Shown here piece after piece: positions 1 to 64,000 of a stretch of DNA of 64,000 nt. The stretch's first letter is position 1. Every line of letters begins with the position of its first letter. This DNA is from Bacteroides sp. AN502(2024) (lineage in GTDB: Bacteria; Bacteroidota; Bacteroidia; Bacteroidales; Bacteroidaceae). The stretch is from assembly GCF_041227145.1 (NCBI RefSeq), contig NZ_JBGFSP010000003.1, positions 3,472,001 through 3,536,000 on the forward strand, written 5' to 3'. A program made the position numbers and the translations under genes. The notes under the pieces were generated by a model. That model made no database searches. It was not told the origin of the DNA and saw nothing but the letters and a program-made list of their open reading frames with translations.

Positions 1-37
1 GTAACATCATAATTTTTTCATTTACATTCTTTTTCAT
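1..37 (-). CDS. start of an unidentified gene running off the left edge
   Basis: On the minus strand an ATG at 37-35 opens a frame (MKKNVNEKIMML) that leaves the window after 12 codons. It is preceded by the A-rich stretch usual before Bacteroides starts and by a perfect -7 box about 73 bp upstream (110-117). This promoter and start arrangement is the only evidence for a gene; too little is visible to name a product. Confidence 0.45.
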   Translation of the reverse strand, partial: MKKNVNEKIMML

Positions 38-109
38 TGTTTGTTTCCTCTTTTTTGCTCTCCACGTTTTGAAGAGCGGTTTTATATCTTGTTTTCTTTA
101 ATAACACTG

Positions 110-117
110 CAAAGATA
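110..117 (-). promoter_or_regulatory. Bacteroides -7 box (TATCTTTG)
   Basis: The minus strand reads TATCTTTG, a match to TAnnTTTG. It points at the partial gene leaving the left edge and implies a leader of roughly 65 nt. No gene other than that one lies in its path. Confidence 0.5.
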
Positions 118-312
118 CGAATTGTTTTTGAATGATGTGCTATAAAACATAGAAATTTTCTTTTTATTTTAAATTTTCTTTTTATAAAGGGCCGAATACG
201 CTCCATGTTACAAACGTGTTACAAAGTCTCTGCAATTCTCCACCGGTGATGATATTGTTCTTATCTATCACATTTTTTATGTATTTATCTAGGCTTTCAG
301 AAAATATTCTTG

Positions 313-320
313 TATTTTTG
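313..320 (+). promoter_or_regulatory. Bacteroides -7 box (TATTTTTG)
   Basis: Perfect TAnnTTTG match 42 bp before the ATG at 362. It decides the start of the downstream lipoprotein gene: a TTG in frame at 341 would extend the protein by seven residues ahead of the signal peptide, but the ATG at 362 gives a textbook lipoprotein N-terminus. Confidence 0.6.
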
Positions 321-361
321 TCAGTCAGTAACCTTATTATTTGAATAAACCAACGATTCGT

Positions 362-3085
362 ATGAAAACATTTACCCATCTTTTGTGTGTCCTGATTTTG
401 TCAGTTGTGCTGTTTGCATGTAACAATACTCATTTTCTCAAAGAAGAAGCCTACCGGAATCAGGTGGCTCAAGACTTTGAACTGAAGAAACAGGCACTTC
501 CTCATGGAGATTTATTTGCGATTTTTACCGATTCGGTTTTGTCACCCTACGAGCGCGAAGCATTGATGTTTCTCTATGCTTATATGCCTATCGGTGATGT
601 GACGGACTATTCGGGCGATTATTACCTGGAGAATGTCCGGCTGTCAAAGCAGACGCGCAGCGAAATGCCTTGGGGGAAAGAGATTCCCGATGAAGTGTTT
701 CGGCATTTTGTTTTGCCGATCCGGGTGAATAATGAGAACCTGGATGATTCCCGTCGTGTGTTTTATGGCGAACTGAAAGAGAGGGTGAAGGGACTGTCGA
801 TGAAAGAGGCTATATTAGAGGTGAATCACTGGTGTCATGAGAAAGTGATCTATCGTCCGAGTGATGCGCGTACCAGTTCGCCATTGGCTTCGGTCAAGAC
901 AGCGTATGGACGTTGTGGTGAAGAGTCTACATTTACCGTGGCTGCCCTCCGGGCGGTTGGTATTCCGGCGCGTCAGGTGTATACGCCTCGCTGGGCGCAT
1001 ACGGATGATAATCATGCCTGGGTGGAGGCATGGGCAGACGGACATTGGTATTTCTTCGGAGCCTGTGAGCCGGAGCCGGTTTTGAATCTGGGATGGTTCA
1101 ATGCTCCTGCCAGTCGGGGAATGTTGATGCATACGAAGGTCTTCGGGCGGTATAACGGTCCGGAGGAGATTATGCTGGAAACGCCGAATTATACGGAAAT
1201 CAATGTGATTGATAATTATGCGCCTATCGCTAAGGCCGTCGTGACGGTGACGGATGCCGGAGGGCAACCGGTAGAGGGCGCTAAAGTTGAATTTAAGATA
1301 TACAATTATGCGGAGTTCTATACGGTAGCCACGAAGTATACGGATGCGGAGGGGAAAGCCAGCCTGACTGCCGGTAAAGGAGATATGCTGGTTTGGGCAT
1401 CCCGTGACGGACGATTTGGTTATGCTAAATTATCTTTTGGAAAAGACCATGCACTGCAGCTCTCTTTAGATAAGAAAGAAGGGGAGGCTTATTCCTTGCC
1501 CATGGATCTTATTCCTCCGGTAGAAGGGGTGAATATCCCCGAAGTCACTCCCGAACAGCGGGCGGAGAACGACCGGCGAATGGCGCAAGAGGACTCGATC
1601 CGTAATGCGTATGTGGCAACAATGATGACGGAAAAACAAGCCGAAGAGTGGGTCGACAAACTATATGGGAATGCTTTGACATCGGAGAAGAAAGAAAAAC
1701 TGGCAGGCTTTATGGTTGCTTCCCGAGGGAATCACCAAACATTGAAAGACTTTCTTTTGCTTGTCAGAAAAGAGAAAGAGGCTGTCTCATGGGAAGAAAT
1801 GCGTGCCATGTGGATATTGGAGAGTCTCTCGGCAAAAGATCTCCTTGATGTAACGCTGGAGGTGCTGGAAGATCATTGGCAAACGAACCTTGCGGATTGG
1901 GAAAAGATAGATCTTGAACGTTTGAAAAGATTATATCTCAATCCTCCCCGCATAGCCAACGAAATGCTGACTCCTTATAAAAAGGCACTTCGCGAAGCGA
2001 TTGAAAAGACGGTGTACCAGTCGGTTCCCGATAGCATGAAACGCGATCCTAAGGTATTGATAGAGTGGTGTAGAAAAGAAATTAAAATCAATAATGAATT
2101 GAATTCCCAACAGATTCCCATCTCTCCGATGGGGGTATGGAAAGCGCGGGTGGCTGATGAGAAGTCACGTGACATATTCTTTGTAGCGGCTTGCCGGAGC
2201 ATGGGATGGATGCCTGCCTGGATTGATGAGGTGACCGGAAAGGTACAGATTCTAAATAAGGAGTTGGCTTTGGAAGATGTTGATTTCGAGACGGCTGCAT
2301 CTGTATTGTCGCAAAAAGGTGTGTTGAAGGCTAACTACACGCCTATCCGTTCGTTGGATAACCCTAAATATTATTCGCATTTCACGCTTTCCAAGTTTAA
2401 AAACGGCACTTTCCAGTTGCTTAACTATGATGAAGGGGGAGCAGATATGGGCGAGGGGACTACCTGGCGGAATCTATTAGAATGCGGGAAAGAGCTCGAT
2501 GAAGGGTATTATATGATGGTGACCGGAACCCGTCTGGCAAGCGGTGCGGTGCTTTCCAACATTACATTCTTTACGATAGAACCGGGCCGGACAACAACCA
2601 TTGATCTGGTGATGCGTGAAAGCCGGGATCAGGTGCAGGTGATCGGTAATTTCAATTCGGAAGCTACTTATCGTCCGGTGGGTAACAGTGGGCTGCAAAG
2701 TATGCTGCAAACTTGCGGACGTGGTTATTTTGTAGTAGCTGTTCTTGGAGTGGGGCAGGAGCCTACCAATCATGCACTAAGAGACATCGCTGCTTTGGGC
2801 AATGACTTCGAACAGTGGGGACGCAAAATGGTCTTTCTTTTTCCTTCGGAAGAACAATATAAGAAATTTAATGCCGATGAATTCAAGGGGCTTCCGTCTA
2901 CCATCACTTACGGTATCGATACTGATGATAGCATTCGGAAAGAAATTGTGCAAGCGATGAACTTGAATAACTCCATTCTGCCTGTCTTTATCATTGCCGA
3001 CACATTCAATAGGGTAGTCTTTGTGTCTCAAGGATATACGATTGGTTTAGGTGAGCAATTGATGAAGGTTGTACATGGATTATAA
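362..3085 (+). CDS. transglutaminase-like lipoprotein with C-terminal thioredoxin-like region
   Basis: A 907-residue exported protein. The N-terminus is a lipoprotein signal peptide with lipobox LFAC, lipid-bearing Cys at residue 20. Around residues 183-230 is a transglutaminase-like core: YGRCGEES with the nucleophile Cys near 185 and NHAWVEAW with the His near 218. The usual third residue (Asp) is not obvious; the equivalent strand reads WYFFGACEPE. A middle carboxypeptidase-regulatory/Ig-like strand region (PVEGAKVEFKIYN) follows, and the last ~120 residues resemble a thioredoxin fold without a CxxC pair. Proteins of this build are common and uncharacterised in Bacteroides; a role in peptide or peptidoglycan cross-link cleavage at the cell surface is inference. 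It is monocistronic between its own -7 box and a hairpin at 3309-3350. Confidence 0.85.
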   Translation: MKTFTHLLCVLILSVVLFACNNTHFLKEEAYRNQVAQDFELKKQALPHGDLFAIFTDSVLSPYEREALMFLYAYMPIGDVTDYSGDYYLENVRLSKQTRSEMPWGKEIPDEVFRHFVLPIRVNNENLDDSRRVFYGELKERVKGLSMKEAILEVNHWCHEKVIYRPSDARTSSPLASVKTAYGRCGEESTFTVAALRAVGIPARQVYTPRWAHTDDNHAWVEAWADGHWYFFGACEPEPVLNLGWFNAPASRGMLMHTKVFGRYNGPEEIMLETPNYTEINVIDNYAPIAKAVVTVTDAGGQPVEGAKVEFKIYNYAEFYTVATKYTDAEGKASLTAGKGDMLVWASRDGRFGYAKLSFGKDHALQLSLDKKEGEAYSLPMDLIPPVEGVNIPEVTPEQRAENDRRMAQEDSIRNAYVATMMTEKQAEEWVDKLYGNALTSEKKEKLAGFMVASRGNHQTLKDFLLLVRKEKEAVSWEEMRAMWILESLSAKDLLDVTLEVLEDHWQTNLADWEKIDLERLKRLYLNPPRIANEMLTPYKKALREAIEKTVYQSVPDSMKRDPKVLIEWCRKEIKINNELNSQQIPISPMGVWKARVADEKSRDIFFVAACRSMGWMPAWIDEVTGKVQILNKELALEDVDFETAASVLSQKGVLKANYTPIRSLDNPKYYSHFTLSKFKNGTFQLLNYDEGGADMGEGTTWRNLLECGKELDEGYYMMVTGTRLASGAVLSNITFFTIEPGRTTTIDLVMRESRDQVQVIGNFNSEATYRPVGNSGLQSMLQTCGRGYFVVAVLGVGQEPTNHALRDIAALGNDFEQWGRKMVFLFPSEEQYKKFNADEFKGLPSTITYGIDTDDSIRKEIVQAMNLNNSILPVFIIADTFNRVVFVSQGYTIGLGEQLMKVVHGL

Positions 3086-3180
3086 GAAAAATCAGAAGGT
3101 ATGACCGTTTTTTCGGATACCGGATACTGCTGTGGCAATGTAAAAATAACGTCCGTTCGATATAATTTTTAGTAACTGCA

Positions 3181-3268
3181 GAGGCTGTCTGACAAGACCT
3201 ATTTTAACGATTTCGAGGGTGTGTCATAATGCCTAAATAGAAAGATTTGAGACCTGTTAGACAGCCTC
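3181..3268. repeat. 88-bp inverted-repeat element (MITE-like)
   Basis: The ends GAGGCTGTCTGACAAG and its near-complement at 3251-3268 form an imperfect inverted repeat about 18 bp long. The interior (3214-3246) contains a 33-bp sequence that recurs with one mismatch at 4181-4213. GAGGCTGTCT-type ends are typical of small non-autonomous relatives of insertion sequences. No ORF inside. Confidence 0.55.
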
Positions 3269-3308
3269 ACCATGCGGATGAAGTTATATCGCATTGACGT
3301 TAAAATAG

Positions 3309-3350
3309 AAATGGTGAACAAAAAGCTTCAAAGTTGTCTGTTCACCATTT
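3309..3350. terminator. bidirectional hairpin between convergent genes
   Basis: A perfect 12-bp stem, AAATGGTGAACA (3309-3320) with TGTTCACCATTT (3339-3350). It lies between the 3' ends of the plus-strand lipoprotein gene and minus-strand cutC, and is T-rich on the minus-strand exit side. It probably ends both transcripts. Confidence 0.6.
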
Positions 3351-3374
3351 CTTAGTATGTAGTAGGGCGATAAC

Positions 3375-4130
3375 TTACCTCTTTTTATGTAGAGCTTCCA
3401 TTGTCTCTTTGACTCTTCGGACGGAAGTCACGTTCCGTTCGTACTCGTTGATATGTACTGTTCCGCCCATTGAGACTACTTCATTTCTGAATTTCATTCC
3501 ACTTTCAATGCTTTCGCGTGCCGAGAAATGAAACTCGTTGATACCGGTTCCTGCTGCAATCCGTGCAATGTTATTTTCATTGACTCCACAGCCGGCGAGT
3601 AACGTAATTCTGCCCGCAGCCAATCCTTGCAACTCTTTTAAAAGGCGGATGCCTTGTTCTGCCGTAGGTTGCTGACCGGAAGTCAGAATACGATTGCATC
3701 CCAGCTTGATGATCTCCTCCAGTGCCTTTTGCGGATTACGACATACGTCGAATGCCCGGTGGAAGGTGACTGACAACCCTTTAGAGGCTTCCATCAAAGT
3801 CTGCATGGAGGTGATGTCTACCTCGCCGTCTGCTGACAGACAACCGAATACAACTCCGTCTGCCCCCAATCTCCGTGCAATTTCGATGTCTTTCAGCATG
3901 GTACTGATTTCTATATCCGAATAAAGAAAATCTCCTCCACGTGGTCGGATGATAACGTGCAGGCGGGTATGAGTCAGCACTTCCCTTGCAATGGCTATTT
4001 CACCGTAGGAAGGGGTTGTCCCACCTTCCGGAATTCCGGCACACAGCTCTACGCGGTCTGCGCCACCTTCCTGTGCAGCCAGACAGCTCTCTACTGAATT
4101 GGTACAAATCTCAAATTGATACTTTCCCAT
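3375..4130 (-). CDS. cutC: copper homeostasis protein CutC
   Basis: A 251-residue CutC-family protein, a TIM-barrel protein historically linked to copper tolerance; its biochemical reaction is uncertain. Family landmarks: QFEICTNSVESCLAAQEGGADRVELC near the N-terminus, IRPRGGDFLYSD near residue 75, FHRAFDVC near 130 and LLAGCGVNENN near 185. I start at the ATG giving MGKYQFEIC rather than the in-frame ATG 39 bp upstream, because the upstream one lies inside a nested inverted-repeat element (4150-4312) and family members begin near this point. The gene is alone on its strand between a hairpin and that element. Confidence 0.9.
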   Translation of the reverse strand: MGKYQFEICTNSVESCLAAQEGGADRVELCAGIPEGGTTPSYGEIAIAREVLTHTRLHVIIRPRGGDFLYSDIEISTMLKDIEIARRLGADGVVFGCLSADGEVDITSMQTLMEASKGLSVTFHRAFDVCRNPQKALEEIIKLGCNRILTSGQQPTAEQGIRLLKELQGLAAGRITLLAGCGVNENNIARIAAGTGINEFHFSARESIESGMKFRNEVVSMGGTVHINEYERNVTSVRRVKETMEALHKKR

Positions 4131-4149
4131 AGTCGTGATATTAAGAAGA

Positions 4150-4312
4150 GGAGGTGTCATAACTCTCATTAATTAAAAATCGAGGGTGTGTCATAATGCC
4201 TAAATATAAAGATCTACCCCTGCCACAGATAGCTATAGCAGGGGTAATCTCCTCAAAAAGGGAATATTGACACACCCCCCAATTCCGATCGAAGAGGAGT
4301 TATGACACCTCC
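4150..4312. repeat. 163-bp nested inverted-repeat element
   Basis: Three nested perfect stems share a centre: outer 16 bp (4150-4165 with 4297-4312, GGAGGTGTCATAACTC), middle 10 bp (4184-4193 with 4268-4277, GGGTGTGTCA), inner 9 bp (4215-4223 with 4238-4246, TACCCCTGC). It shares a 33-bp stretch with the element at 3181-3268. It contains no ORF, sits between cutC and rny and covers the upstream side of cutC. It looks like a MITE or a MITE inside another. Confidence 0.6.
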
Positions 4313-4314
4313 TT

Positions 4315-4402
4315 TATGTGAATCTTTTTTTGAATTTATGTGAATCCTCTTTTGAATTTATATGAATCTTCTTTTGAATCTGTATGAGTTTTCTTTTGAA
4401 TC
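4315..4402. repeat. 22-bp tandem array, 4 copies
   Basis: Four consecutive 22-bp units beginning at 4315, 4337, 4359 and 4381, of the form tatgtgaatc-(pyrimidine tract)-ttgaatt. It abuts the nested inverted repeat and lies 7 bp beyond the rny stop codon, so it forms the 3' region of the rny transcript. Its period equals that of four other arrays in the window. Confidence 0.85.
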
Positions 4403-4408
4403 GTTACG

Positions 4409-5944
4409 TTATTTGGCGAAACTTACCGCACGTGTTTCACGGATGACGGTAATCTTCACCTGTCCCGGGTAAGTCATTTCATCCTGAATCTTTTTGGCAA
4501 TTTCACCTGACAGGCTCTCTGTCTGCTTGTCGTCGATCTTATCTGCACCGACAATAACGCGGAGCTCGCGTCCTGCCTGGATGGCATAAGTCTTTGTTAC
4601 ACCCGGATAAGACATGGCCAGTTGTTCGAGATCGTTCAACCGTTTGATATAAGCCTCTACGATTTCGCGGCGTGCACCCGGACGTGCACCGGAGATGGCG
4701 TCACATACCTGTACGATAGGAGCCAGCAGACTGGTCATTTCCGTTTCGTCGTGGTGAGCACCGATAGCGTTGCAGATATCCGGTTTCTCTTTGTATTTCT
4801 CGGCAAGTTTCATACCCAGTAATGCGTGTGGCAATTCCGGCTCTTCATCGGGTACTTTACCGATATCATGCAGCAAACCTGCACGTTTTGCTTTCTTCGG
4901 GTTCAGTCCCAGTTCAGATGCCATCACAGCACAAAGATTGGCTGTCTCACGTGCATGCTGCAATAAGTTCTGGCCGTAAGAAGAACGATATTTCATCTTA
5001 CCGATGATGCGGATCAATTCAGGGTGCAGACCGTGGATACCCAGGTCGATGGTTGTACGTTTACCGGTTTCGATAATCTCTTCCTCCACCTGTTTGCGCA
5101 CTTTAGCCACCACTTCCTCGATACGGGCCGGGTGGATACGTCCGTCGGTCACGAGCTGGTGCAATGCCAAGCGGGCAATTTCACGGCGAACCGGATCGAA
5201 GGCAGAAAGAACGATTGCTTCCGGAGTGTCGTCAACCACGATTTCAACACCGGTAGCGGCTTCCAAGGCACGGATATTACGTCCTTCACGTCCGATAATA
5301 CGTCCTTTGATTTCATCCGATTCAATATGGAATACCGTAACGGAGTTTTCAATGGCAGTCTCCGTAGCTACCCGTTGGATAGACTGGATGACGATCCGTT
5401 TCGCTTCTTTGCTGGCGGTTAACTTGGCATCGTCCATAATGTCGTTGATGAATGATTGTGCCTGCGTTTTGGCTTCTTCTTTCAGTGATTCTACCAATCG
5501 CTCTTTAGCCTCCTCGGCAGACAATCCGGAGATTGCTTCCAGTTTCTCGATTTCCTGTTGTTGCAGTCTATCAAGTTCGTCTTTTTTCTTATCAACAATG
5601 ACAAGTTGGGCTTCCAGGTTTTCTTTAACAGCTTCGGCTTCCATCTTTTTACGTTGGATTTCCTCCTGCCGCTGGTTCAGAACCATTTCACGTTGTTTCA
5701 GTTTGTTTTCCGCCTGCTGAATCTTCTGATTCCGCAATGCTACTTCTTTCTCAAGGTCTGCTTTTTTATTCAGGAATTTCTCCTTTACTTCCAGCAGTTT
5801 GTTTTTCTTAATGACTTCCGCTTCCGTTTCCGCTTCTTTCAGGACATTGTCGTATTTGGATTTCAGTACATACCGGAATAGTATATATGAAAGGATTCCT
5901 CCTACGATGAAGCAGGCAATTGCCGTTACTATTATTGCTATCAT
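4409..5944 (-). CDS. rny: ribonuclease Y
   Basis: A 511-residue endoribonuclease that initiates mRNA decay from the inner membrane. The order is standard: N-terminal transmembrane helix (residues ~4-24), long charged coiled coil (~30-180), KH domain with [15 protein letters not shown] (~213-227), then an HD domain with LLQHARE and the metal-binding HD pair in LLHDIGK (~360). Full family length. It is the last gene of a minus-strand cluster (coiled-coil gene, zapA, 6S-like RNA, rny). Confidence 0.97.
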
Positions 5945-5969
5945 TTTACATTTAAATTAAATATATAAA

Positions 5970-6060
5970 TAAAAACGCACCGCTACCTATCTAAGCATAT
6001 CTTTCTGCTTGGATATTGTGCAGTGCGTGGTTGTTTTATCTCTTATCAGTGAATAGCCGG
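5970..6060 (-). ncRNA. ssrS: 6S-like RNA (6S-Flavo type candidate)
   Basis: In the zapA-rny gap the minus strand folds into a 9-bp closing stem ACGCACTGC/GCGGTGCGT (outer limits 6028 and 5975), a symmetric 9+9-nt internal bubble, and a 5-bp hairpin AAGCA/TGCTT, followed by TTTTTATTTA. A closing stem plus a central open bubble plus an apical hairpin is the 6S plan, which mimics an open promoter and binds RNA polymerase. As I recall, Bacteroidetes have a short 6S form (6S-Flavo), and zapA is a frequent neighbour of 6S. The exact ends are uncertain. The alternative is a simple attenuator of rny. Confidence 0.5.
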
Positions 6061-6067
6061 TCGAAAC

Positions 6068-6358
6068 TTATTTCTCATTAAAATAATCTTCCAGCAATTC
6101 TGTCAGTTCTTTTACCTTCTCCACATAGGGGCTAGTATCATTACGTTGCATCAATTGCAGTTTCTCTAACGAGAACTGATAGGCTACCATGGCAATAACT
6201 TTCTCAGGTTCCAGATTCTTATAAGCTTCCCGATACTTATTAAGCCTGATATTTACCTGCTTGGCGGCTTCCCGTACCATTTGTTCTTCCTCACGGTTGA
6301 TGGTTAACGGATAGTTTGAATCTGCTATCTGCAGGTTTATCTTTATTTTATCGTTCAT
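6068..6358 (-). CDS. zapA: cell division protein ZapA
   Basis: A 96-residue ZapA, which cross-links FtsZ protofilaments at the division ring. The N-terminal globular part (KINLQIADSNYPLTINREEEQMVREAAKQVN, ~4-35) is followed by a C-terminal coiled coil (~55-90) containing the typical VIAMVAYQFSLE. It follows a coiled-coil gene by 11 bp and precedes the 6S-like RNA. The length is standard. Confidence 0.9.
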   Translation of the reverse strand: MNDKIKINLQIADSNYPLTINREEEQMVREAAKQVNIRLNKYREAYKNLEPEKVIAMVAYQFSLEKLQLMQRNDTSPYVEKVKELTELLEDYFNEK

Positions 6359-6369
6359 ACATCTTCTTC

Positions 6370-6663
6370 TTATTCATTCAACAAAGCGATGCATTTATCG
6401 ACTTCACGCACTAATTTTGACAATCGCAGCTTCGTCTCTTTCACGTCGCTGCCGTTAAGGCTGATTGCCGTAGCTGTTTTTAGGTTTGTATAGCTGACTT
6501 CCAATTCATTGTATTGAGCTTGTACCTTCTCATTTTTTAGCTTTTCATTATCGAGAAGCTTTCTCAACTCGGCATTTTCACGTTTTAGTTCATCGTGCAA
6601 ATAAATCAAATGCCGTAGTTGCGTTTCAAAGGTATTCAATAACTTTTTTTCTTCTTCTGTCAT
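6370..6663 (-). CDS. small coiled-coil protein upstream of zapA
   Basis: A 97-residue protein, MTEEEKKLL onward, almost entirely coiled coil (residues ~15-60, heptad-rich with LKRENAELRKLL). It has no recognised enzymatic motif. Co-transcription with zapA (11-bp gap) suggests a divisome accessory role like ZapB, but this is inference from position and structure. I reject the longer reading from 6684 because a perfect -7 box (6684-6691) overlaps that start; the ATG at 6663 leaves a leader of about 14 nt. Confidence 0.8.
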   Translation of the reverse strand: MTEEEKKLLNTFETQLRHLIYLHDELKRENAELRKLLDNEKLKNEKVQAQYNELEVSYTNLKTATAISLNGSDVKETKLRLSKLVREVDKCIALLNE

Positions 6664-6683
6664 CACTACACCAAAATTGTACA

Positions 6684-6691
6684 CAAAAATA
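6684..6691 (-). promoter_or_regulatory. -7 box for the coiled-coil/zapA/rny cluster
   Basis: TATTTTTG on the minus strand, 21 bp before the ATG at 6663. It fixes that start codon and implies a very short leader. It probably drives the coiled-coil gene, zapA, the 6S-like RNA and possibly rny. Confidence 0.6.
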
Positions 6692-6818
6692 CGATTAACT
6701 CTGATATTACAAAAACTTTTTATGAGAAAATGTTCTTTTTAGCCTAAATTAGCCATGAATAGAGAGGAAATTGGAGTAATTATGCAGGAAATAAGTGTTG
6801 TTTACAAGGAATATCGCA

Positions 6819-7178
6819 TTACTTTAACGTCTTGAAAGAAAGAATATGGTAAGTGACTCCTGCGGCAATCAGTCCCAGGAGAATCTTTACCCATATCAAG
6901 GGAATCAGGAAGAAAATGCAGTAAAGCATCGTTCCCCACATTAATACGAGAGAAATTATTTTGGCACGGAGAGGAATCGCCTTGTTTTCGCGGAAATTGC
7001 GGATATAAGGGCCGAAGTGCCGATGATTGAGCAACCAGTTATATAATCGGGGCGAACCCTTGAAATAAAGGGCAGCGGTGAGTAATAGAAAAGGGGTAGT
7101 AGGTAGTAGCGGCAGAAAGATGCCGAGAATACCGAGTGCAAGGGAAATGCTACCTAAAACAATATACAGAGTTTTCAT
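6819..7178 (-). CDS. YbaN-family (DUF454) inner-membrane protein
   Basis: A 119-residue membrane protein of the YbaN/DUF454 family, function unknown. Visible: MKTLYIVLGSISLALGILG, then LPLLPTTPFLLL (family hallmark, residues ~25-36), YFKGSPRLYNWLLNHRHFGPYI, and two closely spaced C-terminal hydrophobic helices (~75-115). The family normally starts at the M-(K/R)-x-L-Y position, which is the ATG used here (six residues inside the longest reading). The -7 box ends only four bases before this ATG, so the mRNA should be leaderless or nearly so. Confidence 0.85.
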   Translation of the reverse strand: MKTLYIVLGSISLALGILGIFLPLLPTTPFLLLTAALYFKGSPRLYNWLLNHRHFGPYIRNFRENKAIPLRAKIISLVLMWGTMLYCIFFLIPLIWVKILLGLIAAGVTYHILSFKTLK

Positions 7179-7182
7179 GCGG

Positions 7183-7190
7183 CAAAGATA
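7183..7190 (-). promoter_or_regulatory. -7 box abutting the DUF454 start codon
   Basis: TATCTTTG on the minus strand, followed by CCGC and then the ATG. With the usual transcription start about 7 nt past the box, the first transcribed base falls at the start codon. Confidence 0.55.
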
Positions 7191-7244
7191 ATGCAAAAAA
7201 GGGAAAAAATAACATTCTTTGCTGGATGAACTCTTATTTTGTGT

Positions 7245-7252
7245 TACCTTTG
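7245..7252 (+). promoter_or_regulatory. -7 box for queD-queE
   Basis: TACCTTTG on the plus strand, 53 bp before the queD ATG at 7306. No preQ1-type aptamer was recognised in the short leader. Confidence 0.55.
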
Positions 7253-7305
7253 CCGTTGCATCGAGGTGACATTAGATGCGTGTAACTATTAAAATACATA
7301 CACCA

Positions 7306-7638
7306 ATGTTTACAGTAATCAAACGCATGGAGATTTCGGCTTCCCATAAGCTGGTACTCCCGTATCGCAGTAAATGCACCAGTTTACACGGTCACAACTG
7401 GATCATCACCGTCTATTGTCGTTCCGTACAGCTCAACGCCGAAGGAATGGTGGTGGATTTTACCCGCATCAAAGAAGTGGTCATGGAGAAACTCGACCAT
7501 CAAAATCTGAATGAAGTACTCCCCTTTAATCCCACAGCGGAGAATATCGCCCGGTGGGTATGCAATCAGATTCCTCAATGCTATAAAGTGGAAGTGCAGG
7601 AATCGGAAGGAAATATGGCTATCTATGAGAAAGATTAA
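7306..7638 (+). CDS. queD: 6-carboxytetrahydropterin synthase QueD
   Basis: A 110-residue QueD/PTPS-family enzyme making 6-carboxy-5,6,7,8-tetrahydropterin from dihydroneopterin triphosphate in queuosine synthesis. The zinc ligands are visible: His in SASHKL and the His pair in LHGHNW; the later GMVVDFTRIKEVV and LDHQNLNE blocks are also typical. I use the ATG at 7306 (MFTVIKRMEISASHKL) rather than the in-frame ATG at 7276, since family members start close to the first beta strand. It overlaps queE by 14 bp, so translation is likely coupled. Confidence 0.9.
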   Translation: MFTVIKRMEISASHKLVLPYRSKCTSLHGHNWIITVYCRSVQLNAEGMVVDFTRIKEVVMEKLDHQNLNEVLPFNPTAENIARWVCNQIPQCYKVEVQESEGNMAIYEKD

Positions 7639-8170
7639 TGAAATCTTTTACAGTTTGCAGGGCGAAGGCTATCACACCGGAACTCCGGCTATCTTTGTCC
7701 GCTTTTCCGGCTGTAACCTGAAATGTGACTTTTGCGATACACAACACGAAGAAGGAACGATGATGACCGATGAGGAAATTATCACCGAAGTGAAAAAATA
7801 TCCAGCCGTTACCGTTGTCCTTACGGGTGGCGAACCTTCCTTATGGATAGACGAACCATTGATCGACCTGTTGCACCAGGCGGGTAAATATGTGACCATC
7901 GAAACCAACGGCACACACCCCTTACCGGCAGCTATCGATTGGGTGACTTGCTCACCCAAACGAGGAACGAAACTGGCAATCAACCGGATGGATGAAGTAA
8001 AAGTTGTCTATGAAGGGCAAGATATAAGTATTTACGAACTACTTCCTGCTGAGCATTTTTTTCTCCAGCCTTGTTCTTGTAATAACATTGCTTCAACAGT
8101 GGATTGTGTAATGCGACATCCCAAATGGAGGCTCAGTCTGCAAACACACAAGTTAATCGATATCCGTTGA
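7625..8170 (+). CDS. queE: 7-carboxy-7-deazaguanine synthase QueE
   Basis: A 181-residue radical SAM enzyme converting QueD's product to 7-carboxy-7-deazaguanine. After IFYSLQGEGYHTG (substrate-binding QGEG) comes the cluster motif CNLKCDFC (CxxxCxxC), then LTGGEP for SAM binding and ETNGT. The ATG at 7625 lies within the queD 3' end; the longer reading from 7511 is queD antiframe sequence. queD and queE together supply the preQ0 branch; queC and queF are not in this window. Confidence 0.93.
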   Translation: MRKINEIFYSLQGEGYHTGTPAIFVRFSGCNLKCDFCDTQHEEGTMMTDEEIITEVKKYPAVTVVLTGGEPSLWIDEPLIDLLHQAGKYVTIETNGTHPLPAAIDWVTCSPKRGTKLAINRMDEVKVVYEGQDISIYELLPAEHFFLQPCSCNNIASTVDCVMRHPKWRLSLQTHKLIDIR

Positions 8171-8187
8171 ACCGGATGTTATTTAGT

Positions 8188-9432
8188 TCAGAATCGTACG
8201 GTTACTCGTGCAGGGAGTTTTCCACTTGTCCACTTAGGTCCTTCTTTAACGAGCCGGATTGCTTCTTTGTCAGCGGATTCGCACAATCCATGAATAATCG
8301 TGATATATTGTGGCTTTCCTTCTTCATTGACAAAGAAAGAAAGGACTACCTCTCCCTTGATATCCTTACAGTTATTATCTGTTGGACGAATGAGGTTCTT
8401 TTTCAGGTACTTCTGATAGTTTCGTTTACCGATGACAGGTTGCGGAGTGCTCTCTTTCTCTACTTGCTCCTTAACCGTCACAGCATTTTCGAGAGTGGTT
8501 GACTTCTTCTTCTTTTTAGCTTCGTACCCCACTACCACCACTTCGTCGAGCGTCTGTCTGTTTTCGTTCATGGCAATGAGCATCATCCGGCTGGTATCTA
8601 CTCGGATTTCTACCGGATCATATCCGATATACTGCGCTGTCAACCGCTTTGTTCCTTCCTTGGGAGGTAATGAAAATTCTCCGTTCACATTTGTGACGGT
8701 TCCGATATTCGTCCCTTTATATGTCACACTGGCTCCGATCAGCGGCTCTCCTTTTTTATCGGTCACTCTCCCTTTAATCATGTCATTGGGAGGAAGGATA
8801 GCCGGTACAGCTGCTACAGGCACCCCTTGTGGCTGGGAAGTCGTTTGGCTTTTGGCAATCATTTCTTTCTTATCCGCTTGTCTCGTAGCAATTTCGGAGA
8901 ACGGCGTGGGAGCTTCTGAGATCGGCGTGGGAGCTTCGGAAATCGGTGTGGTATCCGCTTTTACTTTTGTGGTAGCCAATACGATTTCCCTTTGCGGAGC
9001 TGTGGAAGTTGCAGGAGTTGTCGGAGTCACAGGAACTACTGGAGTCACAGGAACTACCGGAGTTGCAGGAGTTGTCGGAGTCACCGGAACTGCCGGAGCT
9101 GCGGGTTCAGCCAACTTGGTGGAAGCACTTTCCTTGGCGATGAACACTTCCTCCGTCATACTCTTTTTCAGGAACAGGAAATAACTGCTGATACCGAATC
9201 CGATAACCAGGCAGGCAGCTATGCTCCAGGTGATGGCACGGGTATTCTTTTTCCTTGCCGAATGAGCTACAACCTGCATTCGCAGTTTCTCGATCCGTTG
9301 TTCGTGATTTCCCTCCACCTGGCTGTAACCATCCATAGCATCGGCCAAGAAAGGATCCTGCATCGACTCTCGTTCCAGTCGGTGTGCCTCTTTTCCTTTG
9401 CGGAGTCCTCGTATGTAGTCCGATAGTTTCAT
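8188..9432 (-). CDS. membrane protein with carboxypeptidase-regulatory and TonB C-terminal domains, sigma-factor partner
   Basis: A 414-residue single-pass protein encoded directly after an ECF sigma factor, with an ATGA start/stop overlap. Residues 1-75 are a short cytoplasmic anti-sigma-like segment (MKLSDYIRGLRKGKEAHRLE), ~77-97 one transmembrane helix, ~120-205 a low-complexity Pro/Thr/Val linker and a repeated ISEAPTP motif, ~225-310 a CarboxypepD_reg-like domain (IKGRVTDKKGEPLIGASVTYKG) and the last ~85 residues a TonB_C-like domain (GEVVLSFFVNEEGKPQ). An envelope sensor or anti-sigma that reaches into the periplasm is the likely role, by position. The start at 9432 is chosen over the ATG 21 bp upstream because of the overlap. 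Confidence 0.75.
   Translation of the reverse strand: MKLSDYIRGLRKGKEAHRLERESMQDPFLADAMDGYSQVEGNHEQRIEKLRMQVVAHSARKKNTRAITWSIAACLVIGFGISSYFLFLKKSMTEEVFIAKESASTKLAEPAAPAVPVTPTTPATPVVPVTPVVPVTPTTPATSTAPQREIVLATTKVKADTTPISEAPTPISEAPTPFSEIATRQADKKEMIAKSQTTSQPQGVPVAAVPAILPPNDMIKGRVTDKKGEPLIGASVTYKGTNIGTVTNVNGEFSLPPKEGTKRLTAQYIGYDPVEIRVDTSRMMLIAMNENRQTLDEVVVVGYEAKKKKKSTTLENAVTVKEQVEKESTPQPVIGKRNYQKYLKKNLIRPTDNNCKDIKGEVVLSFFVNEEGKPQYITIIHGLCESADKEAIRLVKEGPKWTSGKLPARVTVRF
9004..9110. repeat. intragenic repeats coding a Pro/Thr/Val linker
   Basis: Near-identical 12-18-bp units (ggagttgtcgga, gtcacaggaactac) recur through this part of the TonB-domain gene and encode PVTPTTPATPVVPVTP. In-frame copy-number change would alter the periplasmic linker length without breaking the gene. 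Confidence 0.7.
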
Positions 9433-10001
9433 AGGGCTTGTTTCTTGATACAAATTTTTAAATTTCGCTTTCCGTTCTGGATATAGCTTTTCACATTGTT
9501 CAGAGTGAATCCGGTCTGTTCCACAATGTCGGCATACGACATCTCTTCCAGGAAGAAACGCGTAATACTGGTCCGTTGTTCTTCGGGCAACTTTTCGAGA
9601 CAGTGATGCAATGCCTTTAGTTGTTCCTCCGAACTATCCTCTTCACTTAATAGATGCAGAAATTCGTCAGATTCCACAATATTAACCGTATAATCCAATG
9701 GAATTTCTTTATTTTCCTTCCTTAAAAGTTGCAGGCAATGATTCTTCGCCACCCGGTAGAGCCATGGCTTGAAAACTTTTATCTCGTAATTCCCCAGTTT
9801 AGGCAATAAATCTTCAAACAACTGCATGACTGCTTCCTGTGCCCGCTCCTCATCATGCAGGTATTTCAGGCAAAGTCCGTACAGTAACGGGATATATCGG
9901 TTATATAGTTCACCGAAATATTCCGTATCGCCGGACTTCATATAATGTATCAGTAATTCTTCGTCCGATAGTTTTGATATGTTTCTTTTGAAAAGCAACA
10001 T
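9429..10001 (-). CDS. ECF-type RNA polymerase sigma factor
   Basis: A 190-residue sigma-70 family protein. Region 2 (GDTEYFGELYNRYIPLLYGLCLKYLHDEERAQEAVMQLFEDLL, ~25-68) and region 4 (LPEEQRTSITRFFLEEMSYADIVEQTGFTLNNVKSYIQNGKRNL, ~138-182) are clear; regions 1.1 and 3 are absent, as in ECF sigmas. It forms an ATGA-overlapped pair with the TonB/anti-sigma-like gene. The divergent VWA gene at 10152 also carries a carboxypeptidase-regulatory domain and is a plausible target, since no TAnnTTTG box was seen in the 150-bp spacer. Confidence 0.9.
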   Translation of the reverse strand: MLLFKRNISKLSDEELLIHYMKSGDTEYFGELYNRYIPLLYGLCLKYLHDEERAQEAVMQLFEDLLPKLGNYEIKVFKPWLYRVAKNHCLQLLRKENKEIPLDYTVNIVESDEFLHLLSEEDSSEEQLKALHHCLEKLPEEQRTSITRFFLEEMSYADIVEQTGFTLNNVKSYIQNGKRNLKICIKKQAL

Positions 10002-10151
10002 CTATTGATTGCCAAAGATAGGAATTGGAACTAAAAATAACAACTGGAAGAAGAAAAATAAAAAAAAGTTCAAGTCATTTATGGAATCAGTGTGAAATCT
10101 GCATCTCTATAGTAAAAGCGAACGAATAGTAATAGGTTAAATAGTGAAGTT

Positions 10152-12005
10152 ATGAAAACAAATCAATTCAGAGCGATGATGCTCGTACTGCTGATGGCAG
10201 TTGTTTCTTTGGGTATGGTGAACGCGCAGGTTATTACCGTGTCGGGTAGGGTGACGGATGCAAAGGATGGAACTCCGCTTACCGGTTGTTCGGTACAGAT
10301 AAAGGGTACTGCGAAGGGTACGGTGACGGACGTGAATGGCCGGTATATGATACAGGCTCAGAAAGGAGAAACCTTGTTATTCCGGTTTATCGGGTATAGG
10401 CAAGAGAAAAGGGTGGTAAAATCGACTACGCTGGATGTGAAAATGAAAGCTGACAAATTGGCGTTGGAAGAGTGTGTGGTGGTAGGCTATGACCGTGAAC
10501 CCAGAGCGACAAAAGTGATGTCTGCTGCTTATCGTATGGCAGCATGTCCGGCACCGGGAGTCATGTATGATGCAGCAAATGCGGAAGAATATGGAGCGTT
10601 TCAGGAGAACGGTTTCAAGAGGGTGTCGGATGCTCCGCTTTCCACTTTCTCTATTGATGTAGACGCCGCTTCTTATAGTAATATGCGCCGTTTTATCAAT
10701 AAAGGTGAACTGCCTCCGATCGATGCTATCCGTACGGAAGAGTTAGTGAACTATTTTTCCTATGACTATCCGAAGCCGGCAGGGAGTGACCCAGTGAAAA
10801 TCGCGATAGAATCCGGAACCTGTCTCTGGAATACCAATCATCGTCTGGTACGGATCGGCTTGAAAGCGAAAGAGATACCGACGGATCATCTGCCTGCATC
10901 TAATCTGGTATTCCTGATTGACGTCTCCGGTTCTATGTGGGGAGCCAACCGGTTGGATTTGGTGAAATCATCTCTCAAATTATTGGTGAATAACTTACGT
11001 GATAAAGATAAAGTGGCTATCGTGACTTATGCAGGGAGTGCCGGTGTGAAACTGGAAGCTACTCCGGGCAGCGACAAGCAGAAGATTCGCGAAGCGATAG
11101 ATGAATTAACGGCAGGCGGTGCTACGGCAGGTGGTGCAGGTATCTTGTTGGCGTATAGAATAGCCAAGAATAATTTGATCTCTAATGGTAATAACCGGAT
11201 CATACTTTGCTCCGATGGTGATTTCAATGTGGGTGTTTCTTCGGCCGAAGGATTGGAACAATTGATTGAAAAAGAACGTAAGAGTGGAGTCGCCCTTACC
11301 GTACTGGGCTATGGCATGGGTAATTATAAGGATCAGAAGATTCAGGTGTTGGCAGAAAAGGGAAATGGCAATCATGCTTATATAGATAACTTGCAGGAAG
11401 CCAACCGTGTTCTGGTCGGTGAATTCGGTGCTACGTTGCATACGGTGGCAAAAGACGTCAAGTTGCAAGTCGAATTTAACCCTTCCCAAGTGCAGGCATA
11501 TCGTTTGATTGGTTACGAAAGTCGTCTGTTGAAAGACGAGGACTTTAATAATGACGCTAAAGATGCCGGAGATATGGGCGCGGGACATACGGTGACAGCC
11601 TTTTACGAAGTGGTTCCTATCGGAGCAAAGAATGAATATGCTGGTAAAATAGACGACTTGAAATATCAGAAGAAAGAGAAAGTGTCCGTGAATCCGACAG
11701 GCTCTCATGAACTCCTGACTGTGAAGCTGCGTTATAAAGCTCCGGATAAAGATATCAGCAAGAAAATGGAACTTTCTTTCGTTGACAGTAAGAGTAATAA
11801 TGTCTCTTCCGATTTCTGCTTTGCCTCTGCAGTGGCTATGTTCGGACAGTTACTCCGAGGGTCTGACTTTATAGGAAATGCCAGTTACGACCAAGTGATT
11901 GAGCTGGCCAAACAGGGACTGAATAAGGATGATAAAGGATATAGAAGAGAATTCATTCGTTTGGTTGAGGCTACTAAAGGATTGGAAAGAACGAATAAGA
12001 AATAG
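10152..12005 (+). CDS. exported von Willebrand factor A domain protein (YfbK-like)
   Basis: A 617-residue secreted or envelope protein. Signal peptide residues ~1-25 (ends MVNAQ), CarboxypepD_reg-like domain ~28-105 (SGRVTDAKDGTPLTGCSVQIKG), a von Willebrand N-terminal region with FSIDVDAASYSNMRRFI (~170), VWA domain ~240-420 with an intact metal site DVSGSM (DxSxS) and CSDGDFN, and a C-terminal DUF3520-like domain. This order matches YfbK-family proteins, whose function is not settled. It lies divergently from the ECF sigma operon and is followed by a repeat-rich, gene-free 630 bp. Confidence 0.88.
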   Translation: MKTNQFRAMMLVLLMAVVSLGMVNAQVITVSGRVTDAKDGTPLTGCSVQIKGTAKGTVTDVNGRYMIQAQKGETLLFRFIGYRQEKRVVKSTTLDVKMKADKLALEECVVVGYDREPRATKVMSAAYRMAACPAPGVMYDAANAEEYGAFQENGFKRVSDAPLSTFSIDVDAASYSNMRRFINKGELPPIDAIRTEELVNYFSYDYPKPAGSDPVKIAIESGTCLWNTNHRLVRIGLKAKEIPTDHLPASNLVFLIDVSGSMWGANRLDLVKSSLKLLVNNLRDKDKVAIVTYAGSAGVKLEATPGSDKQKIREAIDELTAGGATAGGAGILLAYRIAKNNLISNGNNRIILCSDGDFNVGVSSAEGLEQLIEKERKSGVALTVLGYGMGNYKDQKIQVLAEKGNGNHAYIDNLQEANRVLVGEFGATLHTVAKDVKLQVEFNPSQVQAYRLIGYESRLLKDEDFNNDAKDAGDMGAGHTVTAFYEVVPIGAKNEYAGKIDDLKYQKKEKVSVNPTGSHELLTVKLRYKAPDKDISKKMELSFVDSKSNNVSSDFCFASAVAMFGQLLRGSDFIGNASYDQVIELAKQGLNKDDKGYRREFIRLVEATKGLERTNKK

Positions 12006-12050
12006 GAAAGCAGATGGGAGTCATTGAAAATGTACATCGTTACTGTCTTT

Positions 12051-12100
12051 GTCGGATGCCGTCACTATAATTAAAGTCGGATAGCGTCACTATAATTAAT
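12051..12100. repeat. 25-bp direct repeat, 2 copies
   Basis: Two adjacent 25-bp units starting gtcggatg/gtcggata and ending cactataattaa(a/t), just downstream of the VWA gene. No function evident. Confidence 0.7.
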
Positions 12101-12141
12101 AGAGGAACAGTTGTAATGGGGGGACAGTTGTCATTTTCATC

Positions 12142-12264
12142 GTTGTGTCTATGTTATCAGTATGACTGCGAAAGAACTGACAACTGTTTCAGTATACAAA
12201 TGAAAGAACCCATCTACGGATTTAGATTATAAACAAAAAGCGTCTGATTAAATCAGGAAAAGAC
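12142..12264 (+). repeat. dispersed element, copy 1 (pairs with 62766-62892)
   Basis: About 123 bp that is homologous, in inverse orientation, to 62766-62892 at roughly 85 percent identity by eye. It contains a conserved 13-codon reading frame (12162-12203, MTAKELTTVSV plus two residues) ending in TGA that overlaps a second ATG. It is directly followed by a 22-bp tandem array, as is the other copy. The second frame is not conserved, so coding is doubtful; a structured RNA or a mobile remnant is equally possible. Confidence 0.65.
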
Positions 12265-12306
12265 ACGGAAAACGATTTGTTTCAAGACGTTTAATTGCCT
12301 GAAACA

Positions 12307-12482
12307 CTTGTTTTTGCGGCTCTAACTGCTTGTTTTTGCGGCTCTAACTGCTTGTTTTTGCGGCTCTAACTGCTTGTTTTTGCGGCTCTAATTGCTTGGT
12401 TTTGAGGCTCTAAACGCTTGGTTTTGCGGCTCTAAACGCTTGGTTTTGCGGTCCTAAACACTTGGTTTCAAGGCTCAAAACA
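12307..12482. repeat. 22-bp tandem array, 8 copies
   Basis: Eight consecutive 22-bp units starting with cttg and containing gcggctctaa in the middle. The first three are identical, then units drift (ctaattg, gaggctctaaacg, gcggtcctaaaca, caaggctcaaaaca), as expected if the left side was amplified most recently. The array follows dispersed element copy 1. Apart from it and the neighbouring repeats, the 12006-12590 interval shows no gene. Confidence 0.9.
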
Positions 12483-12598
12483 AGTAGTTTCTACACGGTA
12501 AACACTTTGTTTTATCGGTTTGAAGTCGCTTTGGTTTACAATCAATCTTTCTACTGACCCATTAATCCCGTCCGAAATTCGTCTGACCTAAAATGAAA

Positions 12599-12629
12599 AA
12601 TAGCCGTAAACTTATCGTTTACAGCTATT
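12599..12629 (-). terminator. terminator of tRNA-Trp
   Basis: Stem AATAGCTGTAAAC/GTTTACGGCTATT (13 bp with one G-T pair) with a 5-nt loop, followed on the minus strand by TTTTTCATTTT. It lies 9 bp after the tRNA 3' end. Confidence 0.8.
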
Positions 12630-12637
12630 TGACCTTG

Positions 12638-12710
12638 CACGGGAGGAGAGGCTCGAACTCCCGACACCCGGTTTTGGAGACCGGTGCTCTACCAACTGAG
12701 CTACTCCCGT
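12638..12710 (-). tRNA. trpT: tRNA-Trp (CCA anticodon)
   Basis: A 73-nt cloverleaf on the minus strand: acceptor ACGGGAG/CTCCCGT with discriminator G, D arm AGCTCAGTTGGTAGAGC, anticodon stem CCGGT/ACCGG with loop CTCCAAA (anticodon CCA, Trp), variable loop, and T arm with GTTCGAG. CCA is not encoded. It has its own -7 box at 12722-12729 and a terminator, so it is a single-gene transcript rather than part of a secE-nusG operon. Confidence 0.97.
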
Positions 12711-12721
12711 GTTTGCGGCTG

Positions 12722-12729
12722 CAAAGGTA
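12722..12729 (-). promoter_or_regulatory. -7 box of tRNA-Trp
   Basis: TACCTTTG on the minus strand, 11 bp before the mature tRNA 5' end. Confidence 0.6.
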
Positions 12730-12775
12730 GTAGAAACTTCTGAATCTCCAAATATTCGGGTAAATAAGTTTTGAT

Positions 12776-13135
12776 TTATTTTAGTTTTTCCCACTCATCG
12801 GGCTTAAAACCGACCAGAACGAAGCTGTCTGTCACGACCAGTGGGCGTTTCACTAATTTACCATTGCTTGCCAAGAGTGCTATCTGTTCTTCCTCACTCA
12901 TGGCAGGCAGCTTCTCACTTAGTTTCAGCTCTTTATATACCAATCCGCTGGTGTTGAAGAATTTCTTCACCGGCAGACCGCTGCGTGGAATCCATGCTTT
13001 CAATTCTTCAACCGTAGGGTTCTCTTCTACGATGAATCGGTTGGTAAACTCAATGTTGTTTTCTATTAACCACTGCTTGGCTTTCCGGCATGTGCTGCAT
13101 GCCGGGTACTGCAAAAATAATGTTGTCATACTCAT
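12776..13135 (-). CDS. ArsC/Spx-family thioredoxin-fold protein
   Basis: A 119-residue protein of the ArsC/YffB/Spx family. The N-terminal strand TLFLQYPACSTCRKAKQWL carries a CxxC (CSTC) near residue 13, and KRPLVVTDSFVLVGFKPDEW is the typical C-terminal block. Related proteins are arsenate reductases or Spx-like regulators; nothing here (no ars genes) supports arsenic detoxification, so the physiological role is open. Two start codons six bases apart (13135, 13129) are equally likely. It is the last gene of a run with the glycosylase and KamA-like genes. Confidence 0.85.
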   Translation of the reverse strand: MSMTTLFLQYPACSTCRKAKQWLIENNIEFTNRFIVEENPTVEELKAWIPRSGLPVKKFFNTSGLVYKELKLSEKLPAMSEEEQIALLASNGKLVKRPLVVTDSFVLVGFKPDEWEKLK

Positions 13136-13177
13136 TTATAATTCAATTTTTACTGTGTAATACTTACTACTTGAATT

Positions 13178-13768
13178 TCAATCCAACAGCTGCAAATCCT
13201 GAAACATAATCCGGTAAGCGGCTGCTTTCTTGTCCAATGCCAGTGGATACGCTCTGGATGATGAAGGCATCCGGTAAAGCCGCATGGCACGTCCTTCGAA
13301 CACGAACTCGGAATAATCACCCACTTTCGGCTCTTCTATGTCGAATTGCTGCCGGAGAGTGTCCGTTGCTTTTTGACCGGTAGTGACGATTGCTTTACAT
13401 TCGGGAAGTTGCCGCAGTAGGGCTGCTACATCGGTAGCTTCCACTACCTCGAGAAACTTATCCGATGCGTTGTCCTGCAACCGGCGGACGGATGAAGCGG
13501 TATCGAATAGGGCAATCCCCTTTTCATTCAGAAAGTCTATGATTTGCTCTCGGCAGAATGATTTTAGTGTCGGATTCAGAAAGTGATTCTTGTCATTAAA
13601 GAATAAGATTCCGTATATGCGCCACATGTCATTGTTGAGGTTCGGATAGTAAAAATCCATCGACCAACGTTTTTTCTGTGGCGGGAAACTCCCCAACATA
13701 AGCAGCGTTGATTGGGCCGGGAGAAACGGTTCTAACGGGTGTGTTTCGATTTCCATATCATTATTCAT
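13178..13768 (-). CDS. uracil/hypoxanthine-DNA glycosylase family protein
   Basis: A 196-residue protein of the UDG superfamily. LLMLGSFPPQKK (motif A, G-S-F-P-P, ~23-34), FYYPNLNNDMWRIYG (~40-54), a central FDTASSVRRLQDNASD block and the C-terminal loop MPSSSRAY (~167-174) match the family 6 (hypoxanthine-DNA glycosylase) pattern rather than classical Ung. It should remove deaminated bases. The ATG overlaps the KamA-like stop codon by 4 bp (ATGA), so the two are translationally coupled. Confidence 0.82.
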   Translation of the reverse strand: MNNDMEIETHPLEPFLPAQSTLLMLGSFPPQKKRWSMDFYYPNLNNDMWRIYGILFFNDKNHFLNPTLKSFCREQIIDFLNEKGIALFDTASSVRRLQDNASDKFLEVVEATDVAALLRQLPECKAIVTTGQKATDTLRQQFDIEEPKVGDYSEFVFEGRAMRLYRMPSSSRAYPLALDKKAAAYRIMFQDLQLLD

Positions 13769-15903
13769 TGAATACTTAAATTACTCATTTTATCTGTTGT
13801 GCGGAAAGAGAAATCGGGATACTCGTAAAGACTGAAACGAGGTTCGGTTTCTCCTTGGGTATAATTCCAGATGGAGGCATACTCTTCCGGGTCTTCTCCC
13901 ATCTTGGCCAACTGGCGCAGATAAGCAGCCAGCGATTTATTCTCTACGATATAAATCTGCCCCATCCGGTCGATGATCGGACTATGGTGGCGCGTTCCGT
14001 CATGTTCGAAGCGCAGAATCCGTTTACCTTCTTCCGTTAATCCTACCAACCGGAACGTCATACTCTTGCCGATAGCCGGCAGATTCAGCACACTGCGGTC
14101 CGTGGCAAGGAAAGGCAAATGATGCTTTTTCATGAAGCGCCTCAGTTGCTTGGCAACATCTCCTTTCACTTCCTCTTCCCCTCCGACTTTTGTTTCTAAT
14201 ATCTTATATAATTCCTCTTCCTGTTCCTGCGTCATCCGGCCGTAAATCTTTTCTTCCTGTTGCTCTTGTATGGAGCGGCTATTGGGTGCAAATACTGCAT
14301 AGTTCTCATTGAATCCCTTCACCGAGAATGTATAATAGCACATGACTCCCCATGAATTAAGCACTTGGCGAAGGCGGGTCGTATGCCCCCGGCGTGAAGC
14401 AGCCACCGTATATACCAGCTGATTCGTAATCATCCATCCGGCAGCAAGAATCTTCCGGATGGCTTCTTTAGCTTCAGGCGTGACCTCCAATGGCGTCTGA
14501 AAATGGGTCTGTATAATAAACTGTTTCACCCCGATAGCCGATGCCTTCTCTTTGAATTCCCGCAGAATGTCAATCAGCCCGTCGTTGATACGCATCGGCA
14601 GATAAGCCAACAGGCGTGATCCCAGCCGTACCCGCTGTAGTTCCGCATATTTCTCTCCATCCTTGCGCTTAAGATTCGCCCTTTGTTTGCGTGCTGCCAT
14701 CCGATACACCGCATCCAGAATATTCTGAAGCGTTTTATTCTGACTCATCAGCGCATCGCCCCCTGTGATAAGAATATCCCTCAACTGCGTATCCTCTTCA
14801 AAATAGGTCATTAACCGGCGCAGCTTGCGGTCCCATGATTCCTTAGGGCGTAACGTCTCAAACTCGAAATTCAACCGTTCACTTTGGAAATCATACATAC
14901 GCTGACAAGAGGCACAAAGTCCTCCGCAAGCCCGTCCCATCGTATCAGGGATGAGGATAGCCACCTCCGGATATCGGCGATGAATATTATGTCCGTCCGG
15001 CAAGAACCAGCCCGCGGCATTCGGTTTCCCGGCCTCTATCATATCCTCCTTCTCCCACGCGCGAATATTGCCGTACGTCTCCACCAAATGGGGAGAATAC
15101 AGAATATAACTCCGGATGGTCTTGTCATTATACCCATATTCCGTTACATTAAGTAACGATAAATAATAAGGAGTCGCAAAAAACGGCATTCCCTTCTTCC
15201 GGGCACGGTGAAGTAGATACATAGTCTCCGAAGAGAGTGAATTCCCCAGGAATCGATTCAACTCACCCGGACTTTTGACAGCCATTGCCAGATGAAAGCG
15301 GAAATCATTCCACCATTCACTTACCAACCCGTACTTTTCTTCATAACTCATTCCCTCCTCAAAGTGAAAACGCACCGAAGGCTTCGATTTCCTGTTCTCA
15401 ATCTTCTGAATCAGCAGGTGCAACATCCTTTCCTTATTCTCTTCCCGCATCGCACGTACCTCTTCATCCAGTCCCGTTTCCCACCGGTCATTCCGGTTTT
15501 TGATACGTTGCGGTGACGGCAACGGCACCGCTTTCCCTTTCAATCGTTTCAACATCTGGAGCATTTCAATAAACAGATCCGTCGGCATCTCCATATTTTC
15601 CAACGTCCCCGTCAGAAACTCATAAAGCAGCCTGATCGTTTGTATTGGCATCTCCTGTCCCGTAGACAGTTCATGGACATTGCGTCCATCATAATGGAGT
15701 AAGAGTCGAATTTGCTCCCTCGCTTCCTCCGCAGTTTCATTCTCGATGCTGCAAGTTTCCAGAAAACGCAGTATCCCGGCCTTGAAATCCTCGACAGTGG
15801 AGTTTTTATCCGCTATTTCCACTATCTCCGGAACTTCCTGACCGTAGATCTGTTTCAACTGTGAAAGAGTAAGTGTAAGCATTTTCTTTTGTTTCATAAG
15901 CAA
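13765..15903 (-). CDS. KamA-family radical SAM protein
   Basis: A 712-residue protein related to lysine 2,3-aminomutase. The cluster motif is CGGLCASC (CxxxCxxC) near residue 330, followed by DILITGGDALM and the barrel segments ending in HFQTPLEVTPEA. It is much longer than LAM (~420), with an N-terminal helical extension of ~250 residues and a C-terminal domain that holds RHHSPIIDRMGQIYIVEN. Many Bacteroides have it; the substrate is unknown. Two upstream Met codons make the start uncertain by a few residues. Confidence 0.82.
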   Translation of the reverse strand: MLMKQKKMLTLTLSQLKQIYGQEVPEIVEIADKNSTVEDFKAGILRFLETCSIENETAEEAREQIRLLLHYDGRNVHELSTGQEMPIQTIRLLYEFLTGTLENMEMPTDLFIEMLQMLKRLKGKAVPLPSPQRIKNRNDRWETGLDEEVRAMREENKERMLHLLIQKIENRKSKPSVRFHFEEGMSYEEKYGLVSEWWNDFRFHLAMAVKSPGELNRFLGNSLSSETMYLLHRARKKGMPFFATPYYLSLLNVTEYGYNDKTIRSYILYSPHLVETYGNIRAWEKEDMIEAGKPNAAGWFLPDGHNIHRRYPEVAILIPDTMGRACGGLCASCQRMYDFQSERLNFEFETLRPKESWDRKLRRLMTYFEEDTQLRDILITGGDALMSQNKTLQNILDAVYRMAARKQRANLKRKDGEKYAELQRVRLGSRLLAYLPMRINDGLIDILREFKEKASAIGVKQFIIQTHFQTPLEVTPEAKEAIRKILAAGWMITNQLVYTVAASRRGHTTRLRQVLNSWGVMCYYTFSVKGFNENYAVFAPNSRSIQEQQEEKIYGRMTQEQEEELYKILETKVGGEEEVKGDVAKQLRRFMKKHHLPFLATDRSVLNLPAIGKSMTFRLVGLTEEGKRILRFEHDGTRHHSPIIDRMGQIYIVENKSLAAYLRQLAKMGEDPEEYASIWNYTQGETEPRFSLYEYPDFSFRTTDKMSNLSIQ

Positions 15904-15985
15904 GTCAATATTTAAAATTCATATTCGTATGATATCCCGATTCCGAACGATGTCACATAAGACCAAAGAGTACATAAAGATAATA

Positions 15986-16016
15986 AAAAAAGCGGAAGTA
16001 CCCCCTTCCGCTTTTT
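15986..16016. terminator. rho-independent terminator
   Basis: AAGCGGAAG and CTTCCGCTT form a 9-bp stem around a short C-rich loop, with A-rich and T-rich flanks on both sides. On the minus strand it ends the gene at 16062-16691 before the KamA operon begins. Confidence 0.8.
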
Positions 16017-16061
16017 CTATCATATAAATCTTTACGCTTTTCTAACATTTAAAGCGACTCG

Positions 16062-16691
16062 TCATTTCGTTTCCGTGTCGTCATTCTTCTTTTTCGTTTC
16101 CTTCTTGGCAAGGAGAACTATGTTATACACATAATCCGTCATCCACTGTTCCGAGTATCCCAGACGCTCTTTGTATTGGCGGACCGCTGCAGCTGTTTTG
16201 TGTACATCATCGGCCTTCCATACTTTCTTGGTACAAACATCATGTACCGTTTTCTGTGTCATGCCATACAAAGCCTTCTTAAAAATCGACGGCATGCGGA
16301 ACTTCCACTGCATCAGATTTCCCATCAGCATCATCAGGTCATTGGAAAATCCCTGATACATGAACAGATAAGGTTGAATATCATTTTGAGTACGGCAGTT
16401 ACGTTTCACGGAAGTGTCGATTTCCTTAAAGAAATTTTCATTCAACCCATAGTCCTGCATCAGCATTTTGCGTGAGGCAGACTTTTCAGCCAATCCCAGT
16501 TTACCGTTTTGGGTAGCTACTTTAAACAAACGTTTGAAGTTGGCTACATCCGGCAAGAAGCGGATATTGGTGATACCGAGGTTGGTGGCGATAACCGATT
16601 GGAAATACACCCGTGTCAGTGAAATGAAATCTTCTACATTGCCGACTTTCGTTTCATCGGATTTTTTCTTGAATAAACCAAATAAGCCCAT
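16062..16691 (-). CDS. hypothetical protein, Bacteroidales type
   Basis: A 209-residue soluble protein without a recognised domain. MGLFGLFKKKSDE at the N-terminus is followed by a mostly helical body with basic and aromatic residues; the C-terminus is a Lys-rich tail (KKETKKKNDDTETK). No signal peptide or membrane helix. It has its own -7 box 88 bp upstream and a strong terminator, so it is monocistronic. Confidence 0.75.
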   Translation of the reverse strand: MGLFGLFKKKSDETKVGNVEDFISLTRVYFQSVIATNLGITNIRFLPDVANFKRLFKVATQNGKLGLAEKSASRKMLMQDYGLNENFFKEIDTSVKRNCRTQNDIQPYLFMYQGFSNDLMMLMGNLMQWKFRMPSIFKKALYGMTQKTVHDVCTKKVWKADDVHKTAAAVRQYKERLGYSEQWMTDYVYNIVLLAKKETKKKNDDTETK

Positions 16692-16778
16692 TGTTATCTT
16701 TACAATTTTATTAGTTACAATTTACGATTTGAGCGTATGGAAGCTATATCGTATAACTACCATTTGTCAATATCCGTG

Positions 16779-16786
16779 CAAAGGTA
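16779..16786 (-). promoter_or_regulatory. -7 box for the hypothetical gene at 16062-16691
   Basis: TACCTTTG on the minus strand, with an upstream TTTTTG at a plausible -33 distance. The leader is about 80 nt. Confidence 0.5.
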
Positions 16787-16890
16787 CAAAAACAGTTGGT
16801 TTTCACCAACATTCCGACTCCTTTTCGATGTGCCGGTATAGACTCTTTCTTAAAAACAAACCTTCGGATGCCTGTCGGTGTTGTCGGGGG

Positions 16891-17538
16891 TTATTCGTTT
16901 TTCATCCGGAAGTAAAATTTATGATTTTCGAATACGGGTTCCACAATGTCATACCGAACAAATTTGGCAAGCAGATGCTCGGCGGCACGTCGGGAAAGTC
17001 CGGTCTGGCGACAGTAACGGTTGAGTGAGAGGATAGTCCCGTGTTCCAGTTGGTCAAGCAGGAGCTGTTCACGTTCGGTGTATCGGATGAGTTCTCCACG
17101 GGGGCTGTCGCTCTGTTGCCATACACGGAGATGTACGGGGGTTGCCAGAATATTTTCATCCTTGATGCGGAGATAGGCCAGTGGCTTCCCTGTCTCGTCC
17201 TTGGCGTAAACCGGTTTATGTGGAGTCTCTTCGATGGTTGCCACCAGCACTTGCTTTCCTTCCACGATATATGTTTGCAGCGTATATTCCACTTCCGGCA
17301 TGCAATAAAGTTGTGCGGCGGCTTCTATCATATATTTCTCCTCTTCGGAGCGTACTCCGGCAATTTTACCATTGTCTTTAACGCCAATCAGTAATCGTCC
17401 TCCGTCCGTGTTGGCAAAAGCTGAAAGTGTTTTGGCAATTTTGCGTGCATCGGATATTTCGAATTTAAAATCCTGCTGTTGGTGCTCTCCTTCGGCAATC
17501 AGTGCATGTATATAATCGGTATCAGTAAGCGGTTTCAT
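16891..17538 (-). CDS. AlbA_2 (Schlafen-like) ATP-binding domain protein
   Basis: A 215-residue protein. Residues ~10-120 form an AlbA_2/SLFN-type domain: QDFKFEISDARKIAKTLSAFANTDGGRLLIGVKDNGKIAGV, the FANTDGG and GV(K/D) block being diagnostic. The C-terminal ~70 residues look like a winged-helix unit (LNRYCRQTGLSRRAAEHLLAKFVRYDIVEPV). It resembles transcriptional regulators or ATP-dependent helicase-associated proteins; its target is unknown. I start at the ATG at 17538 (MKPLTDTDY) because a -7 box sits five bases upstream, within the longer reading. Confidence 0.8.
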   Translation of the reverse strand: MKPLTDTDYIHALIAEGEHQQQDFKFEISDARKIAKTLSAFANTDGGRLLIGVKDNGKIAGVRSEEEKYMIEAAAQLYCMPEVEYTLQTYIVEGKQVLVATIEETPHKPVYAKDETGKPLAYLRIKDENILATPVHLRVWQQSDSPRGELIRYTEREQLLLDQLEHGTILSLNRYCRQTGLSRRAAEHLLAKFVRYDIVEPVFENHKFYFRMKNE

Positions 17539-17543
17539 GTCTA

Positions 17544-17551
17544 CAAAGGTA
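17544..17551 (-). promoter_or_regulatory. -7 box abutting the AlbA_2 gene start
   Basis: TACCTTTG followed by TAGAC and then the ATG at 17538: another case with no room for a leader. Confidence 0.5.
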
Positions 17552-17644
17552 GGTAAAAAAGGCAAAAAGCCTCTTTTTTAGATATTTTTCGAAGATTATT
17601 TTAAAAAAAATATTGATTTTATGCTTTTATTTCGGGAAACAGTG

Positions 17645-17652
17645 TATTTTTG
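17645..17652 (+). promoter_or_regulatory. -7 box for the histone H1-like gene
   Basis: TATTTTTG on the plus strand, 33 bp before the ATG at 17686. It excludes the in-frame TTG at 17650 as start. Confidence 0.6.
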
Positions 17653-17685
17653 TGGCACATTATTAACGAAAAAATAAAAAGGATT

Positions 17686-17862
17686 ATGAAAGAATTGGTA
17701 GAAAAAGTAGCAGCTCTTTATGCTGACTTCTCAAAAGATGCTAACGCACAGATTGAAAACGGTAATAAAGCAGCTGGAACTCGCGCTCGTAAGGCTTCTT
17801 TGGAAATCGAAAAAGCAATGAAAGAATTCCGTAAAGCATCTTTGGAAGCTTCTAAGAAATAA
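17686..17862 (+). CDS. histone H1-like DNA-associated protein
   Basis: A 58-residue, Lys/Ala-rich helical protein (MKELVEKVAALYADFSKDANAQIENGNKAAGTRARKASLEIEKAMKEFRKASLEASKK; shown only as composition: 12 Lys, no Cys). It matches the short Hc1-like proteins of Bacteroides thought to bind the nucleoid. It has its own -7 box and a strong terminator, the arrangement of an abundant single-gene transcript. Confidence 0.88.
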   Translation: MKELVEKVAALYADFSKDANAQIENGNKAAGTRARKASLEIEKAMKEFRKASLEASKK

Positions 17863-17898
17863 TAGATAGAAGACTACTTAGATATTAGAAAAAAGAGA

Positions 17899-17929
17899 GG
17901 GCATATCGTGTAACGATATGCCCTTTTTC
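17899..17929 (+). terminator. terminator of the histone H1-like gene
   Basis: GGGCATATCG/CGATATGCCC, a perfect 10-bp stem with a 5-nt loop, followed by TTTTT. Confidence 0.9.
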
Positions 17930-18074
17930 TGTTTTTAACGCAGAATGACTTTGGGTCGTTTTAATGCGGACCACTTTACAAACACACTCACTTTTTACAG
18001 TTTCTTCTTCCAACATATTATTAGTAACGAGAATACTCCTATATTTATTGTCTAAATTATTAATAAATCGAGAG

Positions 18075-19013
18075 ATGTTGAAAGTAGTAACATTTATGAA
18101 GCAAGTGGCCCGTGGGCTACAGATGGAGGGAAACTTTGGTACTGCTCATGTATACCGTAGCAGTCTCAATGCCATCATTGCGTATTGTGGGAAAGAAGAT
18201 TTCACCTTTGACGAGGTGAGTTCGGAGTGGTTAAAAGGATTCGAGGTACACCTTCGCAGTCGTGGCTGTAGTTGGAATACCGTTTCCACTTATTTGCGCA
18301 CGTTTCGTGCAGTTTACAATCGTGCCGTTGTTCTTCGTGAGGCAACTTATGTTCCCCACCTGTTCCGTTCAGTTTATACCGGAACTCGTGCCGACCATAA
18401 GCGTGCGTTGGATGAAGAGGATTTAAAGAAAGTATTTGCCGGATTTTCGCAATCCTTTGTCGTCTCTCCGTCCTTACGTCAGGCACAGGAGCTGTTTACC
18501 CTGATGTTTTTATTGCGCGGTTTGCCATTTGTCGACCTCGCCTATCTGCGTAAGAGTGATTTGCATGACAATGTGATCACGTATCGCAGGCGTAAAACAG
18601 GTCGTACCCTTTCTGTGACGCTGACTGCGGAAGCGATGATTCTGGTAAAGAGATATATGAACCGTGACAGTTCTTCTCCTTATCTGTTTCCTTTGTTGAA
18701 GAGCCGTGAAGGGAGTCCGGAGGCTTATCGTGAATACCAGCTGGCATTGCGCACCTTCAACCGCCAGCTGATGTTGCTGGGTGAATTGTTGGGACTGGGC
18801 GATAGATTAAGCTCCTACACCGCGCGGCATACTTGGGCTACGACAGCCTATTATTGTGAGATTCATCCGGGAATTATTTCCGAAGCGATGGGTCACTCTT
18901 CCATTACTGTGACCGAAACCTATTTGAAGCCTTTCAGGGATAAGAAAATAGATGAGGCCAATAGGCGGGTAATCGATTTTGTAAATCGTACAGTTAGCAT
19001 TGCAATTTGTTGA
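18075..19013 (+). CDS. tyrosine recombinase (DNA invertase type)
   Basis: A 312-residue tyrosine recombinase. The N-terminal SAM-like core-binding domain (~1-105) precedes the catalytic domain, where the conserved residues can be placed: Arg in FLLRGLPFVDLA, Lys in RRRKTG, His/Arg in SSYTARHTWAT, His in MGHSS and Tyr in TETYLKPF. The short, Arm-domain-free form and the adjacent inverted repeats are those of Bacteroides Tsr/Mpi promoter invertases, not of conjugative-element integrases. It ends 6 bp before the left inverted repeat. The start at 18075 (MLKVVTFMKQVARG) is preferred over a longer hydrophobic reading from 17964. Confidence 0.9.
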   Translation: MLKVVTFMKQVARGLQMEGNFGTAHVYRSSLNAIIAYCGKEDFTFDEVSSEWLKGFEVHLRSRGCSWNTVSTYLRTFRAVYNRAVVLREATYVPHLFRSVYTGTRADHKRALDEEDLKKVFAGFSQSFVVSPSLRQAQELFTLMFLLRGLPFVDLAYLRKSDLHDNVITYRRRKTGRTLSVTLTAEAMILVKRYMNRDSSSPYLFPLLKSREGSPEAYREYQLALRTFNRQLMLLGELLGLGDRLSSYTARHTWATTAYYCEIHPGIISEAMGHSSITVTETYLKPFRDKKIDEANRRVIDFVNRTVSIAIC

Positions 19014-19019
19014 TAAATA

Positions 19020-19042
19020 GCCCGTTACTTTGTAGGTAACGG
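19020..19042 (+). repeat. left inverted repeat (recombination site)
   Basis: Left copy of the 23-bp inverted repeat; 6 bp after the recombinase stop codon. Confidence 0.9.
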
Positions 19043-19057
19043 AATTAAATATCGGTG

Positions 19058-19089
19058 CAAAGATGAGTATATTTATTAAAACATCCAAA
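19058..19089 (-). promoter_or_regulatory. promoter inside the invertible segment
   Basis: On the minus strand TTTG (19089-19086), a 20-bp spacer, then CATCTTTG (19065-19058), one base off TAnnTTTG, followed by C. The -33/-7 spacing fits the Bacteroides consensus. A second, perfect -7 box (TATATTTG, 19139-19132) also faces left but lacks a clear -33. Confidence 0.6.
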
Positions 19090-19304
19090 CGAAATCGTAC
19101 ATTTTTTCCAATAAATTACTTAAAAAAGGAACAAATATAGAAGAACACGTGGATTCTTTGTCTTAGAACGGTGTCAACGTCTAAATTTTGCAATAGATTC
19201 CCCTCCCCTCTACTTTTTCAGATAAGCAGGGGTTAGAAGATTCGTTATATATCGTGGTATTTTCCAGTATAGACTACTCTCAAAGAGCAGGCACAAAGGT
19301 TTTC

Positions 19305-19327
19305 CCGTTACCTACAAAGTAACGGGC
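19305..19327 (-). repeat. right inverted repeat (recombination site)
   Basis: Right copy of the 23-bp inverted repeat, 172 bp before the S-layer-like gene. Confidence 0.9.
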
Positions 19328-19408
19328 AGAGGATATTATCATATATACATTAAATGCACAATATGAAGGAAAAAGTCAAATGAATTAAGAAAAGGAGGTC
19401 GCATAAAG

Positions 19409-19474
19409 ATGAAAGGAATGAAAATGAATTTTGAGATGAAGAATCTGAAAACTATATTCTTATTATTTTTTTAA
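19409..19474 (+). CDS. 21-codon leader ORF upstream of the S-layer-like gene
   Basis: A short frame, MKGMKMNFEMKNLKTIFLLFF, with a strong Shine-Dalgarno (AAGGAGG, 8 bp upstream), which is unusual for Bacteroides. It ends 25 bp before the S-layer-like ATG and would be in the transcript only when the invertible promoter is ON. It may be a translated leader affecting expression of the main gene, or a former start of that gene's signal peptide. No homologue is claimed. Confidence 0.4.
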   Translation: MKGMKMNFEMKNLKTIFLLFF

Positions 19475-19499
19475 TTTATAAATTAAAAGTTTTTTTATT

Positions 19500-22400
19500 A
19501 TGAACAAAAAGTATTTAAGTGTCGTCCTGTTTGGAGCACTATTAGCGGCTTCGGCGGGTACATTTACTTCTTGTAAAGACTATGATGATGACATCAAGGG
19601 GCTACAAGAACGAATTGACGGAAATCAAAGCTCCGTTGCAGCTCTTGAAAAACAGCTGGCTACTTTAGACGCTGCCGCTAAGGCTGCACAAACGGCTGCC
19701 GATAACGCTAAAACGGCTGCTGAAGCTGCTCAGGCAGAAGCAGAAGCTGCCAAAGCTGTCGGTGACCAAGCTGCTGCCGAGGCTGCGCAGGCTAAACGTG
19801 ACGCTCAAGCTGCACAGGTGGCTGCTAATAATGCTAAAGTGGAAGCCATCGAAGAAGCTAAAAAGCAAGTGGAAGCGTTGAAGGTTCTGTTGCAAGAGTC
19901 TATCAACGGAAAGGTTGACGTGGAGGTCTTTGAAGCAGCCCAAACTGCAATTGGAGGTAAAATTGCAGGTATCGAAGAGAGATTGAACAACCTGGATCCG
20001 GATCAGGTGGCCGAAGACATGCGTGATGCGAAGCAGGCTATCGCAACTTTGATGGCAGCATACGAAAACTTGAAAATTCAGGAGGCTACATTAAATGAAT
20101 ATAAAGAAGCTTGTCTTGATTACACTGCCAATGCTGAGGCGATCAAGAAAGCCGTAGAAGATATCGGCACTGCTCAAACAGAAATTGAGAAGCTGTGGAA
20201 TGAAATCAACGGTGAAGGCGGACTGAAAGAACTGATTGGCGGTAATACAACAGCTATTTCGAATCTGACGACCCAGACTGCTAAAGATATAGAGAATCTG
20301 GAAAACCGTATCAATGGTCAGCTGACAGATATTAAAGATGATATCAAAGACAATATCAAACCGGCTATTCTTGCTATTCAAAACCAAATCAGAGACGAAA
20401 TCAAACCTGACTTGGATCAATTGCACATATTGGTGGTAGCCCGTTTGTCAAGTATCACATTTGCTCCGGATTATATCGTAGACGGTGTTGAAGCGATCAA
20501 GTTCAGCTCGTTGAAGTATGGTGCGATGGACAAGAGTGAAAATGCAGCAATCCCTACTACTTATAAATTCTCTACAGCTGCTTTGGCAACTGCCAGCTAC
20601 CACTTCAATCCGGCTAGCTTCAAGTTGGCTAACGCAGACTATAGCTACATTGACCGCACCGTTACAGTGGTTAACACTCGTGCTGCTGCCAGCAAGTGGG
20701 TTGAAATCAGTGGCGAACCGGTGGCTAATGCTGAAAAGGGTACGGTTGACTTCAAGCTGCTTCGTCTGAACGCTCACTCAACTCAGCCGGAAAAGAGCGA
20801 TGTGAACATGATAGCTTTGCAGGCTACCTTGAAAGGTGATGCTGTTGACAAAAAGGAAACAGGTGCAGTTGTAACTTCTCCATACGTATCTGTCTACGAC
20901 GAAGTACTGGATGCATCGGATGTACGTATTGCCGATGATGCTACTTTGACTGAATTTGGAGCTGATGCTCATTATGCAACCACATTTGATGCATGTAAAG
21001 AAGAAGAACCTCGATACAAGATGTATTACAACGAAGTGTTTGATTTGAAAGACTTGGTGGCAACTTGTTTCGGTGACAATGAAGAAACCAATATCCATCG
21101 TAAATTCCCGATCGAAGACTATAACCTGTCGTATAGATTTGCCGTAGCAAGTTCTGAATATAAAATTTCAACAGGAGGAACTATTACCGACCAGCAGAAG
21201 AACATCCTGTGTAACGATGCTGAAGAAGGTTTGTTCCAGGCTAAAGATTTCAGCAGAGAAGCTATCGGTCGCACTCCGATCTTTAAAGTTGAACTGGTTG
21301 ATGCTGACGGTAATGTAGTACGTCGTGGTTTCGTAAAAGTGGCAATCGGAGTTGCTAAGAGTGATGATATGATTCTGCCTATGAGTTGTGGAACATTGAC
21401 CTACGAATGTGCATCAACGACTGCTAAATATGAGATATCAGAAGAATACATTATTGAGAACCTGTATCGTAAGATTGCAAACAGTCTTGGTGAAGTGGGT
21501 ATGAGCCACGAAGAATTCTGGAATCTGTATGATGTTTCTGCAGCTACAACTATTGTAACGAAGAACGGTCAGGCTTATGCAATGTCGTCAGTACCTCAAA
21601 TCGTAGACGGTCCTACTGCAGCCGGAGTTGCAACTAAGAAGATTGTTTGGTCATTCAAACATAGTGAACTTGGCAAGATCGGTAATACTTCTGCTTTCGT
21701 AGCAAGCATTACTGTGAAGAATAAACTGGCTTCTTCCGAATATCCTGCTGCTGTAACATTCAAATTCACACTTGAAGTGAAGTTGCCGGCATTTACAGAA
21801 ACGCTGACTAAGAATGAAATCTATTGGACTTTAAACAATATTTCAGATGACTTTGATGTGAATGTAACTGTTCCGAATAAGATTGACGAGGCTGCTGAAA
21901 ACTGTCAGTTCAGTCAAGATCTGAAAGTAGCTTATAAAACACACAAAGTAGAAGGACTGCCCGAATGTGTTACAGATTATTATCAGATAACCGAAACCAA
22001 ATCTAATGGTAAAGCTACTGCGACTGTATTGTCCGGTGTTAAGATCAATGGAACTGTAATCTCTTTGGATAAGAATGATGCTGCGGTTCAGAAGGCATTG
22101 AACAGCGAAGGTGGTCTGCAGGCTGTAGTTAAACATGTTTATAGACTGGAGAGCGATGATGAACTTTCACAACATAGCTTTGTGGTTAACTTCATCCGTC
22201 CGGTTAATTTGAATATGCCGAGTGGCATGTCTTTGCAGGATGCCAAGACCGGTGGTGATATCGCTAACTTCCAGCACAATAACCTGTTGACAGACTGGAG
22301 AGGTGAAGCAATTACTGCTCCTGGATCGGAACTTGTTACAGAAAGTAAATCTTATTGGAACTACAAGTATACTCCGAAGTACGAATATGTTGACGGTCAC

Positions 22401-23168
22401 TATGTACAGACACAAGAAGCCAAGTTGAATGTGAAAACTGAAGAAGTATCCTTCATTGCTACTAAACCTGTGACTATGTATAACGTAAAAGCAACATATA
22501 CATATAGCCTATGGGTAGGTGGTACTGAGGCAACTGCAGGATATCAAGAAAAAGCGAGAGAGACTTTTGAAGGTAATGGAGAGACTATGAGTGATGCAAT
22601 GATGCAGATTGAGGCTCAAGTTACCGCTAAGAAGGCGACGGATTGGAAAATGTACACTTATGCAATAGTAAAACAGGAGGGAGAGCCTGTTGTAACTACT
22701 AGCGTTGTTCCGAAAGATGAAGAGGTTAAATACACTTACGTATCAGGTATCGAGTATACTCCGGCTAAGTACGAATGGATTGATGGTACTTGGGAAGAAG
22801 TTAAACATGACCACTCTGACATGCCTGACTTCGCCGGATCAAAGGATGGAGAAACAGCCGGATGCGGATGCTATGTATGGATTACTGAAACATCCCAAAC
22901 TACTCAACCGATTCCCGGACAATTCTGGGACTTCTATGGACCATTCGGCGACGTTAAATTGGATGTAACGAAAGCTACTACCGATCTGTCTGACGGTAAA
23001 TTGCCTAGCGGTGCTACTTTGGTTCAGGAAGGTAATACTGTTAAGTATGTAAATGTTCATTCACCGGTAGGATCTGAATATAAGATCTTCATCCCTGCTA
23101 CTGTAAATTACGGTTGGGGTACTGCTACTTCTCAGTTGACTATTGTGGTGAAACCCGTTAAGAAGTAA
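19500..23168 (+). CDS. S-layer-like surface protein, phase-variable
   Basis: A 1222-residue exported protein. N-terminal lipoprotein-type signal (lipobox FTSC, Cys near 25) and then CKDYDDDIKGLQ, an Ala/Glu/Lys-rich coiled coil to about residue 300 (repeats of AAEAAQAEAEAA type), followed by ~900 residues of probably beta-rich domains with no enzymatic motif. The build and the pairing with a following OmpA-family gene, an upstream invertase and an invertible promoter match the phase-variable S-layer locus described for B. thetaiotaomicron (BT1927-BT1926, from memory). Database annotation of such proteins as PL29 lyase N-terminal regions reflects the coiled coil only. The product is probably a surface-covering protein whose expression switches on and off. 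Confidence 0.8.
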   Translation: MNKKYLSVVLFGALLAASAGTFTSCKDYDDDIKGLQERIDGNQSSVAALEKQLATLDAAAKAAQTAADNAKTAAEAAQAEAEAAKAVGDQAAAEAAQAKRDAQAAQVAANNAKVEAIEEAKKQVEALKVLLQESINGKVDVEVFEAAQTAIGGKIAGIEERLNNLDPDQVAEDMRDAKQAIATLMAAYENLKIQEATLNEYKEACLDYTANAEAIKKAVEDIGTAQTEIEKLWNEINGEGGLKELIGGNTTAISNLTTQTAKDIENLENRINGQLTDIKDDIKDNIKPAILAIQNQIRDEIKPDLDQLHILVVARLSSITFAPDYIVDGVEAIKFSSLKYGAMDKSENAAIPTTYKFSTAALATASYHFNPASFKLANADYSYIDRTVTVVNTRAAASKWVEISGEPVANAEKGTVDFKLLRLNAHSTQPEKSDVNMIALQATLKGDAVDKKETGAVVTSPYVSVYDEVLDASDVRIADDATLTEFGADAHYATTFDACKEEEPRYKMYYNEVFDLKDLVATCFGDNEETNIHRKFPIEDYNLSYRFAVASSEYKISTGGTITDQQKNILCNDAEEGLFQAKDFSREAIGRTPIFKVELVDADGNVVRRGFVKVAIGVAKSDDMILPMSCGTLTYECASTTAKYEISEEYIIENLYRKIANSLGEVGMSHEEFWNLYDVSAATTIVTKNGQAYAMSSVPQIVDGPTAAGVATKKIVWSFKHSELGKIGNTSAFVASITVKNKLASSEYPAAVTFKFTLEVKLPAFTETLTKNEIYWTLNNISDDFDVNVTVPNKIDEAAENCQFSQDLKVAYKTHKVEGLPECVTDYYQITETKSNGKATATVLSGVKINGTVISLDKNDAAVQKALNSEGGLQAVVKHVYRLESDDELSQHSFVVNFIRPVNLNMPSGMSLQDAKTGGDIANFQHNNLLTDWRGEAITAPGSELVTESKSYWNYKYTPKYEYVDGHYVQTQEAKLNVKTEEVSFIATKPVTMYNVKATYTYSLWVGGTEATAGYQEKARETFEGNGETMSDAMMQIEAQVTAKKATDWKMYTYAIVKQEGEPVVTTSVVPKDEEVKYTYVSGIEYTPAKYEWIDGTWEEVKHDHSDMPDFAGSKDGETAGCGCYVWITETSQTTQPIPGQFWDFYGPFGDVKLDVTKATTDLSDGKLPSGATLVQEGNTVKYVNVHSPVGSEYKIFIPATVNYGWGTATSQLTIVVKPVKK

Positions 23169-23220
23169 CAATTGATACTGTGTGAATGTCTTTGAAATAA
23201 TTCTTTGACAGAATAATTCT

Positions 23221-23258
23221 AAAAGGGGGGCCCTCCCGTAGAGCCCCCCTTTTTTTCC
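23221..23258 (+). terminator. hairpin between S-layer-like and OmpA-family genes
   Basis: AAGGGGGG and CCCCCCTT frame a 13-nt loop and are followed by TTTTTTT. It is a strong terminator lying 53 bp after one gene and 23 bp before the next, so the OmpA-family gene receives only read-through from the surface-protein transcript, or has its own promoter not recognised here. Confidence 0.8.
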
Positions 23259-23280
23259 TAGGACTTCAAATAAAAAGATT

Positions 23281-24381
23281 ATGAAAATAAGAAGTTTGTT
23301 ATTATTATCTCTGTTGACTGTCGGTGGTACTATTGCTATGGCACAGGAGCTGCGGAAGATCAAGGAGGAAGGTCAGACCGTGTTCAAACCTCATTGGTTT
23401 ATGCAGGTACAGGCGGGAGCTGCCCACACAGTAGGCGAAGCCGGTTTTACCGATCTGATTTCTCCGGCAGCTGCTCTGAATGTGGGCTATAAGTTCGCTC
23501 CGGCATTCGGTGCACGTATCGGTGTCAGCGGTTGGCAGGCAAAAGGAGGCTGGGTAACTCCGGAACAAACATACAAGTATAAATATCTGCAAGGCAATCT
23601 GGATATCATGGCAGATCTCAGTACTTTGTTTGGTGGTTTTAATCCGAAACGTGTATTCAACGGATATATTTTTGGCGGTGTAGGATTGAATCGTGGTTTT
23701 GATAATGACGAGGCGAATGCACTGGATACAAAAACTCATGAACTTGAATACCTATGGCAGGAAGGTAAAATTCTCCCTACAGGGCGTTTCGGACTGGGTT
23801 GTGACCTTCGTCTGAATGATCGTTTGTCCATCAATATCGAAGGAAATGCAAACGCTCTTTCCGATAAATTCAATTCCAAAAAGGCGGGTAACTGCGACTG
23901 GCAGTTCAATGCTTTGGTAGGTGTGAGCATCAAACTGGGTAAGAGCTACACTAAAACTGCCCCAGTTTATTACGAACCGGAACCCATCGTAGCGGAACAA
24001 CCGAAGCCGGCTCCTGTAGTGGAACAGCCACAGCCAAAAGAGGAAGTGGTGGTAGCAGTACAGCCGATGAAACAAAATGTATTCTTTGCTTTAAACTCTG
24101 CAAAGATTCAGAAGGATCAGCAAGCTAAGATTCTTTCTTTGGTTGAGTACTTGGAGAAACATCCTGCAGCTAAGGTGAGCGTGACCGGTTATGCCGACGC
24201 GGAAACGGGCAATCCTAAAATCAATCATAAATTGTCCGAAAAACGTGCAAACAATGTGGCCGAAGCTTTGAAGGCAAAAGGTATTGCTGCTGATAGAATC
24301 ACTGTTGATTATAAAGGTGATACAGTTCAGCCGTATCATACTCCTGAAGAAAATCGGGTAAGTATTTGTATTGCTGAGTAG
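23281..24381 (+). CDS. OmpA-family outer-membrane protein
   Basis: A 366-residue protein: signal peptide (~1-20, ending AMAQ), an eight-stranded-barrel-like N-terminal half (~30-220, with alternating hydrophobics and terminal LVGVSIKLGKSY), a Pro/Glu-rich linker (PKPAPVVEQPQPKEEVVV) and a C-terminal OmpA-like domain (~255-366) with VSVTGYADAETGNPKINHKLSEKRANNVAEAL, the peptidoglycan-binding block. It probably anchors or accompanies the S-layer-like protein encoded just upstream. Confidence 0.88.
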   Translation: MKIRSLLLLSLLTVGGTIAMAQELRKIKEEGQTVFKPHWFMQVQAGAAHTVGEAGFTDLISPAAALNVGYKFAPAFGARIGVSGWQAKGGWVTPEQTYKYKYLQGNLDIMADLSTLFGGFNPKRVFNGYIFGGVGLNRGFDNDEANALDTKTHELEYLWQEGKILPTGRFGLGCDLRLNDRLSINIEGNANALSDKFNSKKAGNCDWQFNALVGVSIKLGKSYTKTAPVYYEPEPIVAEQPKPAPVVEQPQPKEEVVVAVQPMKQNVFFALNSAKIQKDQQAKILSLVEYLEKHPAAKVSVTGYADAETGNPKINHKLSEKRANNVAEALKAKGIAADRITVDYKGDTVQPYHTPEENRVSICIAE

Positions 24382-24509
24382 GTAGGGATAAGAATAAACA
24401 ATATTACCCCATTTCTCATGAGCGAGTTCTTCCCCGATACTTTATATATCTTTGTATAAGGTACTCTCGCATTGAGAAACGTTAAGAAGTACGCCCTTGT
24501 GAAAGCCCG

Positions 24510-24517
24510 TACTTTTG
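24510..24517 (+). promoter_or_regulatory. -7 box of a small transcript
   Basis: TACTTTTG on the plus strand. Another match (TATCTTTG) lies at 24447-24454. Both point at the 24544-24658 small-transcript candidate. Confidence 0.5.
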
Positions 24518-24523
24518 TAATCA

Positions 24524-24660
24524 AACCCTTTCTTCATTTAACTATGGAGATTACATTAGGGAATAGTGGGATAGGTCGTGCCTGTGAAAGTACATCTTTT
24601 CCATAAGCTATTTCCAGTTAGAGGATGCCGTCCTTTTCCCACAGGCATCCTCTTTTTTAT
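24524..24660 (+). ncRNA. candidate small RNA or small-ORF transcript with attenuator-like folding
   Basis: A promoter at 24510 and a strong terminator at 24621-24658 delimit about 135 nt. Inside is a 20-codon frame (24544-24606, MEITLGNSGIGRACESTSFP). TGCCTGTG (24579-24586) is complementary to CACAGGCA (24640-24647), which overlaps the 3' half of the terminator stem, so two exclusive foldings exist. No downstream plus-strand gene is present to be attenuated, which favours an sRNA. No homology claimed. Confidence 0.4.
24621..24658 (+). terminator. terminator of the small transcript
   Basis: GAGGATGCC/GGCATCCTC, a perfect 9-bp stem with a 14-nt loop and TTTTTT tail. Confidence 0.85.
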
Positions 24661-24901
24661 TTATGCTGGACTGCTTCACTGTCAATCAGTTTTATAGTCT
24701 CATCAGTCTCATCTAATAGTCTCATTGGTCTCATTTATAGTCTCATTTACAGTCTCCTCTTCCATGATAGCAAGAGAGCCGTTTCCAAGACACCGAAACC
24801 CCGGGCTTTCACAAGTCCGGGGCTTCTCCATTGAAAAATTGGAATCAATAAAATAATAACTACAAAACAACAACTATAAAATGGCCAGACACAAAAGAGA
24901 T
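24661..24901. other. gene-free interval with short repeats and a GC-rich hairpin
   Basis: Contains several copies of agtctcat at irregular 9-13-bp spacing (24697-24756) and a hairpin CCCCGGGCTT/AAGTCCGGGG (24799-24822) that may end the minus-strand endolysin transcript. The hairpin includes a 14-bp sequence that is the exact inverse of 24496-24509. No gene seen. Confidence 0.5.
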
Positions 24902-25351
24902 TTATTCTTTATCCCAGTCCGTTTCGGCATTGAAGCAGGGGCAGGCTTTGATCCACTCTTCCGGTTCAATCTCACCGTTTCCGTTCAGATCGGGGCTAAG
25001 GTCGCGATGTCCGCAGACGCGGCACTGGGGAAAGTCTTTTAGTAAAGTCAGGATCAGGACCCGTAGCGAATGTTTCTGCCAACAGGTACGTGTGTCTTTC
25101 GGTTGTCCCTTGCAGTCCAGACCGCCTTCATAACAGATGCCGATGCTCTCCCGGTTGAAACCTTGGCTGTGTGCGCCGATCTGTTCTATCGGGCGGGTAG
25201 ACTTGATATCCCCATTCTTGCGGATATAGAAATGATACCCTGGTCCCTTGAAACCGCGGCGGCGGTGGCAGACGTCCAAATCATGTTCGGTGAAGGATTT
25301 GTCTTCGCGTGTTGCCGAGCAATGGACAACAATCAGATTAACTGTTCTCAT
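24902..25351 (-). CDS. phage-type N-acetylmuramoyl-L-alanine amidase (endolysin)
   Basis: A 149-residue Amidase_2/T7-lysozyme-like enzyme that cuts the bond between muramic acid and the stem peptide. The zinc ligands can be placed: His in IVVHCSAT, His in CGHRDLSPD and Cys in the ACPCF motif; GYHFYIRKNGDI and GINRESIG-like NRESIGICYEGG are typical. No signal peptide, as in endolysins. It overlaps the preceding gene by 4 bp (ATGA). The same gene group recurs in Bacteroides as a prophage-like module. Confidence 0.9.
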   Translation of the reverse strand: MRTVNLIVVHCSATREDKSFTEHDLDVCHRRRGFKGPGYHFYIRKNGDIKSTRPIEQIGAHSQGFNRESIGICYEGGLDCKGQPKDTRTCWQKHSLRVLILTLLKDFPQCRVCGHRDLSPDLNGNGEIEPEEWIKACPCFNAETDWDKE

Positions 25352-25677
25352 ACGCTATCGGGTGTTGGGGAGGTGGATGATGATTCGGATTCGGAACCTT
25401 TGTTGCGCTGGATACACTCTTTCTTGACACATTGCAAGGTCACAGCTTCCGAGAGCTTGCCTTTGAGTGAAAAGATCTCCGAGTGCATCTCCTTCACACA
25501 ATCGCTCAAATTGAAATAATCTTTTAATACCTTTTCGAGCTGTTGCATGAGAAAGCTATATTGCTCTTTCACCAGTTCGCTGAACTCTTTGACTTCCTGC
25601 AGCATTTGCTGACGCTTTTTGCGACCCCCGAGAAAGGGGAGAATCGACATGATAATATCTATGATTTTGTCTAACAT
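25348..25677 (-). CDS. small protein with N-terminal hydrophobic segment, endolysin partner
   Basis: A 109-residue protein: hydrophobic start (MLDKIIDIIMSILPFL), a basic GGRKKRQQ stretch, then a coiled coil (~30-80) and a Ser/Thr-rich tail. It has no named domain. The position directly upstream of, and overlapping, the endolysin suggests a holin-like or spanin-like accessory, but this is inference. The longer reading from 25794 crosses a hairpin and is rejected. Confidence 0.65.
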   Translation of the reverse strand: MLDKIIDIIMSILPFLGGRKKRQQMLQEVKEFSELVKEQYSFLMQQLEKVLKDYFNLSDCVKEMHSEIFSLKGKLSEAVTLQCVKKECIQRNKGSESESSSTSPTPDSV

Positions 25678-25751
25678 CCGGATTGATTTAAAAATTAAAG
25701 ACTGAAAATGAAAATGAGAAAAGGGAAAATGATGGAAGAGAGAGAACAGAA

Positions 25752-25798
25752 ACCACATGGCAAGGAACAGGCACGAGTCAGTTCCTGAAACCATGTGG
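25752..25798 (-). terminator. long hairpin after the HU-like gene
   Basis: CCACATGG/CCATGTGG with an inner AGGAAC/GTTCCT stem. It is 60-100 bp past the HU-like stop codon with only a weak T tract, so it is either a terminator or a processing hairpin. Confidence 0.45.
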
Positions 25799-25855
25799 AA
25801 CTGTTTTTAAGGATGCAATGTCACCCCGTCGGAGAGGGACGTGCGGGCAAAACCG

Positions 25856-26353
25856 TTAGGCGGTAGGATTCGGAGCCTCTTCGTCAACCGGTTTGTCTTC
25901 CGAACCATCGTCTTCGGAACCGCTGCCATCGCTCTTGCCGCTCAGGACGAAGTCTACATTGTTATCGCTTCGCGTACTCGTATGGCTCGAATTCATCAGC
26001 TTCAAAGCCTTGTCGGCAACAAAGCGTACATTGACGCGGCGGATACAGCGTACCGTACAATCTCTCATAGCCTCCGTACCGTCGCTGGTCAGCGTGATAT
26101 GGAACGTACCCAATCCGTCGATTTTCACCTTGTCGCCTTGGGTGAGCGACAGACGCAACTGCTCTACAAATGCCTCGATGGTGTGTTTCACATCACCGGC
26201 GGTCAGTGCCGATTTACTCTCGATGGCGCTCGCCAATGTGTCGATGTCCATCACTCTGACATTGCCCGATTTCTTACGTATGTAATACAACAACGGAGCA
26301 TCCTCCTGGTTTACATACTTTCTGCGTTGATAGCGTTCTACTAATACATCCAT
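25856..26353 (-). CDS. HU-like DNA-binding protein with acidic tail
   Basis: A 165-residue member of the Bacteroides HU-like family. Residues ~35-125 have the HU/IHF fold pattern (DIDTLASAIESKSALTAGDVKHTIEAFVEQLRLSLTQGDKVKIDGLGTFHITL), preceded by ~30 extra residues and followed by an acidic, Ser-rich tail (SGSEDDGSEDKPVDEEAP). It belongs to the endolysin/helicase module. Confidence 0.85.
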   Translation of the reverse strand: MDVLVERYQRRKYVNQEDAPLLYYIRKKSGNVRVMDIDTLASAIESKSALTAGDVKHTIEAFVEQLRLSLTQGDKVKIDGLGTFHITLTSDGTEAMRDCTVRCIRRVNVRFVADKALKLMNSSHTSTRSDNNVDFVLSGKSDGSGSEDDGSEDKPVDEEAPNPTA

Positions 26354-26540
26354 AATTTTGAAAAGTTAAGGTTTAAGTGAATAATCATATCTTTCTTTCT
26401 GATAATACAAATATACAAAATAAAAAGGGAAAAGTCAAGTAAAAACGGATTTATTTTCTTTTAATTTATAAAAAATATTTATTCAAAATATATTCATGAA
26501 AAGGGTATGCATTGTACTGTCATTTGTATAACAGATCCTC

Positions 26541-27902
26541 TTATTTGGCATGTTTTTCGAAATATTCCAATGGCGGGATATAGTCATATATTTTTGTCAT
26601 AGACCGGTTGTGCCCGAAATAGACATTCCCCGTTTCTCCGTTGCGCTGTTTTGCCACGATGGCTACCCCCAGTCCCTCTGTCGGGTAGCCGCTTTCCCGA
26701 TCGGTGGCGATGCGTTGCATGGCGGGGCGATAAAGCAGCATAACCACGTCCGCGTCCTGCTCAATGGCTCCGCTCTCACGCAGGTGTGCCAGTTCGGGAC
26801 GTCCTCCGGGACGGTTTTCCGACTCCCGGTTGAGCTGGCTGAGCAACACGATGGGGATCTGTAGCTCCTTGGCAAGCAGCTTGGCTTTCCGGGTGGCTTG
26901 TGCCACCTCCTGTTCCCGGTTGCGGTTGCCCTGTTTGCCGGTCATGTCGCAGAGTTGCAGGTAGTCGATGATAATCATGTCACACTGCCGGCGGCTCTTC
27001 AACAGCCGGGCACTGGAACGGATGTGCTCCATGCTGACCGAAGCGTTGTCGTCCACGTAGATGGGGAGTCTGGAGAGTTCCAAGGCCGTGGTGCGTGCGT
27101 TTTCCATCTCTTCCGCGGTGGGTATGCCGTTTCTCCACCGGTAGGGGTTGATATGTCCGGTCGCTGCCAGCCATCGGTCGGCGAGTCGTTCTCCCTGCAT
27201 CTCGAGGCTGTAAACGGCCACTGTGTTGCCTGCCATTGCCGCATGACGTGCCAGGTGTAGGGCAAAAGCCGTTTTCCCTACGGAGGGGCGGGCGGCGATG
27301 ATGATGAGATCGCTGTTCTGCAGTCCGCCAGTTTTCTGGTCGAGGTCGGTCAGTCCGGTGGGGATGCCGGTCACCCCGTTCACGCTTTTGGCAATGCGTA
27401 GTTCGGCCTCTTTCAGGGTATCGGTCATCAGCGTATCCATACAGCGCATGTGTTCGTGGTGTCCGGACTCCCCTTCCAGGCGGTCGAGCAGGTTGTGTGC
27501 ATCGATCAGCGTGTCGTAGATGTCGATTGTTTCATCCATGGCGCAGGTGAATAGCTTGTTGAAGCCGACCACCGCTTCCCGTGCCAGGTATTTCTGGTGT
27601 ACGATTTGTGCATGGTATTCGATATGTGCGGAGGAGGCTACCCGGCTGCTCAGCCGGGTGATGGCATACGGTCCGCCTGCCTTTTCGAGCGTTCCTCGTC
27701 GGGTGAGCTCTTCTTTGACGGTGAGTATGTCGATCTTCTTGTTGGCCTGATACATGGCGATCAGAGCGGCAAAAATCAGTTGGTGAGACTCTTCGTAGAA
27801 CATGTCGGGGCGTAGCTTGTCGGCTACGAGCGGCAGTGCTTCCTGTTCGATCAGGCAGGCACCAATGATGGCTTCTTCGAGTTCGCTGGCGTGTGGTTGC
27901 AT
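26541..27902 (-). CDS. DnaB-type replicative helicase
   Basis: A 453-residue DnaB-family helicase. N-terminal domain ~8-110 (ASELEEAIIGACLIEQEALPLV), RecA-like core ~180-450 with Walker A AARPSVGKTAFALHLARHA, Walker B MIIIDYLQL, and the RESGAIEQDADVV and VAKQRNGETG blocks. The ATG at 27902 gives MQPHASELEE; the longer reading runs through the neighbour gene in another frame. It is 14 bp after the HTH gene. A second DnaB besides the housekeeping one is usual for prophage or island replication modules. Confidence 0.92.
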   Translation of the reverse strand: MQPHASELEEAIIGACLIEQEALPLVADKLRPDMFYEESHQLIFAALIAMYQANKKIDILTVKEELTRRGTLEKAGGPYAITRLSSRVASSAHIEYHAQIVHQKYLAREAVVGFNKLFTCAMDETIDIYDTLIDAHNLLDRLEGESGHHEHMRCMDTLMTDTLKEAELRIAKSVNGVTGIPTGLTDLDQKTGGLQNSDLIIIAARPSVGKTAFALHLARHAAMAGNTVAVYSLEMQGERLADRWLAATGHINPYRWRNGIPTAEEMENARTTALELSRLPIYVDDNASVSMEHIRSSARLLKSRRQCDMIIIDYLQLCDMTGKQGNRNREQEVAQATRKAKLLAKELQIPIVLLSQLNRESENRPGGRPELAHLRESGAIEQDADVVMLLYRPAMQRIATDRESGYPTEGLGVAIVAKQRNGETGNVYFGHNRSMTKIYDYIPPLEYFEKHAK

Positions 27903-27916
27903 CTTTTTTCGATTTT

Positions 27917-28537
27917 TTAGTTGGTATATTCGTTTAAGAAAGCCTTGTCTCTCAGGTAAGTGGAGGCAAGCGGGATGAAGCGTATGTCGTTGGTGTGGTA
28001 GTAGACCTCTTCGATCCGGTCGATGGCGAGCTGCCGCTCCTCTTGGGGCAGCTTGTCCCATTCGCGGCGGGCGCGGGCGATGTTCTGCTTGGGCTTTTGC
28101 ATCGTTTCATGATACTTGTCCCAAAAGAGATAGAAGGATTCGGTATTTTTTTTCTTGTTCGCTTCGCGCGTCTCCGGAGAGAGCGTTCCGGTCCAGAAAT
28201 CATAATCGATGATGTGGATATGGAAGACGTTTTTGGGGTGGGGGATGATTTTGATGAGACCCTCTTTCTCGATTGTCTGGAAAAAACGGGCGGTTTTGCT
28301 GCGGCTCCATTGAAAGAGTTCGCTCCAGCGTCGCAGGCTGATGGCGGACTCTCCACGCTGGCATACGATGTCGACCATCTGAATCTTGTACGTGATTTCC
28401 GAGTAGTTGGCACGTGTCAGGATCTGGAGGAGTGCTTTCAGTTCTTCCGAATTTTTTTCGTTGACCAGGCATTTTAACCATGCTTTGGGGAGCAGGATAT
28501 ACCCTTCTTTCAGGAGCTCTTTGGACGATTGTTTCAT
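27917..28537 (-). CDS. HTH replication-type protein upstream of dnaB-like gene
   Basis: A 206-residue protein. The N-terminal half reads as a winged-helix DNA-binding unit (LLPKAWLKCL, ISLRRWSELFQWSRSKTARFFQTIEKEGLIKI, ~20-105); the C-terminal half is helical and basic (KPKQNIARARREWDKLPQEERQLAIDRIEEVYYH), like replication-initiation or DnaA/DnaT-like loaders of phages. Helicase loading is inferred from its position 14 bp before the helicase gene. Confidence 0.7.
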   Translation of the reverse strand: MKQSSKELLKEGYILLPKAWLKCLVNEKNSEELKALLQILTRANYSEITYKIQMVDIVCQRGESAISLRRWSELFQWSRSKTARFFQTIEKEGLIKIIPHPKNVFHIHIIDYDFWTGTLSPETREANKKKNTESFYLFWDKYHETMQKPKQNIARARREWDKLPQEERQLAIDRIEEVYYHTNDIRFIPLASTYLRDKAFLNEYTN

Positions 28538-28772
28538 AGAGATGCATTTTTTTACGGGTTATTATTACGGGTTGGCTTTATGTGCATACCTTGTGGGATG
28601 CGGTTGCGAAGATAATGCATTTATGACCGTTTATGCAAATCTTTTTTGGCTGGCATGGAGGGATTTGGACGGTATTGCGGGATTTGGAGGAGAAGAGACG
28701 GAAATCGTGTTGTTTTTGGGGTGCCGCGGGGTGTAAAGAGAGGGGGATGGGGAGAGGACGGACCATAAACGA

Positions 28773-28852
28773 AGGCTCTGTTTGCTGTAAACAGAGCCTT
28801 TGTCGGTGATAAACAGAGCCTCTATCGGCCGTAAGTAGAGCCTCTGTTCCGG
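28773..28852. repeat. 22-bp tandem array, 3 copies, with a leading hairpin
   Basis: Three 22-bp units start at 28787, 28809 and 28831, each with (a/g)taa(a/g)(c/t)agagcct. An inverted half-unit precedes them, making a perfect 11-bp hairpin AGGCTCTGTTT/AAACAGAGCCT (28773-28799). The interval 28538-29086 contains no other convincing gene; a 16-bp direct repeat (gagccaccaaacgagc at 28896 and 28976) also lies in it. Confidence 0.8.
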
Positions 28853-29086
28853 TGGATGCGGCTTTCGTTTCGGTCATTTTTCCTGACAGAAAAACGAGCC
28901 ACCAAACGAGCCACCCCTAAAGCTGGTCTAACTGTTTGTCTTCCAATCGCTTGCAACGCTCGAAAAAAAGAGAAAGAGCCACCAAACGAGCATATATAAA
29001 TACTAAAATATAATAATTATATAAATATAGTTCGATCGACACACTTTTTCTGTGCTTTCGGAGGTGCTGTTCTGCGAATATTCTTT

Positions 29087-29380
29087 TCATCGGTGAAGGA
29101 TGTGGTAGCGTATGATGATCTTCTCCGGTCCCCAGACCATGAAGAGGATCTGCTGCTGCCGGGGACTCAGGCGGGTCGTCTCGCGTACGTAATGCGCCTC
29201 TGTCAATGCATCGAACAGCTGTTTGTCGAGTTCGATTTCGTTTCTCATTCTTCTGCTGGCTGCGTCGGCATTGGCATATTCGGGAAAATACTCATGTGCG
29301 ATGATGGAGAAGGTTTTGAAACCGTTAATCACCCAGGTCCGCTCTTCTATTTCAACTTTCATGTAGTCCGTGTAGTCCAT
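29087..29380 (-). CDS. DUF4248-like protein
   Basis: A 97-residue protein. TFSIIAHEYFPEYANADAASRRMRNEIELDKQLFDAL and the final TRLSPRQQQILFMVWGPE match, by eye, the DUF4248 family that accompanies HU-like/endolysin/helicase modules in Bacteroides. The pattern suggests a small winged-helix protein. The ATG at 29380 is chosen since the -7 box lies at 29435-29442. Confidence 0.7.
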   Translation of the reverse strand: MDYTDYMKVEIEERTWVINGFKTFSIIAHEYFPEYANADAASRRMRNEIELDKQLFDALTEAHYVRETTRLSPRQQQILFMVWGPEKIIIRYHILHR

Positions 29381-29434
29381 CTTTTTTGTAATTTTAAATT
29401 GGTTATTAATAAGGGTTGTTTGATGTCGACTTTG

Positions 29435-29442
29435 CAAAGTTA
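29435..29442 (-). promoter_or_regulatory. -7 box for the DUF4248-like gene
   Basis: TAACTTTG on the minus strand, 55 bp before the ATG. Confidence 0.5.
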
Positions 29443-29629
29443 ATGAAAAAATATTTGTGAGGATAAAATTATCTGTTTATTTTTGTTTGGAAACGTGTAG
29501 ATGTAATGAAATATTATGTTGATTGTCCCTTTTTATAAGCGTAGCTTTGTAATTCTTTAAAATGTACAAATTTTGTATTTATATATTGGCTGAAATTTTT
29601 TTCTTCCATCCGTTTTTCAAATTAAATCG

Positions 29630-29637
29630 TATCTTTG
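29630..29637 (+). promoter_or_regulatory. -7 box for the radical SAM DNA-repair pair
   Basis: TATCTTTG on the plus strand, 22 bp before the ATG at 29659, implying a leader of about 15 nt and excluding the earlier in-frame TTG. Confidence 0.6.
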
Positions 29638-29658
29638 TCCCAAGAATCAAGATCGGGC

Positions 29659-30930
29659 ATGATGAACGAAAACGTCTTAGCGAAACTGAAGATACTGGCG
29701 GAATCTGCCAAGTACGATGTTTCCTGTTCTTCCAGCGGTACGGTGCGTTCCCATAAGTCGGGAACGCTGGGAAACACGGTGGGGGGATGGGGGATATGCC
29801 ACAGCTTTGCCGAGGACGGGCGGTGTATCTCGCTGCTGAAAATCATGCTTACCAATTATTGCATGTACGATTGTGCCTATTGCATCAACCGGCGTAGCAA
29901 CGATCTGCCCCGCGCCACCTTTTCCGTGTCGGAGCTGGTGGAGCTGACGATGGAATTCTACCGTCGTAACTATATCGAAGGGCTGTTTCTCAGCTCCGGC
30001 GTGGTCCGTAATCCGGACTATACCATGGAGCGACTGGTGCGTGTGGCGAAGGATTTGCGGGAAGTGCACCGTTTCAACGGTTATATCCATCTCAAGAGTA
30101 TTCCCGGAGCCAGTCGCGAATTGGTGAACGAGGCGGGGTTGTATGCCGATCGCCTGAGTGTCAACATCGAAATTCCCAAAGAGGAGAACCTGAAGCTGCT
30201 GGCGCCGGAGAAGGATCACCGGAGCGTATTTGCTCCGATGAAATACATTCAGCAAGGCGTGCTGGAGAGCAAGGAAGAACGGCGGAAGTTCCGCTACGCA
30301 CCCCGTTTCGCACCTGCGGGACAGAGTACGCAGGTGATTGTGGGGGCTACCTCCGAATCGGATAAGGATATCCTGTCGCTCTCGTCGGCACTTTACCGGC
30401 ACCCCACCATGAAACGGGTCTATTACTCGGGCTATGTCTCCGTGAATACGTATGATAAACGCCTCCCGGCATTGAAACAGCCCCCTTTGGTGCGTGAGAA
30501 CCGGCTCTATCAGGCGGACTGGCTACTGCGCTTTTATCAGTTCAAGGTGGATGAGATTGTGGATGACGCCTATCCGGATCTCGACCTCGAGATAGACCCG
30601 AAGCTCTCGTGGGCCTTGCGCCATCCCGAACTGTTTCCCGTCGATATCAATCAGGCGGACTACGAGATGTTGCTCCGTGTGCCGGGGGTAGGGGTGAAGT
30701 CGGCGAGACTGGTGGTGGCTTCCCGCCGGTTCTCGAGGCTGGGATTTTATGAACTGAAGAAGATGGGGGTGGTGATGAAGAAGGCGCAATATTTCATCAC
30801 TTGCAAAGAACTGCCGCTCCGGATGCAGACGGTGAACGAACTTTCTCCGCAACGGGTACGCAGCTTATTGCTGCCGAAGCCGAAGAAGAGAGTGGACGAG
30901 CGGCAGTTGGTGCTTGATTTTGGCGAATAA
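29659..30930 (+). CDS. putative DNA modification/repair radical SAM protein
   Basis: A 423-residue radical SAM protein of the TIGR03916 type. N-terminal GICHSFAEDGRCISLLKIMLTNYC leads to the cluster motif CMYDCAYC (CxxxCxxC, ~60-67); LFLSSGV and YIHLKSIPGA are the barrel strands; residues ~325-360 are a helix-hairpin-helix (RVPGVGVKSARLVVASR), which binds DNA. The family is distantly related to spore photoproduct lyase. With the next gene it forms a conserved pair; the lesion or modification handled is unknown. Its GC content is clearly above that of most of the window. Confidence 0.9.
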   Translation: MMNENVLAKLKILAESAKYDVSCSSSGTVRSHKSGTLGNTVGGWGICHSFAEDGRCISLLKIMLTNYCMYDCAYCINRRSNDLPRATFSVSELVELTMEFYRRNYIEGLFLSSGVVRNPDYTMERLVRVAKDLREVHRFNGYIHLKSIPGASRELVNEAGLYADRLSVNIEIPKEENLKLLAPEKDHRSVFAPMKYIQQGVLESKEERRKFRYAPRFAPAGQSTQVIVGATSESDKDILSLSSALYRHPTMKRVYYSGYVSVNTYDKRLPALKQPPLVRENRLYQADWLLRFYQFKVDEIVDDAYPDLDLEIDPKLSWALRHPELFPVDINQADYEMLLRVPGVGVKSARLVVASRRFSRLGFYELKKMGVVMKKAQYFITCKELPLRMQTVNELSPQRVRSLLLPKPKKRVDERQLVLDFGE

Positions 30931-31049
30931 ATAACAATGGTTTCTGAGCGGACAATTTAGTGGGTAGGTGGTCCGGTTCGGGTGAATGTTTGTTTGGGGT
31001 GAATGACCGGTGGTAACAGTTATTGGGTGGTAATGATAGAGGATGTGTG

Positions 31050-31820
31050 ATGAATGTTTATGTGTACGATAAAACCTTTGACGGTCTGCTGACGGCAGTG
31101 TTCGACGCCTATTTCCGCAAGACCTTTCCCGATGCCTTGTTGTCGGAAGGAGATGCTTTGCCTCTGTTTTGTGAGGAGCTGCATACGGTAGTCACCGATG
31201 AGGAGAAGGCCGGTCGTGTGTGGCGGGGATTGCAGAAGAAAGTTTCCTCTTCCGCTTTGGGGTGCCTCACACAAAGTTGGCTGTCGGAACTTCCTGAGAT
31301 CGGCATACTGATTTTCCGGTATATCCGTAAGGCAATCGATGCCCCCCGTTCTATCGAAACCAACTTCGGCGATCCGGACGTCTTGCGATTGGCGCAGATC
31401 TGGAAGAAGGTGGATGGAGAGCGTCTGCGCCTGATGCAGTTTGTCCGTTTCCAGAAAGCTGCCGACGGTACCTACTTTGCCGCTTTCGAACCGCTCTACA
31501 ATGCACTCCCGCTGACCGTCCATCATTTCAAGGACCGTTTTGCCGATCAGAAATGGATGATTTACGACATGAAACGCCGTTACGGCTTTTATTACGACTT
31601 GCAGCAGGTGACGACCGTCTCGTTTGACGACGACAGTCGCGAGTCACATCTGATTACGGGGATGCTGGACGAAAGCCTGATGGACCGCGATGAGAAGCTT
31701 TTCCAACAGCTCTGGAAGAGCTATTTCAAGGCTATCTGCATCAAAGAACGTCTGAATCCGAGAAAGCACCGACAGGATATGCCTGTACGGTATTGGAAGT
31801 ATCTGACGGAAAAGCAATAA
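31050..31820 (+). CDS. TIGR03915-type partner of the radical SAM DNA-repair protein
   Basis: A 256-residue protein: MNVYVYDKTFDGLLTAVFDAYFRK at the start and PRKHRQDMPVRYWKYLTEK at the end are the family signatures of the putative DNA metabolism protein always paired with the radical SAM enzyme. No catalytic motif is known. It follows its partner by 119 bp; I saw no separate promoter. The start at 31050 is chosen because family members begin with the VYxYDGTFDGLL strand. Confidence 0.85.
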   Translation: MNVYVYDKTFDGLLTAVFDAYFRKTFPDALLSEGDALPLFCEELHTVVTDEEKAGRVWRGLQKKVSSSALGCLTQSWLSELPEIGILIFRYIRKAIDAPRSIETNFGDPDVLRLAQIWKKVDGERLRLMQFVRFQKAADGTYFAAFEPLYNALPLTVHHFKDRFADQKWMIYDMKRRYGFYYDLQQVTTVSFDDDSRESHLITGMLDESLMDRDEKLFQQLWKSYFKAICIKERLNPRKHRQDMPVRYWKYLTEKQ

Positions 31821-31830
31821 ATTACCTTCT

Positions 31831-32029
31831 TCAAACATGAGATTCCGCATTTAAAAGATTAGCTGTCTGCCGTGTATTCAAACTCTCGCTATAATCCTCT
31901 GCTGCACAATCAGACATTGCTTCTGCAAAGTTGATCTGCTGGTCAGAATGATTGCATTCGTGTTTAACAGGCAATATATACAATCGCATTACCCAGCTTC
32001 TGTTTGGTAGATTCAGGGAATTTGCACAT
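31831..32029 (-). pseudogene. frameshifted small-gene remnant
   Basis: On the minus strand ATG at 32029 gives MCKFPESTKQKLGNAIVYIA and stops; a frame change at once opens VKHECNHSDQQINFAEAMSDCAAEDYSES and onward to a TGA at 31831. Both halves have plausible protein composition, so a single indel in a ~65-codon gene is likely. No family assigned. The rest of 31821-32203 shows nothing else. Confidence 0.4.
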
Positions 32030-32203
32030 AATTTATGTATTTGGGTTACAACGATAACCTTTTACCTGCTAATGTACAAAGAGAACAGGCAATGAACTCT
32101 ATGATTACAGTCGGATAAAGACTGGCAGGCATGGAAATAAAAGCAAAACATGTTCCAGAATAAAAAACAGTCTTCAGACATCTGTAATTCATTAATTATT
32201 CCT

Positions 32204-32211
32204 TATCTTTG
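32204..32211 (+). promoter_or_regulatory. -7 box for the AAA ATPase gene
   Basis: TATCTTTG on the plus strand, 26 bp before the ATG at 32237. Confidence 0.6.
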
Positions 32212-32236
32212 TCTATTGGAAAAGAACAACATTATC

Positions 32237-33406
32237 ATGAAGGAGTCCATAATCATAAAGAACTTAGGCCCACTTAAAGAAGTGGAAATAAGCGATATTA
32301 AGCCATTAATCGTATTCATCGGCAAGTCGGCCAGCGGTAAGAGTACCATCATGAAGATTATCGTGCTCATGCGCTACATCTATAAAATGGTCAATATCCG
32401 CTCGTATCTTAAGAATGCAAAGATTACCCGTTCGCCGTTCAAATTACGTTTCAACTCTCTGCTTCAAGACGGCTTGGAAAGCATGATAACGACAGAGACT
32501 GAGATACACTATACCGTGGAAATAAACGGCAATCAATATACTCTGTCGTATGCAGATAGAAGTTTGCAGTCGGACATCCATATACCTAACAGCGATCTGG
32601 TATTCTTCAAGGAGTCGTATGTTTCTGAAACACGAAGCGTACTTCCTATATGGGCGTCCAAAGTGGCCACGCTCAAAGGAGCCAGTCTGGGCTTCTTCTT
32701 TCATGAGACATTCAATGACTTCAACGATGCAACTGATGTAATCAAAGAGCAGCAACTAAACTATCTGAACCTGAAGATGAAAGTCCAAAAATCCGGTAAC
32801 AAACCCAAGCAGTTCATTATAGAGTCATTGCAGGAAGGTACGAAGCCTGTGGAATTGAGGTATGCTTCTTCCGGTATTCAGACATCTGCTCCTTTGGTTG
32901 CCATTGTTCATTATTTTGCAAAAGAGTTTTCATTCAAGGACGCTTTCCAGCGTTCTGTACTGAACTACCTGTACAAACAAGACAGACTTGAGAAATTTAC
33001 TCCCCAAATCAGCCAAAGTGATTTGGAAAAGTATGTACATATCCATATAGAAGAAGCCGAATTGAGCCTTGACCCGGAGGCACAAAGAGCCCTCATGAGC
33101 AACCTTATCGATGAAGCGTTCCACAAGAACAATGACGACCGCAAGCTGGGACTGATGGTAGCAACACATAGCCCTTATATCGTTAATCATCTGAATGTTC
33201 TGCTACGTGCTGGATATGTTGAAAAGGCAAGGGAAAACTATCCGTTTCTGGAAAAGGATGATATCGCCGTATATCGTGTTCATGAAGGCACTCTGACATC
33301 ACTGATGGCAACGGACAATGATACGGGAGAATATGTAATCAACACTTACGACATGTCCGACACGATGGAGAGAATCTTCAACGAATACGAAAGCATGCAG
33401 GAATAA
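32237..33406 (+). CDS. AAA family (OLD/AAA_15-like) ATPase
   Basis: A 389-residue ABC/SMC-type ATPase. Walker A is GKSASGKST (~23-31) after IIIKNLGPLKEVEISDIKPLIVFI; a signature-like SSGIQTSAPLVAIVHY lies near 215; Walker B is VHIHIEEAELSLDP (~270) with the EEAE acidic cluster; the H-loop is MVATHSPYIVNHLNV. Such compact AAA_15/21 proteins are paired with effector genes in anti-phage systems. Here the next gene follows after 3 bp but carries an internal stop. I start at the ATG at 32237 because of the -7 box. Confidence 0.85.
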   Translation: MKESIIIKNLGPLKEVEISDIKPLIVFIGKSASGKSTIMKIIVLMRYIYKMVNIRSYLKNAKITRSPFKLRFNSLLQDGLESMITTETEIHYTVEINGNQYTLSYADRSLQSDIHIPNSDLVFFKESYVSETRSVLPIWASKVATLKGASLGFFFHETFNDFNDATDVIKEQQLNYLNLKMKVQKSGNKPKQFIIESLQEGTKPVELRYASSGIQTSAPLVAIVHYFAKEFSFKDAFQRSVLNYLYKQDRLEKFTPQISQSDLEKYVHIHIEEAELSLDPEAQRALMSNLIDEAFHKNNDDRKLGLMVATHSPYIVNHLNVLLRAGYVEKARENYPFLEKDDIAVYRVHEGTLTSLMATDNDTGEYVINTYDMSDTMERIFNEYESMQE

Positions 33407-33409
33407 GGT

Positions 33410-34063
33410 ATGGACAGCGCACTGATTGATTTCCTCCAAAAGGATTATCCCTCCCATTTCGGACTGGAATGGAAGGAAGGCACGATGCAAGTCCGGAAAG
33501 AGCAGTGACCGAGAGGCAAGTTCGAAATACGTGACGGACAACCGCAGATTGTACAATATACCGGTTATGGTGTTTCCGTCATCAACAACAATTCGGAAAT
33601 AGATGTAGAGATCATAGATTTTGAGCACTATATAAATATCTTCCACGATACTGATGCCGGTATGGGACGAAAGTGCGACTTTATCATCAACCCGATAGCC
33701 GGATATGATTTCATCATATTCAACGAGCTGACTGAAAGCGGGAAACAGTACGTTATGCCTTTCACTTCTCCGAAAACAGGGGAAGAAAAAGAAGGCAAGC
33801 TGGTATACGCAAAGAAGCAACTGGAAATCTCCATTGACAAATTCTATGACGTAAGTAATTTCTTGGACAACTACAAAAAGAGAGTCGCCCTCTTTTCATG
33901 TCGACTGACGGACGGAAAACCGGAACACTATATGACACGGTCAGTCAACGCTTTCAGAAAACCACAGAGGATTTTATCCAACATACGTGCTCATGAGCCT
34001 TTAGCACATGGATTCGTATTTGAACAAAGAATCTATAACAAAGAATACAAGACAATAGGATGA
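33410..34063 (+). pseudogene. partner of the AAA ATPase, interrupted by an in-frame TGA
   Basis: The frame opens 3 bp after the ATPase stop (ATG 33410, MDSALIDFLQKDYPSHFGLEW), meets TGA at codon 33 (33506-33508) and continues in the same frame for 184 more codons to 34063. CGA to TGA is the simplest change. The later part (GRKCDFIINPIAGYDFIIFNELTE, then KKQLEISIDKFYDV) has alternating beta-strands with acidic residues that could be a nuclease-like fold; this is a guess. Translation could restart at later ATG codons (33662), giving 133 residues. Confidence 0.7.
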
Positions 34064-34097
34064 ACAGTAAATCATCCAATGAAAACATAACCCCAAT

Positions 34098-34252
34098 ATG
34101 GCAAACAACGAACATAATCCGATAGCCGCAAGAATAGGTCAGATACGGGACTTATGGATGAAGAAAAGAATTTTTATATCATCAGCTTTCTGTCGATCTG
34201 CTGTATCGAGGTGCTGATAGCTTTGTATGTGCGCGACCGTTTCAATTCATAG
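34098..34252 (+). pseudogene. fused remnants, including the start of a DUF2809-like membrane protein
   Basis: ATG at 34098 gives MANNEHNPIAARIGQIRDLW; in the +2 frame from 34154 follows MDEEKNFYIISFLSICCIEVLIALYVRDRFNS, which resembles the first transmembrane helix and RDRF motif of DUF2809 proteins (about 120 aa), then a stop. So an N-terminal scrap of one gene appears joined to a frameshifted, 3'-truncated scrap of another, ending at the higA 3' end. Confidence 0.45.
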
Positions 34253-34555
34253 CAATGAGGCGCATGTTTTTCGTATCTCGTTTAATCGGTTTGAAAGAGC
34301 TTTCTTTTCACATGCCAGATTCATATTATATCGTGCTTGCATATTGATGAGTAGTTCCGGATTAATGTTTAGAGCAGCTTCTACCATTAATGCAAAATCA
34401 CAGGTAATAGGTCTTTTCCCATTTAAAATTTCATTAAGCATTGTATAGGGAACTCCAAGAATTTCCGAGAATTTCTTTTGAGAGATTCTGCGACATTCCA
34501 ATTCTTCTTTCAAGACATCACCCGGGTGTGTTGGTAATCTTTTTATTGTGTCCAT
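34247..34555 (-). CDS. higA: HigA-family XRE antitoxin, no toxin gene adjacent
   Basis: A 102-residue HTH protein: RLPTHPGDVLKEELECRRISQKKFSEILGVPYTMLNEILNGKRPITCDFALMVEAALNINPELLINMQARYNM is the full HigA/VapI pattern. In intact modules higB lies directly upstream of higA; the 61 bp upstream here hold no gene, so this is an orphan or the toxin has been lost. The 5' end abuts the ion channel gene's 3' end on the same strand. Confidence 0.88.
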   Translation of the reverse strand: MDTIKRLPTHPGDVLKEELECRRISQKKFSEILGVPYTMLNEILNGKRPITCDFALMVEAALNINPELLINMQARYNMNLACEKKALSNRLNEIRKTCASLL

Positions 34556-34616
34556 AATTTACGTGATCCACGAAAATAGTGAATACCTTTTCATGTTAAA
34601 TAAAAATAGATATGGG

Positions 34617-35465
34617 TTAGTCATTATTCAATTTGTGTCCGCAATATTTGCAAAACTCTGCATTATCTTCGTGTCCGGAGCGATGGCAGTGGGGACATTC
34701 TTTGTCTCTTTTGCGTTTGTACTCTTTCATCATGGAGGCGGATACGATACCTGTCGGCACGGCGAGAATTGTGTAACCGATCAGCATGACGCAGGCGGAA
34801 AGGAATCTTCCCAGACCGGTGACAGGGGTAATATCTCCATATCCTACGGTAGTCATGGTGACGATGGCCCAATAGATGCTGTTCGGGATATTGTCGAACC
34901 GGGAGTTGGGGTGGGTCCCTTCAATCATATACATTAACGTTCCGATGGAAATCACCAGAATGACGACAAACAAGAAAAACACCGCAATCTTCTTGCTGCT
35001 TTCGCGTAAGGCGGTGAGCAGTCGTTCGCCCTCCTTCAGAAAGTTGAAGAGCTTGAAGACACGGAATACCCGTATCAGGCGGAAAGTACGGATGATGAGC
35101 AGATAGCGTGCACCGGGAAAGAGCAGACCGATGTAGAACGGAAGGGTAGCCAGTAAGTCTACGATTCCGAAGAAGCTGAATATGTATTTTCGCGGGTAGG
35201 GCGAGCAGTAGACCCTTGTCAGGTATTCAAAAGTGAAGAAAGCGGTGAAGAGGTACTCCATAATGACGAACGGAGTCGTCAGAAAGGTGGGAAGGCCTTT
35301 CAGGCTCTCGATGATGACGAGCAGTACGCTGACCAGGATACAGCCGATCAGAGTCACGTCGAACAATTTCCCGGCAGGGGTGTCCGATTCGAAGATGATG
35401 ACGTACAACTTTCGCTTCAGTTGCTCGTCATGTAAGAAACGGTGGATTTTTTCTTTCAGTTTCAT
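34617..35465 (-). CDS. voltage-gated-type potassium channel (ion transporter)
   Basis: A 282-residue six-transmembrane channel. S1-S4 ~25-150, with an Arg-rich S4-like helix (LLIIRTFRLIRVFRVFKLF), pore helix and selectivity filter TMTTVGYGD (~205-213), S6 ~220-245, then a basic linker and a C-terminal zinc-ribbon (CPHCHRSGHEDNAEFCKYCGH). The filter predicts K+ selectivity. The cytoplasmic zinc-ribbon is an uncommon addition. The start at 35465 (MKLKEKIHRF) is chosen over a longer reading that overlaps the upstream gene. Confidence 0.9.
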   Translation of the reverse strand: MKLKEKIHRFLHDEQLKRKLYVIIFESDTPAGKLFDVTLIGCILVSVLLVIIESLKGLPTFLTTPFVIMEYLFTAFFTFEYLTRVYCSPYPRKYIFSFFGIVDLLATLPFYIGLLFPGARYLLIIRTFRLIRVFRVFKLFNFLKEGERLLTALRESSKKIAVFFLFVVILVISIGTLMYMIEGTHPNSRFDNIPNSIYWAIVTMTTVGYGDITPVTGLGRFLSACVMLIGYTILAVPTGIVSASMMKEYKRKRDKECPHCHRSGHEDNAEFCKYCGHKLNND

Positions 35466-35503
35466 ATCGATAGTGTTTGGTTGGAATGAGAGAAGTTGTC
35501 TTT

Positions 35504-36484
35504 TTAGTCGATGACCCACTGTTTATGGTGGGCAACGGTCTTTTGCGGGTTGTAATACATGCCCTCCCGGGTAGGGATCAGGAGAGTGTATCTCTTTCCG
35601 GTCTTGTTTTTCAATGAAGTGTCGCGCAGCCAGGGATTGGCATCACGGAGTTGGGCATAGGTGATTCCCTGTGACTTTGCGTAGTCGTTCAGGTCGTCGA
35701 TGGAAGTGCTGACGGTTACCTCTTTATAAGGAATGGGCGGATACAGGTGTTCCCGTTTCAAGAGGAATCCGTAACGTTGCGGGTTATTGAATATCTCTTT
35801 GACTGCCAGCAGTCGGAACATGTAGCGGGAAGTTTCCTCCACCAGCCATAAGTCCATGGCATGATTGGCCAACTGCTTCTCGAGTTGGGAGGAGATACGT
35901 CCCTGTCCGGCGTTATAGGCAGCGGAGACAGCCATCCAGTCGCCATATTTGGCATACGCTTGTTTGAAGTATTTGCAGGCGGCAACGGTTGCTTTCTCAA
36001 TGTGGTAGCGCTCGTCTACGTTATCGTTCACTTCCAGTCCGAATTCCCGTCCGGTGGCAGGCATGAATTGCCACAGACCGGCTGCTCCTGCCGGAGAGCG
36101 TGCAATGTTGTTCAGGTTGCTTTCGATGACCATCAGGTATTTGAAGTCATCGGGGATGCCGTTCGCTTTCAGTATCGGTTCCACGATAGGAAAGTAACGG
36201 TTGGCGCGCTTTATCGATAGCATGGTGGTGGAGTGCATATAGGTGAAGGACATCATCTCGCGGTCCATCCGTTCGCGACGGTCGTAGCGCCGGAGGTCGA
36301 TCGTCTCCCCGTCGAAGGTGACTTGTGCGGGAACGGTAGGGGGAGTGACGCAATAGGGCACTTCCGATTGGGCGGAATGTGGTTCGTTCACTTGGCTGCT
36401 GCCTGTCAGTACCGGGATGGCTGCGCCGATGCAAAATACGGATATCAGTGTAAGGATATGGTTGGTTTTAGTCTGTCTCTTCAT
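35504..36484 (-). CDS. lytic transglycosylase (MltD-like) with LysM-like tail
   Basis: A 326-residue exported murein hydrolase. Signal segment ~5-30, SLT domain ~110-240 with catalytic Glu in VIESNLNNIARSPAGAAGLWQFMPATG, plus YGDWMAVSAAYNAGQGRI; the C-terminal ~60 residues (VSTSIDDLNDYAKSQGITYAQLRDANPWL) look like one LysM-type repeat that binds glycan. It cuts between MurNAc and GlcNAc leaving 1,6-anhydro ends. The ATG at 36484 precedes MKRQTKTNH and the hydrophobic helix. Confidence 0.9.
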   Translation of the reverse strand: MKRQTKTNHILTLISVFCIGAAIPVLTGSSQVNEPHSAQSEVPYCVTPPTVPAQVTFDGETIDLRRYDRRERMDREMMSFTYMHSTTMLSIKRANRYFPIVEPILKANGIPDDFKYLMVIESNLNNIARSPAGAAGLWQFMPATGREFGLEVNDNVDERYHIEKATVAACKYFKQAYAKYGDWMAVSAAYNAGQGRISSQLEKQLANHAMDLWLVEETSRYMFRLLAVKEIFNNPQRYGFLLKREHLYPPIPYKEVTVSTSIDDLNDYAKSQGITYAQLRDANPWLRDTSLKNKTGKRYTLLIPTREGMYYNPQKTVAHHKQWVID

Positions 36485-36523
36485 TTCATAATCAGCGATT
36501 CGTGATAAATTTTTATTTCCCAA

Positions 36524-36793
36524 TTACTCTCTCCACCTCTTCAACTGTGGAAAGTACTCTTTCATCGCTTTCCGTGCTTCCTCCACCGTGTATTTGACTT
36601 CCGAATCTTTATTGAACTCGTTCAGAAAATTTAGATTATGTTCGATCATCTCGTCCATGGTGCACTCTTTCGTGAAGTGTCCGTCCGCATAGCAATAGTG
36701 GCAATACTCTTCGTTTTTGTTGCCATTGGCTTCTTTTCCAAAAGTCGACTCGTCTATCGGCATGCCGCAACTTTGACAAAATTTCTGTTCCAT
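36524..36793 (-). CDS. putative zinc-ribbon protein
   Basis: An 89-residue protein beginning MEQKFCQSCGMPIDE with a second pair CHYCYADG at ~31-38: a four-Cys zinc-ribbon. The C-terminal half (MDEMIEHNLNFLNEFNK, EEARKAMKEYFPQLKRW) is helical. This is the common 'putative zinc ribbon domain' family, function unknown. It is 39 bp upstream of the lytic transglycosylase on the same strand. Confidence 0.85.
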   Translation of the reverse strand: MEQKFCQSCGMPIDESTFGKEANGNKNEEYCHYCYADGHFTKECTMDEMIEHNLNFLNEFNKDSEVKYTVEEARKAMKEYFPQLKRWRE

Positions 36794-36836
36794 CCTTTTT
36801 TAGTTAGATTATACGTTTATGTTACTTTTTAGTAAG

Positions 36837-37136
36837 TTATAGGTTCAATAAATGCCGTATGGCCTGCCAGGGTGCATGAAGCAACATCCGCGGTCCGGAG
36901 AAACGCATCACCTGTCGCATTCGTTCGCGCATGACGGGCTTGTAACAATGTACGGTACATTCCTTGCATGCACTCTTACTCTCTCCAAACAGACAATGGT
37001 CGAGACGGGCACGGGCATAGCGGAGCAATTCTTCACAGTCGGCACAAAGAACTGTGTTTTTTTCTTTTTTCCGGCAATAGAGGCGGATCATCAACTCTAC
37101 CGTTTTCTTTTCCTGCGCAATACGTGATGCTTTCAT
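36837..37136 (-). CDS. nitrous oxide-stimulated promoter family protein
   Basis: A 99-residue Cys-rich protein: ASRIAQEKKTVELMIRLYCRKKEKN, CADCEELLRYARARLDHCLFGESKSACKECTVHCYKPVMRERMRQVMRFSGPRMLLHAP. The CADC, CKEC and HCY groups are the family signature and suggest a metal or cluster site. The name comes from the first annotated member and does not define a function. A -7 box at 37164-37171 fixes the start at 37136. Confidence 0.88.
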   Translation of the reverse strand: MKASRIAQEKKTVELMIRLYCRKKEKNTVLCADCEELLRYARARLDHCLFGESKSACKECTVHCYKPVMRERMRQVMRFSGPRMLLHAPWQAIRHLLNL

Positions 37137-37163
37137 CTCTTTCTTTTTACACTTTGGTTCTGA

Positions 37164-37171
37164 CAAAGGTA
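37164..37171 (-). promoter_or_regulatory. -7 box for the nitrous oxide-stimulated family gene
   Basis: TACCTTTG on the minus strand, 28 bp before the ATG at 37136. Confidence 0.55.
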
Positions 37172-37289
37172 CGAATAAAAAGTGAAACGCGGAAGAATGG
37201 AGTAAAGGTTTTGGCAGACAGGCGATTGGAGCAGAGGTTGCTGCTGAACGTATTTCACCACTAACCAATCTCGCCAATTTAATTTGTCA

Positions 37290-37387
37290 GCAACTTGCCA
37301 GCAAGTTAAATTACCGGGATAATGCATTGAAAATCAATACCTCAAAAGTAAATCCGATGAGGTTGGCAAGTTGCCGGCAAGTTAAAT
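37290..37387. repeat. two 22-bp direct copies of a palindromic sequence
   Basis: 37290-37311 and 37366-37387 match at 20 of 22 positions. Each contains an AACTTGC..GCAAGTT type palindrome (perfect in the first copy with a 2-bp centre). The second copy overlaps the stop codon of the AlbA_2 gene. They could be binding sites or remains of an insertion. Confidence 0.6.
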
Positions 37388-38835
37388 CAGGCCCATATAG
37401 GAATGTATCTCATATAGCGAGGAGCTGTCGTGGAATCTACAGGTCTGATTATCTGTTTATTCAATGCTTCTTTAATCAATCGGGAGATGCTCCCTGAAGA
37501 TGATTCCGCAACACCAAATCGCTCTCTCAAAGAACTGTTAGTTAAAGCATTACCTTCTATGAATTTAACGCAAGCATGAAGATAGGTTGCCCAAATCTTA
37601 TCTTCCATCGGAATATTTGTAAAATTCAAATGAGAGAATAAAGATACTTTGGTCGATTCTTGATATATCTGAATCCGTGGAGCAGGTAATTTCTGTAGTT
37701 CGCAGCTGATGACCATTCTATCCCATCCTCGTCCCAATTCTTCGCACATACTCAATCGCCGCATTAAGGATGCTAATTTTTCATTACGGGACTTGGGAGG
37801 ATTATCCACAATCCGCATTATATCGACTAATGGTGTCCCGGGATTTGTAATCTCAACACGATTTTCAAATATCTCAATAAGCGGTCCTGTGCCGGTGAGG
37901 AAAAAATCTTGATGAATCAGCGAGTTTGCAATAGCCTCTCTTATAGCCGGAATAGGGAATGCGTTTATCGTTTTTCTTCGGACAGAATCAATATCCTCTT
38001 TTGTCGGGAGTAAAGTAGTTACAAATTTTACCGCGTTCTCAAAGCTGATAGCATATCCTTCTGTCGTGTTCTCTTCTTTTAAAATTGATAGTCTATTGTT
38101 CCCTTCATATTGCACAATTCTTATTGCTTTTCTTCCCACACGCGGAAAATCTGAAAGTTTCTTTGCAAACAGAATTGCTCCAAGATTTGTAATAGCATAC
38201 AAGCCATTATCTTGTTTGGCAATAATACCTTCTTCCATCAAGTAATGAGCATATTTTTCAATACTTGTAGGATGTGGCATATTAAGAATATCAAAATAGA
38301 CTTCACAATTCAAGTAGTGGGGGATCTCCTCTAATTGTATGTCTGATAAGGCATAAATATCCTCAAATTGTTCATGTCGCAATTTGTCCCACAACTGAGC
38401 CTGTAAAGTAGGGAACTCTATTATTTTCTTCGTATAACTGCCAACACGAATATAATCAATCTTCTCAAATGTAACAGGAACGCCCATAGCTTTTGAGATA
38501 ACTAACATTTCGACATGCTTTCCATCAATATCGGCCGAATGAATTTCAAAATCGGCATTTTTAGAAAGCATATAGCGTAACCAGTTTTCAAGTTCTTGAT
38601 TGCCTTTCTTTTCCTGTTTAAGTCTGACCTTTGTACCAACCGGTTCATGAGTTTTGTCATCAACGCCCCATATCATATAAGCATGGCTTCTATCTGCTAT
38701 AACGGCACTATTGGCTAAGGCACTGATATCTTCCCCAACCATCTTAGGGTCGCAATTGTTATGCTTAAACTCCACCCAGCCTGTTTCTTGAGGCAGTTTG
38801 CATAACTCTAATATAAGTTTGTCTAAATTCTCCAT
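37387..38835 (-). CDS. AlbA_2/AAA_4 ATP-binding transcriptional regulator-like protein
   Basis: A 482-residue protein of the COG2865 type. N-terminal AlbA_2 domain ~15-140 (ETGWVEFKHNNCDPKMVGEDISALANSAVI, YMIWGVDD), a central helical part, then an ATPase C-like block ~290-380 (AIREAIANSLIHQDFF, IEIFENRVEITNPG) and a C-terminal winged helix (LRERFGVAESSSGSISRLIKEAL). Such proteins are widespread, often in defence or island contexts, without a proven function. It has its own -7 box. Confidence 0.88.
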   Translation of the reverse strand: MENLDKLILELCKLPQETGWVEFKHNNCDPKMVGEDISALANSAVIADRSHAYMIWGVDDKTHEPVGTKVRLKQEKKGNQELENWLRYMLSKNADFEIHSADIDGKHVEMLVISKAMGVPVTFEKIDYIRVGSYTKKIIEFPTLQAQLWDKLRHEQFEDIYALSDIQLEEIPHYLNCEVYFDILNMPHPTSIEKYAHYLMEEGIIAKQDNGLYAITNLGAILFAKKLSDFPRVGRKAIRIVQYEGNNRLSILKEENTTEGYAISFENAVKFVTTLLPTKEDIDSVRRKTINAFPIPAIREAIANSLIHQDFFLTGTGPLIEIFENRVEITNPGTPLVDIMRIVDNPPKSRNEKLASLMRRLSMCEELGRGWDRMVISCELQKLPAPRIQIYQESTKVSLFSHLNFTNIPMEDKIWATYLHACVKFIEGNALTNSSLRERFGVAESSSGSISRLIKEALNKQIIRPVDSTTAPRYMRYIPIWA

Positions 38836-38863
38836 ATGCTTATAATATATGTTTTTTGATAGA

Positions 38864-38871
38864 CAAAGATA
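38864..38871 (-). promoter_or_regulatory. -7 box for the AlbA_2/AAA_4 gene
   Basis: TATCTTTG on the minus strand, 29 bp before the ATG at 38835. A divergent box on the other strand (38893-38900) lies 21 bp away. Confidence 0.55.
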
Positions 38872-38892
38872 GCAAAGATTAAGCAGAATTGG

Positions 38893-38900
38893 TATCTTTG
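38893..38900 (+). promoter_or_regulatory. -7 box abutting the start at 38905
   Basis: TATCTTTG followed by CGGC and ATG: the same spacing as at the DUF454 gene, so again a leaderless or near-leaderless mRNA. Confidence 0.55.
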
Positions 38901-38904
38901 CGGC

Positions 38905-39111
38905 ATGAAAAAGTTATTGTGTCCGCAATGTAAGATTGCAGCTATGTATGTGAAGAATGAGCAGGGTGACAGGCGGCTGGTTTATGTGTCCGAAGATGGT
39001 GAAGTCGTTCCCAAATATCCGGAAGATTCGATGGAGGGGTTCGATTTGACGGAAGTCTTCTGCCTGGGATGCTCGTGGCATGGTTCACCTAAGCGGTTGG
39101 TGAAACGATAG
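38905..39111 (+). CDS. small two-CxxC protein
   Basis: A 68-residue protein with CPQC at 6-9 and CLGC near 53-56, compatible with a zinc ribbon split by a beta hairpin (RRLVYVSEDGEVVPKYP). No family named. Its promoter sits four bases before the ATG. It is convergent with the RluA gene. Confidence 0.8.
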   Translation: MKKLLCPQCKIAAMYVKNEQGDRRLVYVSEDGEVVPKYPEDSMEGFDLTEVFCLGCSWHGSPKRLVKR

Positions 39112-39177
39112 ACCGGGGGGATTTATCTACGTTTATCGCAGGTTGAAGAAGCTGGTGTCTACAAGCACGGTTGCAGT

Positions 39178-40896
39178 TTAGAAGTCGGCCTCTTTCTGTA
39201 TGCGTAGAATCTTCCCGCTGATGGGATGGCGGAACTCTATGTATTCGGCGTGGAGGTATAGCCTGTCTGCTTTTCTTCCATAAAGTTCATCCCCCAGAAT
39301 GGGGCAACCCAATCCCTCCGGATGGGCAGCGTGTATCCGTAATTGGTGTGTTCGTCCGGTCAACGGATAGAAGGCAATCCGGGTGTGTTTTTCGGATTCA
39401 CCGATGATCCGGTATTCCGTAATCGCTTCTTTCCCATGTTCCCTGCTGACGATTTGCCGGGGACGGTCAAGGGGATTCAAACAGAGAGGAAGATCGATTC
39501 TTCCTGTTCTTCCAAATGGTAGTGTTGCTTTTTCCATGGTTGTTGTCTTTTCCGCTCCTGTTATGACCCCATCCAACACGGCTGTATAGCGCTTCTTGAT
39601 ACTTCTGGCAGCAAATTGTGCCTGTAAATGTTGATGTACCTCTTTCGTTTTCGCTACGAGCAATAATCCGGAAGTAGCCATATCGAGGCGATGTACAATC
39701 ATAGGTCCGGTAGCATCGGGATACTTCTTTTTCAGGCGATGATAGACGGAATCTCTCTCCTCCGCCTTTCCCGGAACGGACAACATTCCTGCCGGCTTAT
39801 TGACTACCACCAACCATTCGTCTTCATATACAATTTCCGGCTCTTCCTCCTGATGGGTGGAGCTCAGCAACGGATTCTCGTCTACTTCCACTCCTTGCAA
39901 CATGTGCTGCAAGATAGGTTCGCACTTTCCTTTGCAGGAAGGATAATAATATCCGTGATGCCGGATTTCGTTTTTAGGAGAGTTTCCCCACCAGAATTCG
40001 GCCATCGCCAATGGCTTTAATTGATGAAGATACGCATATTGCAACAGTTTAGGCAAAGCACATTCACCCGCACCGGCGGGAGGGACTTTCCGAACGGTTT
40101 CTTCGAAGATAGTGTAGAGGTCTTTCACTTCTCCTTTGGCATTCAGCATCCGAAACTCTCCGAACAGCTTTTGCTGCAAAGCCGCCGAACGTTCTTTCCG
40201 TTCTGCTTTCCACTGTTCTATTTCATCCTTGAAACGATTCACTTCCGCTTCGCGCTCTTCCAACCGCTTTTTCCAATACTTCTCTTTTCGCTTGTATTCA
40301 GCTTTCTGATATTGGCTTTCCCGAATCAAGGCAACTTGTTCTTCTTCGGAGATCCCGCTTGGAGACCGGCGTCGAATCTCTCTGGACTCTTTCGCGGCTT
40401 TTAGTTCCTTCTTGGCTTGACTCAACTCCGCCTGCGCCTGTTCGGTTTCTACCTCCCGTTTTTCTTTCGCCTCCAGGTAGGAGGTGCTATGCTCCAATTC
40501 ATTGATGCGGATATTGATAGCGGAAATCCGTTCTTCCTCCATCTTGAAGAATCCTTGAGGTTGCAGCAGGTCGTAGACAGGAGGGACGAAATAAGGATGC
40601 CGATTCTTTCCTGCCAAATTGCCGGAAAAGGCGGCTAAATAACCTATCCTGCTTTTTGCTTCCGTACTTTCTTCTTTGGCTTTATCCGTAGCGTCGCTCG
40701 TCTCCTGCAGTACAACCAGTACCCCGAACATCTTTCCAAGAGCTAATTCTTCCTGCCATTCCTCTCGGCTTGCGATATACTTTTTCACTTCCTCTGCCGC
40801 CAATACGCACAACGGATGGGGCGTATAATGGAACGGATAAGTGAATTTCGCCGGTAGCGCAATGTGGGAAACGGGCTTCTTGAAAAAATGTATCAT
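39178..40896 (-). CDS. RluA-family pseudouridine synthase with long N-terminal extension
   Basis: A 572-residue protein whose last ~215 residues are an RluA-type catalytic domain: VVNKPAGMLSVPG, MIVHRLDMATSGLL (catalytic Asp in HRLD), LTGRTHQLRIHAA and LHAEYIEFRHP. The preceding ~350 residues include a long charged coiled coil (~120-250) and a segment with GYYYPSCKGKCEPILQHML, typical for this Bacteroides subfamily. It isomerises uridine in rRNA or tRNA; the exact site is unknown. Confidence 0.9.
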   Translation of the reverse strand: MIHFFKKPVSHIALPAKFTYPFHYTPHPLCVLAAEEVKKYIASREEWQEELALGKMFGVLVVLQETSDATDKAKEESTEAKSRIGYLAAFSGNLAGKNRHPYFVPPVYDLLQPQGFFKMEEERISAINIRINELEHSTSYLEAKEKREVETEQAQAELSQAKKELKAAKESREIRRRSPSGISEEEQVALIRESQYQKAEYKRKEKYWKKRLEEREAEVNRFKDEIEQWKAERKERSAALQQKLFGEFRMLNAKGEVKDLYTIFEETVRKVPPAGAGECALPKLLQYAYLHQLKPLAMAEFWWGNSPKNEIRHHGYYYPSCKGKCEPILQHMLQGVEVDENPLLSSTHQEEEPEIVYEDEWLVVVNKPAGMLSVPGKAEERDSVYHRLKKKYPDATGPMIVHRLDMATSGLLLVAKTKEVHQHLQAQFAARSIKKRYTAVLDGVITGAEKTTTMEKATLPFGRTGRIDLPLCLNPLDRPRQIVSREHGKEAITEYRIIGESEKHTRIAFYPLTGRTHQLRIHAAHPEGLGCPILGDELYGRKADRLYLHAEYIEFRHPISGKILRIQKEADF

Positions 40897-41033
40897 CGGT
40901 TTATATCTGAATGTGATTACGGGTGCAAAAGTAAGGCAAATCCGCGAATCTTGTTCTATGTTTGTCGGGGAGTTTGAATGATTGTTTCTTGTTTTTATTG
41001 ATAAATTGGGTGGGTATATCAGTTTATTTTGCG

Positions 41034-41041
41034 TATTTTTG
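41034..41041 (+). promoter_or_regulatory. -7 box for the MaoC-like gene
   Basis: TATTTTTG on the plus strand, 41 bp before the ATG at 41082. It lies inside, and so rules out, the longer reading starting at 40962. Confidence 0.6.
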
Positions 41042-41081
41042 TCCCCAATTAATAAATAACCCCCATAAAAACGATAAGACT

Positions 41082-41546
41082 ATGGAAAAAGTAATTATCA
41101 ATTCGTACGAAGAATTTGAAAAACTGGTAGGCAAACAGATAGGCGTCTCTGATTATGTGGAACTCTCGCAGGAACGTATCCGGCTTTTTGCAGATGCGAC
41201 ACTGGACTACCAATGGATTCACGTGGATACGGAACGTGCCAAAGTGGACAGCCCTTATCATAGCACAATCGCTCATGGTTATCTGACATTATCCATGCTG
41301 CCGTATCTGTGGAACCAGATTATCCAGGTGAACAACCTGAAGATGATGATTAACTATGGCATGGATAAGATGAAATTCGGTCAGGCTGTGTTGGCAGGAC
41401 AGAGCATCCGCCTGGTGACTACGCTTCATTCATTGACGAATTTGCGTGGTGTGGCAAAAGCTGAAATCAAGTTTTCCATCGAAATAAAAGACCAACCGAA
41501 GAAGGCGCTGGAAGGAATTGCCGTATTCTTGTACTATTTCAATTGA
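41082..41546 (+). CDS. MaoC-family dehydratase
   Basis: A 154-residue hot-dog-fold protein. The (R)-hydratase motif is present: FADATLDYQWIHVDTERA, SPYHSTIAHGYLTLSMLP, i.e. the D-x(4)-H and the catalytic block. It probably hydrates enoyl-CoA or a related thioester. Monocistronic. Confidence 0.9.
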   Translation: MEKVIINSYEEFEKLVGKQIGVSDYVELSQERIRLFADATLDYQWIHVDTERAKVDSPYHSTIAHGYLTLSMLPYLWNQIIQVNNLKMMINYGMDKMKFGQAVLAGQSIRLVTTLHSLTNLRGVAKAEIKFSIEIKDQPKKALEGIAVFLYYFN

Positions 41547-41627
41547 TTGGTACATAAAAAAGTAGACTATTCCTGGAAACTATCTGATATTCTTATTGTT
41601 TTGATAGGACGATGAGAAAATTATAAG

Positions 41628-41635
41628 TATCTTTG
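41628..41635 (+). promoter_or_regulatory. -7 box for the GNAT toxin-antitoxin-like pair
   Basis: TATCTTTG on the plus strand, 35 bp before the small ORF at 41670. Confidence 0.6.
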
Positions 41636-41669
41636 TGAACTGATAAAATAGGAAGAAAGGAGAAAAAAT

Positions 41670-41822
41670 ATGGCAATGCCAATAAAAGAAACCCCGATAC
41701 TGTTCGGGGAAGACGCCCGTAGGTTTGAAGAACGGATGAAGCATCCCCGTAAGGAAACACCGGAGGAAAGAAAGAGGCGACTAGAAGTTTATGAGAGGAT
41801 AATGAAGCGCTCTAAACTATAG
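41670..41822 (+). CDS. small putative antitoxin preceding a GNAT toxin
   Basis: A 50-residue basic/acidic helical protein (MAMPIKETPILFGEDARRF start; EERMKHPRKETPEERKRRLEVYERIMKRSK end), with an AAGGAGA ribosome site. It lies 3 bp before a GNAT gene and shares its promoter. Short proteins of this kind regularly precede GNAT genes in Bacteroides, and the pairing resembles TacA-TacT type modules, though this one lacks an obvious ribbon-helix-helix. Confidence 0.7.
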   Translation: MAMPIKETPILFGEDARRFEERMKHPRKETPEERKRRLEVYERIMKRSKL

Positions 41823-41825
41823 TTC

Positions 41826-42389
41826 GTGAGAAATGATGAAAATAATACCGGAGGATTGTCATATAGTGTTCGTCGGTTAAATAAAGAAGAAAAGATAGAA
41901 TCGTTCAATTGCGGTGATACCGACTTGAACGATTTTATTATGAATGAATGCTCACTTTATCGCAATGCTTTGTTGGCGGTAAGCTATGTTGCAGAGACAG
42001 ACGGCGGGAAGATACTCGCTTATTTCAGCCTAGCCAATGATAAAGTCTCACTTTCCGATTTTGAGAGTAAAACAGAGTTCAACCGCTTCCGTCGCCCTCG
42101 TTTTGTGAACGATAAACGTTTGAAAAGCTATCCTGCTGTAAAAATCTGTCGTTTAGGTACTGATATATCCACTAGAGGATGTGGCTTAGGGTCCGAATTG
42201 CTCTATTTCATAAAGAGTTATTTTATTGAAAACAACAAAACTGGATGCCGTTTCGTCACAGTAGATGCTTATGCAGACGCTGTTCCATTCTATCTCAAGA
42301 ATGGTTTTGTACCACTTACAGACTATGACAAGGATGACTCGACGCGTCTACTTTATTTTGATTTAGGAGATATAGTTGATTTTTTATAA
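41826..42389 (+). CDS. GNAT acetyltransferase, TacT-like toxin candidate
   Basis: A 187-residue single-domain GNAT. LSYSVRRLNKEEKIESFNCGDTDLNDFIMNE is the typical first part of TacT/AtaT-like toxins (conserved F-x-C-G), followed by AVKICRLGTDISTRGCGLGSELL (acetyl-CoA loop) and CRFVTVDAYADAVPFYLKNGF. Family toxins acetylate aminoacyl-tRNA. The GTG at 41826 is the first in-frame start. The 3-bp spacing to the small upstream ORF supports a toxin-antitoxin unit. Confidence 0.85.
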   Translation: MRNDENNTGGLSYSVRRLNKEEKIESFNCGDTDLNDFIMNECSLYRNALLAVSYVAETDGGKILAYFSLANDKVSLSDFESKTEFNRFRRPRFVNDKRLKSYPAVKICRLGTDISTRGCGLGSELLYFIKSYFIENNKTGCRFVTVDAYADAVPFYLKNGFVPLTDYDKDDSTRLLYFDLGDIVDFL

Positions 42390-42415
42390 CGATGTTGAGT
42401 TCTGTTTTTGCATTT

Positions 42416-42937
42416 TTACTTCTTAGCCTTCATAGCCTTTAGTGTATTTCTACGTACAGCACGGATGGCAGGACTCAATAATTCGGGTTCCATCATTTCC
42501 AGCATTGTGCGCAGCTCTTGTTGCAACTCCGGAATGGAGCAGGTCAGTCGATAGGCAAGTTTGATGCAAAGAGACTGCACTCCGTCCGGTTCCCGCCGGG
42601 TGATGACACGCTCCAGACAGAAATCGAGGAAATCCATTCGGGGCGGGTTAGCCGGCTGTTGCTGGCTGAGCAGGTTCAGGAGTAGCCTTCGTTTTCCCGA
42701 ATGCGGACAGGACATCGCTGCGTCAATCAGCTCGTCCTGTCTTTGGCTCAACCATTCTACATCTTCCTTTGAGAAATGCGTACAAACCCATAATGCCTGA
42801 TAAGAGACAATCTCATCCTCGTCAAAGATGAGTAGATAGACTTCCTCTCTGAGTTGTTCGTCATCTTGTATAAAGTGAAGGATCTCTCTGATATCTTCGA
42901 TATGTACACGTTCGGATAATCTTGCACGCAGGTTCAT
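42416..42937 (-). CDS. hypothetical helical-repeat protein
   Basis: A 173-residue all-helical protein with HEAT-like pairs (EDIREILHFIQDDEQLREEVYLLIFDEDEIVSYQALWVC...). No enzymatic motif. It is 18 bp after the double-GNAT gene on the same strand, so they are probably co-transcribed. Confidence 0.8.
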   Translation of the reverse strand: MNLRARLSERVHIEDIREILHFIQDDEQLREEVYLLIFDEDEIVSYQALWVCTHFSKEDVEWLSQRQDELIDAAMSCPHSGKRRLLLNLLSQQQPANPPRMDFLDFCLERVITRREPDGVQSLCIKLAYRLTCSIPELQQELRTMLEMMEPELLSPAIRAVRRNTLKAMKAKK

Positions 42938-42955
42938 GTGACTTTTGTTTTGGGG

Positions 42956-43963
42956 TTAACCTTTACTTTCTTCGATATTGGCTTCTTTCAACTGTAAATG
43001 CAGAATCGGGTAAGGTTTGCCCATACCGTCTGTTTCGTCTCTTCCGATGATTTGGAATCTCATGCGAAGATAGAAACCGAGTGCTTTTTCATTCTGCTCG
43101 TTTACGTCCACTTTGTCCATCTGTTTTTGCTGGATAGCGTATTCCAGTAACCGCTTGCCGTATCCTTTTCCCTGTTCACCGGGATTTACGAATAACATCT
43201 CGATTCGTTCGTCGCTCAGTCCCATGAAAGCTACAATCTTTCTATCGGCATTCCGGACCATGTATAGTTCTACCGCCGGTAAATAGTGATTGCGCACCAG
43301 CGGTTTGTAAAACCGGATATGTTCTTCCGTGAGGAAATGATGCGTGTGACGCACCGATGCTTCCCAAACTTCCAGAATCTCGTCGTAATCTTGGGGAGTG
43401 GGCTGGCATATATTGGGAAGATAATAACACAGATGGTCGAATATATTCCCGTTGTAAGTCAGTTCCGCCTGATGCAGCATGCCTTCATAGATAAAACCAT
43501 TCCGTTCGAGCACTTGCCGCGACCGCTTGTTGTGCGGGTAGCAATTGGCGGTGATGAGGCTGAGTTGCAGTTCGTTGAACCCGTAATGGAGTACAGCCTG
43601 CACCGCTTCCGTCATATATCCTTTGCCCCAATGCGCTTCGTCAAGCCAGTATCCCAACATGCGGATCTGCGGGTTCTCCCGTTTCGGGTCGGGGACGATT
43701 CCGATGGAACCGATAAGCTGCCGCGTATCTTTCAGGGTTATCGCCCAAATATTCTCCTGACCGATAAACACTTTCTGAAGAATCTCCCGCGATTCCTCTA
43801 ACGTCTTATGTGGCGCCCATCCGGCATTATTACCCAAGTTCGGGTTCTGGCAACAGGCGAAAAATGCTTCCGCGTCCTCTTTTTGAAAAGGACGGATTAG
43901 CAGACGTTCCGTTTCAAGGATGCATGCTGCTATTGCTTCTTCTGTTTCACTCTTCTTCTCCAT
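42956..43963 (-). CDS. tandem-domain GNAT acetyltransferase
   Basis: A 335-residue protein with two GNAT domains. Residues ~12-180 are RimJ/RimL-like (TERLLIRPFQKEDAEAFFAC, GYWLDEAHWGKGYMTEAVQAVLHYGF, NKRSRQVLERNGFIYEG); residues ~190-325 are a second GNAT (QDYDEILEVWEASVRHTHHFL, FVNPGEQGKGYGKRLLEYAIQQKQMDKVDVNEQNEKALGFYLRMRF). Both acetyl-CoA loops look intact. Substrates unknown; the fusion is unusual in size. The 5' leader is made of a gene remnant. Confidence 0.88.
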   Translation of the reverse strand: MEKKSETEEAIAACILETERLLIRPFQKEDAEAFFACCQNPNLGNNAGWAPHKTLEESREILQKVFIGQENIWAITLKDTRQLIGSIGIVPDPKRENPQIRMLGYWLDEAHWGKGYMTEAVQAVLHYGFNELQLSLITANCYPHNKRSRQVLERNGFIYEGMLHQAELTYNGNIFDHLCYYLPNICQPTPQDYDEILEVWEASVRHTHHFLTEEHIRFYKPLVRNHYLPAVELYMVRNADRKIVAFMGLSDERIEMLFVNPGEQGKGYGKRLLEYAIQQKQMDKVDVNEQNEKALGFYLRMRFQIIGRDETDGMGKPYPILHLQLKEANIEESKG

Positions 43964-43968
43964 CTTTT

Positions 43969-44130
43969 TTAGTTAGCTGACTGCGTCACATATTCATAAA
44001 CGATACGTGAAATCTCAGCGATCATCTTACTGTTGTCCGCAAAACTCTCTTCAGAGTCTTTCACGAAAACAGCTATACTGCAAGTGCGTCCGTCTGATTT
44101 CTCTATCGAACTCACAAAGGTATGAATAGT
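43969..44130 (-). pseudogene. C-terminal remnant of a class A beta-lactamase-like serine hydrolase
   Basis: On the minus strand a frame ends at 43969 with FVSSIEKSDGRTCSIAVF and then VKDSEESFADNSKMIAEISRIVYEYV, the pattern of the last strand and helix of class A beta-lactamases (GRxxxIAVFVKDS...IARISxxVYxY). No upstream part or start codon exists. It lies 5 bp before the double-GNAT gene and forms that gene's leader; a -7 box sits inside it. Confidence 0.55.
44115..44122 (-). promoter_or_regulatory. -7 box within the remnant, driving the double-GNAT gene
   Basis: TACCTTTG on the minus strand, with about 145 nt of leader made of former coding sequence. Confidence 0.45.
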
Positions 44131-44208
44131 AATTTGAAAAAGTGGGGATAATATCCTAAATTCTTTTATAACAAAATTGTAAACAAAGAAATTAGGTTTC
44201 GTATGCTT

Positions 44209-44260
44209 TTTCCGTTATATTTGTAGAATCTTGTTACTTGACAGATTATAGTAACGGAAA
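44209..44260 (+). promoter_or_regulatory. jetA promoter region with flanking inverted repeat
   Basis: A perfect -7 box TATATTTG (44216-44223) is embedded at the left arm of a perfect 9-bp inverted repeat TTTCCGTTA/TAACGGAAA (44209-44217 and 44252-44260). The transcript would begin within the loop, so the right arm is transcribed and the left is DNA only: this suggests an operator for a dimeric regulator rather than an RNA hairpin. Confidence 0.5.
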
Positions 44261-44297
44261 TCTATACAAGTAATCGTTGTTAAAAGACAAAACTGAT

Positions 44298-45494
44298 ATG
44301 AGTACTTTTCGTTCCATAGAAGAACTGGTCAAAAGTCTCGACAGGGAGAAAGAGCTCCTGAAAGAAATGTTTGCCAAACGGAAGTCTCTTTCGTTCCGCT
44401 ATGATTATGCGCTTGAGATGACCGAGTACAAGGAAGAGCGTATCCGTTATTTGATTGATTACGGAGTGATCCGGGATACCGGTGATTTCCTCGAGATGGA
44501 GGATATCTATCTGAAATTCTTTGAAGATGTGCTCGAAGTGAATGAAGAAATCAATGTCTCTTTTGTGCAGGACTATCTGACACGCCTGAACGAAAATATT
44601 GATTATTATCTGAAAGAGAATAATGAGCAACGCAAATACAACTACCAGCGGGAAGTGAAACGCTGCCTGAAGAATATAGCTCTGACCACTGTCCGTAACG
44701 TGATGGACCTGAAGCGGAATATGGATAATACTTATAAGAACGAGCCTAATTACAAGATCAAGAAAACCAAACTCGTCCGGCTTGACGAGAAACGGAACAA
44801 TATCGCTCTGTTGATTCGTAAAAGCGAGGAATTGATAGACTATGGGCAGCCTATCTTCTTCCGGGTGGCGATGGATGTGCAGATGCGGAATGTAGTGAGT
44901 GATGTAAAACTTCAACTGAATGATTCATACCATAACCTGATTGAAATTCAGAAGCAAATCATCCATTATCTGAATCTGATAGATTATCAGAACCGTATCC
45001 TTGAAAAAGTAAAGAAGCTGAAGTACCTGAAAGACCAGTTCCTGCTGGAGGAACATACAAATATCCGTTCGGTTGCTGCACAAAAGAATCCCCTCTGGAT
45101 GGAACCGCAGGTCGGTTATCGTATTAAGCTTTCCGTCGATTATCTACGGACTTCCGATGAGGCTTTTCAGATATTGAAGAAACTTGCTGCACGGCAGAAA
45201 AACTCTTCGAAAGGAATGAAACAACTGGCAGATGCCATTCCGGAAGGCTACTTGGACGGACAGTCGCAAATGATAGATACAGTCAATTTGCAGGAGGTGC
45301 ATAATTCATTTATGGCGTCGGGTACCCATCTGTTCGCTTTTGTGATGAACTATCGCTACCGGAAAGAGGTGACGCGTGGAGAGAAATTGATCTTTTTCTG
45401 CCAACTGGCGTCGCAATATGCCGATGAACTTCGCTTTACGGATACTTATGAAATCTCCGATGAAGTGGAATACCCTTTAATCTATGCCAAATGA
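44298..45494 (+). CDS. jetA: Wadjet/Mks-type subunit JetA (MksF/kleisin-like)
   Basis: A 398-residue, almost wholly alpha-helical protein with a winged-helix-like start (ELVKSLDREKELLKEMFAKRKSLSFRYDYALEMTEYKEERIRYLIDYGVIRDTGDFLEMED) and long helical pairs. It has the position and size of JetA/MksF, the kleisin-like subunit that joins the SMC heads. The assignment rests mainly on context: jetB, jetC and jetD homologues follow in order. The IS inserted 12 bp after the stop codon cuts it off from them. The ATG at 44298 is preferred to an upstream TTG. Confidence 0.78.
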   Translation: MSTFRSIEELVKSLDREKELLKEMFAKRKSLSFRYDYALEMTEYKEERIRYLIDYGVIRDTGDFLEMEDIYLKFFEDVLEVNEEINVSFVQDYLTRLNENIDYYLKENNEQRKYNYQREVKRCLKNIALTTVRNVMDLKRNMDNTYKNEPNYKIKKTKLVRLDEKRNNIALLIRKSEELIDYGQPIFFRVAMDVQMRNVVSDVKLQLNDSYHNLIEIQKQIIHYLNLIDYQNRILEKVKKLKYLKDQFLLEEHTNIRSVAAQKNPLWMEPQVGYRIKLSVDYLRTSDEAFQILKKLAARQKNSSKGMKQLADAIPEGYLDGQSQMIDTVNLQEVHNSFMASGTHLFAFVMNYRYRKEVTRGEKLIFFCQLASQYADELRFTDTYEISDEVEYPLIYAK

Positions 45495-45497
45495 TGT

Positions 45498-45506
45498 ATG
45501 CTGAAT
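45498..45506. repeat. 9-bp target-site duplication, left copy
   Basis: ATGCTGAAT directly before the IS left end; the same 9 bp follow the right end at 46843-46851. Confidence 0.9.
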
Positions 45507-45590
45507 CAATATTGTCCTAAATAAATTTTGAGCATGAGCTAACTGACTATACTGTTAAGTATAGCCTCGAGAGTTCAAAATCAATCCCCC

Positions 45591-46742
45591 CTAATCGTTT
45601 TCGATGGTTTCGGGAGGTGGTGTAAATGGTTGATCAAGCCATTTTTGGAGGTCGATTTTGGTAAATGTGTTCAGCCGGAGCGTGACCACAAGGTTAGCCA
45701 ATGCCCATTTGTATCTTGCGATGTGCTTTAGCCATGTCAGAATCAGCATTGTAGTCATAGCAGTCCATATTTGGGTCTCTACGGCATTGCGGGATGTGCC
45801 GATAAAGCTCTTGATGCGTAGCAGTTGCTTGAGGTTGCGAAAGAAGATTTCTATGTTCCACCGAGCCTTGTACAGAGCCGCTATGCTTGATGCTGCCAAT
45901 GTGAAGTTGTTTGTGAGTAACTCAATTTCAAAACCGTGTTCATCGTTCCATACTGCGATGCGACGTAAACGTTTGGGATATTTGGATTTGGCCGCCGAGA
46001 GTTCGAACTCGATTATTTCGTCAATAAGTACATTCTGAGCGTGTTTTTCAGGCAAAGGCAACTCCTCTATGGCTTTGTACCGGATATTGTCTTTATGACG
46101 CACTACAAAGAACACGTTGCTGCTGTCCCAATTATTCAGCAATGAGTAGTCACAGTAGCCTCGGTCGGCTACTACAATACTATACGGATGTAACTCAATA
46201 TCAAAAGCAGCTTTGTTGTCGGTGGTTTTGCCATCGGTGATATTCACGAACTCCGGCAAAAGACTGTCATAGTCCAATAGCGTGTGCATCTTGACCGCCC
46301 CCTTGGTGGTAGTGTAATGTGCCCAGTCATATATTGACAGAGTCAATGACACCAATGTGGAGTCGAGCAGTTTTATCGGCATCTTGAAACGGAACTTTCT
46401 TCGTTGCCATAGGGCTTGCTGTCCGAAATACTGAAACAACGAGTAGAATATGCCGCGAAAAACCGAACTGTCTCGGTTGGCGTTCTGATATGCTACCGTT
46501 GACTTGGATGGTGCACGGTTGATTCCCAAATGATTGAGGTTGCCGGTGGCTGATTTCAGCCCGTTTGAGATATCTCTGACTGAATCACATCCTGAGAATT
46601 GGCTGAAAATCATGCTAACAAACTGACTCCATGTATTGTAGCCCTTGCAATGCTTGTCTGACCCCGAAGATTTTATGATTTTCCTGATATTTTCTTTCGG
46701 GAGATGTGATATTACCTGTGCGAAAAGTGTTATATTTGCCAT
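45591..46742 (-). CDS. IS4-family transposase
   Basis: A 383-residue DDE transposase with the DUF4372-type N-terminus (LFAQVISHLPKENIRKII). Catalytic triad placement: Asp in IKLLDSTLVSL, Asp in VVADRGYCDY and Glu in the signature Y-x2-R-x3-E-x6-K (YKARWNIEIFFRNLK). Complete, so probably active. Confidence 0.95.
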   Translation of the reverse strand: MANITLFAQVISHLPKENIRKIIKSSGSDKHCKGYNTWSQFVSMIFSQFSGCDSVRDISNGLKSATGNLNHLGINRAPSKSTVAYQNANRDSSVFRGIFYSLFQYFGQQALWQRRKFRFKMPIKLLDSTLVSLTLSIYDWAHYTTTKGAVKMHTLLDYDSLLPEFVNITDGKTTDNKAAFDIELHPYSIVVADRGYCDYSLLNNWDSSNVFFVVRHKDNIRYKAIEELPLPEKHAQNVLIDEIIEFELSAAKSKYPKRLRRIAVWNDEHGFEIELLTNNFTLAASSIAALYKARWNIEIFFRNLKQLLRIKSFIGTSRNAVETQIWTAMTTMLILTWLKHIARYKWALANLVVTLRLNTFTKIDLQKWLDQPFTPPPETIEND

Positions 46743-46743
46743 A

Positions 46744-46808
46744 GGAAGTAGATGAGTTGGTAGCTTGCTACTAAGGTAGTCATTTTACCTTAGTTCTACT
46801 TCCTTTTT
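46744..46808 (+). terminator. hairpin with T tract at the IS right end
   Basis: GGAAGTAGA (46744-46752) pairs with TCTACTTCC (46795-46803), with an inner ACTAAGGTA/TACCTTAGT stem; the plus strand continues TTTTTATTTG. Read on the plus strand this is a terminator that would stop transcripts entering from jetA, 55 bp before jetB. Read on the minus strand it lies just upstream of the transposase ATG, where it could block read-in translation. Confidence 0.6.
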
Positions 46809-46842
46809 ATTTGTTCCCCCCAATTTATTTAGGACAATATTG

Positions 46843-46851
46843 ATGCTGAAT
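46843..46851. repeat. 9-bp target-site duplication, right copy
   Basis: ATGCTGAAT, identical to 45498-45506. Confidence 0.9.
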
Positions 46852-46862
46852 ACTAAAAACAG

Positions 46863-47420
46863 ATGACCATGAAATACACTGAAGAGATATTTAATATACT
46901 TAGCAAAGGGGGATTCATTTCTTCCAACAGTGTCTCCACTCAAGTGAAGCATTTGTATGATGCGATTGAGGAGGATTTGACTGATTATTATGATTATTAT
47001 AAAGGTATCGGTTTCTATCTGGAAGGTGGTGACGGTTATTATTATTTTACCCGCAAAGAAGCGAAAGTTGATCTGGAACGTAAATTGGAAGCGATTCAGA
47101 AGTGGGTTGATTACCTGAGCTTCCTGAAAACCTATCATTCGGCATTCGGACCGGGATTCCTGTTCCGTGCCGCTGATATTGAGATTCAGATAGGGTGCGA
47201 TATCGAACTAAAGGAAAAGGCGACCAAACTGTTTTCGGATAAGAAGAAGTATGAGGAAGTAGTAGGCAAATTGTTGAAAGAACTGGAGAGCATAGGACTG
47301 ATAGAGAAAGAAAACGAACTCGACGGGACGTATAAAGTATTGTCGGCTTTCCACTATATGGAGGACTTGGTTGATTGTATCACTATTTCGGAGGAGGTGC
47401 AAGATGAGATACCTGAATAA
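46863..47420 (+). CDS. jetB: Wadjet/Mks-type subunit JetB (MukE/MksE-like)
   Basis: A 185-residue protein with two winged-helix-like parts: YTEEIFNILSKGGFISSNSVSTQVKHLYDAIEEDLTDYYDYYKGIGFYLEGGDGYYYFTRKE (~4-70) is the MukE/MksE pattern, and KLLKELESIGLIEKENELDGTYKVLSAFHYMEDLVDCI the second. It bridges kleisin and SMC. Two Met codons six bases apart leave the start slightly open. It overlaps jetC by 17 bp. Confidence 0.8.
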   Translation: MTMKYTEEIFNILSKGGFISSNSVSTQVKHLYDAIEEDLTDYYDYYKGIGFYLEGGDGYYYFTRKEAKVDLERKLEAIQKWVDYLSFLKTYHSAFGPGFLFRAADIEIQIGCDIELKEKATKLFSDKKKYEEVVGKLLKELESIGLIEKENELDGTYKVLSAFHYMEDLVDCITISEEVQDEIPE

Positions 47421-50400
47421 GATTATTTTTCTGAACAGTGCCCATATCCCGTATGCGGAGGTGAAGTTGGATGGGAATGTCCATTTTATAGGTACGCAAG
47501 GTGTCGGTAAGAGTACGCTGCTCCGTGCTTTACTCTTCTTTTATAATGCTGACAAATTAAGACTGGGTATTCCGAAGGAGAAGAAGAGTTTCGATGCTTT
47601 TTATTTCCCTTATGCCAATTCTTACATTGTCTATGAGGTGATGCGTGAGAATGATGCTTACTGTGTGGTGGCCGCCAAATCCCAAGGACGCGTATTTTTC
47701 CGTTTTATCGATGCGCCATTCCAACAGGAGTGGTTCATTGACGAGCACAGTGTGGTATATTCCGAATGGGGACGTATCCGCGAACACATCGGTTCGAAGA
47801 TTCAGACTACTGTACAGGTGACCAGCTATGAGATGTATCGGGACATCATTTTCGGTAATAACCGCAAACATGAAATGATACCTTACCGGAAATTCGCCAT
47901 TGTGGAAAGTGCGAAATATCAGAATATCCCGCGTACAATACAGAATGTCTTTTTAAATTCCAAACTGGATGCCGATTTTATAAAAGATACCATTATCCGT
48001 TCGATGAGTGACGAGGATATCTCTGTTGACTTGGACTTCTATCGTAGCCAGATTAAGGAGTTCGAGCAGGAATACAGGGACGTGATGCTTTGGTTTACAA
48101 AGAACAAGAATGGAGAGGTGCCTGTCCGGAAGATGGCGGGGAAAGTAATGAACGCCTATCGTGATTTGATTTATACACAAAAGCAGATTGGTGGAGGGCG
48201 TGCGGAACTTAACTTTGCGGAGAAACGGGCTTTGCATGAGATCCCGCTGGTGAAGGAAGAATTGGCTAAAGCGGAGACGGAACGTGAACGGTTGCTGCGG
48301 CTTATGGGTGAACTGCAACAAAAGTATACCAAAGAACGTGATGGCTTGATTACGGAGATCGGTGTGATAAACGATTTGCTCAAAAAGATACGTGAGAAAC
48401 GTCTGTATTACGAGCAGATACAGATTGAAGAAATCATCAAACGGGTGTCTTGTGAAGAATTGCTGGTTCAGGAACTGGAACAAGTCCGGAACATGAAATC
48501 GGAACTGACAAGGGCGTATGAGGATGTATTGAGTAAGTATGGATTGCTGTCTGAGAAACTGGAAGCTGATTTCCGTACTTTTGAGAATAGTCAGCAGGCA
48601 CGGATAAATGTCCGGAATGCGGAGATTGCAGGCAGACAGGAGGAATTGATGCAACAGCTTCGTGTGGAAGAGGAGAAAGTAAGGACGACACAAGAAGAGA
48701 AAGTACAGACGGTGGATAATCGTATTCAGCAGTTGCGTGACGAACAGGCACAGTGTAACCTGAAACTTCAGAAGGTGAAATATGAGCGTCCTCATCAAAA
48801 TGAAATGGACGATTGTGAAGAAGGCATCAACGAACTGCACAAAAAGGACAAGGAACTGGAACTTGGCATCCGTCAGCAACAAGGAGAAATAAAGCAGTTG
48901 AGACAGGAGTGTGAATGGAAGGTGAAGGAACTGAAATGGGAGTTTCAGACAAAGATGGAGGCTGTTCGCAAAGAACGGAGCACGATTGAAGAAGAGTTGC
49001 AGACATTGGATGCTTTGATTGAGAAGCGAAAAGGTTCGTTGTGTGAATGGCTGGAGAAGAATAAACCGGATTGGCAGGAGACGATAGGCAAGGTAGCAGA
49101 TGAGGAACTGGTGTTGTACAACAGTGAACTGCATCCTCAATTGGTGGATAAGGGGGCTACTCTGTTTGGTGTTTCGCTCAATCTGACAGCCATCGAACGT
49201 TCTGTCCGCACTCCCGAAGAAATGAAGCGGGAACGCGACAGGCAAGAAGCAGCCCGGCAACTTTGTACCGACCGTCTTACCCGATTGACGGAAGAAGAGG
49301 AGGGAGCTGTTTCTTCTTTGGAGAAGAAGTATTCGAAGCAAATTCATGGTATTCTGGAAGAACAACATCTGATGGAGGCCGAGCGGATACAGATTCCTGC
49401 AAAATTGAAGAATCTGCAGGCTGATTACGCTTCCTGGAAGACAAAGGAGGAGGAATGGAAAAAGAAATGTACGGAGGAATTGCAGGTGCAACTGAATGAA
49501 ATCGGACATCGTCTCTATGTGGCGGAAGGGGAGAAGAAGAAGTATTTGGAGGAACGGGAAGGAATGTTGAAGGCCTGTCGGAAAGTGTATAATGACAGCA
49601 GGACTGAACTCCGGAAGGAGCAGGAGGAGTTTGTGGCCGGTGTTCGGCAAGAGATAGACCGGATGAAACAGCAGACTGCGGAGCGGGAAAAGGAATTGAA
49701 GCAGGCGCAAGAGAGTGAGTTGAGTGGAAAGGGGGCTGATACGGTCACTATCCGTAAGTATGATGATAGGCTTGCCGAAATAAATAAAGAATTGGAATCT
49801 ATTGGTAAATTCCGGTCGCAGGTGCTTTATTATGAAAGAGACAGGGCGGAATTGTTTGATAAAGAACCTGCTACGCGGAGTCGGAAGAAGGAATTGGATG
49901 CGAAGCTGGCCGCATTGAACGAACGCTTTGGGTTGAAAAAGGAGAAGTTGCAGATTCAGAAAAAAGAGGCGGACGAACATCTCGACCGGATTGGCAAGGA
50001 TTTGCACTTATTGGAGGATGGGTTGAATAAAGTGGAGATGTTCCGGAAAGATGAAACTTTCTGTCCGTCCTCTGTGACGGAAATAGGGGAGAAACCTACC
50101 CGGAAAAGTTGCGATGTTATCGTGGAAGAGTTGAAGTCGCTCATTGTGTCTACCATCAGAAAGACAGAAGAATTCAAGAGAGAGGTGACGCAGTTCAATG
50201 GAAACTTCTCATCGAAAAACACGTTCCATTTCCGTACGGAACTGATTGGAGAACAGGATTACTATGATTTCGCGTCCAATCTGTGTGAGTTTGTGGATAA
50301 TGATAAGATTTCCGATTATCAGAAACATATCAGTGAACGGTATACGGATATCATCCGCCGGATTTCAAAGGAGGTGGGGGATTTGACACATAATGAAAGC

Positions 50401-51072
50401 GAGATACACAGAACAATTAAGGATATCAACGACGATTTTGTCAAGCGGAATTTTGCCGGAGTGATCAAAGAGATAGCTCTTCGCCCGCTTCAGAGCAGTG
50501 ATAAACTGATGCAGCTATTGCTGGAGATAAAACGGTTTAATGATGAGAATCAATATAATATGGGAAAGGTCGACTTGTTCTCGCAAGATTCCCGTGAAGA
50601 TGTCAATGCGACGGCTGTCCGATATCTGCTGTCGTTTATGAAATACCTGCTCGACGAGCCGGGGCGCAGACGGTTGGCGCTTGCCGATACTTTCAAACTG
50701 GAGTTCCGCGTGAAAGAGAATGATAACGACACGGGATGGGTGGAGAAGATTGCCAATGTAGGTTCTGACGGTACGGACATTCTGGTGAAAGCAATGGTCA
50801 ATATCATGCTGATTAATGTGTTCAAGGAAAAGGCGTCTCATAAGTTTGGTGACTTTAAAATCCATTGTATGATGGATGAAATTGGAAAACTGCATCCTAA
50901 TAACGTGAAAGGTATTCTGGATTTTGCCAATTGCCGGAATATCTTGTTGGTGAACAGTTCACCTACTACTTATAATGTGGAGGATTATCGTTATACCTAT
51001 TTGCTGAGTAAAGACGGGCGGTCAAATACACAGGTTGTCCCGTTATTAACTTATAATAAGATAGAAAAATGA
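47404..51072 (+). CDS. jetC: Wadjet/Mks-type SMC ATPase JetC (MksB-like)
   Basis: A 1222-residue SMC-like protein. The N-terminal head has Walker A GTQGVGKST (residues 30-38); two long coiled coils (~240-560 and ~620-900, very Glu/Lys/Gln-rich) flank a hinge region; the C-terminal head has a signature-like NVGSDGTDILVKAMVNIML and Walker B FKIHCMMDEIGKLHPNN (~1155). It is the loop-extruding motor of a Wadjet system. A GGAGG Shine-Dalgarno precedes the ATG at 47404, inside jetB. Confidence 0.88.
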   Translation: MRYLNKIIFLNSAHIPYAEVKLDGNVHFIGTQGVGKSTLLRALLFFYNADKLRLGIPKEKKSFDAFYFPYANSYIVYEVMRENDAYCVVAAKSQGRVFFRFIDAPFQQEWFIDEHSVVYSEWGRIREHIGSKIQTTVQVTSYEMYRDIIFGNNRKHEMIPYRKFAIVESAKYQNIPRTIQNVFLNSKLDADFIKDTIIRSMSDEDISVDLDFYRSQIKEFEQEYRDVMLWFTKNKNGEVPVRKMAGKVMNAYRDLIYTQKQIGGGRAELNFAEKRALHEIPLVKEELAKAETERERLLRLMGELQQKYTKERDGLITEIGVINDLLKKIREKRLYYEQIQIEEIIKRVSCEELLVQELEQVRNMKSELTRAYEDVLSKYGLLSEKLEADFRTFENSQQARINVRNAEIAGRQEELMQQLRVEEEKVRTTQEEKVQTVDNRIQQLRDEQAQCNLKLQKVKYERPHQNEMDDCEEGINELHKKDKELELGIRQQQGEIKQLRQECEWKVKELKWEFQTKMEAVRKERSTIEEELQTLDALIEKRKGSLCEWLEKNKPDWQETIGKVADEELVLYNSELHPQLVDKGATLFGVSLNLTAIERSVRTPEEMKRERDRQEAARQLCTDRLTRLTEEEEGAVSSLEKKYSKQIHGILEEQHLMEAERIQIPAKLKNLQADYASWKTKEEEWKKKCTEELQVQLNEIGHRLYVAEGEKKKYLEEREGMLKACRKVYNDSRTELRKEQEEFVAGVRQEIDRMKQQTAEREKELKQAQESELSGKGADTVTIRKYDDRLAEINKELESIGKFRSQVLYYERDRAELFDKEPATRSRKKELDAKLAALNERFGLKKEKLQIQKKEADEHLDRIGKDLHLLEDGLNKVEMFRKDETFCPSSVTEIGEKPTRKSCDVIVEELKSLIVSTIRKTEEFKREVTQFNGNFSSKNTFHFRTELIGEQDYYDFASNLCEFVDNDKISDYQKHISERYTDIIRRISKEVGDLTHNESEIHRTIKDINDDFVKRNFAGVIKEIALRPLQSSDKLMQLLLEIKRFNDENQYNMGKVDLFSQDSREDVNATAVRYLLSFMKYLLDEPGRRRLALADTFKLEFRVKENDNDTGWVEKIANVGSDGTDILVKAMVNIMLINVFKEKASHKFGDFKIHCMMDEIGKLHPNNVKGILDFANCRNILLVNSSPTTYNVEDYRYTYLLSKDGRSNTQVVPLLTYNKIEK

Positions 51073-51929
51073 GAGGAGATTTGTTTACATTGGCAATGGC
51101 GAAGCTAGTGCTGAAAATGTTAGGTGGTGAGTCTGTACCGTATGTCAAGTTTGAAGGTGCAATAGCAAACGGACTGATGGATGAGGGAATCATAGCATTG
51201 GTCTCTCGAGGGAGCAAGCGTAGTTTTCGTATGATTGACCCGAAAGGGTGTCGTATTTATCTTGCACAGAATTATACTTTTGGGATGAGGCTGGAAGACT
51301 GGATTGAGATGAAAAGTCGTCTGACGGAAGTATCACGTTCGGAACAAGTGACGAAAGCGGGACATTCAAAACTGAGATATATCCGTACGTTCAAAGGTTT
51401 TCTTCTCAATTGTTATGAGCCTATAGAAGCTACTCTTCATGATGAACCATACGTGCTTTCTCCTTTGCAGGGCATTTCTATCTTCATGCAGGATTACGAA
51501 TATTTCCGTATTCCCGAAGATGTTGTGGTAGTGGGCATAGAGAATGGGGAGAATTTCCAACATATCCGTGCCCAAAGCTACTTGTTTGAAGGAATGAAAG
51601 TTCTTTTTGTATCCCGTTATCCGCAATCGAAAGATTTGTGTGATTGGCTAAAGATGATTCCTAACCGTTATATTCATTTCGGAGACATAGATTTGGCTGG
51701 TATTTCTATCTTTTTACATGAATTCTATGCAAACTTGGGCAATCGTGCGGAATTTTTCATTCCAGAGGATGTCGAGAAGCGCCTCAAGGACGGAAACCGG
51801 CAACTTTATGATAATCAGTATTTGCGTTATAGGGCTATGTTGATTTCTGATGAACGTTTAAGACCGTTGGTAGCAATGATTCATAAATATGGGAAAGCGT
51901 ATGAACAAGAAGGATATATCAAGTATTAA
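51069..51929 (+). CDS. jetD: Wadjet nuclease JetD (Toprim)
   Basis: A 286-residue protein overlapping jetC by 4 bp (ATGA). The last ~150 residues carry the Toprim acidic residues: VVVGIENGENFQHI (Glu) and HFGDIDLAGISIF (DxD), as in the topoVI-like JetD nuclease that cleaves extruded circular DNA. The N-terminal ~130 residues are short for JetD (no long arm domain), which fits the smaller subtypes. The catalytic residues appear intact. Confidence 0.85.
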   Translation: MRGDLFTLAMAKLVLKMLGGESVPYVKFEGAIANGLMDEGIIALVSRGSKRSFRMIDPKGCRIYLAQNYTFGMRLEDWIEMKSRLTEVSRSEQVTKAGHSKLRYIRTFKGFLLNCYEPIEATLHDEPYVLSPLQGISIFMQDYEYFRIPEDVVVVGIENGENFQHIRAQSYLFEGMKVLFVSRYPQSKDLCDWLKMIPNRYIHFGDIDLAGISIFLHEFYANLGNRAEFFIPEDVEKRLKDGNRQLYDNQYLRYRAMLISDERLRPLVAMIHKYGKAYEQEGYIKY

Positions 51930-51965
51930 TTTAGTCATATCGTAACTATCCCGCACTTATGAATC

Positions 51966-52075
51966 GCCTTGAAACCAACAGTTTCAAGTGTGAAAACTGT
52001 TGGTTCTGCGGTTTGAAACTTTAGTTTCATACGCTTGAAACTAGAGTTCCAATTGCTTGAAACTGTTGATGACAG
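51966..52075. repeat. 22-bp tandem array, 5 copies
   Basis: Five 22-bp units start at 51966, 51988, 52010, 52032 and 52054, each with ttgaaac at the same phase. The first two form a perfect 12-bp hairpin (AACCAACAGTTT/AAACTGTTGGTT), a possible terminator for jetD. The array ends 4 bp before the convergent DUF6078 gene. Confidence 0.85.
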
Positions 52076-52079
52076 CAAC

Positions 52080-52514
52080 TCACCAGATATATTCTTCCGT
52101 GTAGCGTTGGTAAGTTGGTTCTTCTTTTATCCCTTTATTGTGGAATAGTTGTCTGATGTAGGCTTGGTCTTTAGGCATAAGCCCCCGTTCTCCGCGATAG
52201 AACCTGTAATATCCTGTTTTTCCATAGTGCTCCACCAATTGTATTCTAATACTGACCGCATCCTCATAAGGGATTCTGTCAAGCAATCGTTTTAGTCCCC
52301 ATGCCACATGAACTTTGACAGCAGTCTTGAAACATTCGCATTGGTTTCCATCCGTAGGATAACGTGCCGGATTAACGATGGAGATATAAAGGTAATCGGC
52401 TGTTTCATTTTGGGCAGCTACGTAGCGCAAGCATTTCGAGGCTTGCGGACATTGGTCGTTGAAACAACGGGAGAAATTGTAGGGGACAGACAGGCTGCCG
52501 GATTCTTCTTTCAT
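52080..52514 (-). CDS. DUF6078-like protein
   Basis: A 144-residue protein with an N-terminal Cys cluster (VPYNFSRCFNDQCPQASKCLRYVAA) and CECFKTAVKVHVAWGLKRLLDRIP. The pattern matches, from memory, DUF6078 proteins of Bacteroidales, function unknown. The three or four Cys at the start could bind metal. A -7 box lies at 52582-52589. Confidence 0.75.
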   Translation of the reverse strand: MKEESGSLSVPYNFSRCFNDQCPQASKCLRYVAAQNETADYLYISIVNPARYPTDGNQCECFKTAVKVHVAWGLKRLLDRIPYEDAVSIRIQLVEHYGKTGYYRFYRGERGLMPKDQAYIRQLFHNKGIKEEPTYQRYTEEYIW

Positions 52515-52581
52515 CTTGTAGGGGTTATTTATGGGTGAGATATTGTTGTTAATACGTTAATATACGGGAAAATCTTTTTCA

Positions 52582-52589
52582 CAAAAGTA
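52582..52589 (-). promoter_or_regulatory. -7 box for the DUF6078-like gene
   Basis: TACTTTTG on the minus strand, 68 bp before the ATG at 52514. The interval 52590-52834 shows only an unconvincing 77-codon minus-strand frame. Confidence 0.5.
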
Positions 52590-52834
52590 GGACTTTATTT
52601 TGAGAATGGGAAGTGTTTGGGCAAATATTATTTGTATGGTACACGGTTCTTTCCATTTAAAACAGTTTTGTTCTCTCAAAAATGGTCTTATTTTATGGGC
52701 CGGGCATTTAAGAGGATCGGTTGACACAGAATTACCACGGCTCTTTATCAGGTCGTTTATAGTTGCCGGACAGGGGAGATTTTGTTTCATATAGCTGAAC
52801 GCGATATAAGGTTTATGTTTACTGATAAAATCAT

Positions 52835-52842
52835 TATCTTTG
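52835..52842 (+). promoter_or_regulatory. -7 box for the truncated dehydrogenase and methyltransferase
   Basis: TATCTTTG on the plus strand, 38 bp before 52880. The methyltransferase gene lies 1 bp after the truncated gene and likely depends on this promoter. Confidence 0.6.
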
Positions 52843-52879
52843 CAAGGGAATTGAACTATTAATCAACAAAGAGGATAGG

Positions 52880-53140
52880 ATGCTTACATACACATACGTT
52901 GAACATGGAAATTTTGAATTACGGGAGAAACCGAAACCGGGAATAATGGATTCACGAGATGCAATCGTGCGAATGACTCTCGGCAGTATTTGTACCGGTG
53001 ACCTTCAGATCAAGCATGGCAGTGTGCCGCGTGCCGTACCCGGAACGATAGTCGGGCACGAGATGGTAGGTATTCATTTATTAATGACCCGTTGCGTGAA
53101 TGGAACGGTCGTATGTCTAATGGAAAGTAATAAGCAATAG
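52880..53140 (+). pseudogene. truncated zinc-type alcohol dehydrogenase
   Basis: The first ~62 residues read as the start of a medium-chain zinc alcohol dehydrogenase (LTYTYVEHGNFELREKPKPG, GSICTGDLQIKHG, VPGTIVGHEMVG); after GHEMVG the sequence becomes unrelated and stops at residue 86, against ~350 normally. The nucleotide-binding domain is gone, so the enzyme cannot work. It survives as the translated leader of the following methyltransferase gene. Confidence 0.85.
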
Positions 53141-53141
53141 T

Positions 53142-53948
53142 ATGCCTGTTATCGAAATATCATCTTTATCCCATCCCGGAGTTGAGGTCTTCGGTAGTCT
53201 GACTGAAAATCAGTTACGTAACCGCATCGAACCCGACAAGGGTATTTTTATCGTAGAAAGTCCGAAGGTTATCAAGAGAGCTTTGGATTCCGGTTATGAA
53301 CCTCTCGCTATTTTGTGTGAGCGTAAACATATTATCGGTGATGCTGCCGAAATCATCGAACGTTGTGAGAATGTGCCTGTTTATACCGGAAGCAGAGAAT
53401 TACTTGCTACGCTGACCGGCTATGTCCTGACACGTGGTGTTCTCTGTGCCATGCATCGTCCTGCGCCACGTAGTGTGGAAGAGGTATGCCGGGAAGCCCG
53501 GCGCATGGTAGTAATAGACAGTGTGGTTGATGCAACCAACATCGGTGCTATTTTCCGTTCGGCAGCCGCTCTTGGAATTGATGCCGTATTACTGACACGC
53601 ACCTCTTGCGACCCGTTGAACCGTCGTGCGGTCAGGGTATCTATGGGAAGCGTTTTCTTTGTACCATGGACTTGGATGGACGGTTCTCTCAGTGACTTGG
53701 GAAAATTAGGTTTCCGTACGGCTGCCATGGCACTCACGGACGACTCTATTTCCATTGATAATCCTGCCCTAGCGGATGAATCCAAATTGGCTATCGTAAT
53801 GGGCAACGAAGGGAACGGACTTTCACACGATACGATTGCTGAGGCCGACTACGTAGTCCGTATCCCTATGGCACATGGTGTTGATTCGCTCAATGTGGCT
53901 GCTGCGGCTGCTGTTGCTTTCTGGCAACTCCGTGCTCCACAATCCTGA
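53142..53948 (+). CDS. SpoU/TrmH-family RNA methyltransferase
   Basis: A 268-residue SPOUT methyltransferase acting on the 2'-O of rRNA or tRNA ribose. N-terminal substrate-binding region ~1-110, then the three motifs: VVIDSVVDATNIGAIFRSAAALG, IVMGNEGNGLSHDT and IPMAHGVDSLNVAAAAAVAFW, which form the trefoil knot and SAM site. It begins 1 bp after the truncated dehydrogenase. Confidence 0.9.
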   Translation: MPVIEISSLSHPGVEVFGSLTENQLRNRIEPDKGIFIVESPKVIKRALDSGYEPLAILCERKHIIGDAAEIIERCENVPVYTGSRELLATLTGYVLTRGVLCAMHRPAPRSVEEVCREARRMVVIDSVVDATNIGAIFRSAAALGIDAVLLTRTSCDPLNRRAVRVSMGSVFFVPWTWMDGSLSDLGKLGFRTAAMALTDDSISIDNPALADESKLAIVMGNEGNGLSHDTIAEADYVVRIPMAHGVDSLNVAAAAAVAFWQLRAPQS

Positions 53949-54043
53949 AATGAGTTGATGCCGGATAAGATCCTATTTGCCTGTTATCAGATTCAATGTG
54001 TTGAATGATAGGGCATTTCCGCATATCTGTTACAGAACGCTTG

Positions 54044-54697
54044 TCAAATGGGTACATTTATTTCCGGAACCAGCATAAACTTTGTTTCCGGAAAATACTT
54101 TTTCAGCCAGGTCCGGATAAATTCCATTGTATCATTCTGAATCGTCTTGTCTTCTACGGTAGGATATAAATTATACAGTACGGTGTCCAGTATGATGCCG
54201 CGTTTTTGTATTGCTTCGAGACTAAGCAGGGTGTGATTAATGCTCCCCAGTTTACCGGAAGTAACAAAGATAAGCGGATATTTCTCTTGAGCGATGTAGT
54301 CAATGGTCAGAAGTTCGGCAGTCAGAGGAACCATGAGACCGCCTGCTCCTTCGAGTAACACAGAGTCATACCGTTTACTCAACTCTTCGGTTGCACGTTT
54401 TATTTTATCAAAGTCGATGGGACGGTTATCCAGCTGGGAAGCAAGATGCGGAGAAGCAGGATAAGAGAAAATCTCCGGCATGGTTAGTCCCTCTTGGTCT
54501 TCTTGGGTGAAAGGGATTCCCATGATTTGCCGGTGTAGATCAATATCTTCGGAATGTCCTACATTTCCCGTCTGAATAAATTTCTGGGTGATGGTGCGAT
54601 GACCGTTCTTGTTCCATTCACGAGCTAGAAAGCCGGTGGCATAACTCTTTCCGGCATCCGTATCGATACCGCTTACAAAATATACATTCTGTTTCAT
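54044..54697 (-). CDS. bioD: dethiobiotin synthetase
   Basis: A 217-residue BioD that closes the ureido ring using CO2 and ATP. P-loop [15 protein letters not shown] (~10-24), [21 protein letters not shown] (~108-119) and [15 protein letters not shown] are family motifs. Last gene of the bio operon; it overlaps bioC by 4 bp. Confidence 0.95.
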
Positions 54698-55530
54698 GCT
54701 TTTTTCTTTTTTGCGATGATATAAATAGGGTGATATGTTAAAGACACAGAAGTGCCCTGAGTAAACTCCTGCGTATAACGTTCACAGAAGAACTGCAAGT
54801 CACGACGGGTCCATTGTCGCTGGGGGAGATCATTCTTTGAGTGATTCTTTAGTGAACACGAATCGTTTTCCTGTTTTCTGCCGGGACCGGATTGCGTTGA
54901 CAGCCCATTGACTCCGGTTTGCTTCAAGTGATATAGTACTTTTATCGGGTCTTCGAACGAAAGCGGGATAAGTTCTTCTTCTGAATACAGTATGTCAAAA
55001 TGGGGTGATAATGCAGCTTCGAGCTCTTTCCGTGAACGATAAGGTAGTCCGTTTCCGGTAAGTTCGCGTATTTCTTTCATGTTTTCTTTTCCAAAAGTGC
55101 TAAAGGCAACATAACCCTGATGATTGAGCAAGGTATTACACCTTTCGAAAAAGTTTTCCGGTGACTCGAACCATTGCAGGGCCGAACAGGAAGTAATCAG
55201 TGTGCTTTCGGCGGGGAAAGAGACTGTTTCGGCATCTCCCGGAAGAAAAGATACCTGCTCCTTCTTCAATAAGTCTTCGCAGCAATATTTCATATCGGGG
55301 CAAAGGTCATTGAGTAATAACTCTTCCGGGTGGAGAGTTTGGAGCAACATACGAGAGTAAATACCGGTTCCGCAGCCAAATTCAATCACTTTCGAGCAGG
55401 GAGAAGATATGTGTTCCGTAAGCAAACGAATCATTTTATCCGCTATTTGCCGTTGTACGTTCGCTTCCTTCGGATAGGTTGTGATGGCTTTTGAAAAACG
55501 TTCTGCGATTAGTCGTTTATTCATAATCAA
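54694..55530 (-). CDS. bioC: malonyl-ACP O-methyltransferase
   Basis: A 278-residue class I SAM methyltransferase that starts pimeloyl synthesis by methylating malonyl-[32 protein letters not shown] (~4-32) is the BioC N-terminus; [16 protein letters not shown] is motif [14 protein letters not shown] the later block. The start could be at either of two Met two residues apart. Confidence 0.93.
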
Positions 55531-55533
55531 TCT

Positions 55534-56253
55534 TTATTTAATGAGCTTACTGGCCGTATGATAATTACTATCCGGTAGTATGACGGATGTATCGGTATCC
55601 GGCTGCATGAGTATTGTATGAAAAAGCTCTTGTTGGTAATGTGCCGCTTCCACTTGTTCAAGAGAGTCCGCTTGGTTTTCCCATGCCCGATATTGGTTAT
55701 CCGGTAGGAAAATTCGGTCGCCTTTTCCTATGATCGCTTTTTGCCATTTAACATCAGAGGGAGGCAAGGAACAATAATGTTTTTGTATGGCGGCAAGTTC
55801 TTCTTTGAGTTCTTCAACCGCACGTTGGGGAGATGTGGCTTGAAAAGCTTTATAGTCGTCTGTTGAACCACACATCCTTCTTTGAAATTTTTGCAAGGTT
55901 TGTTCGTTCAACCCATGGAGTGTACCATTGAAAATGGAGGGAGCAATACCTTTGGTTTCGTGTATGGGATAGAGGGTACCGTTGATGGCGATACGTTGGG
56001 AAACAGGCAGATGTGGATATCGCTTCATGATTTGCGAAGCTGCCCAGACTCCCATCGACCAGGCGATGAGTGTAATCCGGGAGTAGGTTTCCAGTAAACT
56101 GGCATCAAATGTTAATGAACGGTAATCATAACAAATCATCCAGTCCTTGTCAACAGGATGAATGGTCAGGAAAGGAGTTTCGTCCATCCCCCAACCGGCA
56201 AAGAAAAGCAATAGATGCTTCTGATTATCCTTTATGATAAAATGTTGTTTCAT
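55534..56253 (-). CDS. bioG: pimeloyl-ACP methyl ester esterase BioG
   Basis: A 239-residue DUF452 alpha/beta hydrolase that removes the methyl ester of pimeloyl-ACP methyl ester. LLLFFAGWGMDETPF at the start and the nucleophile elbow LIAWSMGVWAAS (Ser in W-S-M-G). In Bacteroides BioG takes the place of BioH. It overlaps bioF by 4 bp and precedes bioC by 3 bp. Confidence 0.92.
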   Translation of the reverse strand: MKQHFIIKDNQKHLLLFFAGWGMDETPFLTIHPVDKDWMICYDYRSLTFDASLLETYSRITLIAWSMGVWAASQIMKRYPHLPVSQRIAINGTLYPIHETKGIAPSIFNGTLHGLNEQTLQKFQRRMCGSTDDYKAFQATSPQRAVEELKEELAAIQKHYCSLPPSDVKWQKAIIGKGDRIFLPDNQYRAWENQADSLEQVEAAHYQQELFHTILMQPDTDTSVILPDSNYHTASKLIK

Positions 56254-57404
56254 CCGTTTATCAGTTTAATGAGTTGGTCAATTTCATGTTCTGTGATGTC
56301 GGCTGTCAGTGAGAAGCGGATTCGTGAGGTCCCGGAGGGTACGGTAGGCGGACGGACGGGCAATGCATAAAATCCTTTGCGCTGGAGTTCTGCTGCTTTC
56401 AATAGGGTATCTTCACTGGTTCCTATGATCATAGGAACAATATGACTTACCGACGGACAGTGATATCCTTTGGCTGTAAGTGCCTCCTTTAGCTTTTGGC
56501 TGATTTGTAGCAGGTGGTCCCTCTTATGTTGCAAAGCCGGAAGGTGTTCTAATACCCGTGAAGTCCATTGAATATTAATAGGAGGAAGCGCAGTGGTGAA
56601 TATAAACGTACGCATTTTATTGATAAGATATTCCCGGATGAGTTGCCGGCAGACAATATAAGCTCCTGTTGAAGCGATGGCTTTACCGAATGTTCCTACT
56701 AAAAAATCTATATCATTGATACACTCCTGCTCTTCGGCACATCCTAGTCCTTTTTCCCCCCGTACACCAAAAGCATGAGCTTCATCTACATAAAGAAGAA
56801 CATTTGAATAACTCTTTTTGAGCTGAATGAGAGCGTGAAGATCAGCTTCATCACCATCCATGCTGAAGATGCTTTCGGTAACAACAATAATCTGTTCATA
56901 CACGTTATGATTCTCGGCAATCAGTCGTTGTAACTGGGAAATATCGTTATGACGATACCGGATACATTTAGCCGATGATAGTTTTATTCCGTCTATCAGG
57001 CTGGCGTGTACCAGCTTGTCAGCAAGAATCAGTGTGTGACTACTGCAAATGGCAGGAAGTATTCCTGTATTGGCATGATAACCACTGTTGAATATGAGTG
57101 CACTTTCCGTTCCGAACAGGGTGGCTAGCTGTTGCTCCAACTTCCGATAGTCACTAAAGTTGCCGGTCAGTAACCGGGAAGAAGAGGAGGTAGGCAGGAA
57201 TGTTTCAGGGGTGAGCGTCTTTAAGAATTCCTCCTTCAATGAAACGTCATTAGCCAGTCCGAGATAATCATTGGAAGATAAGTTCAACATTCGTTGTCCG
57301 TTCAGCAGAACATATCTCCCGTTGTGGATTAATGGTGGGAGAGAACGATCGTTCTTTCCCGCTATCAAGGTCTGGATTTCTTGGCTTATATGCTCTAATG
57401 TCAT
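56250..57404 (-). CDS. bioF: 8-amino-7-oxononanoate synthase
   Basis: A 384-residue PLP enzyme condensing pimeloyl-ACP with alanine. SSNDYLGLAND, ALIFNSGYHANTGILPA, YVDEAHAFGVRGEKGLG (Asp/His of the cofactor site) and FGKAIASTGAY with the Lys aldimine residue are all present. It lies 68 bp after the fused bioBA gene. Confidence 0.95.
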   Translation of the reverse strand: MTLEHISQEIQTLIAGKNDRSLPPLIHNGRYVLLNGQRMLNLSSNDYLGLANDVSLKEEFLKTLTPETFLPTSSSSRLLTGNFSDYRKLEQQLATLFGTESALIFNSGYHANTGILPAICSSHTLILADKLVHASLIDGIKLSSAKCIRYRHNDISQLQRLIAENHNVYEQIIVVTESIFSMDGDEADLHALIQLKKSYSNVLLYVDEAHAFGVRGEKGLGCAEEQECINDIDFLVGTFGKAIASTGAYIVCRQLIREYLINKMRTFIFTTALPPINIQWTSRVLEHLPALQHKRDHLLQISQKLKEALTAKGYHCPSVSHIVPMIIGTSEDTLLKAAELQRKGFYALPVRPPTVPSGTSRIRFSLTADITEHEIDQLIKLING

Positions 57405-57472
57405 GAATGATAGTTTTAAGTAATCTGTATTCGATACATGAATGATTGAATGTGTAATCGATTTATTCTTCC

Positions 57473-59893
57473 TTATAGGTCATCCTTCTTTATAACATGA
57501 AGTAGCCCGGAAGTCAGCTTGCTTAGTTGTTCTGAAGTGATGATGAAAGGCGGCATCAGATATACCAGCTTGCCAAAGGGACGTACCCAGATTCTTTCTT
57601 CTACCAATCGTCGTTGCATATAAGCCATATTTACCGGACGCTTCATCTCAATCACTCCAATGGCTCCCAATACTCGTACATCAGCCACTTCCGGGAATTC
57701 CCGTGCAGGTGCCAGCTCTTCTTTCAGTTGGGTTTCGATTCGCTTCACATTCTCTTGCCAACCGGATTCGAGTAACAGGCGAACGGAGGCGCAAGCCACT
57801 GCGCATGCGAGTGGATTACCCATAAATGTAGGTCCGTGCATAAAAACTCCCGGTGCATGGTTGGAGATGGTATCTGCTATTCGGTTGCTGGTTAACACAG
57901 CAGAAAGTGTCATATATCCTCCGGTCAGTGCTTTGCCGATGCACATGATATCCGGTTCCACTCCAGCGTGTTCCCAAGCAAAAAGTTTGCCGGTCCGTCC
58001 GAATCCCGTTGCTATTTCATCGAAGATAAGCAGAATATCGTGCTTCCGGCAGAGCTTTTCTGCTTCGCGGAGGTACTGCGGATGATAAAACCACATCCCG
58101 CCTGCTCCCTGTACCACTGGTTCCAGGATAAGTGCCGCCAACTCTTTTGAATGTTTTTCAATCATCTCTTGCAGAGGTCGTATATCTTCCGGATTCCATT
58201 CTCCGTCAAACCGGGAGGTGGGAGAGGGAACGAAATAACGTACAGGCAATGCCGAACCGAAAAGAGTGTGCATACCCGTCACCGGATCACATACAGACAT
58301 GGCATTCCATGTGTCACCGTGATAACCGGAGCGGATGGTTACGAAATTGTTCTTTTCCGGTCTTCCTGTTGCATACTCGTATTGTACTGCCATTTTCAGT
58401 GCTACTTCTACGGCTACCGAACCGGAGTCCGCATAGAATATTTTCTGCATGGATGGAGGAACTAAAGGCAATAACAGTTTCCCCAGTTCAATGGCCGGAT
58501 CATGCGTCAGTCCCCCGAACATGACATGAGACATTTTATCTAATTGTTCTTTTGCCGCCTGATTCAATACCGGATGATTATATCCATGCACTGCACACCA
58601 CCAGGAAGACATTCCGTCGATAAGTGTTCGTCCGTCTTCGAGCGTAATGGTAGCACCGTCTGCCCGTTTCACTTTGTAGACAGGAAGCGGATCGGTAGTC
58701 GATGTGTACGGATGCCAGATATGTTCGCGATCAAATTGGGAACCGGCGAAATGATAGCCTTCTTCCTGAATCATCTTTTTATCTTCCGATACTTTGGAGC
58801 CGAGTGTTGTCAGCAGGTCGCCTACGATAGCCGAGTTAATTCCGATATATAATGCCTTGTGCATCGCTTCGGAAGAGAGTTGTGAACGTCCTCCGGCAAA
58901 ACGCAGAAAAGCGGTCGGATTGATGAAACGAAAGAGTGCAATGGTCTTAAGTATTTCTTCTTCGCTTAAAGGCTGCTCGTTTTCCAGTGGGGTGCCCGGA
59001 ATCGGACTAAGCAGGTTGATAGGTATGGATTGAACATTCAGTTCTGCCAGTGTGAAAGCAAATTCAATCCGTTGTTCCATCGTTTCTCCCATACCGATGA
59101 TACCTCCGCAGCAGATATCCATTCCTACACGGCGGGCTGCATCGAGGGTAGCCAGCTTTTGTTCTTGCGTATGCGTAGAGCAGAGTTTGGAGAAATGAGA
59201 TGGGGCAGTTTCCAGATTACAGTGATAACGGGTGATTCCGGCTTCATGCAGGGAACGTAATTCCTCTTCATTGAGCAGGCCCAGAGAAGCACAAAGTTGA
59301 ATCGACGAATGTCGACGCATATAGCGGACCGTATCGCAAAGTTGAGTCATCTGTTTGGGAGATGGTTTTCGTCCGCTGGTAACGAGGGAGAATCGGTTGA
59401 CGTCTTGGGCTTCGTTGTATTGGGCTTGTCGAAGACATTCTTCAGCGGGAAGGAGATCGTAAATCTCGGCTTTAGTGTGGTAGTGGGAAGATTGTGCACA
59501 CCATTTGCAATTTTCCGGACATCGGCCGGACTTGGCGTTGATGATGGAACACATGTCGAATTCGTGCGAAGCACGTGCGGCGGTAATCTCATGCGCGGCA
59601 GCATAAAGTGCCTCGCTGTCAGCCATGTTGGCTAGCCAAGCAGCTTGGTCGGGTGATATGTCGATACCCGCCAGCACTTGGTCTTTGATTTCTTGAAGTG
59701 TCATAAATGTATGATAAGGGATAGTTTGTGCAGCATTCTGCTTACGAAGGGCAACGTCCACTACATTGGTATGCAGATGACCGATCTGTAATTCGCGTCC
59801 CATACTGGCAAAGGCAGCATAGTTCTTTCTTCCCCAGTAGCGAAAGCGGGAAAGAAGAGTGCGTGTGGTTTGTATGTAGCGTTGTTGCTTCAT
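57473..59893 (-). CDS. bioBA: fused biotin synthase and DAPA aminotransferase with N-terminal leader segment
   Basis: An 806-residue bifunctional protein. Residues ~64-375 are biotin synthase (radical [11 protein letters not shown] = CxxxCxxC; second cluster Cys region [10 protein letters not shown]), ~385-806 are BioA ([41 protein letters not shown]-like TGGYMT with the PLP Lys in GKALTGG). The order BioB-BioA joins the last step and the DAPA step. Residues 1-63, with [18 protein letters not shown], belong to neither enzyme; translation may really begin at [11 protein letters not shown] (59704). First gene of the bio operon. Confidence 0.92.
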
Positions 59894-59923
59894 TGTTTTT
59901 TACTTTTGTTCGTTAGAACGCGG

Positions 59924-59931
59924 CAAATGTA
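59924..59931 (-). promoter_or_regulatory. -7 box of the bio operon
   Basis: TACATTTG on the minus strand, 31 bp before the ATG at 59893 and about 220 bp before the alternative BioB start. No clear BirA-type operator was recognised. Confidence 0.5.
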
Positions 59932-59968
59932 CAAAGATTCTTTGGATAAGCAAGCAAATGGATGAATT

Positions 59969-61147
59969 CTAGTTTCTGTGGCATTGTTTCTTTTTCCTGT
60001 ATTCTTTGCGGGTATTGAAGTTGAATCCGGCATATATCTGGAGGGTACCGAATCCGTTGTCGACAGAGAAGTTGTGGTGGTGGTAATTGTAGTTTTTCCC
60101 AAGAAAGGAAGCTCCTACGTAATACTTCCCGGTGTTGTAGACAATCCCTGCACGAAGCAGGAAATCCAAATTGAATTTACTGTACCATGTTTTTGCCTCA
60201 TTTGTTTCGGCGTCCACATCGGAAGCTTTGTAGGCAATGGCAGGAGTGAGAGACAGGCATGCCAGGCAGTTGCGGGCAAAGACCCAGTTGTAGGCATAAC
60301 CGAAACTGATGTTGGCATTGGTGTATTTAATATTCTTGACTTTCATGGCAGGATTCATTGTCTCCTGGATAAATCCCGGAAGTGCTGTATAGTCGAAATC
60401 GAGATGATGCTTTGAAATGGAAAAACCTGCAATAAGTGTGCCTGCATTGCGCCGTTGATTGGTGGACTGACTGAATGCGGCAGGATAGGAGAATTTACGA
60501 TTATTGAAGATATAATATAGATTCAGTCCTTTGACATCGACTTTTATGCCGCTGAAATCTTCGGAATAGGTGGAGGGTATATTGTCTGGAAATCCCTTGA
60601 TCTTGTGTATCTTGTAATGATTGCCGGTGCGGCGATAGAAGATATCCACGCCTAATTTGGAACTGTATAAGCTAAGATCGAACTCGGTTCTCTTGTTCTT
60701 TCGGGTACCTTTTTTGAAAATATCATTCACATTTACAGACCATCCCAGGAAAATCCATCGCCAACCGAAATACAAGCCTATCTTGTTGTGCGGGTTGGGA
60801 GAAAAACTAAGTTTCTGTGGATGAGGCAATTCACTGGTGATAGAATAATACTCAAAGTTACTGAAATGAGTAACCATCAGTGCGTAGTTATAACGGTTGG
60901 GAGCGATATAGAGCGTATCGAAATCACTGAAGTTCAGAAACTTCAGGATTGCTCTTTTAAAGGCGCCCGGTTTGGTGGTTGCTGTGGAATCTACTTTTGT
61001 AGTATCGTTGCCCAAAGAGCCTTTCTCTTCAGTCTGTGCCTGTAGGGACAGTGAAAATAACAGAAAAAGAGATAGAATAACCTGTTTCCCCAAGTGGCTC
61101 TTTGTTGGTATATATATTTTTCGTTTCACGAATGTACTACCTTTCAT
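59969..61147 (-). CDS. DUF4421 outer-membrane-type protein
   Basis: A 392-residue exported protein: basic N-terminus and signal helix ~22-38 (VILSLFLLFSLSLQAQ), a short polar linker, then a long run of amphipathic beta strands with aromatic ends (YIAPNRYNYALMVTHFSNFEYY, GLYFGWRWIFLGWSVN, SFGYAYNWVFARNC) matching DUF4421. Probably a beta barrel; function unknown. The last strand ends near FGTLQIYAGFNFN, followed by a basic tail. Confidence 0.82.
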   Translation of the reverse strand: MKGSTFVKRKIYIPTKSHLGKQVILSLFLLFSLSLQAQTEEKGSLGNDTTKVDSTATTKPGAFKRAILKFLNFSDFDTLYIAPNRYNYALMVTHFSNFEYYSITSELPHPQKLSFSPNPHNKIGLYFGWRWIFLGWSVNVNDIFKKGTRKNKRTEFDLSLYSSKLGVDIFYRRTGNHYKIHKIKGFPDNIPSTYSEDFSGIKVDVKGLNLYYIFNNRKFSYPAAFSQSTNQRRNAGTLIAGFSISKHHLDFDYTALPGFIQETMNPAMKVKNIKYTNANISFGYAYNWVFARNCLACLSLTPAIAYKASDVDAETNEAKTWYSKFNLDFLLRAGIVYNTGKYYVGASFLGKNYNYHHHNFSVDNGFGTLQIYAGFNFNTRKEYRKKKQCHRN

Positions 61148-61285
61148 TGATTAATATTAGCAATCTTCTAAAAATGGTTTGGTTATACTGTCAGTTATAA
61201 CAATTATTCACCTGCCTTTGTTCCAGAAGATGCGTGAAGGGTATCTGTCGTGACGATGCATACCGGTCGTTCTTTTATAATATAT

Positions 61286-62485
61286 CTATCTCTGCTTCTT
61301 TAAATTAGGCAAAAAGAATGTGACTAATCCCAGCAACGGCATATAAGCGCAGATATTATATACATATTCAATGCTTGTTTTATCCGCTAGATTACCCAGT
61401 ACGGCAGATGCGACACCGGCCACTCCGAAAGCAAATCCAAAGAACAAACCGGATATCAATCCAAGTTTGGTAGGAAGTAATTCCTGTGCATAAAGCAATA
61501 TGGCAGGAAAAGCCGAAGAAAGCATCAATCCCACGCAGAAGCTAAGGATGATAGTCCACAGCAGATTGGCATGTGGCATTAGTAAACTGAAGGGGGCAGC
61601 TCCCAGAATAGAAGCCCAAATCACGAATTTACGTCCGATTCGGTCACCCACCGGTCCGCCGATGAGTGTTCCGATGGCAGTAGCCGCCAGGAAGATAAAT
61701 AAATATAGCTGTGAATCTTGTACGCTTACATTAAATTTATGAATCAGGTAAAAAGTATAAAAACTCGTGAGACTCGCCATATAGATATATTTGGAGAAAA
61801 TCAGGATCATCAATATCGCGATTGAAAAGGCTGTTTTATCCATAGGCAAAGGAAGATGGACAGGTTTTCTGACACAGACAGTCTGCGCTTTCATCCGGTT
61901 TAGATATGATTTATACCATTTGCAAATCGGGTACATCACTCCGATAGCGGCTAAAGCCACCAATGCGAAGACAAGAAGATGTTGTCTGCCATAAGGAGCC
62001 ACCAACAGAGCTACCAGCAAAGGGCCCAGTGCACCTCCGAAGTTACCACCTACCTGAAAGAGTGATTGTGCCAGTCCGCGTTTTCCGCCGGAGGCAAGGA
62101 ACGTGATACGGGAGGCTTCCGGATGCAGTACGGAAGAGCCGATTCCGATGAAGAATACGGATGTTAATATCCAGTATAGGTTGTCAGAGAATGCTAAGTT
62201 TATCAGACCCATCAGTGTAAAACTCATTCCGATAGGCAATGACCATGCGATGGGATGCTTATCAAAGAAAATTCCGGTAATCGGTTGAAAAACAGAAGCG
62301 GAAAGTTGATAGATTAACGTGATAAGTCCGATTTGTGCGAAACTAAGTCCTAAGTCATCTTTGAATAAAGGATAAGATGCCGATAGCACCGACTGTAATA
62401 GATCGTTGAGACAATGCGAAAGACTCAATGCAATCAAAATGGAAAATGTAATTTTTCCTACGGGTTGTTCCTGATTCTGTACCAT
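61286..62485 (-). CDS. MFS transporter, Fsr (fosmidomycin resistance)-like
   Basis: A 399-residue 12-helix major facilitator. ILIALSLSHCLNDLLQSVLSASYPLFKDDLGLSFAQIGLITL (helix 1 region), GSSVLHPEASRITFLASGGKRGLAQSLFQVGGNFGGALGPLL (helix 4-5, diagnostic of the Fsr group) and GGPVGDRIGRKFVIW (MFS motif A, loop 8-9). Predicted drug or metabolite exporter; the substrate cannot be read from sequence. Its -7 box is at 62527-62534. Confidence 0.9.
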   Translation of the reverse strand: MVQNQEQPVGKITFSILIALSLSHCLNDLLQSVLSASYPLFKDDLGLSFAQIGLITLIYQLSASVFQPITGIFFDKHPIAWSLPIGMSFTLMGLINLAFSDNLYWILTSVFFIGIGSSVLHPEASRITFLASGGKRGLAQSLFQVGGNFGGALGPLLVALLVAPYGRQHLLVFALVALAAIGVMYPICKWYKSYLNRMKAQTVCVRKPVHLPLPMDKTAFSIAILMILIFSKYIYMASLTSFYTFYLIHKFNVSVQDSQLYLFIFLAATAIGTLIGGPVGDRIGRKFVIWASILGAAPFSLLMPHANLLWTIILSFCVGLMLSSAFPAILLYAQELLPTKLGLISGLFFGFAFGVAGVASAVLGNLADKTSIEYVYNICAYMPLLGLVTFFLPNLKKQR

Positions 62486-62526
62486 ATACTACCAGTTTGC
62501 TTTTAACGTGTTCCTGAAAAAGGTTG

Positions 62527-62534
62527 CAAAGGTA
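62527..62534 (-). promoter_or_regulatory. -7 box for the MFS gene
   Basis: TACCTTTG on the minus strand, 42 bp before the ATG at 62485. Confidence 0.55.
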
Positions 62535-62638
62535 GGTAAACTTCCCGTTTCTCTAAAACGAAGGATTGTAAATTGTCGTTAATTCGGTTTTGTGTCATTG
62601 GGCTATTCTCTATGCCCGATTGCAGGGGGTACCAAATG

Positions 62639-62770
62639 TTTCGCGGCATGAAACACTTGGTTTAGAGCCGCAAAACCGAGTATTTAGAGCCGCTAAATCA
62701 GGTGTTTAGAGCCGCAAATCCAACTGTTTAGAGCCGCTAAACTAAGTGTTTCGCGGCTTGAAACTGTCTT
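62639..62770. repeat. 22-bp tandem array, 6 copies
   Basis: Units start at 62639, 62661, 62683, 62705, 62727 and 62749. The four inner ones contain tttagagccg, the outer two tttcgcggc, so the array has matching edge variants. It is the reverse complement of the unit type at 12307-12482 and, like it, abuts the dispersed element. Only repeats were seen between 62535 and 63075. Confidence 0.9.
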
Positions 62771-62892
62771 TCCTTGATTTAACCAGACGCTTTTTTGCTT
62801 TAAAACCGTAATCCGTAGACGGTTTTTTCATTCGCATACTGATACAGTAGTCAGTTCTTTCGCAGTCATGCTGATAACATATACACAGCAAC
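62766..62892 (-). repeat. dispersed element, copy 2 (pairs with 12142-12264)
   Basis: About 127 bp on the minus strand matching copy 1, including the 13-codon frame (62869-62828, MTAKELTTVSV). Of the differences in that frame, three are silent and two change the last residues. Here the second, overlapping frame stays open (MKKPSTDYGFKAKKR...), while in copy 1 it stops early. Confidence 0.65.
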
Positions 62893-63075
62893 ATTCCTTA
62901 TACTGTTTCTGTACACAATGTGTCTTTTTCTCTATACTATTTTTACTTTTTCTTATGTTTAACAACATGTCTCTTTGTAGTGATGTTGAATTAATGGATT
63001 AATTATTAGTTGTTTATGCTCATTTATTTAGGATGTGTGTGCGTACACACTATTGCTTAATTCAATAATTCATTT

Positions 63076-63083
63076 TACTTTTG
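63076..63083 (+). promoter_or_regulatory. -7 box for the LacI-family gene
   Basis: TACTTTTG on the plus strand, 30 bp before the ATG at 63113. An out-of-frame ATG at 63087 (21 codons) lies at the very start of the transcript and could interfere with translation of the regulator. Confidence 0.55.
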
Positions 63084-63112
63084 CCGATGAAAAACAAGAT
63101 ACTTATCAATAT

Positions 63113-64000
63113 ATGGATAAAGAATTTTCAAATATTCGGATTGTGGACATAGCCAAGATGGCAGGTGTCTCTGTTGGCACGGTAGACCGTGTAATCCATA
63201 ATCGGGGAAGAGTATCTGAAGAAAACAAGAAAAAAGTACAGGCTATCCTGGAAATGGTACATTATCAACCCAATCTGATGGCACGTTCGTTAGCAACCTC
63301 CAAAAGACAATATCATATCCTTGCAATAACTCCTTCTTTTATGCAGGGAGAGTATTGGGAAGCGATTTCGGAAGGTATCGATAAAGCTGCGGCGGAAATG
63401 GGATCCTATAATGTCACCATTACCAAACTCTTTTTCGATCAATATAATAACAATACTTTTGATGATATTGTCCGAAATCTGCTGAATGAGAAAGTGGATG
63501 GGGTGTTGATTGCGACATTGTTTACAGAGTCTGTTATCCGGCTTTCGCAGGAGCTTGACAGGAATGAAATACCTTATGTGTATGTTGACTCCAACATTGG
63601 AGGGCAACATCAACTGGCTTATTTTGGAACGGAATCTTATGATGCCGGAGTGATTGCTGCCAGATTATTGATGGACAGGCTTCCTTCTTCTTCGGATATA
63701 TTAATGGCACGGATTATTCATAGCGGGAAGAACGATTCCAACCAGGGGAAGAACAGGCGCGAAGGGTTCTGTCATTATCTCACGGAGACAGAGTTTAATG
63801 GAAATCTGCATGAAGTGGAATTGAAAATCAATGATTCGGTCTATAATTTTGACAGGCTCGATGAAATATTCGAGGCGAATCCTGGAATAAAAGGGGCTGT
63901 TATATTTAACTCCACCTGTTATATTCTGGGCAATTACTTGAAAGCGAGGGAGAGGAAAGCGGTAAAACTGGTAGGATACGACCTTATCGGGAGAAATACC
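63113..64000 (+). CDS. LacI-family transcriptional regulator (3' end outside the window)
   Basis: 296 codons visible. The N-terminal HTH reads IVDIAKMAGVSVGTVDRVIHNRGRVSEENKKKVQAILE (~9-46) and is followed by the hinge (MVHYQPNLMARSLATSK) and a periplasmic-binding-protein-like domain (YHILAITPSFMQGEYWEAISEGIDKAA, DGVLIATLF, GYDLIGRN). The V-G-T-V-D-R-V variant is common in Bacteroides regulators of carbohydrate utilisation. The genes it controls are probably to the right of the window. Confidence 0.92.
   Translation, partial: MDKEFSNIRIVDIAKMAGVSVGTVDRVIHNRGRVSEENKKKVQAILEMVHYQPNLMARSLATSKRQYHILAITPSFMQGEYWEAISEGIDKAAAEMGSYNVTITKLFFDQYNNNTFDDIVRNLLNEKVDGVLIATLFTESVIRLSQELDRNEIPYVYVDSNIGGQHQLAYFGTESYDAGVIAARLLMDRLPSSSDILMARIIHSGKNDSNQGKNRREGFCHYLTETEFNGNLHEVELKINDSVYNFDRLDEIFEANPGIKGAVIFNSTCYILGNYLKARERKAVKLVGYDLIGRNT

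What the first reader, a model, noticed from the sequence alone, without database searches (positions are those of the whole stretch)
19020..19499. Invertible promoter in front of an S-layer-like gene, in the apparent OFF orientation
A perfect 23-bp inverted repeat bounds 262 bp that contain a -33/-7 pair (TTTG, 20 bp, CATCTTTG) on the minus strand, right after a tyrosine recombinase gene and before a 1222-aa surface protein gene. The only promoter elements point away from that gene. Known: Bacteroides Tsr/Mpi recombinases flip such promoters, and an S-layer locus of B. thetaiotaomicron is phase-variable. Inference: this locus switches the coat on and off and the assembled clone is mostly OFF.
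Basis: partly seen in the sequence, partly recalled or inferred. Interest (0 to 1): 0.85.

Follow-up and report, generated by a model that had tools for sequence, protein, structure and literature searches.

The report
OFF-facing flip switch before coat gene
This Bacteroides genome carries a short promoter segment beside a recombinase gene that would likely flip like a light switch and is predicted to turn a surface-coat gene on or off; here the promoter points away from that gene, and the switch is one more member of a kind already known in gut Bacteroides.

Summary
The structure is real. A perfect 23-bp inverted repeat (19020-19042/19305-19327) bounds 262 bp with a -33/-7 promoter (19058-19089, minus strand); 20 shuffles of the window reached at most 14 bp. 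A tyrosine-recombinase gene lies just left, a 1222-aa lipoprotein-like gene and an OmpA-family gene right. The repeat fits the published consensus of the B. thetaiotaomicron BT1927 switch and its sister loci, so the switch type is known. Flipping was not observed here.

Corrections: the surface protein and its partner show no BLASTP similarity to the BT1927-type pair; they belong with BT4480/BT1512. Two further promoter matches do point toward the gene.

New: in 27 of 27 scorable coat-type switches, this one included, the promoter points away from the coat gene. This genome has four, all OFF, and four capsule switches, one ON. Spacers agree in 59 of 59 pairs with exact half-sites. The window's cassette is 99% identical to one 2.8 Mb away before a different coat gene. 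The OFF promoter fires into its own recombinase gene 45 nt away, suggesting, untested, FimE-like self-locking.

The parts
18030..19328 (+). switch cassette (recombinase gene plus invertible segment plus both repeats), 99.15% identical to a second cassette at about G000:C3:665 kb
   Evidence: 1299 bp ungapped, 11 mismatches; identity ends at the outer edge of the right repeat and about 45 bp before the recombinase start
18075..19013 (+). tyrosine recombinase, 312 aa, motifs LRGLPF, RRRKTGR, YTARHTW and Tyr283 present
   Evidence: Phage_integrase 2.2e-14, Phage_int_SAM_5 2.6e-18; XerC-like 4a8e; catalytic role of the motifs recalled
19020..19042 (+). left inverted repeat: half-sites GTTAC 19024-19028 and GTAAC 19036-19040 around the 7-nt spacer TTTGTAG 19029-19035
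19043..19304 (.). invertible segment, 262 bp
19058..19089 (-). predicted Bacteroides-type promoter TTTG-N20-CATCTTTG, pointing away from the coat gene and toward the recombinase 3' end
   Evidence: TTTG and CATnTTTGCA invariant in 27 of 27 aligned segments
19205..19232 (.). conserved GC-rich hairpin element in the middle of the segment (CCCCT...AGGGG), function unknown
   Evidence: alignment columns 96-122: the eight outer pairs hold in at least 25 of 27, two inner pairs fail in 6 of 27
19305..19327 (-). right inverted repeat, spacer complement 19312-19318
19328..19499 (+). leader of the coat gene
   Evidence: no -33/-7 match at the stringency used for the segment; predicted ON promoter would end 210 nt before the ATG
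19500..23168 (+). coat-type surface protein, 1222 aa: lipoprotein-like signal with Cys25 followed by KDYDDD (read by eye), Ala-rich stretch, beta-rich remainder; BT4480/BT1512 subfamily
   Evidence: ORF; no Pfam match; weak coiled-coil-type matches 29-257; relatives; low-confidence model, Ig/cadherin-like matches
23281..24381 (+). OmpA-family outer-membrane protein, 366 aa, likely partner of the coat
   Evidence: OmpA 5.5e-16; a second copy, 87% identical, lies at G000:C3:728623-729723, next to the L009 coat gene

Best explanation
A perfect 23-bp inverted repeat beside a tyrosine-recombinase gene bounds a 262-bp promoter segment that is predicted to be flipped by that recombinase and so would likely switch a probable surface-coat lipoprotein gene and its OmpA partner on or off, and in this assembly the predicted promoter points away from the coat gene. 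Each arm holds two inverted half-sites (GTTAC/GTAAC) around a 7-nt spacer, as expected for a tyrosine-recombinase site (inferred). In the present orientation the promoter is predicted to transcribe leftward, through the left repeat and into the 3' end of the recombinase gene, leaving the coat gene without a promoter (OFF, inferred). After inversion the promoter would sit at 19258-19289, 210 nt before the coat ATG (computed), and the coat and OmpA genes would be expressed (inferred). Shown here: the anatomy, the match to the published repeat consensus, the paired spacers in relatives, and the outward promoter in 27 of 27 scorable coat-type switches, this one included. Not shown: inversion, transcription, surface display, lattice formation.
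For: Repeat, promoter and gene order. Far above chance. Recombinase open with expected motifs. The right arm CCGTTACCTACAAAGTAAC fits the published consensus CCGTTACCTABVRAGTAAC for BT1927 and seven further loci, and an inversion was called from long reads at the sister capsule site GTTACTTCTTAGGTAACGGA of B. xylanisolvens (PMC12118408, passages). With any spacer allowed, 59 of 59 pairs with exact half-sites near a recombinase have identical spacers; spacer columns 7/301, 8/300 and 9/299 change together in 27 of 27 segments. Promoter elements invariant in 27 of 27. Orientation OFF in 27 of 27 coat-type switches, in line with the reported rate of about 1 in 1,000 BT1927-expressing cells in wild-type culture (PMC12548429, introduction). 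One of four capsule switches in this genome reads ON, so the orientation rule is not stuck on one answer.
Against: No reads, PCR or RNA data: inversion and OFF are inferred from one assembly per genome. The -7 box is CATnTTTG, not the consensus TAnnTTTG. Two further promoter matches of the same stringency point toward the coat gene. Related loci are not independent samples. One relative with a coat-type leader that my motif rule put in the class 'other' (L124) reads ON. 14 of 73 loci with a recombinase hit show no pair with identical spacers under the rule, among them L112 with an 81% identical recombinase. The coat identity is inferred; no similarity to BT1927.
Confidence: 0.85

Rival explanations
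1. The orientation call is backwards: the present form is ON, driven by a plus-strand promoter inside the segment or by one in the leader.
For: Plus-strand matches at 19157-19190 and 19187-19218, with as many mismatches as the main promoter; a generic sigma-70-like match at 19431-19458; the 27 scorable coat-type switches share this orientation, which would also fit an always-ON gene.
Against: The near-arm minus-strand promoter is invariant in 27 of 27 and sits where 6 of 6 capsule switches keep a TTTG/TAnnTTTG box; the inward matches are missing in several relatives, e.g. L019 and L022. For BT1927, papers report most cells unexpressed, and the two assemblies with the exact BT1927R primer (L097, L100) read OFF by the same rule.
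Confidence: 0.07
2. The repeat is a relic: the segment no longer inverts and the coat gene is permanently silent.
For: The 27 scorable coat-type switches all read OFF; no read evidence here.
Against: Perfect 23-bp arms, open recombinase and coat reading frames, and spacer pairs kept identical through changes in 59 of 59 pairs with exact half-sites, which decay would not preserve.
Confidence: 0.05
3. The sites mainly serve exchange between loci (shuffling of cassettes or large inversions) rather than local ON/OFF inversion.
For: The window cassette is 99% identical to one 2.8 Mb away before another coat gene; its segment is 98.8% identical to that of L009, with which it shares the spacer.
Against: The shared tract with L009 starts inside the recombinase gene (about 18800), not at the left repeat, which fits homologous gene conversion; the spacer differs between the window and L011b. 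Local inversion needs nothing beyond what is present.
Confidence: 0.04

Closest known systems
BT1927-BT1926 phase-variable S-layer locus of B. thetaiotaomicron (Taketani 2015, not held; described in PMC12548429 and PMC12578637)
   Same: Invertible promoter between matching repeats (window arm fits the published consensus), site-specific integrase near it, surface lipoprotein followed by an outer-membrane partner, OFF as the majority state.
   Different: Coat and partner show no BLASTP similarity to the BT1927-type pair of L097; recombinase of L097/L100 about 62% identical; spacer TTCTTAG in L097 and L100 against TTTGTAG here.
BT4480 and BT1512 candidate S-layer loci of B. thetaiotaomicron (primers in PMC12548429 Table 2)
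   Same: Homologous coat: BT4480-type 57% (L022, both BT4480 primers exact), BT1512-type 53% over full length (P0097, assigned by short primer-encoded peptides that many relatives share); OmpA partner 79% identical in L022.
   Different: Different species and allele; spacer TTTCTAG in L022 against TTTGTAG here.
Capsule (CPS) invertible promoters with UpxY (PMC12118408, passages)
   Same: Same GTTAC/GTAAC half-sites, own tyrosine recombinase; four in this genome.
   Different: The four share the spacer TTCTTAG; recombinases 38-40% identical; target is UpxY.
E. coli fimS/FimE switch (PMC9993118, passages)
   Same: Tyrosine recombinase gene next to the invertible promoter; strong OFF bias; in fimS, orientation alters fimE mRNA through a detachable Rho-dependent terminator.
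   Different: No second recombinase like FimB seen at this locus; any effect of orientation on recombinase expression is only inferred here from geometry.

Membership tests
Bacteroides tyrosine-recombinase promoter switch of the BT1927/CPS type | repeat matching CCGTTACCTABVRAGTAAC in inverted pair | tested here: met
   against the consensus printed in PMC12118408
Bacteroides tyrosine-recombinase promoter switch of the BT1927/CPS type | adjacent tyrosine recombinase with catalytic residues | tested here: met
   (motif roles recalled)
Bacteroides tyrosine-recombinase promoter switch of the BT1927/CPS type | promoter inside the segment near one arm | tested here: met
   (sequence only)
Bacteroides tyrosine-recombinase promoter switch of the BT1927/CPS type | both orientations present in a population | not testable with these tools
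   no reads available
BT1927/BT1926 S-layer pair | homologous coat protein | tested here: not met
   best BLASTP E 0.75 against the BT1927-type protein in L097
BT1927/BT1926 S-layer pair | homologous outer-membrane partner | tested here: not met
   best BLASTP E 0.49
BT1927/BT1926 S-layer pair | crystalline lattice on the cell | not testable with these tools
   needs electron microscopy
BT4480/BT1512 candidate coat subfamily | full-length homologous coat plus OmpA-family partner | tested here: met
   BT4480 assigned by exact primers, BT1512 by primer-encoded peptides
surface-exposed lipoprotein | lipobox Cys followed by an acidic export signal | tested here: inconclusive
   TSC25-KDYDDD read by eye; motif recalled, no predictor run
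Mpi-type serine invertase switch | serine recombinase | tested here: not met
   Phage_integrase-type (tyrosine) domains only in the adjacent gene
FimE-like orientation control of the recombinase | OFF promoter faces the recombinase gene at close range | tested here: met
   45 nt in the window; recombinase stop 10 bp from the 17-bp site core in 21 of 26 measured coat-type loci
FimE-like orientation control of the recombinase | recombinase expression depends on orientation | not testable with these tools
   needs strand-specific RNA data

The most novel reading that the evidence does not exclude
A self-locking, transferable coat switch: in the OFF form the promoter fires straight into its own recombinase gene and silences it by antisense transcription, so OFF is nearly absorbing while ON cells make recombinase and fall back; the recombinase-plus-promoter cassette is copied by gene conversion from one coat gene to another, and in relatives it has become an either/or selector between two divergent coat genes.
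Probability: 0.2. Interest if true: 0.62.

Novelty: new member of a known kind. Interest (0 to 1): 0.42.

Why it matters
Phase-variable coats and capsules help decide which gut Bacteroides survive phages and host defences. The locus extends a known switch to a coat subfamily whose function I found untested, and the census gives testable numbers: coat switches OFF in 27 of 27 scorable cases and, in this genome, one of four capsule switches ON and four of four coat switches OFF. If the OFF promoter silences its own recombinase, that would explain why BT1927 is reported ON in only about one cell in a thousand, a bias whose cause I did not see explained in the passages read. Copying of the cassette between loci would explain how coat proteins without detectable similarity came under one kind of switch.

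Tried and rejected
Direct equivalence with BT1927: rejected.

Site-specific exchange of the promoter segment between loci (cassette exchange by the recombinase): suggested (segments 98.8-99.6% identical while the recombinase flank of L009 is 77%), but one search put the left end of the window-L009 tract inside the recombinase gene (about 18800), so ordinary gene conversion is preferred.

Segment identity as a simple clock beside recombinase identity: in the unfiltered list of 28 pairs with recombinase flanks at least 79% identical, segment and recombinase agree within 5 points in 20, but the differences range from -23.7 to +13.1; segments and recombinases often part ways in both directions, so one discordant pair proves little by itself.

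Spacer as an address label that keeps neighbouring switches from recombining: neighbours under 20 kb share a spacer in 0 of 6 pairs against 17 of 77 distant same-genome pairs, Fisher p = 0.34, not significant.

Rfam: no match for 17500-20000 up to E 0.5. Structure of residues 301-1222: mean pLDDT 63, pTM 0.35 from six sequences; the best Foldseek matches are tandem Ig/cadherin-like chains and a bacterial S-layer assembly domain with TM-scores of about 0.10-0.14 by query, so only 'string of beta domains' is taken. The coat's best match among solved chains has E 0.75.

Rows dropped: short or duplicate loci (L001-L008, L010, L014, L021, L095, L096, L098; L020, L128, L131, L135 before the count); loci with the recombinase inside the segment left out of the count; 13 rows there had no scorable promoter, one of them a second pairing at L149. 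A site pair beside a broken recombinase copy (second pair of L020) never entered the table. One search used 31 cassettes; values that involve L108 at 419 are invalid for the recombinase flank because the stretch starts inside that gene. One search tested spacers only at loci that had already passed a spacer filter (62 of 73 pairings identical, L149 counted twice), so one search repeated it without that filter.

Full report
WHAT IS THERE. The window has a perfect inverted repeat, GCCCGTTACTTTGTAGGTAACGG at 19020-19042 and its complement at 19305-19327, with 262 bp between. No other perfect repeat 60-1000 bp apart in the 64 kb exceeds 17 bp, and 20 dinucleotide-preserving shuffles gave 12-14 bp. 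Each arm is itself a palindrome of two GTTAC/GTAAC half-sites around a 7-nt spacer. Left of it, ending at 19013, is a 312-aa tyrosine recombinase (Phage_int_SAM_5 and Phage_integrase; nearest solved chain a XerC-like recombinase) with the expected motifs and Tyr283 (the role of these motifs is recalled). Right of it are a 1222-aa ORF (19500-23168) and, 112 bp later, an OmpA-family gene (23281-24381).

PROMOTER. The minus strand carries TTTG-N20-CATCTTTG at 19058-19089. A match that close to an arm is found in 49 of 2000 shuffled segments. In an alignment of 27 segments, the window's included, TTTG and CATnTTTGCA are invariant.

HOW MANY, AND WHICH WAY. The window's genome holds nine such site pairs and one single near-match taken as chance. 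A search with any spacer counted 14 exact sites there, and by my own tally the arms read account for those 14. Four pairs lie before coat-type genes (window, L009, two in L011), four before UpxY capsule genes, one before another surface-type operon (L012); each has its own recombinase. The four coat switches read OFF; of the capsule switches three read OFF and one, L015, reads ON; L012 has no scorable promoter. Over the loci with a site pair and a recombinase beside it, with duplicates and recombinase-inside layouts left out, coat-type switches read OFF in 27 of 27 (window included), capsule switches OFF in 5 of 6, other targets OFF in 15 of 17 with 13 further rows unscorable. One locus classed 'other', L124, has a coat-type leader and reads ON. 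Most coat homologues showed no such pair in the fetched flank (pairs in 11 of 77 loci, one spurious). The loci are related and are one assembly each, so the numbers show a bias, not a rate. They agree with the report that about 1 in 1,000 wild-type B. thetaiotaomicron cells express BT1927 (PMC12548429, introduction) and that most cells do not transcribe it (PMC12578637, passages).

SITES THAT MUST MATCH. With no demand on the spacer, 59 pairs of sites with exact half-sites, 200-1700 bp apart, were found near recombinase hits in 73 loci; 59 of 59 have identical spacers, as do 7 more pairs with one inexact half-site. 14 of the 73 loci gave no identical-spacer pair by that rule, L112 (81% identical recombinase) among them. 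In the 27 aligned segments the variable spacer columns change together without exception. This is what a tyrosine recombinase that needs matching crossover regions would enforce (known for the enzyme class, recalled; inferred here).

WHAT THE COAT IS. BT1927R of PMC12548429 matches the DNA of G001 and G142 exactly, inside the 940-aa ORF of L097 (G001, taken to be B. faecis), and the peptides of both BT1927 primers, NGVEWNK and VPTTDLKK, are printed in that protein. BLASTP finds nothing between it and the window protein (best E 0.75), nor between the partners. The window protein is instead 57% identical to the L022 protein, which carries both BT4480 primers exactly, 53% to P0097, a B. thetaiotaomicron protein holding the peptides of the BT1512 primers, which many relatives share, and 82-83% to the B. 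faecis protein of L018. It begins like a lipoprotein (TSC25-KDYDDD, by eye), continues with an Ala-rich stretch that weakly matches coiled-coil proteins, and is beta-rich beyond (low confidence). 'Coat' is therefore an inference from family company; a lattice has been reported only for BT1927 in what I read.

CASSETTE COPYING. Window 18030-19328 (recombinase, both repeats, segment) is 99.15% identical without gaps to the cassette of L011 at 9866-10165, 2.8 Mb away. Identity stops at the outer edge of the right repeat and about 45 bp before the recombinase start, while the coat proteins behind are 24.6% identical. Two of the 11 differences are the same spacer change in both arms (TTTGTAG against TTCGTAG). 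With L009 the window shares a shorter tract, from about 18800 inside the recombinase to the right repeat. So the segments of the window, L009 and L011b are 98.4-99.6% identical, whereas the window's segment is only 65.0% identical to that of L018, the species counterpart with an 83% identical coat and an 81% identical leader. Paralogues in one genome being far more alike than counterparts across species is the mark of gene conversion (inferred). The copied L011b cassette sits beside a groEL-like gene, as does L103 of another genome, whose leader is 91% identical to that of L011b while recombinase and segment are 80% and 78.5%, a weak hint that L011b was the one overwritten. Against a simple reading: in 28 pairs with recombinase flanks at least 79% identical, segment and recombinase agree within 5 points in 20, but the differences run from -23.7 to +13.1, and some distant pairs have segments far more alike than recombinases (L009-L151: 88.4 against 64.4); so exchange or uneven rates are general in this family.

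HOW IT MOST LIKELY WORKS. The recombinase inverts the segment (inferred). In the inverted form the promoter would lie at 19258-19289, 210 nt before the ATG, and coat and OmpA would be made. In the present form the promoter would transcribe into the recombinase 3' end, 45 nt from the -7 box. The recombinase stop lies 10 bp from the 17-bp site core in 21 of 26 measured coat-type loci. In E. coli fimS the orientation also controls fimE through a detachable Rho-dependent terminator (PMC9993118, passages). By analogy the OFF form here may lower its own recombinase and lock itself; this is a proposal, with no RNA evidence.

KNOWN OR NEW. The repeat consensus CCGTTACCTABVRAGTAAC near integrases, surface proteins and OmpA genes at BT1927 and seven further loci, and CCGTTACCTAAGAAGTAAC at four capsule operons, are printed in PMC12118408 (passages), together with long-read evidence for one inversion at the sister site in B. 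xylanisolvens. The switch is thus a new member of a known kind. I saw no paper on cassette copying, on antisense control of these recombinases, or on either/or coat switches of this type in the listings; beyond the passages named I did not open the listed papers, and the library lacks the two founding papers, so this is weak evidence of absence.

Noticed in passing
L128 3389-4919 (same locus as L072, Bacteroides muris) and L135 3502-4651 (same as L052, Mediterranea massiliensis MAG): The recombinase lies inside a 1.1-1.5 kb invertible segment between two divergent coat-type genes whose starts are about 65-101 bp from the site cores: predicted either/or coat selector. In L128 the promoter faces the right-hand gene; in L135 no consensus promoter was found; the two coats of L135 are 27% identical.
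   Followed up: partly
L126, L131 (same as L084), L142, L143: Recombinase inside the invertible segment but only one coat gene within 600 bp; the promoter faces away from it in all four.
   Followed up: partly
window 19205-19232 and alignment A1 columns 96-122: A GC-rich hairpin element in the middle of the AT-rich segment: eight outer pairs hold in at least 25 of 27 segments, a few through changes on both sides; two inner pairs fail in 6. Not among the terminator-like hits; function unknown.
   Followed up: partly
L013, L015, L016, L017: Of four capsule switches in this genome exactly one (L015) reads ON while the four coat switches read OFF.
   Followed up: partly
L112 (G001:C29), recombinase at 4348-5283: A recombinase 81% identical to the window's stands without a recognisable site pair beside it.
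   Followed up: no
L012 4634-4935: A ninth switch with spacer TTAGTAG and a 44% identical recombinase stands before surface-type genes and has no consensus promoter.
   Followed up: no
window 4149-4313: A perfect 17-bp inverted repeat, 131 bp apart, with nested repeats between a CutC-like and an RNase Y-like gene (names by eye); looks like a small palindromic element, and the pattern searched is unique in the genome.
   Followed up: partly
window 24496-24815: Perfect 14-bp inverted repeat (CTTGTGAAAGCCCG) 292 bp apart downstream of the OmpA gene, no recombinase seen beside it; 14 bp also occurs in shuffles.
   Followed up: no
window 24902-28547; also L018 1-1248, L099 2684-4685, L109 1879-3968: A DnaB-like helicase and a small replication-type gene (in the window also amidase-like and HU-like genes; names by eye) recur near coat loci in several genomes.
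   Followed up: no
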